Shown here: piece after piece, positions 1 through 64,000 of the stretch | Numbering within the stretch: position 1 is the stretch's first letter | How the letters are laid out: each line of letters opens with the position of its first letter | Notes under the pieces: model-generated | Databases searched by the model: none | What the model was told of the DNA's origin: nothing | What the model saw: the letters and a program-made list of their open reading frames with translations, nothing else | DNA from: Bolinopsis microptera | Lineage: Eukaryota > Ctenophora > Tentaculata > Lobata > Bolinopsidae | Direction of reading: 5' to 3' | Assembly: GCF_026151205.1 (NCBI RefSeq) | Contig: NC_087080.1 | Coordinates: 5,745,096 to 5,809,095 of the forward strand | Length of the DNA stretch: 64,000 bases | Position numbers and translations under genes: made by a program

Positions 1-734
1 ATATTGAAACACATAAAAGTCGGCTAGGTAAAAAGTAACGAATTTGAGCATCGACTGACAAAAATTTCTTGAAATAAATATCACTGCCAAACTACAATAC
101 AGTGTACAATAACAGACACATTGTCAATTCGTACAGTCATGACTAGCACGAATGACGAATCAGTGAAAGTTGAAGAAATTTGGTGACATAGAGAGGATTC
201 CAAATACTAACATACTAATTAATTGGTTCAAGCAAAGAAACTATTTCGCCACAATATTTGTTTTATTATCTTGTTCAATTTGATCAAGACAGTATGACGG
301 CTTTTTCTATCTAACCATGTTCAAACATGATAACGTCACATTCTTCAACTTTACCGAGCTAGTTATCTCACCATGACTGTCAATATTATTGATTTTTTAG
401 TACAGTTCACTTCTTTACTTACGTTGTAAAGGATTGAATTATAAAAAGGTCTATGACATACACGGTGTTGTCAATTTTAAAATATTAAATCATTTTGAGA
501 CTGGCACATCTCTTTTGAAAAATAAAATGTCATGCATCAACGTACAGCTTTATAAATCACCCAAATCTAACAGCTTTCGAATCAATTAAATTAAAAAACA
601 TTTAGCTAAATATAAATACAGCATAATAAAACAGAAACTTCGAAGAAAGAACCAACATGTTTAACAACCCTGAAGTATATAAAAAGTAAAACAAGAGAAC
701 ATATTCTTATTAACTCCTCAAATAATTACATTGA
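1..734. other. Intergenic / 3' flank of the TDRD9-like gene
   Basis: AT-rich sequence with no convincing coding potential on either strand. It lies downstream of the minus-strand helicase gene, so it should include that gene's 3' UTR. A minus-strand AATAAA hexamer is present at 262-267, but whether it is the one used cannot be told. Confidence 0.5.
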
Positions 735-905
735 TCACCTAGAATTGGACCAATAATCAAGCCTCCGGATCTCTGTAAGATGAGCATCAGTTTCTAGATG
801 AGCTGCCAGCTCACGTGGCCGATCAAACGTAAGTTTACACAGTCTACATTCCAGGTACTTACCAGTGTTCACGCTAGTGGTCTCATTCAACTTGTAAGTG
901 TACCG
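735..905 (-). CDS. Putative C-terminal zinc-finger exon of the TDRD9-like gene
   Basis: In the frame shifted by one relative to the helicase there are 56 codons containing CRLCKLTF followed by a His...His pair (C-x2-C-x12-H-x5/6-H spacing), resembling a single U1/C2H2-type finger. The two frames overlap on the genome at 913-974. A 127-nt intron from 1032 (donor GTAGTG) to 906 (acceptor cttcag) would join them in phase and give a protein of about 1,356 residues; that donor is only moderate. The alternatives are a one-base sequencing or genomic frameshift, or that the finger frame is fortuitous. The finger pattern is seen directly; its connection to the helicase is inference. Confidence 0.45.
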   Translation of the reverse strand, partial: RYTYKLNETTSVNTGKYLECRLCKLTFDRPRELAAHLETDAHLTEIRRLDYWSNSR

Positions 906-912
906 CTGAAGT

Positions 913-3900
913 TTACTGACACGTTTCTTCCATTTTCTCATATAAACCTGGGTTTCTGTCATCATTTGGTTCAATCTGAAGGTCAGACCCAGATGTATCC
1001 GTGAAGTAAAGAGTGCTGTGAGGCCGCACTACATCCTCATCCTCTCCAGGGTAAGTTTCAGGGAATAACTCTAGGGAGTTACAAGTGAAGTTGTCAGGAC
1101 GCCAAGAGTATACGATGTTTTCGAAAGGAGGTATGGATCTCTGTCTGCCTTCAAAATCTTTTCTAAGCTGGCCAACAAGCTCTTTAACTTTCATTTGAGA
1201 TCTCTTTATGTGGCTTTCGATGTATTTGAGTTTTGAAGGGTCATCCTCGTCCTTAGTCAATATATTTGAGATGGCTAATCGAATTTTGTTAATCCGATCG
1301 ATATCAGAGCTAAGGATCCGATGATCAAAAGTCACCTGTAGATCATGATCGGGCCACAGAGGATCACCGTTTGTGTCAATGCCCAATCCAGCGATACACC
1401 CCACATAATTAAGCCTGCTAGGAGTTGTGTGAAACTGTACTTTGGGAGAAAATAGAAGAACCATCAGATCAGGAAAGCCTCTAATAGGAAGATGTTGGGT
1501 AACTCCTCTTAGCTGTACCCTACATCCTGAGCCACTCAGTGCCACTGTACTTGCTGTTAACATTTCGGTAAAGTCATCGCTGGGGTTCGTACATATCGTG
1601 ACGGAACAGACAGAATTGGGATCGACGATGGTGCGGTATGATCTAGCCGTATTGTTAAGTCCACAGTATTCGACTTCATACGGGCTTGTGGGACCCGAGA
1701 GGACGCATTTCTCAGGTTTAAAATGGAGCTCATCTTCTTTTCTTTCATCGCTAGCCTCAATGGATTCTAATCTGACCTCGTTGCCTCCCAACATCATCCT
1801 AGCATATTCTGTTCGATAATCTGCAGTAGCAACAGTCACTGGTAAAAATTCATTTTCAACCAGCCATCTTTTTAGACTGACGTCTCCTTCAAAAAGATCT
1901 AAATGTAGTACATTATCAAGAAGGTAGAAAACTTTTGCATCAAAGTGCTTGTTCTCTAGAATCGGCCGAATATGGTCAACAAATTTTCTGTCCCATGTTT
2001 CTGCTGAAGATAAGCTTCTGGAATCCACAACGGGACAAATACCTTCAATAGAACATTCTACAGCTTGAAACGGACAGCCTGTCATCAAGAAGTTGTGAGG
2101 TATTTTGAAGAATACGTTGGCATTTATCCACAATGAATTTCCAAAATCAAGATAATACACTTTAACATTAAAATTCGGATCAACTTTGAGAGCTTTAACT
2201 CTATATAGAGTTTTATCATTCTTTTCAAAAGTTGCTAAGCCCCACATGTTTTCTCTTATGTCTAGAGGTCTCACCTTCACTGGTTGTACCATCTGAAGTT
2301 GCTCATGTAATTCATCGAAGTTCTTCCTGATCGATGGATTACGAATTTGAACGTAAAACTTTGTTGGGCTTTCAATGTAAGTTACGGTTACCTTGACTCT
2401 TTGATCGTTCTCCGGAAGTGGAAAGGATTTCACAGATGCAACTGGCAAATTCGATTCTCTTTTAGATTCTAATTTCAGGGAGAGTCCAATCTGCTTTGTC
2501 TTCAATGCATAGTATACAGATTTACAAACTATAGACTCTGATACCATGTCAAAAGTAACATAAAGACGGTTGCTTTCGAGTGATAACCGTTTCACCGGAT
2601 CAAAGACATCCTTGAAAAATGAGCTAATCTCTTGTCTGTGCTTCCGCTCCAGTTCCGAGTTAGACTGAACATTTAGTCGCATTCCTGTATACATCACAGT
2701 ATCTGAGGGAGACTTTGCTCCGAAAGTTCTCATACAGTTTTCTTTGTCTAAGAAAGACTTGTTCTGGATGAAGTAATAGGGATAATTAGCAGCAGCTAGG
2801 GTAAGTTTGAGTCGAAAGATAACCTCATAATGGGTTTGTTGGCCTGTATAGGTGGGTTGCCGCTCTTTTGTTAAATGATCTGGAACATTCATCTGCCGTA
2901 AACAGCTGTACAGATCTTGGACCAAACTGGCGACTTCTGAGATTCTGTTGTAGTTGAGGAAATTTACTCTACAATAATCACGAGCTTTGCTCTTGTTATC
3001 TTCACTATAAAGATTATACCAATCGTTGAATACATTGAGCATCATAATTGGGTCACTGAAAGTTCCTTTGGCTTTTTTCATTCGTGAAACATAACTTTTC
3101 AGCTTCTGCTCTTTGATGTTATAAGGAATTTCAAGAAAGGCTGGTAAAGATAAGCATGCTGCCATAATAACAGCTTCTCCCAGGCAATCAAAAACAAGTC
3201 CAAACATTATAAGACGAGACAATCGAACATCAAGTGGCATGGCACCCATGACATGTCCAAGAAAGGTGAGGTTTTGTTTCAAAGGATTGTCAATACATCC
3301 TTTGGGTAAAACAAGGGCTCCAACTTCTAGCAGCAGAAGAGCACCTTCCCTTAACTTATTCAAATCAGGAGGATCTAAAGCATATGAAAGCATCTCTTCA
3401 GGCTCCCCAATGTTGAGAATTTTACACCAAAGAATCAGTTGTTCTACAGAGCATCGTTGCATCTCTGGAGTGGTGAAATCGTTGAGTTCTTTGAGAAAGT
3501 TCCTGTAGATAAGGCGGTAACATCTACCACGGGATACCCTCCCTGCCCTTCCCTTCCTCTGATCAAGAGAAGACTTAGGAGCCCAGACATACTTTAAGGA
3601 TGACATGCCAGTTCCAGAATCTGCGTGCAACTCTTTGGACAAACAGAAATCGATTACGTATTTGATATCTGGAACTGTGATCGAACTCTCAGCAATGTTT
3701 GTTGACAAAATCACTTTCCTTCTTCCTGGCTGTGGTGATTCAAACACTTTCATCTGATATTGCCTGGGAATTGTACTGTGCAAGCAGATTATATCATAAC
3801 TTTCACTACAACTGTCACTTTTTAAGGCTTGCTGCATGCTCTCTATCTCAAAAATACCCGGAAGAAACACTAGGACTGAACCCCTATCGGTTACATTGCC

Positions 3901-4932
3901 TTCATCTCCAATTTCCTGCTGATCAATTTCATCAAAGTACTTTATCAACTCTTTCGCTAGCTTATAAACCTTGTCATGAATAGAGCCTGGTTCACTATAC
4001 CCATCGGATCCATCATCAGTGTCATCAGCCATGCCTAAACTAGTTCTAATTTCATCAAGGTAAAAGACGGTAACACTAAACATTTGTTCCTTGATCGGTA
4101 TTATAGGAGCTGGACATGGTACTTGATACGCTGGATCCATGGTTTGAAAGTATTTGGCAAACTTTTTAGCATCAACAGTTGCTGACATAACAACAACTCT
4201 AACACAGTAAAGACCGTGCAGACACAACCTTCGCTTGATAAGTAATAAAAGAAAGTCGGTGTCCTTATCTCTCTCGTGAACTTCATCAAGAATGATGTGC
4301 GTGAACTCTTTGATAGTCTCAGCATTTAACAGTTTCCGGAGTAAAACACCTGTTGTCATATACATTAGTCGTGTATCTTCATTGACTTTCTTGTCCATCC
4401 CAATCTGGTAACCAACCAGTGTTCCTTGCTCCTTGTCATTACCCAAAGGATCCAGATTTCGTTCACTTAGTACACGATTAGCTAGTGATATCGCAGCCAC
4501 TCTTCTGGGCTGGGTCACTACTATTTTACAATGCCTTCCTTCCACTCGATATTCATCGTCTAAAATATACTGAGGGACCTGGGTACTCTTACCACTACCT
4601 GTAGGAGCTGTTATGATAGTTACCATGTTACTCTTTATAGTGTCAACTATCTCCTCCCTGTACTGACGTATCGGCAGATTCGGTGGCTCAAATTCTCTCT
4701 GAAAGTATGGTCGCAAACCAGTAGTGTCTTGCTGCTCTGGCATTTCAATGTATTCCCTCATCGGCTTGAGAAATATATCATCTCTTCTTGTGAGGGTGGA
4801 ATTGGGGATAGAAGTAAAAGAAGGAGTAGGCTTTGGATTATACATAGATTCATAATGGTCTACGGTCCTTCTCCCGAATATTTGAACCTTTTCTGCAGGT
4901 CCTTGCTGCGTTGTGAGGTCAAAGAAATCCAT
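913..4932 (-). CDS. TDRD9: TDRD9/spindle-E-like DExH RNA helicase with tudor domain
   Basis: This uninterrupted 1339-codon frame encodes a DEAH/RHA-type helicase of the TDRD9 (spindle-E) family, which acts in perinuclear germ granules in piRNA-guided transposon silencing. Visible motifs are Walker A APTGSGKS (residues about 109-116), DEVH (216-219; a DEVH variant of the DEAH box), SAT (250-252) and a C-terminal helicase half with the QRKGRAGR arginine-finger motif. HA2/OB-like sequence follows, then an extended tudor domain near residues 860-960 with the core VYYLDFGNS. Length is close to vertebrate TDRD9 (about 1,380 residues). The start is the first Met, 10 nt after a good acceptor (tgtttcag at about 4943), implying a spliced 5' UTR. 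The frame closes at 913, but a C2H2-like finger lies just downstream in another frame (735-905), so the true C-terminus is uncertain. Family assignment is firm; the piRNA role is inferred from the family. Confidence 0.9.
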   Translation of the reverse strand: MDFFDLTTQQGPAEKVQIFGRRTVDHYESMYNPKPTPSFTSIPNSTLTRRDDIFLKPMREYIEMPEQQDTTGLRPYFQREFEPPNLPIRQYREEIVDTIKSNMVTIITAPTGSGKSTQVPQYILDDEYRVEGRHCKIVVTQPRRVAAISLANRVLSERNLDPLGNDKEQGTLVGYQIGMDKKVNEDTRLMYMTTGVLLRKLLNAETIKEFTHIILDEVHERDKDTDFLLLLIKRRLCLHGLYCVRVVVMSATVDAKKFAKYFQTMDPAYQVPCPAPIIPIKEQMFSVTVFYLDEIRTSLGMADDTDDGSDGYSEPGSIHDKVYKLAKELIKYFDEIDQQEIGDEGNVTDRGSVLVFLPGIFEIESMQQALKSDSCSESYDIICLHSTIPRQYQMKVFESPQPGRRKVILSTNIAESSITVPDIKYVIDFCLSKELHADSGTGMSSLKYVWAPKSSLDQRKGRAGRVSRGRCYRLIYRNFLKELNDFTTPEMQRCSVEQLILWCKILNIGEPEEMLSYALDPPDLNKLREGALLLLEVGALVLPKGCIDNPLKQNLTFLGHVMGAMPLDVRLSRLIMFGLVFDCLGEAVIMAACLSLPAFLEIPYNIKEQKLKSYVSRMKKAKGTFSDPIMMLNVFNDWYNLYSEDNKSKARDYCRVNFLNYNRISEVASLVQDLYSCLRQMNVPDHLTKERQPTYTGQQTHYEVIFRLKLTLAAANYPYYFIQNKSFLDKENCMRTFGAKSPSDTVMYTGMRLNVQSNSELERKHRQEISSFFKDVFDPVKRLSLESNRLYVTFDMVSESIVCKSVYYALKTKQIGLSLKLESKRESNLPVASVKSFPLPENDQRVKVTVTYIESPTKFYVQIRNPSIRKNFDELHEQLQMVQPVKVRPLDIRENMWGLATFEKNDKTLYRVKALKVDPNFNVKVYYLDFGNSLWINANVFFKIPHNFLMTGCPFQAVECSIEGICPVVDSRSLSSAETWDRKFVDHIRPILENKHFDAKVFYLLDNVLHLDLFEGDVSLKRWLVENEFLPVTVATADYRTEYARMMLGGNEVRLESIEASDERKEDELHFKPEKCVLSGPTSPYEVEYCGLNNTARSYRTIVDPNSVCSVTICTNPSDDFTEMLTASTVALSGSGCRVQLRGVTQHLPIRGFPDLMVLLFSPKVQFHTTPSRLNYVGCIAGLGIDTNGDPLWPDHDLQVTFDHRILSSDIDRINKIRLAISNILTKDEDDPSKLKYIESHIKRSQMKVKELVGQLRKDFEGRQRSIPPFENIVYSWRPDNFTCNSLELFPETYPGEDEDVVRPHSTLYFTDTSGSDLQIEPNDDRNPGLYEKMEETCQ

Positions 4933-4942
4933 TTCATAGAGC

Positions 4943-5909
4943 CTGAAACATAATAATAAAGTTTGTTTTATCTTGTTTCATATCACAAATATCAGCAATT
5001 ACTAGATTGTGTATAAATTATACGTACTATCGATCTCCAAATTTTACTTATATCTAAATTTTCCATTCTAGTCTTTGACAACTACAACATCATTCTTAGT
5101 TCTAATTCATCAAGAACATGGTTAAATTCTGTTAAATAACTACCTACCCCAGCCAAATCAAAGATAATCTAATGAAAACGGAAATTTTTGCTGTCTCCTA
5201 GTTCAACAAGGCATGCATCAGAGAAACGAGAATAAATATATCGGAATATTTTATCAACCAACACAAATTATAATATTGACAAATATAAATAATGAGTTAC
5301 AATGTTTGTAGTACTCACAACCATACTTTTTAAAGTAGATATTGTACCTTTTTGGATCTTATACACATTGCCAACTCAAAAATTCAAATATCACTGTAAA
5401 AGAATAACCCAATCATAATTTTAAGGATGGCTAGAAATAAGAACAAATTCTTTAAGCAAAATATACAGATTTGAACATAGAAAACCAAGAAAATAAGCAG
5501 GTCATAAACAAGTTTAAACATTATAATTAATGGTTAAATTCCCAAACACTGATTCAAAAAATGTTGTATGATCAATCATCTCATCATTCAACTAGTCAAG
5601 TAATATTATAGATCGTATACTTAAAACCTGAATCTTACTGTTCAAGATATAAAGTGCACAATGCACATACTCCCAGAGATATTGTCTATAGTAATTTATG
5701 CAAAAAGTGCCTCCTGCTAGCTATTATTTTCCGTACTCTAAAAGTTTAAACAACAACATTTTATTAAACTTATCTAATAAAAGATAAGGGATATCACAGC
5801 ATACATAATGTAACATATTATATAGCATCTTTGAATAATGAAACCAGCAACTGAACAAACATAAAACGATTAAATTGTTTTTCACATTTTATGAACAGTC
5901 AAGAATCTT
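4943..5909. other. Intergenic region and TDRD9 5' UTR intron/promoter
   Basis: About 1 kb of AT-rich DNA between two minus-strand genes. It must hold the upstream noncoding exon and promoter of the helicase gene, because an acceptor site sits immediately before the start codon. No ORF, repeat or RNA gene is recognised. Confidence 0.4.
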
Positions 5910-5915
5910 TTTATT
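5910..5915 (-). terminator. Poly(A) signal of the DHHC gene
   Basis: AATAAA on the minus strand starts five nucleotides past the stop codon of the palmitoyltransferase. Position and orientation fit a very short 3' UTR. Confidence 0.5.
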
Positions 5916-5919
5916 GGCA

Positions 5920-6750
5920 TTATTCAGTCTCTATATTTTCAAGATTCACCTCAGTCCAATAATTATACGGAACATAATAGCATGGCCACAAAAGTCGACT
6001 CCATTTTCCACTTTTTACTCCATATGCATATGCCAAATTAGCTTTAGACCCTCTGTCGTAAGGGGAAACAGCTCCTTTCCATGCTTTCAGCTGCTTGTAC
6101 TCTATGCTAGTCATACCAGACATGATCAGCGAGATATACCACAGATTCAAAATGGTAAACCCAATGGTGACAGCAAAGGACAGGCACCATGCTCCTAAGC
6201 AGATATTTGGCAGATCATCAAACGCAAACATCACAGAATCTCCATTTGAATATGCCACCACTTCTGGCCACATTGTCATTGTTCCATAAACAGCACCAAC
6301 AAGAACAAAAGCACAGGTTCTCATAAAATATCCATAGTTGTAATAGCCAATACAGTTATTGATCCACATGCAGTGGTGGTCCATCATTAGAACACAAAAT
6401 CCGCATTGCCTGCAATGATGAGAGCGTTCAGGTCTATTTGTTCTACAGGTTCTGCATTTAGATGGACCAACTCCTTTTGATCTCCCTGGGTGTATGATGA
6501 TTGACAGAACATAATTGTAGAGAGTGTTAATCAAAATCCAGTGGGACAGGCCAATATTCAGGAAAAATATTGGGAAGCAGTATGTTCTCCATTGGTAGGG
6601 TACAAGAAAAGCATAGTACACCACAGACAGGAAAAGGAAAAGTGTGGATATCATTCCAACACCAGACACTGGGGACACCACTTTTAGGACTTTGAGGAAG
6701 AGTACAACAGATTCTTTCCACTCCATAGTTTTGAAGACAACCTTTGCCAT
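5920..6750 (-). CDS. DHHC-type protein S-acyltransferase (palmitoyltransferase)
   Basis: The 276-residue protein is a zDHHC palmitoyltransferase, an integral membrane enzyme of ER/Golgi/plasma membrane that transfers palmitate from acyl-CoA to cysteines of client proteins. The Cys-rich domain spans residues about 99-137: CRTCRTNRPERSHHC, then the catalytic DHHC at 124-127 and WINNCIGYYN. Hydrophobic segments flank it on both sides (about 30-50, 57-85, 145-160 and 185-212), giving the usual four-TM topology. A TTxE-like motif (MTSIE, near 213) follows the last membrane segment. The coding region is intronless. A ttcccttag acceptor lies directly before the first Met, so a noncoding 5' exon is likely. 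An AATAAA signal (5910-5915 on the minus strand) is only a few bases past the stop. The exact zDHHC subfamily is not resolved. Confidence 0.92.
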   Translation of the reverse strand: MAKVVFKTMEWKESVVLFLKVLKVVSPVSGVGMISTLFLFLSVVYYAFLVPYQWRTYCFPIFFLNIGLSHWILINTLYNYVLSIIIHPGRSKGVGPSKCRTCRTNRPERSHHCRQCGFCVLMMDHHCMWINNCIGYYNYGYFMRTCAFVLVGAVYGTMTMWPEVVAYSNGDSVMFAFDDLPNICLGAWCLSFAVTIGFTILNLWYISLIMSGMTSIEYKQLKAWKGAVSPYDRGSKANLAYAYGVKSGKWSRLLWPCYYVPYNYWTEVNLENIETE

Positions 6751-6789
6751 GTCTAAGGGAAAAGTAAATTAGATTACATAGTTTTGAAA

Positions 6790-7312
6790 ACAACCTTTGA
6801 TGGAAAAATTAAATTATCAGAATAAATAACTTAATCAATTATTAGATAATCTTATTATGATAATTCATGTAAAATCCCGAATGGAATATTATTTATGAAT
6901 CGCGTAGTTGAAATGTTTTCTTGGGTAAATTTCTATTGATCCCTGTAATATAATCAAAACTGGTACATCATGTACTGTATTATATATGGTCAGGAGAACT
7001 GATGATTAGAGCAGGCAGCTTCATCTGATTAGTATTAATGTTGCAAAGCTGCTGTAAGTACGCATAAGGCTTTCATTGTAATAAATGGCATAAAATTGAA
7101 ATTTTGTTTGACTGAAGTTTTGTTAAACTGGAATTTTGTTCGGCTGAGAAAAAAAACTTTTCCGATTTTCAAAATGAAAAGATCTATAATAATCAGATAG
7201 AATAGTTCAATTGCAGGATAAGCTTATAGAGGAAAGACATGCGGTGTCAAGCAGTGTTCGGAAAATCTTCGAGACTGAATTAAAGTCTTGTTTGTGAAAC
7301 AATATTACAGAA
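6790..7312. promoter_or_regulatory. Divergent intergenic region, possible bidirectional promoter
   Basis: About 0.5 kb separates the minus-strand DHHC gene from a plus-strand small ORF. It should contain the DHHC upstream noncoding exon and promoter. No specific element is identifiable beyond AT-rich tracts. Confidence 0.3.
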
Positions 7313-7585
7313 ATGCTACTCTTCAAAAGTCGAAATATTGCTAATACTATCGAAAAGGTAAGCAAGGGAGACAAGAGAAGGAAAAATCATGTTCTATTTG
7401 GTAACGCTGAGGCTAAGACAAATGACCTGAACCTCATAGCCATGAAAAAGAAAGAGAGATATTGCGACGTGGTAAGGACAAGAATAAGATTTGAAATGTT
7501 AAGAACAACGCTCAATGCTCTACGTGGTTACAGAGGCAAGAAAATGGACCAAAAATATAAGTCTTTTACAACCTCAATATATTAA
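7313..7585 (+). CDS. Small basic protein of unknown function (90 aa)
   Basis: The 90-codon ORF encodes a highly basic protein rich in Lys and Arg, with KGDKRRKNH and a C-terminal GYRGKKMDQKYK. No signal peptide or membrane segment is seen. Two AATAAA hexamers follow at once (7585-7590, abutting the stop, and 7595-7600), which is the layout of a genuine short 3' UTR. The family is not recognised. The composition would suit a small RNA-binding or mitochondrial ribosomal protein, but nothing proves that. It could also be the last exon of a longer gene or a chance ORF. Confidence 0.4.
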   Translation: MLLFKSRNIANTIEKVSKGDKRRKNHVLFGNAEAKTNDLNLIAMKKKERYCDVVRTRIRFEMLRTTLNALRGYRGKKMDQKYKSFTTSIY

Positions 7586-7615
7586 ATAAAATATAATAAA
7601 TTAAATTTTTTAATG

Positions 7616-8656
7616 TTGTTTTTATTCATGATTAATATTTGATAAATTATTACTTTTAAATTTGATGGAGAAATAATTATTTTTCCATGTAGTGTGATGA
7701 TACTTTGTAGACATTAGTGATGATGTTATGTCATAATTTTTACTTTACTTTACTTATACTCATCCCTGCCCCTATGATGGAGTAGATGTGTATATGGGCA
7801 ATTTCATGAAACATGAACAAGGAGGGAAAAAAATAAATTTCAGTTATGGCACTAGCTTTGATTGGAGTCTGAAAGAGAAGATTATAAACTGTTAGACACA
7901 AAAAACCGCTTATAAATATCTCACTTCGTTTTTGTGTTATCGCGTTTTCAAAATACCCATAAATTGTCATGTTTTACAGGCTAAAACTACTCTATAATAA
8001 AAGCTGTTTACTAAAAAGAGATTGTTGTAATATTCATTAATTCTTGATCTGTAAAGGTGCATACCACTTCACTGAAGCTGTATGCAAAATTTGGGACTCA
8101 AAATTTAAGCAGATTCGGAGCAATGCTATTCTACTTTCTCCTGTTTTTAGTGTAAATTACTATACATAAATAACAAAAAAGTTTTCTGCTGGCCACATTT
8201 CATGTTATTTCTTGCTGAAATCTTGCTAAAACAAGCTAACTCTGATGTCAAGACATAATGTACTTGTTTATTTAGATCCATAGATATCAGATCATGTCAA
8301 TACCAGCGTCAAGTAAGTTACATGTCAAGTAATTTACGTGTCAAGTAATTTACACATATGCTTTTTATTCAGTAATAGTAGTAAAACACAACAAGTAACG
8401 ATTGTCAAACAGAATAAAAGTTATTTAAAAGTGATAATAGATTGGTTCTGGTCGGAATTTCATTAAAGAAATCTATAAAAATGGTTAAAAATGGTTAAAA
8501 ATTGACTTTTCGAAAATAATACTTTACTTTACAGAAAATCCAGTGGCCTGCTTGAACACAAATTTTGAGCTGGGAAACATTCGTACATTTACGCCCACCT
8601 ACCTACTCTGTATAACTGGGCTAACTGTGGACCCAATCAGTGGATCAATCAACCAA
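7616..8656. other. Intergenic, AT-rich
   Basis: No coding potential is recognised. A short imperfect tandem repeat of about 16 bp (unit like tgtcaagtaatttacg, three copies) occurs near 8307-8353. The right end abuts the hairpin element. Confidence 0.4.
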
Positions 8657-8660
8657 TTAA

Positions 8661-9231
8661 GGGGGCCGGGGGGTCTTCATCAAAATTCCCTCGAAATTGA
8701 CTTTTTAGTTGTTTCTGATAGAAGGGAGTGATATCTATCAGATGCTTTTGGTCCCATGGAAAAATATTATTCCTAGCCGAAATTATTGTCGGTCAAAGGT
8801 CAGCACTTATGTGTAGTTGTATTGCGCGAGCGATTTTCAACCCCTGTCCTGAAAATCGAGTCTAAAAATCTATTTTCTCCTACATGTTTTTAGCAATCAC
8901 CCTGAAACTTTCAGGATATGTTCTAGAGATAATTTAAAAGAGATGAGCCAGACAGAATTTTGAGATAGGCCTTTAAACATATTTTATTCGATTTTGAAAA
9001 TCTTGGACCTCGTTTTTTGACGATTTTTTGAGGTCCAAGATTTTCAAAAATTGAAAATCGCTCGCGCAATACAATTACACATAAGCGCTGACATTTGACC
9101 GATAATAATTTCGTCTAGGAACAATATTTTTCCATGGGACCAAAAGCATCTGATAGATATCACTCCCCTCTATTAGAAACAACTATAAAGTCAATTTCGA
9201 GAAAATTTTGATGAAGGCCCCCCCGGCCCCC
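8661..9231. mobile_element. MITE-like foldback element with long inverted repeats and TTAA ends
   Basis: Two arms of about 180-190 bp (about 8653-8840 and 9051-9239) are near-perfect reverse complements, enclosing a loop of about 210 bp that holds a second short hairpin (about 8991-9042). The outer ends begin gggggccgggggg and close with the complement, and each is flanked by TTAA (8657-8660 and 9232-9235). TTAA target sites are typical of piggyBac and Kolobok DNA transposons. The element has no ORF and would be non-autonomous. The superfamily is an inference, because the inverted repeat happens to continue four bases beyond each TTAA. Confidence 0.75.
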
Positions 9232-9239
9232 TTAATTGG

Positions 9240-10135
9240 CTAATGATAAACTGATATATCATTATTAATCATATATTACATAGTTCATACACTTAGCAAA
9301 CGAGTTAAAGACAAAGGGGCAGCTTTAAACAGTTAAAATCAAAGGATTGTGTAACAGTGTAAACTACTTGACACAAAAGAGTTACAACTTACTTTACAAG
9401 GAACAAAGGCTTCTACAGAACACAGCTATTAACCATTTACCAAAACAAACCCTTTCCAGTACAGGCAAGACATTTGCCAGTGTGCATGAAAAATATTTAA
9501 ATGTTTACTCTCACACCTGGGCACGAAATGAGATTTCAATACACGTTGGTCAGGAATGTCAATTTGTGCCCTGTAATTTACTTTACATTTTCAAACGTGC
9601 CTCACTCAAAAGCCATAGCAGGTGGAGAAAAAATCTTAATATAGCTGTGTGTGGAGTACATAGGAGATGTTTCATGCAATTTATCATGATTCTGTTATGT
9701 TTGTGTAATGCTTGAGAGTCAGAATAAGGCCACATTTTTTTTATTGGTAGCAGTGGACAATTTCCGTTGTCTGTGTATTGTGCTCTGCCAATTGCATCAC
9801 TTAATTTAATTGAATGCATATATAATATTGTTTGAAAATCTTATCAAAAATACCACTTACCGTACGTTACCTCAATATACCATCCCTCTTCCCCATTTAT
9901 TTTGTTGTTGTAATAAACAAGTATTCAAACAAGTATTCCAACTAAAATATTGGCAGTAACATTTCAAATTCACCCTTGGCGCTTTTTCAGGGGGGGGGGG
10001 GGGGGGGGGCAACAGGCAACATTACGCCACTGGTGTGAAGCTTCCTTTCTCCACTTCTAGAACCCTTTCATTGTAACACCGTTTTTTATCATTTTAATGG
10101 GACTGGTACATTGCTGGGATCGATTTGCTTGCGTA
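9240..10135. other. Intergenic with a G20 homopolymer
   Basis: No gene is supported. A 122-codon open frame near 9347-9715 has no recognisable composition, domain or signals. A run of 20 G residues lies at 9990-10009. Confidence 0.4.
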
Positions 10136-10140
10136 GGAGG

Positions 10141-10305
10141 TGTGAATTGCTATATATTTGGTTTATATATTTATGATAGTCGATATAATATATACTAATT
10201 GTGTTCTATTTCAGAATGTACCACAAACATGTTGTCTGTGGGGTTTGATAATTACTTGTAACAACTGGTGTGTTTCATTGCATAGTGATCCATTTAAAGT
10301 TAACA
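10141..10305 (+). repeat. 5' LTR of the Copia element
   Basis: 165 bp, TG...CA, indistinguishable by eye from the copy at 13656-13820. It contains AT-rich tatatattt motifs suitable as a promoter core. Confidence 0.95.
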
Positions 10306-10905
10306 AGTGGTAGCAGGAAGTGGCCAGATCGAAAGACCCCACATCTGGTGATGACAATCAGCGAAGAAGGTTTGTTTGGTACTGACGAAAAGGAGATTAG
10401 GAGGAAAGTGGAAAAAATCCACAAACAATTCTCACACCCTCCTAGTGATAAACTGAAAACATTGCTGAAAACTGCAGGATTTAAGAGACCAGAATACATG
10501 AAAGCAATTGATGAGGTATCCAGCAGTTGTAAAATATGTCTGATGTACAAGAAACCCAAGTCAAGACCAGTGGTGGGTCTCCAAAGAGGAAAGGTGTTCA
10601 ACGAATGTGTTGCAATGGACCTTAAGAATGTTCCTGGCACTCCTAATGTGTATATCTTGCATATGATTGATTCGGTGACAAGATATTCAGCAGCTAGAAT
10701 AATCTACAATAAGAAGAAAGAGACAATCATCCAAGGAATTTGCTCTGGATGGATATCCATCTTTGGAAATCCAAAGAAATTCATGGCTGATAATGGTGGA
10801 GAGTTCGCCAATGAGGAGTTTACTGAGATGTGTCAAAGATTCAATGTGGATGTGCAAAATTCAGCTGCCGAGAGCCCTTGGAGCAATGGGATTGTAGCTT
10901 TGTAG
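10306..10905 (+). pseudogene. Copia integrase, N-terminal part (frame broken)
   Basis: The frame encodes the HHCC zinc-binding motif (two His near KIHKQFSH, then CKIC) and most of the catalytic core: the first Asp in ECVAMDLK, the second in FMADNGGEF and the Glu in AAESPWSNG. It stops at 10905 because of an 8-bp insertion around 10893-10900. There is no gag or protease upstream. The open frame nominally starts inside the LTR at 10270, but the true initiation point is unknown, since a gag-pol start has been lost. Confidence 0.85.
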
Positions 10906-13337
10906 AACGTCATCATAAGATGCTGACAGAGATGATGGTAAAAACGAAGGAAGATTCAAAATGCAACTGGGAAGTTGCATTGTGTTGGGCACTAAGTGCG
11001 AAAAACTCCATGCAGATGTTTGGTGGGTTTTCTGCAAATCAGTTGACAATGGGCCGTAACCCTTCACTTCCGAATGTCATCGATGATAGACTGCCAGCTT
11101 TAGAAGAAACAACGGTGAGTAAAACCGTGGCTGATAATGTTAATGCAATGCACAGTGCAAGGCAAGCATTTGCAAAGTGTGAAAGTAGCAAGAAGATACG
11201 TAGAGCTCTGCAAAGCCAAGTTCGGACAAGCAATGATGAGTATTATAGCAACGGTGAAAAGGTGATGTACAAGAGAAAAGGATCTGCAAAATGGAGTGGG
11301 CCAGGTGTTATACTGGGGAGAGACATTACTCATTTATATATTTTAAAGCATGGAAATCAGTATTATAAGTGCAGTGCATGTCATCTAACCAGGGATACAA
11401 CAACAGGATATCCCATTACCTCAGAGTCAGTTGTTGGGCAACCTAACCCGAGTATTGTATCAAGTTCACCAAAATCCCCATTAGAGACGCAGAGAAATTT
11501 CTTAGAGGATCAACCATCTTGCTCTATGGAAACAGCAGTTTCTGTACCGGAAACAGAAACACTGCCTCAAAGTGAGACAACAGCAACAATCAGACCTCAG
11601 CACAAATCAGGACTTCCTAAAGCAAGAAGTCACGTGGAGTTTCTTCCAAAGTATCCAGAGGAGGATGGTGAGATCTGGCATAAAGCTTATATCAATAGCC
11701 GTGCGGGAAAATCAACTGGCAGTTACAAAAACTGTGTAAATATTCAACTTGATGGTGAGGAGAGCATCCAATGTGTGGATTGGTATGAGCTTGCTGTGAA
11801 TTGGAGAGATGACCTGTCACCAGAAACAGAAGAAGAGGTGTTGCTGTCCAGTGTGAGTATGTATGACCAAGCAGTTGTAGATGCCAAGCTAGCAGAGCTT
11901 GAGAAGTTCAAAGTAAACAAGGTTTACGTGGAAGTTGATGCAAACGAACAGTCCAATGTTGGTGTTCGTTGGGTAATTACAAAGAAAGCAGAAGGTTCTG
12001 TTAAAGCTCGTTTAGTGGCACTTGGTTATCAAGAAAATAGTAGCAACATACGAAAGGACTCCCCAACATGTAACAGGGACTCTATAAGACTGCTCCTTAC
12101 AATAGTTGCAACAGAAAGTTGGAAGTTACAACACATCGATGTTCAGGCTGCCTTCTTGCAAGGCAAGAAGATTTCAAGAGATGTCTTCATTATTCCTCCG
12201 AAGGAAGCTGAAACGAGGAAAATCTGGAAACTGAACAAATGTATTTACGGGTTAGTAGACGGACCTAGAATGTGGTATGTTGAGCTTCGTGATACTCTAG
12301 TGAAGTTAAATGTTGTGGTATCGTCATATGATGAGTCATTCATGTTCTGGTATGATGAAGGAAAACTCGAGGGTATCATTGCTGTGCATGTTGACGATCT
12401 GATGTTCAGTGGAAGCAAGAAGTTTGAAAGGGAAGTTATTGGGGAACTGAAGAAGAAGTTTCGTCTAAGTACGGAGGTCGAAGTTGAATTTGCTTATACT
12501 GGTCTTGATGTAAAGCAAACACAATCTGGAATTCTGGTATCACAACTGGGGTATGCAGACCAGATTTCAAGAATAGAGATCGACCCCACCCGAGTGAATC
12601 GAAATACGCTCCCAATCAACGAGAAAGAAAAGCAACAACTGAGAACTGTGTGCGGACAGTTGTTGTGGGTATCAACACAGACACGGCCAGATGTAGCTTA
12701 TGCTACATGTTTTGCTAGTAATTCTGTGACTGAAGGGACCATCGCAGATTTGAAAATGGTAAACAAAACAGTAAAGTTCTTAGAAAAGAATCCTCTAACA
12801 CTCAGGTTTAAGAAACTACTGTTGCCTGAGTCAGTCTTAGTGGTTTTCTGTGATGCATCGTATGGAAACTTGAAGGATGGTAGCTCTCAGGGAGGCTTCA
12901 TAATTTTCCTTGTTTCGCTTACAGGAAAATCTTGCCCCATTACATGGCAGAGTAGAAAAATCCGGAGAGTATGTAAAAGTACTTTAGCAGCGGAGAGTTG
13001 GGCAATGATCGAAGCAGTGGAAACATGTGAGTTGATCCAAGCTCAGCTGAGTGAGATCATGTTATCTGGAAAACTTGATGTCATTGTAATGACTGATTGC
13101 AAGTCTCTACATGATGCTATCCAAACCTCGAAAAATGTTGATGACAAGGGATTGAGGATACCAATAGCTTGCCTGAGACAGCGAGTGAACAATAGTGAAA
13201 TGACAGTTCGTTGGATTTCAACAAAGAAACAGCTTGCAGATTGTTTGACTAAAGCTGGAGCTCCAACTTCACTGCTACGGGAGGTATTGTCGTCAGGAGA
13301 ATTTGACAATGAACTGTTTAGAATTGTATTCCAATAA
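10901..13337 (+). CDS. Copia pol: end of integrase, reverse transcriptase and RNase H
   Basis: The long frame (open from 10830) begins in biologically meaningful sequence just after the insertion with VERHHKML, the continuation of the integrase core. A linker follows, then a Copia reverse transcriptase with HIDVQAAFLQG, KCIYGLVDGPRMW and the catalytic HVDDLMFSG near 12388-12415. An RNase H domain follows with FCDASYGNLKDGS near 12847, a catalytic Glu in AAESWAMIEA and a final Asp in MTDCKSL. The frame is otherwise intact, which agrees with the identical LTRs. Without gag, protease or an unbroken integrase it would need proteins from other copies to move. Confidence 0.9.
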
Positions 13338-13418
13338 TAAACATTGTATTCAAAGTTTTTAATATTGTGCGTGAAGGATTTTAATAATCTTAATAATTTG
13401 AAACTTAAAGAAGTTAAA

Positions 13419-13514
13419 AGAGTGAATATATTGGTATTTGTGATTTATATAATGTGCTCGTTTAAAAGAGTGAATATATTGGTATTTGTGATTTATATAA
13501 TGTGCTCGTTTAAA
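13419..13514 (+). repeat. 48-bp direct duplication in the Copia 3' region
   Basis: Two adjacent copies of a 48-bp unit (ending tgtgctcg) follow the pol stop codon; only the first bases differ. Confidence 0.8.
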
Positions 13515-13655
13515 ACGATTTTCTATTACATGTTGTGCATGTATCCACAAAGAGGGAAGTTATATTTAGAAAGATTATAGTCTTTCTTGTGACACCTTTA
13601 TTTTATATTTAATATTTTAAATCTTTCAAAGCCTTTTTAAGAAAGAACGGGAGAT

Positions 13656-13820
13656 TGTGAATTGCTATATATTTGGTTTATATATTTATGATAGTCGATA
13701 TAATATATACTAATTGTGTTCTATTTCAGAATGTACCACAAACATGTTGTCTGTGGGGTTTGATAATTACTTGTAACAACTGGTGTGTTTCATTGCATAG
13801 TGATCCATTTAAAGTTAACA
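13656..13820 (+). repeat. 3' LTR of the Copia element
   Basis: 165 bp, same sequence as the 5' LTR. It is preceded by a polypurine tract and followed by the target duplication GGAGG. Confidence 0.95.
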
Positions 13821-13825
13821 GGAGG

Positions 13826-15591
13826 GGGTTGAGGCATTGAACACCCTTAAATCAAAAGCCCTCTCTGAAGCTTTCCAAATCGATCTTGCATAAATGTCCT
13901 GCCTAGCTGGGTCCCCAAGAACTGTTCCCTCTGGTAACTCTATATATCATAAACTGGAAGAAGAACTGGCTCTCTCTGCTGCACATCCTTACATTTCACA
14001 GTTCTCATTAGTTCTGCAAAGGTGTCTTAACGAGTTATGCCGCAGTGACACACATCCACCGAGGTTGCAGAATGCAGATGAGCGCATGGTTTGCTGAGCA
14101 TTTCTGGCCAAACGTACATGTCTTAGGGCAATCCTTTAAATTCAGGATATATCTAAGAGCTATAACGTCTGAGAACTGTTGTTTATTCATCAGATATCCA
14201 TACTCTTTTAATGGTAGTGCTGTTAACAAAGCACTTGCCCCCTTTCTCAGCTTGGAGATTTCGTTGAGCCTCTTCCCCAACACTTTACTTTACTTTACTC
14301 TTCCCCAACACTTTACTTTACTTTACTTTAACACCCCCCCCCCCCCCCCCCCCAACTTAAAGTCAATTAGCATGTATTTTGCAAGAAAATTGATTTTTCA
14401 TTAATCATATCGCATTTGGTGATAGTTTGAGTACACATCGAGATATATTCCATTGCAATAAGACACAATATATGCATAAGAGGTCTTGGGGTTAATGAGA
14501 CGCTTGACAGGTAATTCAAGAGGCTACAAAACTGGGCAATGGTATCATGCGAACCTCTCTTTTCTATACCATGCTTTTCCCCTCGAGATGCCAGGATATA
14601 TTAATTTTGCTGTAATGTAGATAAAATTCATGTGGATAAAGGAAATAGAAGGCTTCTTTAAATTTTGGTAGCGCCCGATTCTAAAACAATTTTCAAAGAT
14701 GCGCGGCACCACGCATTTTATTAAATATACTCGTTCATGTTTGTTGTGTAACGGTTCAATTCAATTTAATATAATACTTCTTATTTCAAACGTATAAAAA
14801 TAAATTGTTTCTAATCTGGAAATTTACAACAAACATTTTGCACTTGATGCAATGTAATTAAAATACCATAATTTAGCAAATAGTGATTAATAATAATGCG
14901 CGGCGCTATGATAAACGAAAAATATTTTTAAGTATTTATTGCTTTATTAGTTTTAAATCTGACGAATAGTACTCGTCTAAATTCAAACTTTCTTCAAAGT
15001 AGCGCGCGCCGCTTTCTCCTCGAAATATTATATAATTATATAAATTATGATTGAAGAATGAAGCTTCGAAGTTCGAAGTTCAAAGTTAAAACATAAAAGT
15101 AACACGCACCTGCAAATCAGTCTATTAACGATGTACAAGTTTAAATGCAATATAAATGCGTTTTACGTGCATATTTTGCATTTAAAATAAAAAACGTGTT
15201 ATATTTTTTAGCTTAAATCTTTTTAACCCAAAATTATATCATAAAATGTAAATTTTTTATATATTAAGATTACATAATATTGTATGTAAAAACAATACGA
15301 ATAGTGCAAACAATGATATCAAATATAATGAAATATAAATGTGGCGCGTACTACAATATCTCCACAGAAAACTAAATATAGCATGGCACAATTATAAAGC
15401 ATTTTGCTTCACACTGTGGTTCATGCCGTGCCGCGTACAAGTTGTAATTGTGCATTGAACGGGTGATGCTCGTAAAATATTTGTTCCAATTATTAGGACC
15501 GTCGACGAGTCCAACTTGGCGCGCGTCCTGGTAGGTTATAAACCTTCAAATTGTGCATGCGTGGCTGAGATTTAACATTTAGCGCCAAATA
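13826..15591. other. Intergenic with simple repeats
   Basis: No gene is supported. A tttac/ctttactttact microsatellite lies at about 14283-14330, followed by a run of 20 C residues (14334-14353). The 14.7-15.6 kb part has scattered CG-rich patches (gcgcgccgc) in AT-rich DNA. Confidence 0.4.
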
Positions 15592-15639
15592 TAATAAAAC
15601 AAATATTTAATAAAACAAATATTTAATAAAACAAATATT
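15592..15639. repeat. 16-bp tandem repeat, probable LINE 3' tail
   Basis: Three perfect copies of taataaaacaaatatt. They adjoin the 3' UTR of the minus-strand LINE and probably formed by template slippage during target-primed reverse transcription. Confidence 0.7.
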
Positions 15640-16004
15640 TATTTTTACGGCACAATCAAACAATATCAATAATAAATAAATCAGGGGAGGTTTGAAGATG
15701 TTTCAAGTGCCGAAGGCCACTGCTTATCTTTAGGATTTGAGAGTGACCTGTGCTTGAAACCCCCTCAACCATCCACTACGTCAATATATGATATACTAAT
15801 TACAGTATACAAATATAGAAAAATATAATAATCTTAAATTACTTATTGGTTTAGTTTGGTGACAAAGGAGAGCCCAGTTGAGTTTTAGTTTAGCTTTAGG
15901 TTTTGAATCACAGTTTAAAAGGTTAGCCATGTTTCATGGCAGAGAGAGATATCATGTGTGCATAGCCGTACCGGATGTAGAGTTTGAGATATAATATAGA
16001 TTAG

Positions 16005-17399
16005 TTACCATGTATTAGGGTCATCTCGATTTTGGAGGGATAGCAAGTGCTTTTTAAGGTTAGATTTAATAACACCTGACGAAGCTGATAAGTCTGAATT
16101 CTTGGAAGAACCCGGGATTATCAACCCATCTACATTAGCATCACATATTTCGAATACATAGGGGCTGAGGTCATTCCAAATTTTCGTAGAGGTGTACAAA
16201 AAGTTCTGTTGGGAGATATCTAACCTCAGTAATGGGACAATCAGACGAAGTTTTTCATTTCTAGGACAGAACTTGAAAAGATCTTTAATCGACTGGGGGA
16301 CATCAAATTTAAGAATTTTGAATAATTCCATAAATGTATGGTACATGTGCAGATTCTCCAGGTTCATAATTTTCTGCTCGGTGAATAGCGGTTTAGTGTG
16401 TTCAAGACAGTAGTTCTTGCTAGCCATATGTTCGTTATAAGTTCTTGAACGTGCACAGGTTAAATAGTATTCTTTATGATCAAAATTGGGAATGTTACCA
16501 AATAGCAGTCTTATACATCGTTTTTGAATTGCAAAGATTTTATTCAGCTTATGTTTAGGGATCCCACCCCAGCAACTTATACAATAGCTAAGATGTGACA
16601 TAAAAAGAGCATTGTATAGTTTCAAATATTCAGATTTGGGAATGAATTTGCAAATTCTCTTAATCGATACAATACTGGAGTTCAGCTTTAAAGATAAATG
16701 ATTAAGATGTGGTTCCCAGCTTAGCTGTTCGTCTATTATCACCCCAAGAAACTTTGTACATTGAACTTTTTCTAGCTTTTTGCCATCTATTAAAATCGTT
16801 AGATTCCTGTTAAAGGGCCGTGTTCTGGCACAGGTCTGTGTTGCTCTTGACAAACCTGGCTGAAAATGCATATAACAACTTTTCCCTGCATTTATATGTA
16901 ACTTGTTAGACTCCATATAGTTACTGACTTGTTTCATTACATGATTAGCTTTTTCAAAAGCTTCCTGTGCTGAACTACCTATCACAAAAATATTTGTATC
17001 ATCAGCAAACAGGACGAATTCAGCCAAGCTTGAGGAGCTCACAATATCATTTATATAAATCAGAAATAGTAGAGGTCCTAACACTGACCCCTGGGGTACA
17101 CCATACTCAACTGAACACTTGTCCGACTTTTCAGTTTGAAAAGAAGTTACTTGGCTACGGTTTGTTAGATAGCTAGCAAGAGTTTTTAGTGCAATACCTC
17201 TTACTCCATAGTGTTCAAGTTTATGCAGGAGTTTATCGTGCTCAATTGTGTCAAATGCTTTACTTAGATCAATAAATATTCCAATTACATGATTTTTCTG
17301 TTCAATCTCATTAAGTATTTTATTGACAGAATAGTTTACGGCATGAGATGTTGAGTGTTGTTTTCTAAAACCAAATTGTCGATCATAAATCACGTTCAT
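16005..17399 (-). pseudogene. LINE reverse transcriptase, main part
   Basis: The 464-codon frame contains the RT core motifs: FGFRKQHSTSHAV, GIFIDLSKAFDTIEHDKLL, YGVPQGSVLGPLLFLIYIND and the catalytic FADD (in LFADDTNIF). The thumb and C-terminal region follow with the usual FLGVIIDEQLSWEPH. No RNase H follows. The apparent Met is only where the track opens; the same frame extends upstream in sequence but is disconnected from the preceding piece by a one-base loss near 17511. Confidence 0.88.
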
Positions 17400-17431
17400 A
17401 GCACTGAGGTAATTATATAACCTATTATAGA

Positions 17432-17959
17432 TTATTTTTTCAAGTATTTTTCCAAATAACGGTAATGTAGAAACAGGACGATAGTTATCAAGGCATCGTG
17501 AGTCTCCTTTTTATAAATTGGTGTAATAGAGCCCGTTTTAAGCTTGTTTGGAAAGACCCCATTGTCCAAGAACCAATTAAAGAATCTAGAGATATGACCA
17601 GACAGATAATTTACACTCTTTTTTAAGACTTTAACAGAGATATCACTTGCCTTCCCATTTTCAAGGCTACCAATGATTTTACTTATCTCTTCCTCGTCAC
17701 AGGGGCTGAGAAAAAAAGAGTTCACTATTCTTTCTCTGCCCTTGAGGTATTGTTTAAACTTCGTCTTAATAAAATTGCCATCAGTTACCGTACGAGATGG
17801 TACAGAAGATTGAACTTTTGAATTAAGATTACGAGCAATAGACGAGAAGTAGATGTTAAATCCGTTAGCAATCTCACGGCGTTCAGTTACAATTCGACCA
17901 TCAATTAAGAATGATGCTTTTATATCTTTTTTAGATTTACCCCTGAGTTCGTTAATCAA
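17432..17959 (-). pseudogene. LINE reverse transcriptase, N-terminal part (frame-shifted segment)
   Basis: This piece carries the linker between endonuclease and RT and the first RT motif (FPNKLKTGSITPIYKK). After KK the frame goes wrong: one G appears to be missing near 17511, since the neighbouring frame then reads the conserved DNYRPVS-type motif. At its start it is out of frame with the endonuclease segment by one A in the tract near 17968. Confidence 0.8.
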
Positions 17960-19170
17960 TTCCCAGGTTTTTTAATATTTCCTTTAGCAAGTTCAAATTT
18001 TTTTCCATAGTGGGCTTTTTTCGCAGATTTTATAGCTTTGTTTAGGATAGAACGATACTCCTTATACTTAAGATATAAAGTTTCCTCACCTAATGGGTTG
18101 ATTTTGGTACACGAAGCCTTCCATCGCTTGTAGTGAAAGCCTTTAGTAAACACAGATTTAATTAACGCAGAAGTGATCCATGGATTCATCAATCTATTGC
18201 GTTTTGATTGAAAACCAGCAGTAGAGTCCAATTTGAAATTCAGTTCGATTTTTTCATGGACAGTTTCGACAAATTTTTCAAAACCTTCCTCATCATACGA
18301 AAAGTTCGATCGGTAGATATCCCTTCCAATATCATTAAGGAAGCTTTCTATATTAGACTCACAGTAATCATACTTAGGTTTAAGTTTGGTATCATTTGGA
18401 CTCTCTTTAGTATTACACGATATGAAACAGAAGATTGGGTTATGATGGGAAATCTTGGATTCAAGAATTCCAGATCCTAAGACACGCTCAGTAGAGTTCA
18501 CTAAAATATTATCAATTAAGCTTTCGTTGCAACCCGGCTTGGCATGGGTGGCAATCGATATCAAAGGGATTAAATTGTTACTGTAGATAGTTTGTTCAAA
18601 TTCAGCTATGTTTCGTCCCTGGGCCAAAAGATCAACATTGAAGTCACCTGTCAAGGCTACATTATTAGACGGTAGGAATTTCATCAACACGTCAAGCTCA
18701 GCAAGTGCATCTAGAATATCACCACTAGGGGGCCTGTAGACAACACCAGCAATCTGTGGAACCTCTGTGTTAGTGATCTCAACGAAAAGTGTTTCAAGAT
18801 TGTCAGAGCATTTACATAACTTTTCGATTCGGCTGTATTGGTACTTATTGTCAATATATACACCAAGGCCACTACCTTTCTTTTTCCCATCAGTTTTGGA
18901 GTTATACTCACTGCTGTAACCATCAATTTTGTATAAATCTTTATTTTCCTCATCAATGTTTGTTTCAGCTAGCGCAATAACTGCAAATTTCTCATCATAT
19001 TGACTCATATCAGTAATAAAGCTGTCAAAGTTAGATGCGTTCCCATCAATGTTGTTAAACACAATAGATATAAACGGCTTGTTATGGTTAAGTATGTTTT
19101 TTGACAGCCGGTTGAAATTTGTCATGTTATAAGACCTACAGTCTTTTAGAATGTTTGAAATAGTCTCCAT
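17956..19170 (-). pseudogene. LINE apurinic/apyrimidinic-type endonuclease domain
   Basis: The 404-codon segment has the endonuclease/exonuclease/phosphatase fold signature: FNNIDGNASN at the start, ALAETNID, VVYRPPSG, the catalytic GDFNVDLL and a C-terminal SHHNPIF His motif. It would nick target DNA to prime reverse transcription. It begins close to a natural ORF2 start, but no ORF1 partner is seen. It ends prematurely because of the one-base change at about 17968. Confidence 0.85.
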
Positions 19171-21129
19171 ACTAATGCCACGAAATATAAATAGTTCTCG
19201 TTATCTGAAATGAGGATTACGATGTGAAACTTATTAGGTTTTATTTGAAACATGTAATAAAATAACTTGTTTGATAATTACAATATAATTTTAAAATTGA
19301 CGTGCTTTAATTTCTATATTCACTCTATACTACTGCATACTGCAATCCGCTTAATTTCATCGAGAGAAATAAACAGGACCGTTTAGTTTTCGAAATGTTA
19401 TTCGATCTCTTTATGATATGAGCTGGGAAAAGAATGACATCGTTAACCAAGTCTCAATCATAAATCACGTTTCTGATGATTCGGCTGAATCGGCTGAATA
19501 GAAGAGACATTAAACAAATGTGTAATGTTCTAGAATTTTTAATTATTACACCAAAACAGTATTTTTCAATTTCCTCCAACAGTGAAGGATTCAGTATCAA
19601 GGCCGGACATTTTTTGTTCATAACTTGTATTATAACTTGTATTATACAATGTATTGATTTTGCTTCGTTTCAACCCATATATCTGGAGTTCTATACGATG
19701 TTCGCAAGCCAAAATGTGGGGATAGGAACTCTGAGACAGTTTTTAGTTTAAAGTTAAATTTGAAGGATTTAAGAAAGATATGATTTCTGACATCTCTACT
19801 ATAATTCAAAGAATTATTTTTGTAATATGTACGACCACCCACGTGCAAATTAGATGAGAAATAGGAAGTTACATGGTAACCATGGTAATGGTGTTGAAAC
19901 GCGCGCATGCACGTGCAAGGATTTGTGAGGGGCATTTTGATCGGCTTTTTGTTATTTTTTTAATTTTATTTGAAAATTCAATTAATCATTATATATATAA
20001 ATCAAGCGTTACATTTCAGCCATGCAAAATTACAATGACATATTTTGATATACAAATTGATAAATGGTACTGCAATATAAGTTGCTTAATGTTTGGCCGG
20101 ATGACAACTAACGAGAAAAATAAACTTGATTAAACATAATAATTAATTCGGCTGAACCAACACATAGCTAGAGCCACATTAACGTTAAGGCCGTCTACCA
20201 AATTTGAATGACAAACAATAACAATAAATCAAACATATCATAAATAATTATAAGGATTTTGTACATTACAATTCCGTCACAACGAAAAATGAATAGGACA
20301 AGCAGATAGGAAATTTGACGGACAGAATTGTAACCAACAAAAACACATTTCTGAGACTCATAAGACTGATTACGTGGTGTTCAGTTAGCTATATTTTAAT
20401 TGGCTGTATTTTCGGTTGCGATGGATATTTGTTGATGCTATAAAAACTGACTACCAAAGAATACTATAAGCTTCCTCCCTGTGACCACGGACTTTCTAGT
20501 ATATATATAATATGATTGACATGACGATTCATGACGTTGCGACTACGTTTTCTTAGTTTCAGTATACTTTATCTCTACCGTTTTCATTACAATTTTGATT
20601 GCATAATACTTTATTTACCTATCACTATGCATATTTAACCTTAAATTATTATTTTTAGTTGAACTATGTAAAAGGGGATTGTTGCTAGCGTCGATACTGT
20701 TTTAACCCTACCTTAGTCAGTTGAAAGTCTGATAGCATTACATGTTCTGTTTGATTTGACCAAACTAATGCCTTTCATTGCTTTATAAATAATTGCTGTT
20801 TTTGGAATCTTTCGAAAAAGTATTCTAGCAAGAAGTGAAGGGATAAATTATGTTAATGATAAAAAGAAATGTTATGAATATCTTAAGACTTAAGTTCAAT
20901 CCTCATGTTTCTAAGTACGTTTTATTGATGTTTTATTAATGTGGAAGCATACTTAATTGCATTTTTACTGGGTACTTGGCATTTTAGTTCAATTTATATA
21001 TTTATTATATAATATATTTATAGAAATATTCTTGATGATGTATGATGATGTTTCTGTTATCATTAATCAATTTGAATTGATTTGATTTGAATTGATATAT
21101 ATATATAATATATATAATATAATATCCTC
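19171..21129. other. Intergenic, AT-rich
   Basis: Nearly 2 kb without convincing coding sequence. TA-dinucleotide runs lie at about 21090-21122, just before the next gene. A putative acceptor (gttcag, ending 21146) suggests that a noncoding first exon of the next gene lies in this stretch. Confidence 0.4.
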
Positions 21130-21153
21130 ATGTTTAAATCGTTCAGGTTTAAA

Positions 21154-21780
21154 ATGTCTGTACAGAAAGGTGGTATGTTTGGGACTCAACAGAAGGCACA
21201 GTATAGCAAGGAAACAGCAGATCTATTGAAAAACATGATGAAGGAGTCTAAGCTTACTAACTATCAGCAAAGGGTTATGAAAGAATCAATGAAAGATGGG
21301 AGTGCCCTGCCAACACGTGTCAATCCACACCACAGTAAAGATGGCCCATCCTTAGTTAAAAAGAAAAAAACCAAAGTTGTTAAGAAACCGACTGGTGTGA
21401 AGACTCTTCAAAAAATTGAACTTGAAATATCAGAAGACACCAGTGAACCTTACAAACCACCCCCGATAACTTACGATAGTCAAAAAGAAAAGGAAAGGTT
21501 GAATAAAATATTGATTTTTGGGACTGACAAGCCATTGCCGAGACCAAAACTAGCGCCAATTGTTGTTAAACGTCCTGTGGACCGCTTTGCCGAAATTCAA
21601 GAAGAAATCAAAGAAAGACGTGACTTTATGATGGAGATGGAGAGTTTAGGGCAAGCTGAAAGACATAGGGTGAGGATTGAAACAGAAATTTCACAATACA
21701 TTCGAGAGATGGAAGTCATTGACAAGAAGCAAAATAAAGTGCTCCAAAGAGCTAAAGAAGAACAGGGAAATGATGATTGA
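21154..21780 (+). CDS. C22orf23: C22orf23 / UPF0193 (EVG1) family protein
   Basis: The intronless coding region gives about 208 residues from the preferred Met (MSVQKGGMFG); an in-frame Met eight codons upstream (21130) precedes a probable acceptor site and is likely intronic. The family fingerprint is a Ser/Thr-rich start, YSKETADLLKNMMKESKLTNYQQR, a basic middle (KKKKTKVVKK), PPPITYDSQKEKERL and a C-terminal charged coiled coil (about 135-205). Human C22orf23 is about 217 residues, so the length fits. The molecular function of the family is poorly known; no enzyme motif is visible. The assignment rests on the conserved N-terminal motif and length. Confidence 0.8.
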   Translation: MSVQKGGMFGTQQKAQYSKETADLLKNMMKESKLTNYQQRVMKESMKDGSALPTRVNPHHSKDGPSLVKKKKTKVVKKPTGVKTLQKIELEISEDTSEPYKPPPITYDSQKEKERLNKILIFGTDKPLPRPKLAPIVVKRPVDRFAEIQEEIKERRDFMMEMESLGQAERHRVRIETEISQYIREMEVIDKKQNKVLQRAKEEQGNDD

Positions 21781-21789
21781 TCGATTTGA

Positions 21790-22884
21790 AAAGACCAAGC
21801 TACCAACCATAGTAGTATTCTGTAGAGTTAAAGATTCAGAAGATTTCATTGAGCAATCAGGAATAATTGTTTCACATTAAGTACAGATTTGATTAAGTAT
21901 CAGAAAGATTGATATAAGGAAACGACTAAACCTAGATTTTTATCCAAACGTAACCAGTAAAAACAAACTTAACCAAAACGAACTGAACCAGACTTGACTG
22001 AGCAGAACCGAACTGAACCAAACCAGAAAAATCTAATTATTTGGCTGCCATTGCATTACATGCTAAATCAACTTTATTAACACAATAGGTTTCATTGAAT
22101 TATCATTAACTTGGTTGATGGTTACTGTTTGGCTATAATAGGGATGGATTTGATTTAATATATTGATAGTAGAAGTGATGTTAAGTTATCAGAATCATGA
22201 TATCATAATCGATCATAATGTTAACCATGCTGCAAAATTGGGAAAATTTAGCAATATCTTTAATATTGTATTTCCAAAACAGTTTGAAAAATTCTTGCTG
22301 ACCACTTGAACCAAACTGGCCACAGACAGAAATTTGGTCGTTTCCTAATTGATATCCGGGTTATGATTTTGTCTAATGAACGTTTTGCCTAGTGTATTAC
22401 ATAAATATTATACACTATGTATTACATGTGCATTGTTCATATGCTTTTATCTCAGTTCCAATTATACAATTAAAATAATTATTTGCAATTTACGAACAAT
22501 ATAGTTTTCCTCGATGTGCACTTCTTGTGGAATTGAACCTGATACATGCATGAATTTACAACTAACATAGATTTTCTAATTACATAAATTTCAGAATAAA
22601 GAAAAATATTTTTCATTCTTACCAAATAATAACCTTTCTTAGTTGACCATAATGAAAGAGATATTATGGTCTTATTACTGGTTCTGAATCTTTTTTTCGG
22701 CTGCGCCCTCTCAGAAGTCAAAGTCTTTAAAAACTACACTCTTACATTCGAGAGCGAAGATTGTACAAAAGGTAGACCCAAGAATTTACCTTATTTTTTC
22801 AGTCCTAATAATTCTTGATTCTTAATGTGTCAGACCTCAAATATCTTTGGTGTTTCACAAATCTAATTCGTCAATCATTTTCAG
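21790..22884. other. Intergenic / upstream of the CUB-domain gene
   Basis: No clear exon is recognised. The signal-peptide exon of the following gene should lie here or further upstream, because the first exon found (22885) starts in phase 1, but I could not identify it. Confidence 0.35.
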
Positions 22885-25800
22885 GTCAAACGTTGTTGGC
22901 TTATGAAGTCTCTCCCGATGAATCCCACCCCATTTGTAATGACCTTAACTCAGATCAAGTCGCAACTTTGTGTGGAAAGGTAAAATTTGAAAATATTTCC
23001 TTTTATTTTTCTGTTTGATATTCCTATTCAGTTATTATAAGATTTTAAAGATACCTAATTTACATTTCCACATGGAAAATGTTTAATCTGCCTTTTAACT
23101 AATGTTTACTTCCCGATTAGGTTGATAAATGTGCGGGCAAGCTTGGAATTGTGACCAACCTAACATACCCTTCTTCTTACCCTCCTTATATTACTGATGA
23201 TGCCTTTACCTTTTATTCAGACCCTTATTGTGGGATTAGTATTATCTGTTTTGATCCTGCAACTCACTGCTTTCTACCTGAACTAAAGAACGGGTGAGTT
23301 AGAGTTTCAACTGATTAGCAGCTCACTACCTGCCTTGTTCATAATGCTCCATTCTATCTTTACCAGCCATAAAAACAACTACACCTGTTATTTGAAGAGG
23401 ACGTTTCAATAATCTACTGTAAACAAGAATTGCGCCCGTTGTTTCGTTTTGGCGGACGCTAGATTTCCATTTCACTATAACTATTAATATAAGCTCTAAT
23501 CAGCTCACCTTATAATAATAATATTGAAACATCAGTAGACTACGCGTGCCACATTCAAGTTGGGCTTATTACAAAATACTATACATTACTAGTATACATT
23601 AAAATACGCTCGTGCCGCGCATTCATTGACCACAGACTAGCTATACACCACATCTCCGCAAGCAATCCCCGTGCGCGTGCGCGCGGCAAGTTGACATGGT
23701 AACGAACGGAAGCAAGTAAGTAAGTAAGGAACACGACATATATTTGACCCACCTACCGCTATCTCCAAAATCCACGATTTTCTGCAAAAACGTCCATTCG
23801 TAACCTTTCACTATTGCCTTTTTTCAAAAGGGTGAAAAGGAAAAAATAACCACTTTAGTAATCTACTATCAGTGAAAGCAGTATTAATGACATTCTCACT
23901 TTTCAGAACTAAGTGCCTAATATAATTAAGATATAACATCTGAACAGTTTTATTCCTGTTCCATATGATCGAGGATAGTCAGGGCTACAAAACCTGACCA
24001 AGTTTAGCTCAATCCAGTACTGCGCGTTCGAGATATGAGGTTAAATATACCAAAAATAGGGGTTTTCTGGTGTGACATCATTGTAAATTTTTTGGAGTAT
24101 AACCTCAATATCTCACAAACTATCCATTTGTGGTCTTTCTGAGTTACACTATCTGTTTCCTCTGGCAATTTCGGTTCAGAGTCAATTAAGTTTGAAACAA
24201 AATCTCAGTAAATGTGAAAGTTCTGAGGATATCAAGTTTGTAACAAGCGCGCGCGCGCGCGCGCGCGCACACACATATGACCTCATATCTTCCACATTTA
24301 ATGATTTTTCATGGAAATTCTTTCACCATCTTGTAGCACTCATGTGCTGAGTAGGATAGCATTCTAATCATGTCTTTAAAAGCTTTAGATAGATACTGAG
24401 GAAGAAAATTCATACTTGTAACAAGCGCGCGCGCGCGCGCGCGCATGGCCCATACTATATGATCAATGGACGGGAGGATTAAAGTACTTTCATACACACC
24501 AGCATGCTCATTGATGGCTTAAAATGAAGCTAAGACATACTCCTATCAGATCCACCATAAGTTAGATACCATAATAATCATTAAATGTGTCTAAAATGAG
24601 GAAGCTTTGACAAGTGCGAGTGGTTTTGGCAAATTTTGGTATAAAATGGGCCCTGAGATCATATTTTTCTCATTAAAATCACATATATCACGTATATTTA
24701 TGTGTGTTGGGTGTATCCTCATTGGTATCAACCATTTCAATCATCAAGAGCAGCTTTCCTGATTCTTTATCTCATGAAAATGGGCAAAAAAGCTCATAAA
24801 TAGTCCAAAACCGGTCATTTTCGCCGCTTTAATAACCTCATTCCTGGCACCCAGAACACTTTGGGTACTCAAAACATAATTTTTCGGATACCTCAGACCC
24901 CTAACTAGCACATGGAGCCAGAAAGAACAGCATGTAGAGACTTTTAAATTTCCATGGTTGAGAACCCAATGTCACACTATTCGTTCATTAATCCTGCTTT
25001 CACTGCTATAGTCTTTAAAATCTTTGTTCCTCAGAAGGTATCGAGATTCCGACCTGGCAGAGTTCAATGAAGATTTGCTGGCTTCCGGCGATAGACTGAA
25101 AATCGATTGTAAAAAAGGCTTTACTTGGCACTGGGCTGATTTTGTAACTTGCCTTAAGGTTCGTTCTAATCATGATTACTGTGTGCTGTCACTCTCGATT
25201 TTAACTTTATCGGGGCGTTTCTTGATTTAAAATTGGTATTCTGTTAATCAGTGTTAAAATTATCGTCAGAAAACTTTTTCTTTGTGTGAACAGCCCGGAA
25301 CAATATCAATTTAATTGTAATACTCCAATGATTTATACGGAACTGAAGAAGATCTTGTGTTTCAGATGAGTTCAGGAGAGAGCAGATTATCTATTGAGCC
25401 CCTGTGTGTGCCCCTTTCTGAAGATAATCTCATGACTCTACTTGTCAATGTAACCAGTAAGTTAGATCACCAAACTTCTTATTGATTGAATTCTGCACAT
25501 GTGCTAGCTGAATGGTGAGCATGGTTTTACTGATAGTCAGTGTGAATTCTACGTGAGTCAGCTTCCATGTTGCTATTTAAAGATGACGTCATCAAATTAT
25601 TTATATTTAACTTGATAATAAAACAGTTTAGAAGTTACGATATTGTGGCTAGTCCGCTAAATAACCCGTGATCCATAGAGAAGGTGAAGCAAAAGAGGTC
25701 CGAAGTGTATTGTGTATTTTCCAGTTGCATGACTATCACATTGAGTGAGTGAAAGAGTTGTGTGAAATATTGTGAAACAGTGAAATAGTTGTGTGAAATA

Positions 25801-28228
25801 TTGTGAAATAGTGAAATAGTTGTGTGAAATATTGTGTGTGAATCACAGATAAAATATAACACCAACTCCAACTGATCTGTAAATTAGTTTACTGGGTTTT
25901 ATCCTCATTTAAATGGGATGTTGGGGACGTTGTTGTCACGTGCATGTTTTTGGGTTTTACGTGTGTAACTTATTTTCAGATGTTGCACACTTGAGTGCAC
26001 TGACAGGCATCCCAGAGTCCCTGTTCAACCCTTCAGATGTCCGGTCAGTGTTAGCCTACAGTATATTGCTGGGGCCTTATTGTCGGGGCGGTGATTTGTG
26101 TAGTGTACCCGTTCACAAATTAGAGGCTACTACCAACAGTCAAAGTATGTCAACTATGTCAATTATGTCAACTTATACCTAATTTGTGTAATGTTGTACT
26201 ATTTTATCTTGATTTGTGAATGTTTAATTTCGTATGTGATCAGTTTTATAACAATTATATGTTCAGATGTATTGATCACAAGAATATTGCTAATGTGCCT
26301 GTAAAATCATGCTCGTATCATGTAAAAGTGATAATTGTTTACGTAATCATTCTGTCAATTAAATCTCAAAGACTACTAGTCTCTCACAGGCTTTTAAAAT
26401 TCAACAATATCTGCTTACAATTTACATTTTGGATTAACGAAAATAGCCCAATTTTCTAGTCATTTTCTTGTAATTTTCTAGTCATCAAAAACCAAGTAAA
26501 ACTAAAAGATGTCATTACTCCTTGTAACTGTTCTTTCAATCTCCAGATCACTTCCCCTCCAGTTCCCACCTACTGTCAGTTAAACTAGCCAACAATTTGT
26601 CATTTCTCATTTCTGTCAAAATGACTTATTTGCTCAGAGCTTGCGATATGTTCCACTGCCGGCTGTTCTGTTAGCTGTTTGCTTGTTTTAAAGTACAATT
26701 TGGATTCGTCACTGCTTGTTAACCACACACTACTCTCCATTGTGTGAATTTTCTGATAGTATTATACACATAAAATCGGCTCATGATGGTCAAAATGAGA
26801 TGCTTATTTACGGACAGATTCGCTGTTCGACTAATGTAATGAAGCAAGGTTGGAAACGGATTGAAGTGGTGTGGAACCGGAAGGCATTACAGAGTGGAAG
26901 ACATTACAGACCCATGATTGTGTGGTGTCTGTGTCACTGCTGCTGTAGACACACGCGCATGCTCTACAGCAACATTACAACACACCCAGGGAACATTTGG
27001 TTGGAAGCTGTGGAGAACGTGGTTCCAGTCTCCAGAATAGCTAATCCTTGCCTTATGTCAATCGAGTTCAACTAAATTACAATCCCCGTTCCTCCTGGAT
27101 ACTCCCTTGACTCACAATCTTGGCACATGTTCTGAAAATGTCTTTCCTTTCATGCTATTTCTTGAATGCAAATCATATGTTGGAACACCAAACTTGGCCC
27201 TATTTCACATATTTAATTAACTAACCCGACCTATTAAACTTCGGAGGAGATGTTCGACTCACGTTCCAACTTCAACTGGTCCATAGCCTGGGTTGACGTT
27301 TTGCTGCAATTATAATTTTAAAGGGTTGAATTTTCGCTATAATTAAAGTTTGAAAGTTATCATGTAATTTGTAATTTTATAAAATTCCTCCCAGACGAGC
27401 CTGACGGAACGGATCACGTGGCAGCGCTGTCAGGAGAATACACCATGTGTTTTGAGACTTCCATTATTTCTCTATTCTTAATGGGACTACAACAGGCAGG
27501 ACGGGCAGGTGAGATGTTCTATGATCTGTTGTAATATCACGGGAAAATATTGGTTTTGTGTTTGTTAAATTATATCATAGTATGTAGCCATCATTCCTTT
27601 TTGGATTTGATGTTGGAGTGTTTAGAGTGAGCTGGTATTGAGGAATATTCGTGTTGTTGACATGTGGTTGGAAAATTGAACGGGATTGCAGTTACACTCA
27701 TTAGATTTGATTACTTTTTAATATGATCTTGACATGTTTGTTTTTATTATTTTCTCGCAGACGAATATGATGATTTCAACGTCAGACCGATGGCTAAAAG
27801 AGCGTCAGGAGTGCAAAAACGGGAAATAGTCGACAACAACATAGAAGTCAGAGTATGTGATACTCAAATAACTAATTGACTTATTAACTAATTAACTTAT
27901 TAACTAATTGACTTATAATTGAAGATTGAAATGATACCTACTCCATTAAAAACTATAAATAGTTTATCAATTTTAAAGTTGATCATTTTAATTGTGCGGA
28001 TATGACGTGTAACTCAACAAGTTTCCTTGTAAATTTAAGCTATATTTGAGCTATATTTGAGAATGTTAACATTCTAAAACTCTGCAGATAAATAACCTGG
28101 ATCTTGTTTACAACACGACAGAACGGAAAGTGATTGGTTTTAACGTGACTTTCTACCTGTTCCAGTATAATAAGGTGGTACACCCTGGTGTAGTAACTAA
28201 AGTCATGGGAAATGTCTCTCAATCAAAG
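22885..28228 (+). CDS. CUB-gene exons, N-terminal ectodomain block
   Basis: Nine exons encode a Cys-containing extracellular stretch: PICNDLNSDQVATLCGK, then CAGKLGIVTNLTYPSSYPP, GDRLKIDCKKGF, and LLGPYCRGGDLCS. Each listed border has a pyrimidine-rich acceptor and a GT donor, and phases agree throughout except at the sixth exon, whose donor must be in phase 1 and is not obvious. The last exon ends SQSK at 28228, exactly where the minisatellite begins. Confidence 0.7.
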
Positions 28229-31200
28229 GTTGGTATGTTTTTGGTATGTTTCTATTATGTTTCCCAATCAAAGGGTGGTATGTTTCTAGTATGTTTCCCA
28301 AGAAAAGGTTGGTATGTTTATAGTGTGTTTCCCAATCAAAGGTTGGTATGTTTTTAGTATGTTTCCCAAGAAAAGGTTGGTATGTTTATAGTGTGTTTCC
28401 CAAGGAAAGGTTGGTATGTTTCTACTATGTCTCCCAACCAAAGCTTCAAAGGTTGGTATGTTTCTAGTGTGTTTCCCAAGGAAAGGTTGGCATGTTTCTA
28501 GTGTGTTTCCCAAGGAAAGGTTGGTATGTTTCTAGTGTGTTTCCCAATCAAAGGTTGGTATGTTTCTAGTGTGTTTCCCAAGGAAAGGTTGGTATGTTTC
28601 TAGTGTGTTTCCCAAGGAAAGGTTGGTATGTTTCTAGTGTGTTTCCCAATCAAAGGTTGGTATGTTTCTAGTGTGTTTCCCAAGGAAAGGTTGGTATGTT
28701 TCTAGTGTGTTTCCCAATCAAAGGTTGGTATGTTTCTACTAGTGTGTTTCCCAAGGAAAGGTTGGTATGTTTCTGGCATTTTTCTGGTATTTTTCTCAAT
28801 CAAAGGTTGTAAATGTAACACTGTTTGTATTGTCGCGATCAGAATTAAAAGTGATGAATTCTTGTGTCAACCTACTGTATTCTCGATTATACAAATGTGC
28901 ATGTTATCACGTTTTAACATGGTGTTGTCAGATTAAATTGACCTTTGAAATCACCGAAAATTACTGTTGCTAATATGTATTTTGCTAGTATATCTCTATC
29001 ACACTGCACAGGCCAACGTCATTTGAAAGAAAAAAACTATCAAATAATACAACTTTTACCATGGGAAAATAAATTAAAATACTGCATTCCTGTGATTTGA
29101 ATTTAGAAAGCTAGAGAACACATTTAGTTCGACGATTTTCGTTCTGGCCAGAAGATAGAGCTTACTATCAAGAGATTAAGCCTTGTGATTGGAATTCAAC
29201 TCAAATCCTGCCAATTACTGATCTGGAATTTAAGTTTTGTCAAATATCACGATCTTATCAGTCAACAGATATAAATTCATTGAAATAACTTGAAATGAAT
29301 TTGTGCCAGCCGACATACAGTACACGCCTACCACGTGCAACCTCTGCGCTTTTAATTTAAACTCTTAGAAGAAAATAGATTTGAGCACTCGTTAAGTATT
29401 GTTGACATGTTGGTCGTCTGATTGACTGCTCGGACCGGAAAGCAGGGATGTCGGTCTAACCCGCGTCTATTAGTGCGTCTTTACTTGACCTTGTACGTGA
29501 TCTAAAAAGTGATTACTTTATAGGTCACGTGGTCTAGAAAGTGAATACTTTACAGGCTACGTGACCTAGAAAGTGAATACTTTATAGGCTACGGTTATGA
29601 GGTTGTGAGCTAAGCTGGAATCCTTAGGTTTTTAATGTGAGTAAAGACAGCGGCAGCGTGTCTTGCGGTGTACTTTGAAAACGAGAATTGTGTTCTTAGG
29701 TCTGATTACTATTTAATCACGAGCGTATGAGCAATTATATCATTTGTACAAGATAGTAAAATTTCTAAAAATCGCACAATTTCTCGTACAATTGCTCGCT
29801 CATGCGCGAACCAGTCGACTCCTGCGGAGACTAAAGACTTAGGAAACTAGGAAATTTCAAAGCTACTTACTTTCTGATTCATGCCAAAAACATTCAGCGT
29901 TTTACAACACAGACGTAGCTAAGATATGATGGAATGTGAAACAATGATGTACTTCTTAACCCATCCTTGTTACTGAAACAGATACAGATAATAAAGATTC
30001 ATTATGTTTCAGTACACTAGACAGCTACAGATATAAATATTTGTTGTGTTTCAGTATGACGTAGTTCTGGAGAGTTACTGTCGACTGAAATATTGTGGAA
30101 GTTCGAACTACGAGGATTGTCAGAAGATTCCCATGATGAGGTTCTACTCGTTTCCTAAACCAACCATTCCATGTACATTCCAGGGTACGTTAGTTTACTA
30201 TTTCTCCGGTTTGGTTCCTTACTATACTTTAAACAATTTTATTTGAATAAAGCATAGTTCTGGAGTAGTCATACATATTACAATGAAAGAAATTTAACTA
30301 GAGGTTAGTATGGTGGTCAAGGGTTATAAATCCTACTTTAAGTTTCCCTTAATTCGAATTGATAGTCTAGAATCTAGAATTAGATATATTATACAGACTG
30401 GTTCAGAAATTCAGTAATGGTTCAGAAATTCGGTAATGGTGGGCAAGGGTCTCCGGCTCTAAGTGGTAGAATTTAGGATTCCCTTATTTCGAATTGTCAG
30501 TCGTTATATACAGATGATATAGACTGGTTCAGATATTCGGTATTGGTTCAGAAATTCGGTAATGGTTCTCATGACACATTGGCTATGCTACACTTAAATG
30601 GTTGTCTCTCAAAACAATTCCCTCGTTCATATACGACAACTTGTGACAGGACAGGGAGCTTCAACTTCACCATAAATGGTTAAATGACCTAGCCTGCCAC
30701 TACTAAGGCAGCAGGTACAGTCTCGTATTAATCCAGGGAAATAGAGCGACAGTCTCATGTTGTGTTTGGTAAGGGATACTACGGGGATACTCACAGCTGT
30801 AATAATCATTTCACCCGCGCAGCATAGTTACCATGGCAGCCACGTGTAATGTTACATATTCATCCACGTGTTTTTGTAACTAAACCATTTTCTCACCATT
30901 TTTCATGACGAGCTGTCACACAATGGCACGTATGCCGTCATACACATCATGTTCAGGTATGAGATAATGGGAACTAACCCCACCTAGTTCTTCACTATCT
31001 TTAGTTCTCCTGTCGTACCTGGCCAGTCAGTGTGTTAAGTGGGGAGAAGTTTCTAGAAACATGGGGAGTTTGAAGGCTGTCTTGTCGACCAGATTAGCAA
31101 CATCTTGCCAGTTTCCATATAGACTGCCTTTAACTGTATTATTGGCGTTAATGCAATCAATTAATTCGTATCAATGTAGAATGGCCGGCACCATGTTAAT

Positions 31201-34200
31201 GCAACTTGGAGCAGTTAGGTTGATGTCTAGGTGCACGAGTAATGTGTATTATTGCTGTGCAGATCAATTAAACCACGTTCTAATTCATGCGAGGGATGTG
31301 AATGTGCGTGTTTAAGGTTAATGTGATAAAATACTGTATTGTACCTGGGTCCTGGAATAGCCTTGCTAATTATAAATCTGCACACTTTCATTTCGAAGAT
31401 ACAATTACATTTTTATCCGGAACAGTTATTATTATATTTAGAGTATGGTTTCCTAGACAACCTCCTTCTACCGTAGCGCTAAGTGCAGTCTTTTCTGAAA
31501 AATAACTTTTTAAGGTTTTCAATGAGAATTAATTGCCATCCTATTCGTATCACTTCTAAACTTTAATATATATTTAATTGGTTTTAATTATTGATGCACT
31601 TCGTTGCATTGCGGAAAACTTTACACGGCTTCGCCAGTATTTATTTCCTGTTGAAAATAGCTGGGTAATGTGTAAAGTCTATAAAAAAAGGTTCATGGAA
31701 ATTTCCTTGAAGAGTTAAAAATGCTTATTTTGTGAATTGGAAAAGTAATTGAATACCTTATATCAGTACCCATAAATTTGAGTTACAATACATTTGAATT
31801 ACATTAAATTTAAATTTCAACACATTCTGTATTTTATGTAGAATCGGCACCAATGTCATTATGGTTTAAGATCCGTGTTTTGGTTTTAAAGCTGAAATAG
31901 ATTTTACTAATGTTTTACATACAATTTTCTCACTCCAGCTGCAGACTGCAGTCTAGTATAGTAGTGTTGAGTTTCATCAATAAGTTCCTAGCCTTCTTAA
32001 ATTATGTTTTTGCCTCATAGTAGATATTTGGTCTTGTGTATAGTAATATAATAATGGCAACCGATAATGGGCATTTTGCTCCTTTATAAAAAAATGTATT
32101 GGTTTTTTAAATCAGGACATTATTTTTGAAACACCCTGTAAATGTTATCGCAATACATTGATGTTAAATTCATTTGAATTTTGAAATAAAGGTTACCAAA
32201 AATTTAGTTACCAAGGCTTTTAGGCTTTGTCAGAAATTATGCACATTTTTAATCCACCTTAAAGTCTATTTAAGTCAACTTTTATCAATTCTCTTATGGT
32301 TATATGTACATTTTTTCGAGTTTTCTATTGATTTCACGAAATAAAATCGTATAATTCCTCTTTGATTTCACTCTCATATTCAAGATAAAAAGAGTTAAAT
32401 TATAAATCATGATTTGTTACGTTGAGTATTAGAATGGTTGGATGCGTTGATAGATAAGTGTGACAATTTAGCAGCTGTGAAGCCATAATCAACAATATCA
32501 CATCAAAATTTGAAGTATTAACTACTGAATTATGCTCTACCAAAATTAAAGTTGGCCATCTTGCTATATATAAAGCGAGACGATATACATGTCTGTTGCT
32601 AATTTACTGACACCATTATACATAAAAATTGGCCAGGCAATAAGAGATAAATTTTAACCCTCAAATGGTGTAAAAATTGCAAAAGAAATAAACATTGTTG
32701 TCTATTAACACCAATTTAGGTTTAGACGGGTTCCCGCTAGTTAAATAATTATTCGACGGCTAATTTAATCGCACTAATTGTTTACAACAATTTTAATCAA
32801 AAATGTGACTTAATGTATGGTAGACGTGTATAATTTGGTTCTTATTATTAACAAGGAAGTAACCATTATTTAAATATTAAATTTTAAATATTACTTAGGT
32901 CCCCAGCTTGCACATGAATTATCTCTATTCATAACCATTATTAACTGAAAAAAAAACATTGTTTCACTGGGTGCGATATGCGCCATACAGTAGATTTATT
33001 CGTACTTTTCTTAATGTTCCTGACAATCCCTCATTATACTTATATATTATATGAAAATAAATTTACTCAACTTCAAAAACAGATGTTCGCTTACTTACGA
33101 ACGACAATGATTGATATGATGTTTCGCCAAAAATAGTATTTTCGAAGAAACGTAATTACTATTGATTTATTCCCACACCATTTTAATTGATTCTTGCATA
33201 CTGACTTAAAATTAGAAAGTTCGACTGATACTTGATAGATCACTTGAATCTATAAATGGGCAACTAAATATTGATTATCAATTATCATGGTATGCATCAT
33301 TAGCTTGATCCATGAATCAGGATTGAATGTATTACCGTAGTCTTGTAATTTTTACATCATTAACCTCAACACTATGATTAGCTACTGTTGACCAGGTGAC
33401 ATGATTCCAGCAATTTGATTGGTGGTTGTTGATCAGGTGATCACGATACTTGATTCTTCTCATTTCCGGGGGCCTAGCTGCATTATGAAAATGAACTTAT
33501 CCGTGGCAAATAACCCACCAGAATAAAGCACATTAGAGTGACTCCTGACTAACAAACTCGTTGCTCTCTATCGACACAATTATAAATATGACAAATTCAG
33601 TATTTTTGCCATTCACCAGAAGATTATTTAAATCGATTGATGTTCAAATGGACCATGATTTTGTTAGAGAAACCACTTATACTGCTGCCACTATGTACAT
33701 AATGATATAAATGGATTACTCACACTGTAAGGCATTCTCCTCTGTATATAATAAGTCTACACTCTACAATTCATATCACTATATCATCTAGACTCTACAT
33801 TAGATATAAATGGGTACTAATCCACATCGGCCGTCTTTACCTGTGAAATAGTTATTGATTACTATCATTTGAGTAATAATAACGTTAACTATAAGTTACA
33901 TTAACTATTTGAGTTATAATAACTATGAGAACTCAACATTTGTTTCAGGAATACAGTTGGGGTATGCAGAGCCAGTACCAGTAACATGTGACCCAAATCA
34001 CTATAACAACGAAACAAACGTTACGTTGTGTCTCTATGGCGATCAGTACAGTCCACCAGTTCTCCCCCTATGCGCAAGTAAGATATAATTTTCAGAACAT
34101 ACATTACTGAGATCATTCCAGTATCTTGACATCACAAAGTTTGAGAAACGTTGCCTAGACAACGTTTCTGATTTTCTTTCTCAGCGCTTTTTTGGTTGTA

Positions 34201-37200
34201 GTTTTAGTGCATTTATCCTTGATATGAGAAATAGATAATGTTATAATTAGCTAAACGCTATAAAATTGCTGAACTTTTGGCATTGATAATCACCAGATTG
34301 TGATGTTAAATGTGGAATGTTGTGCTGTCCTCCCTATTTCGTGAGACCTAGCAGTGTACGCGTCAAGTCTCACCACTGATCACACACACCGAAACAAACG
34401 CAAATATCACTAGAATTTTATATCTAATAGCCATGTCTAACAAAATCTTGGGTAAGTAAAGTGTAAATTAGTTTGGCTGTTTAGTGTACACGTTTAGCCT
34501 GAACATTGGCAGAGTAGGTTGTCAGCTAATTAAACCTAAAAGGGCTACCATTACCGAGGGCTGATTTAATTGACTAACTGCCGAAGTTATGAATTTGGAA
34601 ATCTGGAAATTCTATTGTTATTACCGGAATGTTGAGAATTTGGATTCAGGTTGTGAGGTAGAATTTTTAGTCATCCAATTATAGACCCTGATTAGTTTAC
34701 AATTTATTAAGATGAAAAGAAATTTTGTAAGTGTGGGTTACGCTTGAATGGCTTGAATATATGTTTTGGGCAACCGGCTATGTTTTATTGTAAACACGTG
34801 CGATAAATACTGTCATTTATTTGCTATTTCTGCAACTGATGGAAATCTGGCAGTTTTAGGCTTTGATTTCTCACGTTTCATTTTTAACCAGCACATATTT
34901 CGAACTGTAAAATACGCTGTAGTTGTAGTTCATACGTTTTTTAATCTCTTTTGGAACAGCAGAGAGTGGTGGGCGGTGGCTTCCTTAGCATATTGTAATA
35001 CAAAATGAAATGTCTTTAAGATTTTTTCTAAAAATCAGTGGCAATCTTGACAAAGAATCGGAATTTGTATAATAGCCTGCATATTAATATAACCTACATA
35101 TTAATGTACAAATTCACCGAAAATCTTTTCTTTCCGTAGTTTTACCAAAAAGCTGAGATATTATGATTCCTCATATTTGGAGACATTTTGGAGACATTGT
35201 CTCCATGGGAATTTCATGGGAATTGGAGGGGAATTAGAGGGGAATTACGTATTATTGATATTTAAGCACCTAAATTAGCTGTATATAGCTTAACTGAGTT
35301 CTGGTCTGTCCCTCAAACAAACTAAGACCTTTCACATGCGAAAAGAAGACAAAAAAGGGGGGTGGTGAACCATATTTGCCAAAAAAAATGTCAAAATTTT
35401 GTTTTCCATATTTCGCCCTAAAACGTTTCCAATGAGTTTGGTTGGCACCCTGGTTGATCTGGAAGTACGTTACCAGTTATTTGGGGCCTTCAGGGGGGAA
35501 AATGGGCCGAAAAATGGGCCGAAAAGGGGCATTTTCGGGTGTTTTCAAATTTGAGATTTCAAAGCCAGATTTTCGGCTTTAGTTGGCTGGGACATGCCCA
35601 AATTGGTGTGGGTGAGTTGCATAGAGGTAGTACAAGTGTGATCCGTTGCAGAAATCCGGGTTCCCAAGATTCAAAATGACTTGAAAAGATTTTGTAAAAA
35701 ATTGGAGACATTTTGGAATCCATGGGAATTTTTTGGAGACATCCATATTTCGCCCTAAAACGTCTCCAATGAGTTTGGTTGGCACCCTGGTTGATCTGGA
35801 AGTACGTTACCAGTTATTTGGGGCCTTCAGGGGGGAAAATGGGCCGAAAAATGGGCCGAAAAGGGGCATTTTCGGGTGTTTTCAAATTTGAGATTTCAAA
35901 GCCAGATTTTCGGCTTTAGTTGGCTGGGACATGCCCAAATTGGTGTGGGTGAGTTGCATAGAGGTAGTACAAGTGTGATCCGTTGCAGAAATCCGGGTTC
36001 CCAAGATTCAAAATGACTTGAAAAGATTTTGTAAAAAATTGGAGACATTTTGGATCCATGGGAATTTTTTGGAGACATCCATATTTCGCCCTAAAACGTC
36101 TCCAATGAATTTGGTTGGCACCCTGGTTGATCTGGAAGTACGTTACCAGTTATTTGGGGCCTTCAGGGGGGAAAATGGGCCGAAAAATGGGCCGAAAAGG
36201 GGCATTTTCGGGTGTTTTCAAATTTGAGATTTCAAAGCCAGATTTTCGGCTTTAGTTGGCTGGGACATGCCCAAATTGGTGTGGGTGAGTTGCATAGAGG
36301 TAGTACAAGTGTGATCCGTTGCAGAAATCCGGGTTCCCAAGATTCAAAATGACTTGAAAAGATTTTGTAAAAAATTGGAGACATTTTGGAATCCATGGGA
36401 ATTTTTTGGAGACATCCATATTTCGCCCTAAAACGTCTCCAATGAGTTTGGTTGGCACCCTGGTTGATCTGGAAGTACGTTACCAGTTATTTGGGGCCTT
36501 CAGGGGGGAAAATGGGCCGAAAAATGGGCCGAAAGGGGGCATTTTCGGGTGTTTTCAAATTTGAGATTTCAAAGCCAGATTTTCGGCTTTAGTTGGCTGG
36601 GACATACCCAAATTGGTGTGGGTGAGTTGCATAGAGGTAGTACAAGTGTGATCCGTTGCAGAAATCCGGGTTCCCAAGATTCAAAATGACTTGAAAAGAT
36701 TTTGTAAAAAATTGGAGACATTTTGGAATCCATGGGAATTTTTTGGAGACATCCATATTTCGCCCTAAAACGTCTCCAATGAATTTGGTTGGCACGCTGG
36801 TTGATCTGGAAGTACATTACCAGTTATTTGGGGCCTTCAGGGGGGAAAATGGGCCTAAAAATGGGCCGAAAGGGGGCATTTTCGGGTGTTTTCAAATTTG
36901 AGATTTCAAAGCCAGATTTTCGGCTTTAGTTGGCTGAGACATGCCCAAATTGGTGTGGGTGAGTTGCATAGAGGTAGTACAAGTGTGATCCGTTGCAGAA
37001 ATCCGGGTTCCCAAGATTCAAAATGACTTGAAAAGATTTTGTAAAAAATTGGAGACATTTTGGAATCCATGGGAATTTTTTGGAGACATCCATATTTCGC
37101 CCTAAAACGTCTCCAATGAGTTTGGTTGGCACCCTGGTTGATCTGGAAGTACGTTACCAGTTATTTGGGGCCTTCAGGGGGGAAAATGGGCCGAAAAATG

Positions 37201-40200
37201 GGCCGAAAGGGGGCATTTTCGGGTGTTTTCAAATTTGAGATTTCAAAGCCAGATTTTCGGCTTTAGTTGGCTGGGACATGCCCAAATTGGTGTGGGTGAG
37301 TTGCATAGAGGTAGTACAAGTGTGATCCGTTGCAGAAATCCGGGTTCCCAAGATTCAAAATGACTTGAAAAGATTTTGTAAAAAATTGGAGACATTTTGG
37401 AATCCATGGGAATTTTTTGGAGACATCCATATTTCGCCCTAAAACGTCTCCAATGAATTTGGTTGGCACCCTGGTTGATCTGGAAGTACATTACCAGTTA
37501 TTTGGGGCCTTCAGGGGGGAAAATGGGCCTAAAAATGGGCCGAAAGGGGGCATTTTCGGGTGTTTTCAAATTTGAGATTTCAAAGCCAGATTTTCGGCTT
37601 TAGTTGGCTGGGACATGCCCAAATTGGTGTGGGTGAGTTGCATAGAGGTAGTACAAGTGTGATCCGTTGCAGAATTCCGGGTTCCCATGATTCAAAATGA
37701 CTTGAAAAGATTTTGTAAAAAATTGGAGACATTTTGGAATCCATGGGAATTTTTTGGAGACATCCATATTTCGCCCTAAAACGTCTCCAATGAGTTTGGT
37801 TGGCACCCTGGTTGATCTGGAAGTACTTTACCAGTTATTTGGAGCCTTCAGGGGGGAAAATGGGCCGAAAAATGGGCCGAAAAGGGGCATTTTCGGGAGT
37901 TTTCAAATTTGAAATTTCAAAGCCAGATTTTCGGCTTTAGTTGGCTGGGACATGCCCAAATTGGTGTGGGTGAGTTGCATAGAGGTAGTACAAGTGTGAT
38001 CCGTTGCAGAATTCCGGGTTCCCATGATTCAAAATGACTTGAAAAGATTTTGTAAAAAATTGGAGACATTTTGGAATCCATGGGAATTTTTTGGAGACAT
38101 CCATATTTCGTCCTAAAACGTCTCCAATGAGTTTGGTTGGCACCCTGGTTGATCTGGAAGTACGTTACTAGTTATTTGGGGCCTTCAGGGGGGAAAATGG
38201 GCCGAAAAATGGGACGAAAAGGGGCATTTTCGGGTGTTTTCAAATTTGAGATTTCAAAGCCAGATTTTCGGCTTTAGTTAGTTAGTTGGCTGGGACATGC
38301 CCAAATTGGTGTGGGTGAGTTGCATAGAGGTAGTACAAGTGTGATCCGTTGCAGAAATCCGGGTTCCCAAGATTCAAAATGACTTGAAAAGATTTTGTAA
38401 AAAATTGGAGACATTTTGGAATCCATGGGAATTTTTTGGAGACATCCATATTTCGTCCTAAAACGTCTCCAATGAGTTTGGTTGGCACCCTGGTTGATCT
38501 GGAAGTACGTTACCAGTTATTTGGGGCCTTCAGGGGCGAAAATGGGCCGAAAAATGGGCCGAAAAATGGGCCGAAAAGGGGCATTTTCGGGTGTTTTCAA
38601 ATTTGAGATTTCAATTTTCAAAGCCAGATTTTCGGCTTTAGTTGGCTGGGACATGCCCAAATTGGTGTGGGTGAGTTGCATAGAGGTAGTACAAGTGTGA
38701 TCCGTTGCAGAAATCCGGGTTCCCAAGATTCAAAATGACTTGAAAAGATTTTGTAAAAAATTGGAGACATTTTGGAATCCATGGGAATTTTTTGGAGACA
38801 TCCATATTTCGCCCTAAAACGTCTCCAATGAGTTTGGTTGGCACCCTGGTTGATCTGGAAGTACGTTACCAGTTATTTGGGGCCTTCAGGGGGGAAAATG
38901 GGCCGAAAAATGGGCCGAAAAGGGGCATTTTCGGGTGTTTTCAAATTTGAGATTTCAAAGCCAGATTTTCGGCTTTAGTTGGCTGGGACATGCCCAAATT
39001 GGTGTGGGTGAGTTGCATAGAGGTAGTACAAGTGTGATCCGTTGCAGAAATCCGGGTTCCCAAGATTCAAAATGACTTGAAAAGATTTTGTAAAAAATTG
39101 GAGACATTTTGGAATCCATGGGAATTTTTTGGAGACATCCATATTTCGCCCTAAAACGTCTCCAATGAGTTTAATTGGCACCCTGGTTGATCTGAAAGTA
39201 CGTTACCAGTTATTTGGGGCCTTCAGGGGGGAAAATGGGCCGTAAAATGGGCCGAAAAATGAGCCGAAAAGGGGCATTTTCGTGTGTTTTCAAATTTGAG
39301 ATTTCAAAGCCAGTTTTCGGCTTTAGTTGGCTGAGACATGCCCAAATTGGTGTGGGTGAGTTGCATAGAGGTAGTACAAGTGTGATCCGTTGCAGAAATC
39401 CGGGTTCCCAAGACTCAAAATGAATTGAAAAGATTTTGTAAAAAATTGGAGACATTTTGGAATCCATGGGAATTTTTTGGAGACATCCATATTTCGCCCT
39501 AAAACATCTCCAATGAGTTTGGTTGGCACCCTGGTTGATCTGGAAGAACGTTACCAGTTACTTGTACTACCTCTATGCAACTCACCCACACCAATTTGGG
39601 CATGTCTTAGCCAACTAAAGCCGAAAATCTGGCTTTGAAATCTCAAATTTGAAAACACCCGAAAATGCCCCTTTTCGTCCCATTTTTCGGCCCATTTTCC
39701 CCCCTGAAGGCCCCAAATAACTAGTAACGTACTTCCAGATCAACCAGGGTGCCAACCAAACTCATTGGAGACGTTTTAGGACGAAATATGGATGTCTCCA
39801 AAAAATTCCCATGGATTCCAAAATGTCTCCAATTTTTTACAAAATCTTTTCAATTCATTTTGAGTCTTGGGAACCCGGATTTCTGCAACGGATCACACTT
39901 GTACTACCTCTATGCAACTCACCCACACCAATTTGGGCATGTCTCAGCCAACTAAAGCCGAAAACTGGCTTTGAAATCTCAAATTTGAAAACACACGAAA
40001 ATGCCCCTTTTCGGCTCATTTTTCGGCCCATTTTACGGCCCATTTTCCCCCCTGAAGGCCCCAAATAACTGGTAACGTACTTCCAGATCAACCAGGGTGC
40101 CAACCAAACTCATTGGAGACGTTTTAGGGCGAAATATGGATGTCTCCAAAAAATTCCCATGGATTCCAAAATGTCTCCAATTTTTTACAAAATCTTTTCA

Positions 40201-43200
40201 AGTCATTTTGAATCTTGGGAACCCGGATTTCTGCAACGGATCACACTTGTACTACCTCTATGCAACTCACCCACACCAATTTGGGCATGTCCCAGCCAAC
40301 TAAAGCCGAAAATCTGGCTTTGAAATCTCAAATTTGAAAACACCCGAAAATGCCCATTTTTCGGCCCATTTTCGCCCCTGAAGGCCCCAAATAACTGATA
40401 ACGTACTTCCAGATCAACCAGCGTGCCAACCAAACTCATTGGAGACGTTTTAGGGCGAAATATGGATGTCTCCAAAAAATTCCCATGGATTCCAAAATGT
40501 CTCCAATTTTTTACAAAATCTTTTCAAGTCATTTTGAATCTTGGGAACCCGGATTTCTGCAACGGATCACACTTGTACTACCTCTATGCAACTCACCCAC
40601 ACCAATTTGGGCATGTCCCAGCCAACTAAAGCCGAAAATCTGGCTTTGAAATCTCAAATTTGAAAACACCCGAAAATGCCCCTTTTCGTCCCATTTTTCG
40701 GCCCATTTTCCCCCCTGAAGGCCCCAAATAACTGGTAACGTACTTCCAGATCAACCAGGGTGCCAACCAAACTCATTGGAGACGTTTTAGGGCGAAATAT
40801 GGATGTCTCCAAAAAATTCCCATGGATTCCAAAATGTCTCCAATTTTTTACAAAATCTTTTCAAGTCATTTTGAATCTTGGGAACCCGGATTTCTGCAAC
40901 GGATCACACTTGTACTACCTCTATGCAACTCACCCACACCAATTTGGGCATGTCCCAGCCAACTAAAGCCGAAAATCTGGCTTTGAAATCTCAAATTTGA
41001 AAACACCCGAAAATGCCCCTTTTCGGCCCATTTTTCGGCCCATTTTCCCCCCTGAAGGCCCCAAATAACTGGTAACGTACTTCCAGATCAACCAGGGTGC
41101 CAACCAAACTCATTGGAGACGTTTTAGGGCGAAATATGGATGTCTCCAAAAAATTCCCATGGATTCCAAAATGTCTCCAATTTTTTACAAAATCTTTTCA
41201 AGTCATTTTGAATCTTGGGAACCCGGATTTCTGCAACGGATCACACTTGTACTACCTCTATGCAACTCACCCACACCAATTTGGGCATGTCCCAGCCAAC
41301 TAAAGCCGAAAATCTGGCTTTGAAATCTCAAATTTGAAAACACCCGAAAATGCCCCTTTTCGGCCCATTTTTCGGCCCATTTTCGCCCCTGAAGGCCCCA
41401 AATAACTGATAACGTACTTCCAGATCAACCAGCGTGCCAACCAAACTCGTTGGAGACGTTTTAGGTCGAAATATGGATGTCTCCAAAAAATTCCCATGGA
41501 TTCCAAAATGTCTCCAATTTTTTACAAAATCTTTTCAAGTCATTTTGAATCTTGGGAACCCGGATTTCTGCAACGGATCACACTTGTACTACCTCTATGC
41601 AACTCACCCACACCAATTTGGGCATGTCCCAGCCAACTAAAGCCGAAAATCTGGCTTTGAAATCTCAAATTTGAAAACACCCGAAAATGCCCCTTTTCGT
41701 CCCATTTTTCGGCCCATTTTCCCCCCTGAAGGCCCCAAATAACTGGTAACGTACTTCCAGATCAACCAGGGTGCCAACCAAACTCATTGGAGACGTTTTA
41801 GGGCGAAATATGGATGTCTCCAAAAAATTCCCATGGATTCCAAAATGTCTCCAATTTTTTACAAAATCTTTTCAAGTCATTTTGAATCTTGGGAACCCGG
41901 ATTTCTGCAACGGATCACACTTGTACTACCTCTATGCAACTCACCCACACCAATTTGGGCATGTCCCAGCCAACTAAAGCCGAAAATCTGGCTTTGAAAT
42001 CTCAAATTTGAAAACACCCGAAAATGCCCCTTTTCGGCCCATTTTTCGGCCCATTTTCGCCCCTGAAGGCCCCAAATAACTGATAACGTACTTCCAGATC
42101 AACCAGCGTGCCAACCAAACTCGTTGGAGACGTTTTAGGTCGAAATATGGATGTCTCCAAAAAATTCCCATGGATTCCAAAATGTCTCCAATTTTTTACA
42201 AAATCTTTTCAAGTCATTTTGAATCTTGGGAACCCGGATTTCTGCAACGGATCACACTTGTACTACCTCTATGCAACTCACCCACACCAATTTGGGCATG
42301 TCCCAGCCAACTAAAGCCGAAAATCTGGCTTTGAAATCTCAAATTTGAAAACACCCGAAAATGCCCCTTTTCGTCCCATTTTTCGGCCCATTTTCCCCCC
42401 TGAAGGCCCCAAATAACTGGTAACGTACTTCCAGATCAACCAGGGTGCCAACCAAACTCATTGGAGACGTTTTAGGGCGAAATATGGATGTCTCCAAAAA
42501 ATTCCCATGGATTCCAAAATGTCTCCAATTTTTTACAAAATCTTTTCAAGTCATTTTGAATCTTGGGAACCCGGATTTCTGCAACGGATCACACTTGTAC
42601 TACCTCTATGCAACTCACCCACACCAATTTGGGCATGTCCCAGCCAACTAAAGCCGAAAATCTGGCTTTGAAATCTCAAATTTGAAAACACCCGAAAATG
42701 CCCCTTTTCGGCCCATTTTTCGGCCCATTTTCCCCCCTGAAGGCCCCAAATAACTGGTAACGTACTTCCAGATCAACCAGGGTGCCAACCAAACTCATTG
42801 GAGACGTTTTAGGGCGAAATATGGATGTCTCCAAAAAATTCCCATGGATTCCAAAATGTCTCCAATTTTTTACAAAATCTTTTCAAGTCATTTTGAATCT
42901 TGGGAACCCGGATTTCTGCAACGGATCACACTTGTACTACCTCTATGCAACTCACCCACACCAATTTGGGCATGTCCCAGCCAACTAAAGCCGAAAATCT
43001 GGCTTTGAAATCTCAAATTTGAAAACACCCGAAAATGCCCCTTTTCGGCCCATTTTTCGGCCCATTTTCGCCCCTGAAGGCCCCAAATAACTGGTAACGT
43101 ACTTCCAGATCAACCAGGGTGCCAACCAAACTCGTTGGAGACGTTTTAGGGCGAAATATGGATGTCTCCAAAAAATTCCCATGGATTCCAAAATGTCTCC

Positions 43201-46200
43201 AATTTTTTACAAAATCTTTTCAAGTCATTTTGAATCTTGGGAACCCGGATTTCTGCAACGGATCACACTTGTACTACCTCTATGCAACTCACCCACACCA
43301 ATTTGGGCATGTCCCAGCCAACTAAAGCCGAAAATCTGGCTTTGAAATCTCAAATTTGAAAACACCCGAAAATGCCCCTTTTCGGCCCATTTTTCGGCCC
43401 ATTTTCCCCCCTGAAGGCCCCAAATAACTGGTAACGTACTTCCAGATCAACCAGGGTGCCAACCAAACTCATTGGAGACGTTTTAGGGCGAAATATGGAT
43501 GTCTCCAAAAAATTCCCATGGATTCCAAAATGTCTCCAATTTTTTACAAAATCTTTTCAAGTCATTTTGAATCTTGGGAACCCGGATTTCTGCAACGGAT
43601 CACACTTGTACTACCTCTATGCAACTCACCCACACCAATTTGGGCATGTCCCAGCCAACTAAAGCCGAAAATCTGGCTTTGAAATCTCAAATTTGAAAAC
43701 ACCCGAAAATGCCCCTTTTCGGCCCATTTTTCGGCCCATTTTCGCCCCTGAAGGCCCCAAATAACTGATAACGTACTTCCAGATCAACCAGCGTGCCAAC
43801 CAAACTCGTTGGAGACGTTTTAGGTCGAAATATGGATGTCTCCAAAAAATTCCCATGGATTCCAAAATGTCTCCAATTTTTTACAAAATCTTTTCAAGTC
43901 ATTTTGAATCTTGGGAACCCGGATTTCTGCAACGGATCACACTTGTACTACCTCTATGCAACTCACCCACACCAATTTGGGCATGTCCCAGCCAACTAAA
44001 GCCGAAAATCTGGCTTTGAAATCTCAAATTTGAAAACACCCGAAAATGCCCCTTTTCGGCCCATTTTTCGGCCCATTTTCGCCCCTGAAGGCCCCAAATA
44101 ACTGGTAACGTACTTCCAGATCAACCAGGGTGCCAACCAAACTCATTGGAGACGTTTTAGGGCGAAATATGGATGTCTCCAAAAAATTCCCATGGATTCC
44201 AAAATGTCTCCAATTTTTTACAAAATCTTTTCAAGTCATTTTGAATCTTGGGAACCCGGATTTCTGCAACGGATCACACTTGTACTACCTCTATGCAACT
44301 CACCCACACCAATTTGGGCATGTCCCAGCCAACTAAAGCCGAAAATCTGGCTTTGAAATCTCAAATTTGAAAACACCCGAAAATGCCCCTTTTCGGCCCA
44401 TTTTTCGGCCCATTTTCCCCCCTGAAGGCCCCAAATAACTGGTAACGTACTTCCAGATCAACCAGGGTGCCAACCAAACTCATTGGAGACGTTTTAGGGC
44501 GAAATATGGATGTCTCCAAAAAATTCCCATGGATTCCAAAATGTCTCCAATTTTTTACAAAATCTTTTCAAGTCATTTTGAATCTTGGGAACCCGGATTT
44601 CTGCAACGGATCACACTTGTACTACCTCTATGCAACTCACCCACACCAATTTGGGCATGTCCCAGCCAACTAAAGCCGAAAATCTGGCTTTGAAATCTCA
44701 AATTTGAAAACACCCGAAAATGCCCCTTTTCGTCCCATTTTTCGGCCCATTTTCCCCCCTGAAGGCCCCAAATAACTGGTAACGTACTTCCAGATCAACC
44801 AGGGTGCCAACCAAACTCATTGGAGACGTTTTAGGGCGAAATATGGATGTCTCCAAAAAATTCCCATGGATTCCAAAATGTCTCCAATTTTTTACAAAAT
44901 CTTTTCAAGTCATTTTGAATCTTGGGAACCCGGATTTCTGCAACGGATCACACTTGTACTACCTCTATGCAACTCACCCACACCAATTTGGGCATGTCCC
45001 AGCCAACTAAAGCCGAAAATCTGGCTTTGAAATCTCAAATTTGAAAACACCCGAAAATGCCCCTTTTCGGCCCATTTTCGGCCCATTTTCCCCCTGAAGG
45101 CCCCAAATAACTGGTAACGTACTTCCAGATCAACCAGGGTGCCAACCAAACTCATTGGAGACGTTTTAGGGCGAAATATGGATGTCTCCAAAAAATTCCC
45201 ATGGATTCCAAAATGTCTCCAATTTTTTACAAAATCTTTTCAAGTCATTTTGAATCTTGGGAACCCGGATTTCTGCAACGGATCACACTTGTACTACCTC
45301 TATGCAACTCACCCACACCAATTTGGGCATGTCCCAGCCAACAAAAGCCGAAAATCTGGCTTTGAAATCTCAAATTTGAAAACACCCGAAAATGCCCCTT
45401 TTCGGCCCATTTTCCCCCCTGAAGGCCCCAAATAACTGGTAACGTACTTCCAGATCAACCAGGGTGCCAACCAAACTCATTGGAGACGTTTTAGGGCGAA
45501 ATATGGATATCTCCAAAAATTTCTCATGGATTCCAAAATGTCTCCAATTTTTTACAAAATCTTTTCAAGTCATTTTGAATCTTGGGAACCCGGATTTCTG
45601 CAACGGATCACACTTGTACTACCTCTATGCAACTCACCCACACCAATTTGGGCATGTCCCAGCCAACTAAAGCCGAAAATCTGGCTTTGAAATCTCAAAT
45701 TTGAAAACACCCGAAAATGCCCCTTTTCGGCCCATTTTCGCCTTCCCCCTGAAGGCCCCAAATAACTGGTAACGTACTTCCAGATCAACCAGGGTGCCAA
45801 CCAAACTCATTGGAGACGTTTTAGGGCGAAATATGGATGTCTCCAAAAAATTCCCATGGATTCCAAAATGTCTCCAATTTTTTACAAAATCTTTTCAAGT
45901 CATTTTGAATCTTGGGAACCCGGATTTCTGCAACGGATCACACTTGTACTACCTCTATGCAACTCACCCACACCAATTTGGGCATGTCCCAGCCAACTAA
46001 AGCCGAAAATCTGGCTTTGAAATCTCAAATTTGAAAACACCCGAAAATGCCCCTTTTCGGCCCATTTTCCCCCCTGAAGGCCCCAAATAACTGGTAACGT
46101 ACTTCCAGATCAACCAGGGTGCCAACCAAACTCATTGGAGACGTTTTAGGGCGAAATATGGATGTCTCCAAAAAATTCCCATGGATTCCAAAATGTCTCC

Positions 46201-49200
46201 AATTTTTTACAAAATCTTTTCAAGTCATTTTGAATCTTGGGAACCCGGATTTCTGCAACGGATCACACTTGTACTACCTCTATGCAACTCACCCACACCA
46301 ATTTGGGCATGTCCCAGCCAACTAAAGCCGAAAATCTGGCTTTGAAATCTCAAATTTGAAAACACCCGAAAATGCCCCTTTTCGGCCCATTTTTCGGCCC
46401 ATTTTCCCCCCTGAAGGCCCCAAATAACTGGTAACGTACTTCCAGATCAACCAGGGTGCCAACCAAACTCATTGGAGACGTTTTAGGGCGAAATATGGAT
46501 GTCTCCAAAAAATTCCCATGGATTCCAAAATGTCTCCAATTTTTTACAAAATCTTTTCAAGTCATTTTGAATCTTGGGAACCCGGATTTCTGCAACGGAT
46601 CACACTTGTACTACCTCTATGCAACTCACCCACACCAATTTGGGCATGTCCCAGCCAACTAAAGCCGAAAATCTGGCTTTGAAATCTCAAATTTGAAAAC
46701 ACCCGAAAATGCCCCTTTTCGGCCCATTTTTCGGCCCATTTTCCCCCCTGAAGGCCCCAAATAACTGGTAACGTACTTCCAGATCAACCAGGGTGCCAAC
46801 CAAACTCATTGGAGACGTTTTAGGGCGAAATATGGATGTCTCCAAAAAATTCCCATGGATTCCAAAATGTCTCCAATTTTTTACAAAATCTTTTCAAGTC
46901 ATTTTGAATCTTGGGAACCCGGATTTCTGCAACGGATCACACTTGTACTACCTCTATGCAACTCACCCACACCAATTTGGGCATGTCCCAGCCAACAAAA
47001 GCCGAAAATCTGGCTTTGAAATCTCAAATTTGAAAACACCCGAAAATGCCCCTTTTCGGCCCCTTTTCGGCCCATTTTTCCCCCTGAAGGCCCCAAATAC
47101 TTCCAGATCTACCAGGGTGTCAACTGTAAATGCCCTCCCTTGTCTATTAGGACAGTTAAAATTTATTCTTATCTTGGAATTCCGGTTCCCAACGATGTTT
47201 TTCGATGAATTTCAGAATTTAAATTTTTGGCATATTTTATCTTCACCATCCTTTTTCACCGGTTCAAAAAACTTTTCTGTCATATTAGAACTGATAACTT
47301 GTAAGATAGATCAGTTTTAGGCTGTTTTGGGCGAAATCTGAAATTGAGAAAATGTCTCCATTTTGAGGAATCATTATATGAAAGCTGATTTTGTGTAACG
47401 CGCGGCGACATTGTAATATTAAGAACGTTCAAGCGCCAACGTTGTGTGTTTACTCACGCGAGTTCTTTTAGCTATTTTGAAACGATTTTGAACGTTTTGA
47501 TCAGTTGTAGATTAAGTCATTAACTCTTTCGAATTTCGAACCCAAGCTCAACTTCACGAACAGCTTACAAATGTAATTCAATTTTCTAGTTAAACGTTTT
47601 ATAATGCATTTCTGATGCAGCTCAAATAGGCTTTATCAAGGGTTGGACTATAGTTGTTATTTGTTTGGGGACCGGTTATTTGCCAGGCCACATGTTGAGT
47701 GTTCTTTAAGGGTTTCGTAGAATATGACCGTGTGTCATTCAACCTTTTGATCTGGATTATTGATTATTACGACTTCTAACTTCAGAGTGCGGAGGAAAGA
47801 TGTTCTCTAATATAATCCATGCTCCATCTCGAGTGAATGGTTTGAATTCTAGGGGTGCCAACTGCATATGGGAGATCAAAACTTCTCAAAACAACACAGG
47901 TTTGCAGATTTTTAGTCACTACAATTATGTTTACTCATTGTTAGACCAGAGCAAACGAAAGTATATTGCTAACAGAATTATTATTTAATTTGCACCATCT
48001 GTTCTCATTTATGGATGTTAGTTTGTTCCACTCATGTGTCATTGTGTCAGGACAATTTTACCAACAGTCGAAAGGCGACAGTAAAAGTTGTAGAAATCCA
48101 GTCAGTTATCTGAAAATTAGAGAGTACGGTTCAGATGGAAATGAGCTAACGGATAAAAGTAACAGGGTACATTTTTAATGGTTTTTGTTTGACAACAAAT
48201 CTCTCATCTTTCTTCTTTTCTATTTATACACTTTATATTTTAGAATATCTGCATCATTGGAATTGATTATTGAAGTACCACCGTAATAACACGATCTATC
48301 ACTATTGTTTAGAATCCAATCAACCCCCTTTCCCCGCTTACATACTTAAATTAATTTCAGGACATTTGTCTTGGTGTCCAAATGAAACTGGGTCCACACT
48401 TTGAAGTTGAATACAACTCGGACGCTCAAAGTGAGCTGGAAAGAAGTTTTATATTCGAGTTCGAGGCAGATATTCCCCGTGAGTTATATTAGAATCACTT
48501 TACTTTTTATTTTAAATTGATTATAATTTTTGATATAATATTGCAATGATCAAAACTTTTCTATAGTACACCCGTTTACAAACTCCAACAAATATAATAA
48601 CTACCTGTTTTCGCTCTTTTGAGTGGGTCGATCATATAATTGATGTTTTGTCCCAAAACATCAATTAAATGAAATATAACATTATATAACAGGGAGTTGA
48701 ACAGTAAAATCGTACTAAAAGTGCATCTAAAACTGCATAAACAGCAGAAAATACATTGTCTCAAGTAAAAGCCAAAAGCCATGCTAACAACAACCCTCCA
48801 CAGTTCAGCCGTGGTATAAGAGGTACATGGCAATACTCATTGCAGCTCCCCTCATCGTTCTCTTCTTCGTGGCTCTCGTCTTTATCGGGGTTTACTGTGA
48901 TCACAAAAACAGGTACAACTTTTCTTAAGACTTTTGTGATACTTAAATTATTTAAAACCAATTGTGATCGAGTGTTGACCTCCCAAATTGATCAAATGAT
49001 TCCAAACTTGTTTTCTCCCCACAGGAAGGAACGAGGAACATCTTCTCCGGTAATACAAATGGAGTACGGTGATCAGATCAGTAACGGAACATGGAAAGCG
49101 AATGATAGTTTTAAGAAAAATAGTGTCATAGAGGACGAGGCTATTTCACCTCAGCCGAGGTGAGGAAATTTTAATTAAATTGAAATGGTGTTTGACGCTG

Positions 49201-51209
49201 ATTTACATATTTAATGATTTTAATCGATTATTTTAATTGATGAATTAAAGATGAAACTCTTCCAAGTTCATTTAGATAATTCTGTTCAACTCACACATTG
49301 CCGTTCTGCAGGATACATAACGCAGTAACCAAACCAGATCCGCAGAGGAGGCGGAAGAAGAAAAGACGAGGCACTCCTAGTAAGACTGATTCAGGTAGTT
49401 CAATTTCATAACTAAGAAACTGTTATCATTAACTTCTGTACATAAAGCTCTTATCATGTCTGCCAACATTTTTCTCGTCTGATTTTTAGACAATTTTGAA
49501 TTTAGAAACTCAACTGCCACTGGTCGAACAGCTGCCGAACAGTCAACTTCCCCTAACATTTCAAGATAATGACGACTCAGACTGCTTCCTTACCAACGCT
49601 CCAAACTTAGCAGAAATATTCGCACTTTCCAACAATTGGCAGGTGCTTCAAGATGCTACCGAATTTGAAAACCATTTCCTTGCCTTGCTGGATCTTCCAT
49701 CAGAGGACAAACCAGATCTTGTCGTATTTAGTAATGAACTGAAGGTCATTGTTCTGATTGGACTAGGACCGAATATTTTGAACAAAGTGAGGTTAAAATG
49801 GGTTGGTCTGCAGCTTACCATTGCTGGATGGTCTTGTTACGTCAAAAACCTTCATCAATTAAAATTGTCAAGGTATAAGGGGCATTATTAACGCAGTTCA
49901 ATTGAACATTGAAAGTATCTGGGAAAACAGTGCAGCAGTGTAGCAGAGTATTCTTGAGTGGACACCAGCACAGAAAAGGGAAAGTTGAAAGTTCAGAACA
50001 AAAGTGAAGCCTCGCAATTGAGGGTTATTATTAAGGTCACCCCAAGCACATTTTAACATTTTGAAATATCTCGGGAAAATAGGCAAGAGTAGATAATTTC
50101 CAATATCATTTTGGAGCTACTTCATATTTTCAATAACCATCATGTCATTTAGTCCCATCCTCACTGGTCCAAGCTTAATAACGATTAACTGTTTAACAAT
50201 TCATAAACAATATACTCCCTTCTACTCAGCACTCAACCCTGATCCCACAGCAGATACACAACAAGCCCAGAATCCCGCGGGAGCGGACTCACTGAGCCCC
50301 CCTACCTACGACTCGTGGGTGCAGATCAGTAACCATAGTAACCCTGGTCAAACCACCACACCAGAGACCGGGGATATGTCCCCTGAGAGGGACACCGAAG
50401 GAGCCAGTCAGGTATTGTTGTGAAAGTGAGGAAAAGTGAGAATGAAAGTGAGGATGAAGTGAGAATAGCAGATAGAGAGAGGAAAGGGTGTGCGACTGTG
50501 TGTGAGAGAAGGTCCGAGTCCTGTGAAATTGTGAGGATATAATTATAAGTTGGTTGTGGGAGTCACAGGAGCGATAATAATATGGCATTGGTAGCTGGAT
50601 AAGAAGATGTTCTTGAAAAGGAATATTTTCATCGCAAGTGGTGTTTCTAGATATAGGGTCCGTGTCCCGTGAGTCAGTAACTACTAGTACTACAATATCA
50701 AACGATGATGTGAAGTGAAATGTGAACTGTGACGTCACCAAGAGGTCAGCACATCGCATTGAACGTATTTGTGTAGCATTGTAACAGTGGGGAATTCCTC
50801 CTAAAAGCTAGCTGGCAACTAATTCCATTATCCCCAGGTATTTCACAGTCCAGTGAAACCTAAGAAAGTGAGGACTAGTGTAAACTCCACCGCTCCCCTC
50901 CTTAGCAACACCACCACCGCCACCTCCGACAACCTCCGCACAGCCAGCGACCAGACGGAGGCCTCAGCCGTTAAACCGCGGAAAAAGAAGCGGCGGAAGA
51001 AGCGGACGGAGTCGATGCAGAGGCCTCTGCCAACTCTGAACGGCGGAGAGACATACCAGGAGGGCTCGGTGGTTCAGGCCACGCCCCAAACGAAGAGGAG
51101 CTTACCCCCTCTGGAAAACAATGCAGCTAATGGTCGAGCTTTGCCTCCGATTATTGTGAACAAAAACGTCGACGATGATGCGGGCTACCCGTATGTGTCT
51201 GACGAATAA
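22885..51209 (+). CDS. Multi-exon type I membrane protein with CUB-like domain and long basic cytoplasmic tail
   Basis: Exons with compatible phases and GT/AG borders: 22885-22979, 23121-23293, 25035-25158, 25366-25456, 25980-26144, about 26547-26660 (3' end unclear), 27395-27508, 27761-27852, 28088-28228, 30055-30184, 33949-34077, 47786-47899, 48051-48166, 48361-48478, 48804-48912, 49025-49159, 49312-49394, 50230-50411, 50838-51209. The 5' end is missing. The ectodomain is Cys-rich with N-glycosylation sites (NLTYP, NVTF, NETNVT). Exons at 47.8-48.5 kb resemble a CUB domain (CGGKMFSNIIHAPS ... NCIWEI). A membrane segment (MAILIAAPLIVLFFVALVFI) lies in the 48804 exon. The tail of about 260 residues has two basic clusters (RRRKKKRR, RKKKRRKKR) and a PPTY motif. 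An SRCR-like start is possible but weak. I do not recognise the family, so no function is assigned. Confidence 0.75.
24247..24274. repeat. (GC)n/(AC)n microsatellite
   Basis: Alternating GC for about 22 bp followed by AC. A second GC tract in the same context (tgtaacaagcgcg) is at 24425-24444. Alternating purine-pyrimidine DNA of this kind can adopt Z-DNA. Confidence 0.85.
25748..25836. repeat. 31-bp tandem repeat in an intron
   Basis: Nearly three copies of a unit like gtgaaatagttgtgtgaaat plus 11 more bases. It lies between the exons at 25.4 and 25.98 kb of the CUB gene. Confidence 0.7.
28223..28810 (+). repeat. 34-bp minisatellite containing the exon-intron junction
   Basis: About 16-17 copies of a unit of about 34 bp (ggttggtatgtttctagtgt plus gtttcccaaggaaa). 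The first unit overlaps the authentic exon end, tcaatcaaag|gttggtatg at 28228/28229. Later units repeat the junction as cccaatcaaag|gttggtatg or cccaaggaaag|gttggtatg. It thus carries many copies of the 5' splice site. Confidence 0.9.
29495..29590. repeat. 32-bp tandem repeat, three copies
   Basis: Three contiguous 32-bp units beginning acgtgatcta / acgtggtcta / acgtgaccta, each with aaagtgaatactttataggct-like 3' halves. It lies in an intron of the CUB gene. Confidence 0.75.
30055..34077 (+). CDS. CUB-gene exons, middle ectodomain (30055-30184 and 33949-34077)
   Basis: Two exons with clean tttcag acceptors and gtacgt/gtaaga donors encode YDVVLESYCRLKYCGSSNYEDC and GIQLGYAEPVPVTCDPNHYN..., with four Cys and two N-glycosylation sequons. 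The 3.8-kb intron between them shows no ORF or recognisable repeat apart from the duplication at 30.3-30.6 kb. Confidence 0.7.
30310..30568. repeat. Diverged tandem duplication of about 130 bp
   Basis: Two neighbouring segments share ggg(t/c)aagggt, cccttaattcgaattg and two or more copies of ggttcagaaattcggtaat. Intronic, no coding sense. Confidence 0.55.
34078..35148. other. Intron sequence before the foldback element
   Basis: AT-rich, no coding signal recognised. It forms the left part of the 13.7-kb intron (34078-47785). Confidence 0.5.
35405..39560 (-). repeat. 337-bp satellite array, left arm (about 12 units)
   Basis: Units repeat every 337 bp with very high similarity; a few are longer, for example 345-356 bp near 38.2-38.6 kb, from extra ggccgaaaaat or gttagtta segments. 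Several private variants (gaatttgg at 36107, 36781 and 37454; gggcctaaaaatg near 36853 and 37526) recur every 673-674 bp, indicating a dimeric higher-order repeat. Each unit has a chance 68-codon minus-strand frame. Confidence 0.95.
39200..40078. repeat. Palindrome at the centre of the satellite arrays
   Basis: Units on each side of centre 39639 share private variants in mirrored positions: cgtgtgttttc / gaaaacacacg, gactcaaaatgaattg / its complement, and ggccgtaaaatgg / its complement. The arms end at 39560 and 39718 and are separated by a 157-bp spacer that is itself part of a right-oriented unit. Mirror identity does not extend to the next units. Confidence 0.85.
39561..47107 (+). repeat. 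337-bp satellite array, right arm (about 22 units)
   Basis: The same unit as the left arm in opposite orientation, with a typical 337-bp period. Near the right end several units are shortened (325-335 bp) by loss of a cggcccattttt segment. A variant block (gataacg, cagcgtgcc, ctcgttgg, taggtcg) occurs in units near 41434, 42108 and 43793; the spacings are multiples of 337 with a recurrent 674-bp dimer. The last unit degenerates at about 47100. Confidence 0.95.
47389..47785. other. Intron sequence after the foldback element
   Basis: About 400 bp of unique sequence up to the acceptor of the 47786 exon; nothing else is recognised. Confidence 0.5.
47786..51209 (+). CDS. CUB-gene exons: CUB-like domain, transmembrane segment and tail
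   Basis: Eight exons. The first three (47786-48478) make the CUB-like module with CGG at its start, NCIWEI, then SYLKIREYGSDG and LGPHFEVEYNS. Exon 48804-48912 carries the membrane helix and the stop-transfer residues CDHKNRK. The tail exons include two Lys/Arg clusters resembling nuclear localisation signals, a PPTYDSW motif able to bind WW domains, and a Ser/Thr/Pro-rich stretch; the protein ends YPYVSDE at 51209. Intron 49395-50229 contains a retroelement remnant. Confidence 0.8.
49496..49891 (+). pseudogene. Retroelement fragment (C-terminal nuclease-like region)
   Basis: The frame reads KPDLVVFSNELKVIVLIGLGPNI and ends with WVGLQLTIAGWSCYV. The pattern PDLVV...KVIVLIEL...GW resembles the C-terminal nuclease-like module found after reverse transcriptase in some invertebrate retroelements. 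Here it is isolated, lacks the expected residues after VIVLI and sits inside an intron. The family is recalled by pattern only. It is not spliced into the host gene in a compatible frame: the exon frame from the 49495 acceptor stops after about 26 codons. Confidence 0.4.
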
Positions 51210-52893
51210 GATGTAGTTTATTGAGAAAACAGAAAGATTGTTTTATAAGTTAAAAGTTCGATAGGATGTTTATCTCATGAACGGACGAATTTATGCCATT
51301 TTTATAAGATTAATATAAATACTGTGACCTATAGATTATTACTGTTAGAGTAAATATTGCGGAAATGAGGTTTACAGACTCGTTTTTTGTACTCATAGCT
51401 GCAGTTATCCTATTTGTCCTGATGGTTTTGCGTGTTTGTAAGATCACCCACATTTCTACCGACCCCGACGACAATAGATTAAGTATAATTTTAAACAGTT
51501 TTATAAGTTTCATGTTGGCTGGTAATGATGTAGAAAAATAAGGAAAAACAGTATTATGCCTTAATGCTGATTACTGATCGTGATTTGTTTATGAAGATTA
51601 TCTAACGTGAACGGTCAACGGATCTGTAGATTTTTGTACGTAAATGTTAGATGTTATTTTACGTATGGTATTATGTTATGGAGATGCTTTAGTTTGTTAT
51701 TTTGAGATTAATTTTAACTTATTTATTATCAGTATTTAAGTTTAGTTTTCTTTAAGCAGTTTGTCGTGAGTGATGCTATTATTTGTATAATGTAGGTTAA
51801 TATATTTGAACTTTTTTTAAATAGCAGTTCTATTAGTACGTTTTAATTTGTTCACGTTTGAATCTTAAACTGGTAAGATTTTAATCAGCTGGTACATTAG
51901 AGTACTGCGATTCGGTCTGGCGGTAATTTTAACGAGTAGGATATGGCAGTCGAAGTATGATCGTTCTATTCACAAACTACGTCAAGAAGTTTTAGTCGGA
52001 AATTATTCCCCCAGGCAGCATCAACCTGTAACCCCTACCCTATGATTAAATCAGCATTTGTCAACCCTCCCCTTTACAAGTTTACAAAAATCTATTCCCC
52101 AAATAGAGATCGATTAAAACCGTAGAACAGAAATGGTTTGTTGTGGTTCAGATTGGCGTAAGCTAAACTTGGTTCAATTTTAATCGAACATAATAAAAAT
52201 AATAACAATTAAGCAAATAAATATTAGTAAATAATCATAAATTTTATTGATGAATTGTATGCGCATATAATAATATGATATGCATGCTTAACTTTAATTT
52301 TAAGCAAGTTTGGCAGCGCATATGCGCGCGCGCACCAAAAGCTGAAATGCGTATAAGAATGTTTCCGCCGCGCACGTATTCAGTATGTAATCATGATCTG
52401 AAATACTCGAAGTTGCCAAATTCCAACTGCCTGGAAACGGTAGCCGTCGTCCAGCCCAAGGTTGCATTGTACGCCAAGAAGGGTTATAAAATAAGGGTCC
52501 TGGGTAGAACGACGAGAACACCTGGAAACGGTTCAACAACGTTTTTTACTTCAAAACAGTAAGTTGGAGAGATATCGATGATATAGCTATCAGCTCTGAG
52601 AGGTAAACGACTTGGATAGGGTGTTCGTAAATAAATAAATAGAACAATATAAATGGTAGAATTAAAATGAATTGTCTAAAAAATTAAAGTGTTGACATAG
52701 AAATCCGAACTACAGGTTGAAAAATGATCAGAGAATTACGACTGAGCACGACAATTACAACAGAAATTGAATTAATTTTGGTCTGGATTAAAAGTTTCAT
52801 TAAAAAATTAAAGTTTCATTAAGAGACCCGTTTAAGATGAAATATTATAACATGAAATGAATTAGTCATGAATTATTCACCTCATTAAGCTTA
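51210..52893. other. Convergent intergenic region
   Basis: This stretch holds the 3' UTR of the CUB gene (+) and the 3' side of MRE11 (-). A 95-codon open frame at 52275-52562 has no recognisable feature. Nothing else is supported. Confidence 0.45.
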
Positions 52894-55800
52894 TTAGTCA
52901 GAATCAGAAATTTCTAATAATTTAGTGTTCTTGGTAGATCTACTTGATACCCTTGATGGGCTTGCATTGCTAGACGTTGCCATGGTCCCAGAAAAAAAGG
53001 AGTCCAAATTTCCCTTCGGAGTCTTAACGCCGCCCTTGCCACCACGGGAGCCTTTACCACCACCGCGTGAGCCTTTACCACGTGCTGTACCACGTGTTGA
53101 GTTAGCACGTGCACGACTCCGACCACGACCCCGACCCCGACCTCGAGCAGGTTTCTCGTCATCGAGATCTAAAGCATCTGGGTCTGAATCACGGTCAACG
53201 TCTCTTTCGTCACTCTGCAAAATGACGAGTTTAGAAATAAAGATCAGAACTTTTCTATGTCTGGAATTTACATTATAACACTAAAACGAACTAAGTCTAT
53301 TTGAGAGACTGTTTGGAACCAAATTCTCCACAGATTCAAATTTAACATCTCACTACGCATTAGCATAGCGTAAATTACATCTAAAGAAGAGACATGTAAC
53401 CATCATCATTAAACTTTATCGAGAAGCTATTACATCAGGCATAATCTGGTATGAAATATCTAAAAACTCCAAGTGTTTTATTGCCACAACAAGCGCAAGC
53501 AATTAGAAACTAGAAAAGCATGCATATCAATGGTTTAAATAAAGCAATTTTTTAGTGCAGTTAAAAAGTGACAAATTTTCCGTAACACTTTGCGACTCAG
53601 CCACGTCACAATAAATCCGTCTAAAACGATCGTAATTCAATCCATATATTTCCCTTTCAATGGTATTTCTAATGATAATAACATAATGCAGTAAGATTGT
53701 AAGATTGTAAGATGGTCACCTCTCCTCTAGCTTGCTTCTCAAGCCTCCTATTCTCCGTCCTCCTTCTAGCCTCCTCACAATCATCAGCAACATCGTCCTT
53801 TGTCATCACTGCTTTCCTTACTCGCACTTTTTCTGTCAGGTCATCTCCTGTGAAGGGGGATTTTGTTTGATTCAGGTTTTACTGCTATGGTGGTAGCAGT
53901 TACTGATATACTTTATTACTGCTATACTCTATTCTCAAAATTACCCACAATCTTTTAACCATTATTATTAACATTGCTTAAGACCTACATACCGAATTTT
54001 GCTTTTTGTTTCAGATAATCTTCACACCGTTCCATAGCAAAATCGATGTATTCATTAACACTATCATTCTCCAACTTATCCACGAAATCATCCGATGCCA
54101 TACCCAAACAGCTTTCAAATAGTATCTTAAATTCTTTGTTATCCGCTGAAAATATACAAAATATGTTGGATGTGGATAAGGAAAAAGGAATGTGGATAAG
54201 GGTATTCATTAAATTTGGCAAAAAGACTAATGCTGTAGAGAAGTGGAAGATAATAAATAACAGGAAATAGTTGAAATTACAAACCTTTCATTATCTCGAG
54301 AGCTAAATCACCTCGGCTAGTGCTGCCCTTGTTTTCATCTTCATCACCTTCCTCTTTTAATGTGCCTGAAAAGGACAACTGACATTTTGGAATTGAATCA
54401 TTAATTGTTCAACAAAATTCTTCACCGAAGGCAGTTGAAGTGGAAAACTGAAGATTCAATCTAACCTGTTCTAGCAGAGGCCTTATTATCGGTACTTGAG
54501 TACTCCTTCTTCTTAACAGATAACAGTATATCTCTAGGATTAGCGAGCTGGGTCAGATAGTCCACACCAAACTTAGCACCGTTTATGGGTATGGTGCCGC
54601 CGCTGTACTCATATCTCAGTCTGATGAGGGGTAGTTCGGGAGCGTTGCTGTTATCTCCACGGAGCTCGTTCGCACGTTCAATCATCTCGTTAACATGGTA
54701 TTGTAGGAAATCGTGGATCTTTTCGTCGGCCGTTATATCGTTATCAATCTGGTATGGAAGGATTCGTATACAGGATATATTTTGTTGGGAATTTTTGTAT
54801 GGGTGTATGGCCTAAAACAAACGTAAAAAACCAATTAAAAAATAAAGCATTAACGATATAATAGTGGTACAATCGTAGATACACGTCATATCAAGATAAA
54901 GGGATAATTTTGACACACTCGTCACTCACTTCAACTATACCCCAAAATTAATTCACCAAGGTCTCAAATTACTTGAACTTACGAGAGAAACGGATTTGAA
55001 GATGAAAGGTCGAACAGTAGTCAGAGGAATCTTGTTGAGACAGAAGTTCTTCTTCCATATCTTGAGTTTGAAGCAGTGTTTGGGCAGAGTCTCCCCTTCA
55101 GAGAGTGACGTAGCTACACTGGACCCTGGCTAATGAACATATAATTTATTTTACGTGTAAAAATATAATTTAGTTCTAGTAATTATACGATTTAGCTCTA
55201 GTGCATGACTGGTGATAAATATATTGTAAAATAAAAAGGTTTCACAATTTTATTCAACTTGTAAAGAGTGCGGAACGCAAATATTCTGATACGTAGTACA
55301 ACATAATAATAATATGTCGAATATAATTAAAAACGACCACCCCAATTATTTCTGCACTTAACAAAAGTGTGAGATGTTACAAACTAGTGTACCTGAAGAA
55401 CGTAAGCGTTGATAGTCTCATTGTGTTCCAGCTCAGGTTTACAGTCGTGCTCGTGACCCCAGATTACCAGGTCCATGAAATCAGGGAGGAAGTCTTCTGG
55501 GATATACGAGGTGGCTTGGGAGCCTCGCTTCACGTGGTTCTGAAACAGACATAATTTAGACATTACATGTGCTGGATAGGGAGCTATCACTATTTCAAAC
55601 GTTTGAGTAGTTACTTTTAGACCACGGCCCCCAACTTGCGTTTAACTTTCCTGGCAAGTGACCTCATTTACTATATTTTAGACTCTCAATTTCTCTGGAG
55701 TCCGGCCCTTCAAGTTAGCTTTGTTGAAACCCCTAGACTATTCCATTAAAGTATATTGACCACATGAAGAGGTGCTATTAATAATAACTGGTAATGCTTT

Positions 55801-58800
55801 ATTCTGGCTAACAACTGGCTAACAACTAGCTAACAGCTGGTTACAATGCTTTATTCTGGCCCCAGAGTAAAGTTGTTGAGCTTCTGTTTTCGAAAGCATC
55901 ATTAGTCACTATAGGTCATGTTGGTTAATGCTATCATAATGTTAACAGAAATTGACGTCATTTCAGTTTTAAGGTCACGCACATCGAACACTTTTTTATT
56001 TGAAAAATATTCGATCGAAATTAGTCGTCTCGAGACGTCTAATGGCTGGTGTTATGAGAAATGATAATAAAGGTGGTTTAGTTATACAATACCTTAAGAA
56101 CACTTTATTTAATTCAACACCTACTATAGCTATAGGCTGCGGATTCAGGACAAAGGGGCTATATTTTGACGAATAACTTAGGAACCAGACACCGGACACG
56201 AGGAATTTTCTTATAAGGCTAGACGCAAAGGATGTATCACATGATCACTCATCGTGTCCTATACTTGAGACAGAACCTGAACCGCAACCGGAACCAGAAC
56301 GGGAACCGCAACCTTTTTTAATTTCTAATCTTTAAAAAAGATATGCTGGACCTATATGGTCCATGAAAGGATAGCATTAGCATGCCCTGCCTGCCTCTGA
56401 GGTATGGAAACCCTGAAGGAGGTTGCCGGAGTTATCTATGTAGAGATGATGGAGGTATAGTGGCAAGTGAAGTGAGGGGGAATGAGTAGACGCTCGTCGC
56501 TCAAGTGCCAAGTGGATGATAACCAGAGATGAGGAGTCAAGGAAACATGAAAGTTGGGCTCTAGTTCACTCGTTTAGTGCGATTTGTGAAGTTGAAAATA
56601 GTGATGATATATTGGTTGCTAAAGATGTCGTTGACGGTTAGGTAATAATCCTGAAAGTATTGCCCTCTTAGTTGTACAATAGCTGGGCACTGTCCCAGAA
56701 AGTGTGAGTCTCCTCTTTATCACCGCACATAGGACATGCACTCGTTTTTTATTTATAAATGATATGGAGGTGTTTGTTCAGACCACAGTGTCCCGTGATA
56801 AGGTGCACTGCGGTTCTGTATTTTAGTCTGTTGTTATCGAATGTAGTCTTAAGGTTTTTGATGATGATGGCATGCTTGGTGCCAAATGTCATTTTTGTGT
56901 GTCTGGCACCATAACTCCATATTAGTTGGCCAGCCTTCCTGATTCAGTCAGGTGACTTAGTCGTTAATCAGGCGTTTGATATAAGATTGTGGAATGGGAC
57001 ACTTGGATTCGCTGGTTGTGCCAAGCTTAGCCAGCTCTGAGCTCATCTGCTTTTTTGTTCCCCACAATCTGGTGTGTGCTGTTCGTGGATCCAAGAGGCG
57101 AGATCATTAACCATATTAAAACTATTCGATCGAAATTGGTCGGCTCGAGCTGGCTGGTGTTATGACTTCATGAGGGTAGAATAAATGTGGTTTTACAATA
57201 ACTAAACCACAATTTATTGAATTCAGCACCGACTATAGGCTGCGAATTCAGGACAAAGGGGCTCTCTTTTGACGAATGAATTGGGAACCAGACATGAGGG
57301 CGAAGGACACAATCGCGGATAATACGAGGGGGTAGGACGCAAGGGCAGAATTTTTCTAAAAGGGTGGACACGAGGGCGGATCACATGATCACCTATCGTG
57401 TAAAATAAACTGACTTTATTCAGGGTGGACGATGACGAATTATTGCTTTAAAAGGCCTTCACGAGAACTCTTCCTCACTTTTGAGTATTGATCCAGTGCT
57501 ATCACAATGGCAAGACTTTTCGTATTTCTAGTGGCTACCGTAGCTGTGCTTGCAGTCGTTGAAGCAAATTCAAAGAAATGTTCTAAGAATATAGATGCTT
57601 TTGCGGCATGTCTTGAGAAGGGATACAAATCAGAAGCCAATTGCACCTCTGGAGATGGGGTCCTGTCGAAGAAGGAGCTGAGGAAATGCGCAAAGGTGGA
57701 GAACCAGCTGAATGCCTGTGATTACTCCTGTAGAAAATCGGAACCAGAACCAGAACCTCAACCGGAACCAGAACCAGAACCTCAACCGGAACCAGAACCA
57801 GAACCTCAACCGGAACCAGAACCAGAACCTCAACCGGAACCAGCATACGACATGAACTGTGCGAGACCTGGATTCGACTTTGGGGGAGCTGACATCCGAA
57901 GTTTCTTCGCATCAAGCCTTGAAGAGTGTGCCATGGAATGTAGCAAGGAAGCTGGTTGCAAGTCTATCACAACCCGGGACTCAGACAACTACTGCTGGCT
58001 GAAGAACAAGAAAAGCGGAAATGGACCGTCCCAAAAAAGTGGTCTGACCAGCATGAACCTCAAGTGTGACAGATCAGATGTTGACAGTAGTTGCAAGAGA
58101 GATAACTTTGACTTTGGTGGAGCTGACCTCAAATCTTTCTTCTCACAAAGCTTGGACGATTGCGCTAACCACTGCCGAGACACCGAGGAATGTCAGTCCT
58201 TCACACTTAGAAAATCTGACAACTACTGCTGGCTGAAAAACAAGCGGGGAGGAGGAAGAGGACCTTACCCAAAGGATGGTCTAGTTAGTATGAACATAGA
58301 ATGTTTCCCTGGATTTGATGCCTCCGACAGGACATGTGCCCAGGACGGATTTGATTTCGGGGGAGCAGATTTGAGAGATTTCAAATCCAGTGGATACGAG
58401 GAGTGCCGAACAAGCTGCTTTGACGCTATTGACTGTGTTTCCTTCACTCTGAAAAAGTCTGATAACAACTGCTGGATGAAGACCAAGGAAGGAGGAGAGA
58501 ATGGTCCTGGAGCTAACGATGAATTGATTAGTGCAAACATGAGCTGTTAGACTTAGAGTATACAGTAATACTAGATTCTTTGGTTTGAACCCTTAAATGG
58601 AATTGTAGATTTATCAAATATGTCGTAGAAGTAATTTTTTTAAGCAACTTGTCTGTTTTATTTTGACACTCTCGTCTGTCCCATAATGGGCTAGAAAATT
58701 AAATAAAATAATCATTCACATCAAAATAAAATAAGTAATACTTCAGTATTTACAGTAATTATGATCTGCCAGAGGATCTTTTTTTTCTCAGAGAAAGAAT

Positions 58801-60729
58801 TAAAGGGATGTGATTGAAAACAACCAAAACACCACGTGACATCATCACAACACCACGTGACGTCATCACAACATCACGTGACCACAGGGAACAATCTGGC
58901 AGTTGTTTAATGTTTACAAGTGTCACTCTGTAGTGTATCAGCACTCAGCAGTAAACCATAACCCGTAAAATATAAAACGAGGAATAATTATTAATCTAAA
59001 ATGAGATGAAAAGCCCACCTGATGAATAACAAAGATATTGAACCAGTCGTCCCGGTCCTGCTCGGGTCTTGTTACTCGTACTTTGTTGTTTAAAAACATT
59101 CTGTGTAACCTCTCATCCCTCACACTTCCTAAATAAAATATTATTAAGTGCTACATCTGAAAATGGGACTAGTCATAGTTTAAAAGGCAAGCCTAATGGT
59201 ATCATGTACTGGCACGCAAGTTAAAAACAAGTCTTTTAAAATGTACATTCCTTTATAGCATTTAATTTAAATGAAATGGAATGTAGGAATTACCAAGACC
59301 GTAGATAGCAAGTTTGGTAGGACCCTTTCTCATAAGTAGCGGGTTTATCACTATCTCGTCCACTGATGTAGCTTTTCCTGAAGACAAACTTTAATAAAGA
59401 ATTTAGCGCATATTATAACGTGGCCGAAGAGCCAACGTAAGCTCATCAACTTAATAACACCAGAATGTGTGTGTGTCTGTGTGTCTGTGTGTCTGTGTGT
59501 CTGTGTGTAATTTCCGAACGGTTATACAAAAAAAACGGTAATAGTTACGGGACTGGTTTTTTTGGTATAGTGCTGACAAAACTCTGACGAAGCCCATAAG
59601 CAAATTTTATAAAAATCGGCCGGTGGTAAGTGGTTTAATTGATGATTTTGTTCCAGAAATGTGACATAAATGGATGGGAGAGAGAACGAGGAGGATAACA
59701 TGTACCGTAATTAGTTTAGCCCCACGTAATACTATAAGCTTAGAGCTCAATCTTGCGGCCGCTTTGTTTCAACTGTAGGGAGATTTCATACTTTCATAAG
59801 ACAGCGTTATGCGTGATATCAAATATTATATAATGCGGTTGTACACTTTTACATTGCAACTGTGACAGTAAAGTCCCGGCCGAAGGCACGGGTTACACTA
59901 GTATTGTTAGTATTAGAGCGAAGCAGTACCCATTGTACTTGTTAAGCTTAAATGAGAGAACCGCAATTTTCGATGGAATAACCGAATAATGTAAGTAGTA
60001 CGTCACTGATACGTCAATCATAATAATATGATATTGTTCAATAGCTTAATCAACATTTCATTAAAATTATTTAAGAAGACGAACCAAAATAGTTGATAAC
60101 CCCACTAGCGCTCAACAAGTCAAGAGCACACAATCCCTGAGGTCCAGCAGGATCGTCATGGTTACCGTGGATACTGAACACAGGAATCCCCACATTCAAG
60201 TTGGGATCCTCGTAATTAACACGTGGGAAGTGGGAAGTGTGAAAGTTTGCTTTTTGGTCGCTGAGAAACTCGATCTGGATGGGCTTGTCTCCAAAGCAGT
60301 ATTTGCGGAGTAAGGTAGTTGCCTTGTGAACTGTGGTGCGACTTGGCTTGTTGTCGTGAAACAGGTCCCCTCCCAGCAGGATCATATCTACTTGCTGGTC
60401 TACAGCATGCTGGAGTACCTCTTCAAAGGCCCTGAAGCTGTCCTCACCCCTGATAGCATCCTTCTCAGCGTATCCCAAGTGGGTATCTGAGGAGTGTATC
60501 GGTGTTAAGTTACCGATTTAAAAATAAAAACTGAATAAAAGCTAAACTCGTGAAATATACCATATTCCTGATTTCTACATCCTACTAAATTCAAATATTT
60601 TTTTTGGTTGAAATAAATACGTCGATAAAAAGTCATGGGGTCTGATGTGAACAATAATTTACCTGTTGCAACTAAAACAGAAAATGATTCTTCTTCAGGG
60701 GGATCTTGCGAGTCATCATCACCGGTCAT
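52894..60729 (-). CDS. MRE11: MRE11 double-strand break repair nuclease
   Basis: Eleven exons join in phase to 1,986 nt (661 residues plus stop; human MRE11 is 708): 60729-60663, 60486-60085, 59377-59294, 59128-59019, 55539-55393, 55129-54983, 54811-54466, 54365-54285, 54145-53993, 53847-53720, 53214-52894. MRE11 is the manganese nuclease of the MRE11-RAD50-NBS1 complex. All metal-binding motifs are visible: [10 protein letters not shown] (D23, H25), [10 protein letters not shown] (D63, H66), SIHGNHDDP (N131, H132, D133), FVIHQ and WGHEHDC; positions are offset by three from human. The capping domain and DNA-binding region follow. The C-terminus has a Gly-Arg-rich tract ([13 protein letters not shown]), like the methylated GAR motif of vertebrate MRE11, and a short acidic end. 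Intron 4 (55540-59018) contains a whole gene on the other strand. Start: first Met, 60729. Confidence 0.93.
55640..56000. other. MRE11 intron 4, right-hand part
   Basis: No gene is seen. Short direct repeats (ggctaacaactggctaacaact) lie near 55806-55835. Confidence 0.35.
56009..56250. repeat. Dispersed direct repeat, copy 1
   Basis: Aligns by eye, roughly three-quarters identical, with 57121-57395: both start near ttcgatcgaaatt(a/g)gtcg, share gctggtgttatga, ataggctgcg(g/a)attcaggacaaaggggct and tcacatgatcac, and end near tcgtgt. The pair flanks a degenerate retroelement fragment. Confidence 0.7.
56267..56314 (+). pseudogene. Glu-Pro-Gln repeat fragment like that of the PAN gene
   Basis: Sixteen codons read [16 protein letters not shown], matching the EPEPEPQP spacer of the nearby PAN-domain gene. 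It follows repeat copy 1 and has no PAN domain around it. It may be the relic of a duplicated paralogue, or a chance low-complexity match. Confidence 0.35.
56640..57100 (-). pseudogene. Degenerate retrotransposon RNase H / C-terminal fragment
   Basis: On the minus strand, pieces of frame read GNKKADEL and AKLGT (the C-terminal RNase H signature), then [30 protein letters not shown] and [18 protein letters not shown]. This order (RNase H, a GHCGLNKH motif, a C-x2-C...H finger) is typical of the 3' end of RNase H-bearing non-LTR elements. Several stops and frame changes make it a dead fragment. Confidence 0.65.
57121..57395. repeat. Dispersed direct repeat, copy 2
   Basis: Partner of 56009-56250. 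It ends about 110 bp upstream of the PAN-domain gene, so it probably overlaps that gene's promoter region. Confidence 0.7.
57447..57454 (+). promoter_or_regulatory. Possible TATA-like element of the PAN-domain gene
   Basis: TTTAAAAG lies 53 nt before the ATG. No competing splice acceptor is seen, so an intronless transcript starting shortly downstream is plausible. Confidence 0.3.
57507..58550 (+). CDS. Secreted PAN/apple-repeat protein with Glu-Pro-Gln spacer
   Basis: A single-exon gene of 347 residues, nested in MRE11 intron 4 on the opposite strand. Residues 1-20 form a signal peptide ([16 protein letters not shown]), followed by a Cys-rich segment (21-75) with six Cys. Next is a low-complexity spacer of EPEPEPQP units encoded by four exact 24-bp repeats. 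Three PAN/apple-like modules follow (about 115-190, 197-272, 280-347). Each has GFDFGGAD or NFDFGGAD, two Cys pairs, a DNYCW or DNNCW motif and a final SMN/SAN...C. PAN modules bind proteins or carbohydrates; an extracellular matrix, mucus or cuticle-type role is a guess. Codon pattern and an AATAAA at 58702-58707 support a real gene. No family member name is assigned. Confidence 0.88.
   Translation: MARLFVFLVATVAVLAVVEANSKKCSKNIDAFAACLEKGYKSEANCTSGDGVLSKKELRKCAKVENQLNACDYSCRKSEPEPEPQPEPEPEPQPEPEPEPQPEPEPEPQPEPAYDMNCARPGFDFGGADIRSFFASSLEECAMECSKEAGCKSITTRDSDNYCWLKNKKSGNGPSQKSGLTSMNLKCDRSDVDSSCKRDNFDFGGADLKSFFSQSLDDCANHCRDTEECQSFTLRKSDNYCWLKNKRGGGRGPYPKDGLVSMNIECFPGFDASDRTCAQDGFDFGGADLRDFKSSGYEECRTSCFDAIDCVSFTLKKSDNNCWMKTKEGGENGPGANDELISANMSC
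57741..57836 (+). repeat. 24-bp coding minisatellite
   Basis: Four exact tandem copies of a 24-bp unit encode EPEPEPQP within the PAN-domain gene. Identity at the DNA level implies recent expansion or homogenisation. Confidence 0.95.
58702..58707 (+). terminator. Poly(A) signal of the PAN-domain gene
   Basis: AATAAA lies 152 nt beyond the stop codon at 58550, in the correct orientation. Confidence 0.6.
58831..58882. promoter_or_regulatory. Triplicated E-box / CRE cluster
   Basis: CACGTG occurs at 58833-58838, 58854-58859 and 58875-58880, an exact 21-bp phase. The second copy also contains the palindromic CRE TGACGTCA (58858-58865). Bases between copies are also repeated, so it is a 21-bp tandem repeat. 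It is intronic to MRE11 and about 130 nt past the PAN gene poly(A) signal. Regulatory activity is inferred from the motif alone. Confidence 0.4.
59378..60084. other. MRE11 intron 2
   Basis: Contains a (GTGTGTCT)n-like microsatellite at 59466-59507 and moderately GC-rich stretches (cccggccgaaggcacggg near 59875) that look like an old repeat element, but no ends can be defined. Confidence 0.4.
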
Positions 60730-60839
60730 CTGCTCAATTAATAATAAATATCATGTGAAAGGTGCAATAAATTATAGCATGTTGTTATTAAATTTTTTCA
60801 ACATATCCGAATAATTTGCGTGTAGAATACTCAAACGCA

Positions 60840-61087
60840 GAATTAATAGTTAATAGTACTATGTTTACAGTATGTACTGAAGGGGTATCCTAGGAAGTTT
60901 CTTGAACTTTTAACAGGTACCCCTCCTCATTTAACCCTCAATCAAGTTTCCCATCATTCGGCTGAGTCGACCGAGGAGATCGCATAGATCCAATGGATCC
61001 TTAGCTACTCCCTAGACTAGGTGACACTGGGATTCGAACCCTGGACCTTCTGCGCAGAAGGCGGATGCTCTAACCACTAGGCCACCT
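60840..61087 (-). mobile_element. Probable tRNA-derived SINE
   Basis: The minus strand from 61087 to 61019 is a 69-nt tRNA-like head. It has an A-box-like TGGCCTAGTGGTTAGAGC, a perfect B box GGTTCGAATCC and a paired acceptor AGGTGGC/GTCACCT. The anticodon arm (CCTTC-TGCGCA-GAAGG) has only a six-base loop and the T stem has a mismatch, so a functional tRNA is unlikely. An unrelated body (ctcctcggtcgactcagccg) follows and may end near an attaatagttaatag repeat at about 60840. The tRNA-like part is clear; the SINE body limits are a guess. Confidence 0.6.
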
Positions 61088-61089
61088 AG

Positions 61090-61548
61090 AATTGGAACCG
61101 TCGCCCGTTTTTGATGATAAAATACAGGCATCTGTGTGCCGTACAGGAAAGCAGTAAAAAACGTGGTAGTCACTGAAAAAAAATGAACTAACATTCGGAA
61201 GTTCTCAATATATAATATAATGTACTATTAATAAATATCTGTAAGTTAAGTACTTGAATCATCTATTAATAGGTACTTGAATCATCTATAAATTCTTTTG
61301 TAAAGGAGTATCACTTAAGTAAAGTATCGCTTAAGCTAAAGGAAAGTAAAGGAATAATTAGTATTCAAGTTTTACATATAAGCACAATACAAACTTAACC
61401 AAACATTTAGGTCGCTGTATAAAAACAAAACTAATATAAATTCATCTGGCATCGTCAATTATTATAGGTATCTAAAAACATAAAACAAAACAGTAATAAA
61501 ATCTGCAAATAAATATCTATCATGTATTATAAAGACCTTTAGAATGTT
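61090..61548. other. Intergenic between the MRE11 5' end and the PsuG-PfkB gene
   Basis: AT-rich, with a short direct repeat (gtacttgaatcatctat, near 61250-61290). It may contain a final exon of the upstream minus-strand gene, since a donor site occurs at that gene's end. Nothing else is recognised. Confidence 0.35.
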
Positions 61549-63621
61549 TCATTTTTCAAATTTAAACTCACCTTCATAGAAAACATAAAGATTCCACCCC
61601 AGTTCATTCCAAGATTTAATCGTTTTAGCAGCTAATCCATCATCACTAATCATTCCACTGATTGTTTCGTGTGATTTCAAACTCTTAAAAGCACAAAACG
61701 TTCCACCCTTTAAACACTGTTCAATACCATTACCTTTACAAATATTTGCAATAAAACCACCAAGAAAGGAGTCTCCAGCTCCGCTGGAAGATTTGATGTG
61801 TGGCTTTTCTGGCGCTTTTGGAAGATGAACGATTTGAAGAATGTTGTCTTCAGATAACTGACAATATAAGACACCTTTCTCTCCTAGAGTGGTAAGAACA
61901 GATCTGAATTGTGTCTTCCGAGACATCTTGCTAAGACACTGCAACATTTGAGGCAATATTTGGGAGATATCTTTTGGTATCGGTTTCAGTAGACTAGGAA
62001 TGGCAAAATCATTCTTATCGTCAGTGATTACAGCTAGCTCTGTTACATTGGGAGTCACTATGGAAGTAAACTGCAGAATTCCAGCAGCCACAAACTGCTT
62101 GAATTTTAATGGAGCAGTCGGTTCCAGGATGAGTGGGACACTAAGTTTGGAACAACTCTCAGCAACATAAATACCTGTCTGAACAGGAGTGTCACAGTCC
62201 AGGACAACAAATCTCGAACTGGCAATGTCTGCTTCTGGTATCAAGTTGGGGACGAGATGTGAGTGAGCAGAAAAGTTGCAAATACCCTCCAAAACATCGC
62301 CGTCCTTGATAGTTAATTGAGCAACAGGAGTAGAAGCACCAGGCTGAGCTACAATCCTAGTGGTGTCCATACCACTCTCCTTGCAACACTCCAGAGCTAG
62401 TCTTCCTAAATTGTCATCCCCCACTACGCTGATCAAAGTACTTTTGATGTCCTGTTTAGCTAGACACTCTGCTACGTTACGCCCAACTCCACCCATAACA
62501 TGCTGGATATTTCCCTGCGCCAAGTCTTTACCAACGGTTGTTTCTTCATGTTTGGTACACAGAATATCAACATTAACAGCTCCTACAACTAGTACTTTGT
62601 TGTCTTTTGTTTCACCTTTCGATTTTAACTCTACTTTTCGGGATTGATCAAGGCGTTGAATATGACTCAATTCTAAAGCTATCTGACTGCCTACATGTAC
62701 ATTGTTGCGTACTAGAGCCAAGTTAGTCTTGAGTGATCTACCATAGGTAAGTTCAGAGACTCTTTGCAATATAAAAGGGGTAATCAAATTACCTGCAACA
62801 TCAGCATCATTTGCTTCTTTGAGGGCGGTTTGGATGGCATTCTCTATTTCAAGACCATCTGCAGAAAACTGTTCAGGAATGGGTACAGCTATCACTATCC
62901 CAGAGCCTAAATTAAGCTGTTTATTAACATAGATCATCTCAGCAGCTTCCTTAGCAGTTCGAACATTGGTGTGTGAAAGCAAACCACTTTTAGCAGTAAA
63001 AAAAGCTGGAAAATCTCTTGTTTCTCCAAAAGTCGCTACAGTTACTCCTTGAGTTTCCAAATATTCTAAGGTCTTGGCAATATCCAAGATTGACTTAACT
63101 CCAGCACACACAACAGCAACAGGTGTTCTACCAAGTTCAGTGAGATCTGCACTTACGTCCAGAGTATCCTCACCACCACGATGTACTCCCCCGATTCCTC
63201 CAGTTGCAAATACCGGAATGTTGTGTTGATCAGCGAGGACCATAGTCCCACTCACAGTCGTGCCCCCAGTTAACTTTTGTTGAATTGTAGGAGCTAGGTC
63301 TCTTCTTGAAATCTTAACATAAGATTTAGAACCATTTGAAAGTTCTGAAAGTTCCTCACTGGAAATTCCAATACAGGGAGAGCCTCTCATGACTGCTATA
63401 GTAGCAGGAGTCACTCCATTGCTCCGGCAGATATCCTCAACTGATTGTGCCATATGCAAGTTTTCTGGATTTGGCAAACCATGAGTTATTATTGTTGACT
63501 CTAAAGCTAAAACAGGCTGCTGATTAACCAATGCTTTATTAACCTCCTTTGAAACGATGGTATGGAAATTTTGACGAGCAGATAATGTTCCATAAAAATT
63601 CTTTGCTGCTCTCCCTATCAT
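61549..63621 (-). CDS. Pseudouridine-5'-phosphate glycosidase / PfkB-family kinase fusion
   Basis: The intronless 690-codon frame encodes a bifunctional pseudouridine catabolism enzyme. Residues about 20-310 are the PsuG glycosidase, which splits pseudouridine 5'-phosphate into uracil and ribose 5-phosphate. It contains ALESTIITHGLPNPEN (E41, the likely general acid), GGIGGVHRG and VCAGVKSILD (K176, the expected Schiff-base Lys by comparison with bacterial PsuG). Residues about 340-680 are a PfkB-type kinase, with VVGAVNVDI, GGVGRNVAE and the catalytic SSGAGDSFLGGF, probably phosphorylating pseudouridine first. The N-terminus (MIGRAAKNFYGTLSARQNF) lacks acids and could be a mitochondrial presequence. 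A strong donor (GAAG|gtgagt, after 61572) lies seven codons before the stop, so the annotated end may be intron read-through. Fusions of this order are known in eukaryotes. Confidence 0.9.
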   Translation of the reverse strand: MIGRAAKNFYGTLSARQNFHTIVSKEVNKALVNQQPVLALESTIITHGLPNPENLHMAQSVEDICRSNGVTPATIAVMRGSPCIGISSEELSELSNGSKSYVKISRRDLAPTIQQKLTGGTTVSGTMVLADQHNIPVFATGGIGGVHRGGEDTLDVSADLTELGRTPVAVVCAGVKSILDIAKTLEYLETQGVTVATFGETRDFPAFFTAKSGLLSHTNVRTAKEAAEMIYVNKQLNLGSGIVIAVPIPEQFSADGLEIENAIQTALKEANDADVAGNLITPFILQRVSELTYGRSLKTNLALVRNNVHVGSQIALELSHIQRLDQSRKVELKSKGETKDNKVLVVGAVNVDILCTKHEETTVGKDLAQGNIQHVMGGVGRNVAECLAKQDIKSTLISVVGDDNLGRLALECCKESGMDTTRIVAQPGASTPVAQLTIKDGDVLEGICNFSAHSHLVPNLIPEADIASSRFVVLDCDTPVQTGIYVAESCSKLSVPLILEPTAPLKFKQFVAAGILQFTSIVTPNVTELAVITDDKNDFAIPSLLKPIPKDISQILPQMLQCLSKMSRKTQFRSVLTTLGEKGVLYCQLSEDNILQIVHLPKAPEKPHIKSSSGAGDSFLGGFIANICKGNGIEQCLKGGTFCAFKSLKSHETISGMISDDGLAAKTIKSWNELGWNLYVFYEGEFKFEK

Positions 63622-64000
63622 TCCACTACTAAACTGTCTTTCTTTCTTTGATTTAGAGAGGCAATGTTAGCCCTGAAACAGTTTTATTGTTTAGTTAATA
63701 TTGTAGCAGTAAAAATAAGAAAAGACGTTACTGATTTTATCTTGGTTTTATTTTTAATGTGAACACACAGTGCCTATCCCTAGATGTTTTCAACAATAAA
63801 TTCAATAGTTTACTTTTAATGATGTTGAATTTTGATACATCAATATTGATTCCATTCCTTAGAAGTCTGAAGATAGATTTTTCTTAAAGTTTGAAGATGA
63901 ATTTTCAACAGTGAAACAAATTAAATCATCAATAACAATGAGCTTGAAATACTGTTCTTGTTCAATAATAAATAGAAATCATTTTCACTGTCTTAAAATA
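63622..64000. other. Upstream region of the PsuG-PfkB gene
   Basis: AT-rich. A possible acceptor (tgtttcag on the minus strand, near 63675) suggests a spliced 5' UTR. No other feature is visible. Confidence 0.4.

What the first reader, a model, noticed from the sequence alone, without database searches (positions are those of the whole stretch)
35149..47388. A 12.2-kb foldback-type element built from inverted 337-bp satellite arrays, with TIRs and an 8-bp target duplication
Seen directly: AAAGCTGA occurs immediately outside both ends. Imperfect inverted termini (about 28 of 33 positions) lie just inside, and between them are 12 satellite units in one orientation and 22 in the other. The satellite unit contains the inner TIR segment TTGGAGACATTTTGGA. 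Known: Drosophila Foldback and Galileo elements have long inverted arms made of tandem repeats. Inference: a TIR transposon expanded its own subterminal sequence into a satellite that can move as a unit. This would link DNA transposition and satellite birth, on a much larger scale than the usual foldback arms, and it sits in an intron of a host gene.
Basis: partly seen in the sequence, partly recalled or inferred. Interest (0 to 1): 0.88.

Follow-up and report, generated by a model that had tools for sequence, protein, structure and literature searches.

The report
Foldback transposon with satellite-array arms
A mobile DNA element in an unnamed animal genome carries two mirror-image arrays of a 337-base repeat; its copies tend to insert one way round beside GCGCGC tracts, and a short sequence in its ends and repeats differs by one base between two lineages, which links DNA transposition, satellite growth and target choice.

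Summary
The element is 35157-47380 (12,224 bp) between 8-bp duplications AAAGCTGA, with about 12 satellite units one way and 22 the other. The own genome holds 16 copies with both ends (609 bp to 12.2 kb): 12 with exact 8-bp duplications, 3 with one mismatch, 1 with none. Paralogous empty sites were found for 3 of 9 copies tested; this copy's own site has none. It is a recently mobile, non-autonomous foldback-type TIR element; the closest published case is Tetris of Drosophila virilis.

Beyond that: (1) of two subfamilies, one has only GGAGACA (303 against 0) and the other only GGAAACA (110 against 0) in ends and satellite. In the outermost 108 + 34 end columns the four such sites are the only fixed differences. 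I read this as a transposase-binding site that changed specificity, so the arms would be arrays of inward-facing sites. (2) This copy and one on C3 share a centre junction in opposite orientation: arms recombine. (3) Insertion is oriented: a CGCG/GCGC tract lies within 100 bp outside the right duplication in 16 of 16 copies, on the left in 1 of 16.

The "intron" claim is not supported. No transposase source was found.

The parts
35149..35156 (.). left copy of the 8-bp target site duplication AAAGCTGA
   Evidence: flank join query overlaps by exactly 8 bp
35157..35404 (+). left end: TIR GATATTATGATTCCTCA... and left-specific sequence
   Evidence: 23 genome matches with 35149-35400; alignment of 16 left ends
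35179..35185 (+). GGAGACA motif copy 1 of the left end (faces inward)
35190..35196 (+). GGAGACA motif copy 2 of the left end (faces inward)
35198..35204 (-). GGAGACA motif copy 3 of the left end (the one outward-facing copy)
35405..39564 (+). left arm: 12 full 337-bp units plus 80 bp
39560..39564 (.). centre junction (unit position 80 | 234, 5-bp overlap); the same junction, reversed, is the centre of the C3:15661072 copy
39560..47124 (-). right arm: 21 full units plus two partial ones, opposite orientation
47125..47380 (+). right end: right-specific sequence and TIR ...GAGGAATCATTATATG
   Evidence: 36 genome matches with 47085-47388; alignment of 16 right ends
47353..47359 (-). GGAGACA motif copy of the right end (faces inward)
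47381..47388 (.). right copy of the target site duplication AAAGCTGA
47399..47407 (.). CGCGCGGCG tract beginning 11 bp outside the right duplication (target-linked motif); further GCGC/CGCG at 47433 and 47457

Best explanation
The window holds one copy of a non-autonomous, foldback-type cut-and-paste DNA transposon. SHOWN: it has short imperfect TIRs and makes 8-bp duplications with no strong sequence preference in 16 copies; paralogous empty sites exist for 3 copies; the arms are arrays of a ~337-bp unit whose number varies from under one to 22 per arm. SHOWN, in the eight copies scored: motif copies GGA[G/A]ACA face inward in both arms except one in the left end (lost in the 609-bp copy). 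SHOWN, in 16 copies as far as read: the fourth base is G in every copy of the motif in one subfamily and A in every copy in the other. SHOWN: the right end lies next to a CGCG/GCGC tract. INFERRED: GGA[G/A]ACA is (part of) the binding site of a transposase supplied in trans, most likely a Mutator-like one. Each added unit adds two inward-facing sites, which would explain why the arrays are inverted and expand. The two subfamilies follow two transposases with different base preference. Arms recombine with each other (interior flip), change length by unequal exchange, and break and rejoin at their palindromic centre. The right-end complex is guided to a GCGCGC-type site, possibly promoter DNA.
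For: Copies and ends. Duplications: (12 of 16 exact, 3 with one mismatch, 1 none). Empty sites. Sister subfamily with inverted arrays of 336-356-bp units. Motif: GGAGACA 303 and GGAAACA 0 in 11 main copies (three of them partly unread), 0 and 110 in 5 sister copies. In columns 1-108 of the left end and 1-34 of the right end the only fixed differences between 10 main and 5 sister copies are the 4 motif sites. Flip. Oriented target. 88 Mutator-like (PF10551) matches in the same genome. Published precedents: binding sites in foldback repeats, PMC3688188; 8-9-bp duplications without preference in a foldback Mutator-like element, PMC5225508.
Against: No transposase gene was found within a paired copy, so binding is not tested and the superfamily is open. 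Searches for P-type, hAT and KDZ transposases did not complete. The motif test is post hoc, and its column limits were set where the next differences begin. Over the whole aligned ends there are 6 fixed differences in 140 left columns and 35 in 173 right columns, giving 4.5e-5 for the left and 0.20 for the right motif site. Satellite copies are not independent. The control is mixed: sister copies keep 2-8 GGAGAC[CGT] each but also carry 3-14 GGAAAC[CGT], main copies 0-1. One paired copy (C11:12052387) lacks a duplication; 3 of 16 lack the first GCGC tract, and one paired left end, one unpaired left end and 5 of 12 unpaired right ends break the target rule. Evidence that the GCGCGC sites are promoters is thin.
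Confidence: 0.7

Rival explanations
1. The arrays are an ordinary satellite or an assembly artefact, and the short termini and AAAGCTGA are chance.
For: Arrays are hard to assemble, and one small contig (C76) does hold stuttered satellite that looks artefactual.
Against: 16 paired copies, 12 with exact 8-bp duplications that differ between copies; empty paralogous sites for three of them; copies read in full agree in anatomy.
Confidence: 0.02
2. The motif switch is not about transposase binding: the three left-end copies were homogenised by conversion, and the right end and unit changed by chance or together in one founder.
For: The three left-end copies lie within 26 bp; the right end differs at 35 of 173 columns and the units at 79 of 337; GGAAAC[CGT] is also commoner in sister copies.
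Against: Conversion cannot easily reach the right end and the unit, whose contexts differ. The three motif sites are the only fixed differences between subfamilies in the first 108 left-end columns. No mixed copy exists among 16 as far as read.
Confidence: 0.28
3. The oriented GCGCGC association reflects open promoter chromatin plus selection against the other orientation, not recognition of the tract.
For: Right flanks include a TOP2 start and a WD40 exon, and 4 of 16 have a stretch above the non-coding maximum of a crude codon score within ~700 bp in the outward direction; GCGCGC in the window far exceeds shuffles (25 against 0.94), so it is a genomic feature.
Against: The spacing is tight: first tract 2-14 bp after the duplication in 13 of 16. 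Selection can act on orientation but hardly on a 12-bp range. One copy (C7:20088588) sits in a repeated ~0.7-kb TIR element and still obeys the rule.
Confidence: 0.35
4. The satellite moves by another route (extrachromosomal circle, Helitron-like capture) and the ends are passive.
For: An interrupted single-orientation array without ends in the 9.8 kb read (C22:57803-66772) shows units outside elements.
Against: 8-bp duplications and TIRs at both borders; empty sites have one duplication copy.
Confidence: 0.03

Closest known systems
Tetris (foldback transposon of Drosophila virilis; PMC4079207: abstract, sections 10 and 19 and passages seen)
   Same: Non-autonomous; long inverted arms with ~220-bp tandem repeats; 8-10-bp duplications; the repeat shares a 37-bp stretch with the outer end; array size varies; repeats also form satellite arrays; the authors propose that repeats add transposase sites.
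   Different: Here the longer arm is 7.6 kb with ~22 units (Tetris TIRs up to 1,735 bp); two subfamilies show a one-base motif switch; an interior flip and an oriented target site are seen. No sequence comparison with Tetris was made.
Galileo (P superfamily; PMC3688188: abstract and sections 2.5 and 2.6 seen)
   Same: Foldback-like arms with long direct repeats that hold extra transposase (THAP) binding sites; one subfamily's THAP domain binds other subfamilies' ends weakly or not at all.
   Different: 7-bp duplications (recalled); binding was footprinted there, only inferred here; the sites were in two of four repeats there, typically two per unit here; no P-type transposase could be tested for in this genome.
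Muta1 of Aedes aegypti (Mutator-like, type 2 foldback; PMC5225508: passages seen)
   Same: 8- or 9-bp duplications without sequence preference; short terminal motif plus subterminal tandem repeats; many non-autonomous derivatives with variable repeat number.
   Different: Muta1 repeats are 12 bp and it encodes its transposase; here units are 337 bp and no transposase is encoded.
Dada (DNA transposons targeting small RNA genes; PMC3706591: listing and start of abstract seen)
   Same: A DNA transposon with a defined target.
   Different: Dada targets multicopy RNA genes; here the shared feature of the sites is a GCGCGC-type tract at a range of spacings, and the window copy's site matches nothing else in the assembly.

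Membership tests
Foldback-type element (structural class) | long inverted arms built of tandem repeats between short terminal sequences | tested here: met
   the 609-bp and 891-bp copies have little arm left
Foldback-type element (structural class) | mobile, with target duplications and empty sites | tested here: met
   empty sites for 3 of 9 copies tested, none for the window copy
Tetris family | sequence similarity to Tetris ends or TIR-220 | not tested
   no insect repeat library was at hand; structural likeness only
Mutator-like (MULE) | 8-11-bp duplications without sequence preference | tested here: met
   8 bp, no strong preference by position in 16 copies; also fits other superfamilies
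Mutator-like (MULE) | mobilised by a MULE transposase sharing its TIRs | tested here: inconclusive
   88 PF10551 matches in the genome. By eye against the pattern hits none lies inside a paired copy; the nearest to an end is C7:10589183, ~2.4 kb outside a decayed right end. No 17-base end motif with 3 or fewer mismatches in the 8 MULE loci read, of 88
hAT | 8-bp duplication and TIR beginning YARNG (consensus recalled) | tested here: not met
   8 bp met, but the ends begin GATAT/CATAT; hAT transposase search unanswered
P superfamily / Galileo | THAP-domain transposase sharing its TIRs | not tested
   PF12017 search did not complete
Dada | insertion into snRNA or tRNA genes | not tested
   no Rfam or tRNA scan of the flanks was run; the C8 copy lies upstream of TOP2

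The most novel reading that the evidence does not exclude
A eukaryotic cut-and-paste transposon family that (a) builds both arms from a satellite whose unit is a cassette of inward-facing transposase sites, (b) has changed specificity by one base at every site in ends and satellite, leaving two co-resident lineages that follow different transposases, and (c) chooses targets with a fixed orientation: the right end is placed 2-14 bp plus duplication from a GCGCGC-type tract, usually with another tract 45-82 bp away, probably at promoters, through a tether to whatever binds that tract.
Probability: 0.5. Interest if true: 0.88.

Novelty: new variant of a known kind. Interest (0 to 1): 0.78.

Why it matters
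It gives a natural series, from 609 bp with almost no unit to 12 kb with about 34 units, in which satellite growth inside a transposon can be followed. The motif switch makes the idea that foldback repeats are transposase-binding arrays testable by one base. The oriented, motif-spaced insertion would be unusual for a eukaryotic DNA transposon and could reveal a host factor that guides integration.

Tried and rejected
Autonomous copy: I looked at long open frames in 16 loci that match one end (by eye, no family search on them) and at MULE genes near ends (compared by eye). None was found. The ~178-bp stretch at the centre of the C11:6162875 copy that matches a MULE locus is a filler between the arms that also occurs twice in that MULE locus; I do not read it as part of an autonomous element.

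Unit-by-unit comparison of this copy with the C3 copy shows no mirrored run of units: the shared ancestry is visible only at the centre junction. The flip therefore rests on that junction and its shared variant.

Within-copy homogenisation (101 units, most copies only partly read then) is modest: mean within-copy divergence is below between-copy divergence in 9 of the 11 copies with at least two units, not in C11:12052387 and C11:16740349.

The GGAGAC[CGT] control for the motif switch came out mixed and is not claimed as clean.

Intron claim: no gene was shown to span the element. Pfam gave nothing for the four ORFs tested nearest to it (26692, 30968, 48741, 49490); UPF0193 (21118) and MRE11 (54461) lie further out. 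A possible start codon lies ~410 bp outside the right duplication, but its 62-aa frame matches no family.

Pfam also gave nothing for the right-flank frames of the C1:5907187, C5:505567 and C8 copies; the C8 frame was recognised as TOP2 only by the structure-sequence search.

Full report
WHAT IS THERE. TRF finds 12.2 and 22.5 copies of a 337-bp unit in opposite orientation at 35405-39564 and 39560-47099. The ends lie at 35157 and 47380, with AAAGCTGA directly outside both. The own genome is 264.65 Mb in 232 contigs; the window is C9:5745096-5809095.

OTHER COPIES. The left end has 23 matches and the right end 36 (the tool calls such counts lower bounds). The pattern ATATWATGATTCCTCA has 87 hits with up to one mismatch, 44 of them exact; its reversed control has 27 with up to one mismatch. 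Sixteen copies have both ends: C1:5907187 (3,005 bp), C1:7297866 (1,479), C3:15661072 (8,504), C5:505567 (8,766), C6:20386323 (8,316), C7:2457266 (609), C8:9934580 (4,633), C9:5780252 = this window (12,224), C11:12052387 (8,654), C12:4091274 (4,931), C12:8886098 (891), and five of a sister subfamily: C5:16134976 (2,887), C7:20088588 (3,425), C9:4191746 (3,999), C9:16032867 (3,751), C11:6162875 (2,700). C6, C11:12052387 and C12:4091274 were read only in part (one search shows the gaps). The 8-bp flanks are identical in 12 of 16, differ by one base in 3, and do not match in 1 (C11:12052387). No cross-pair of 240 has fewer than 2 mismatches. A further copy is split: the right end at C5:13224240 and the left end at C5:13245708 carry GTCAGGAC and its reverse complement, as a ~21-kb inversion with one break inside the element would leave.

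EMPTY SITES. The joined flanks of this copy match only its own two flanks, overlapping by exactly 8 bp: no empty copy of its site is assembled. Of nine other joins tested (only 40 of 1,282 candidates were scored, so misses mean little), three have matches running across the join: the C6 copy at 1 place, the C1:7297866 copy at 9, the C7:20088588 copy at 23. Six of these 33 places were read and none holds an element at the join. C6:20132600 matches at 98% over 248 bp without a gap, with one GACAAATG. Two places for C1:7297866 match at 92% with two or three small gaps and have one ATTTTCTA where the copy has CTTTTCTA. Three places for C7:20088588 match at 97-98% over 156 bp (28 bp of it left of the duplication) with one CTTCTGAA. 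The last target is a repeated ~0.7-kb element with 35-36-bp TIRs.

THE SISTER SUBFAMILY. C5:16134976 was read in full: the same kind of termini, then inverted arrays of a 336-356-bp unit. The consensus units of the two subfamilies differ at 79 of 337 aligned positions (83 main and 18 sister units). Units in both orientations are seen in all five sister copies. So the inverted-array plan is shared by both subfamilies.

THE MOTIF SWITCH. Ten main copies (C1:7297866, an older copy, left out of the count) and five sister copies were compared at both ends. Fixed differences in the left end are at columns 26, 37, 45, 109, 110 and 133 of 140; the right end has 35 in 173, the first at column 25 and the next at 35. 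So the outer 108 + 34 columns hold four fixed differences, and all four are the fourth base of the four GGA[G/A]ACA copies there. Four random columns of 142 would do this once in 16.2 million, but motif and limits were chosen after seeing the data. Over the whole aligned ends the chance is 4.5e-5 for the left and 0.20 for the right. Both copies per satellite unit switched too. As far as read, the 11 main copies (C1:7297866 included) hold 303 GGAGACA and no GGAAACA; the five sister copies hold 110 GGAAACA and no GGAGACA. These are mostly tandem copies, not independent events. As a control, sister copies keep 2-8 GGAGAC[CGT] each but also carry 3-14 GGAAAC[CGT], where main copies carry 0-1, so the specificity of the switch to the full motif is only partly shown. 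In the eight copies scored, motif copies face inward except one in the left end, which the 609-bp copy has lost. I infer a transposase-binding site, as shown for Galileo repeats (PMC3688188) and proposed for Tetris (PMC4079207).

CENTRES AND FLIP. The place where the arms meet differs between copies: unit positions 80|234 here, 234|80 in C3, 101|133 in C5:505567, 139|306 in C6, 329|131 in C11:12052387, 146|309 in C12:4091274, 47|120 in C1:5907187. C8 has a short rearranged piece at its centre and C11:6162875 a ~178-bp filler. None of the 11 main-family centres is a perfect palindrome. The 28-mer over this copy's junction occurs only here and, reversed, in C3 among the 16 copies as far as read, with a shared variant. 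The two insertions have different duplications, so the interior was turned relative to the ends in one of them, most simply by recombination between arms. Away from the junction, unit order no longer matches.

THE TARGET SITE. This was noticed while building the joins. With the 16 copies drawn left end to right end, a CGCG/GCGC tract starts 2-14 bp outside the right duplication in 13; one starts 45-82 bp out in 15; at least one lies within 100 bp in 16. On the left side the last figure is 1 of 16. Within 30 bp of the end the counts are 13 of 16 against 1 of 16, with a window background of 2.9%. The exceptions for the near tract are C1:7297866, C12:8886098 and C11:12052387. Of 19 unpaired right-end places, two had no usable end; of the other 17, duplicated flanks were collapsed and one abutted by another copy was dropped, and 7 of the remaining 12 have the tract within 30 bp; among 6 unpaired left ends 1 has it. 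The tract is present at the empty paralogous sites read, so it was there before insertion. Both subfamilies show it. The flanks are otherwise unrelated apart from two short local matches. Downstream of the right end lie the TOP2 start (C8; PDB chain 6zy5_B, E 2e-12) and a WD40 exon (C6). A crude codon score, trained on seven stretches, gives values above the maximum of 14 non-coding chunks (11.0) within ~700 bp in the outward direction in 4 of 16 right flanks; on the left only in C8, where the frame looks like a LINE by eye. Beyond 700 bp such values occur on both sides. A promoter reading is plausible, not shown.

WHICH SUPERFAMILY. 8-bp duplications without strong preference, short termini and subterminal repeats fit Mutator-like foldbacks such as Muta1 (PMC5225508, passages seen). 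The genome has 88 PF10551 matches, but none lies within a paired copy. hAT-type ends do not fit (consensus recalled). P, hAT and KDZ transposase searches did not complete. Membership stays open.

NOVELTY. The kind is known: Tetris is a foldback element with tandem-repeat arms that fed a satellite. I saw no report of a one-base motif switch through ends and satellite, or of an oriented GCGCGC-spaced target, in the listings of the searches that were answered. These cover open-licence papers only; two searches were aimed at target choice and none at the motif switch.

Noticed in passing
window 47389-47490 and flanks of 15 other copies: Oriented GCGCGC/CGCG tracts outside the right end of the 16 paired copies (developed in the report).
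   Followed up: yes
G000:C76:5844-16500 (L002, L092): After two or three good units the contig continues as homopolymer-stuttered satellite with ~430-bp spacing, which looks like a sequencing or assembly artefact; this small contig should not be counted as a real array.
   Followed up: partly
G000:C22:57803-66772 (L091): Interrupted single-orientation array of the 337-bp unit, 81-98% identity, without element ends in the 9.8 kb read: possibly an escaped, older satellite array.
   Followed up: partly
G000:C5:13224240 and C5:13245708 (L016, L043): The two ends of one split copy lie ~21 kb apart with duplications in reverse-complement orientation, as after an inversion with one break inside the element.
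   Followed up: partly
G000:C2:584262 (L069): 24 bp of left end followed at once by a GCGCGC tract and no element: may be an imperfect excision footprint that keeps the target rule.
   Followed up: no
L098 235-914, L099 142-821, L100 181-872: A repeated ~0.7-kb element with 35-36-bp TIRs (TACAGTGGGGTGACATATG...) and a GCGCGC tract just inside one end; host of the C7:20088588 insertion.
   Followed up: partly
window 24247-24268 and 24425-24444: Two (GC)n runs of 22 and 20 bases, 178 bp apart, in a 38% GC window; GCGCGC is far above shuffles (25 matches against 0.94).
   Followed up: no
window 28241-28774: 15 copies of a 34-bp tandem repeat (TTGGTATGTTTCTAGTGTGTTTCCCAAGGAAAGG).
   Followed up: no
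window 10827-13337 and 16005-17510: A copia-type reverse transcriptase frame (RVT_2) and a LINE-type one (RVT_1), each in a long open frame with further open frames beside it.
   Followed up: no
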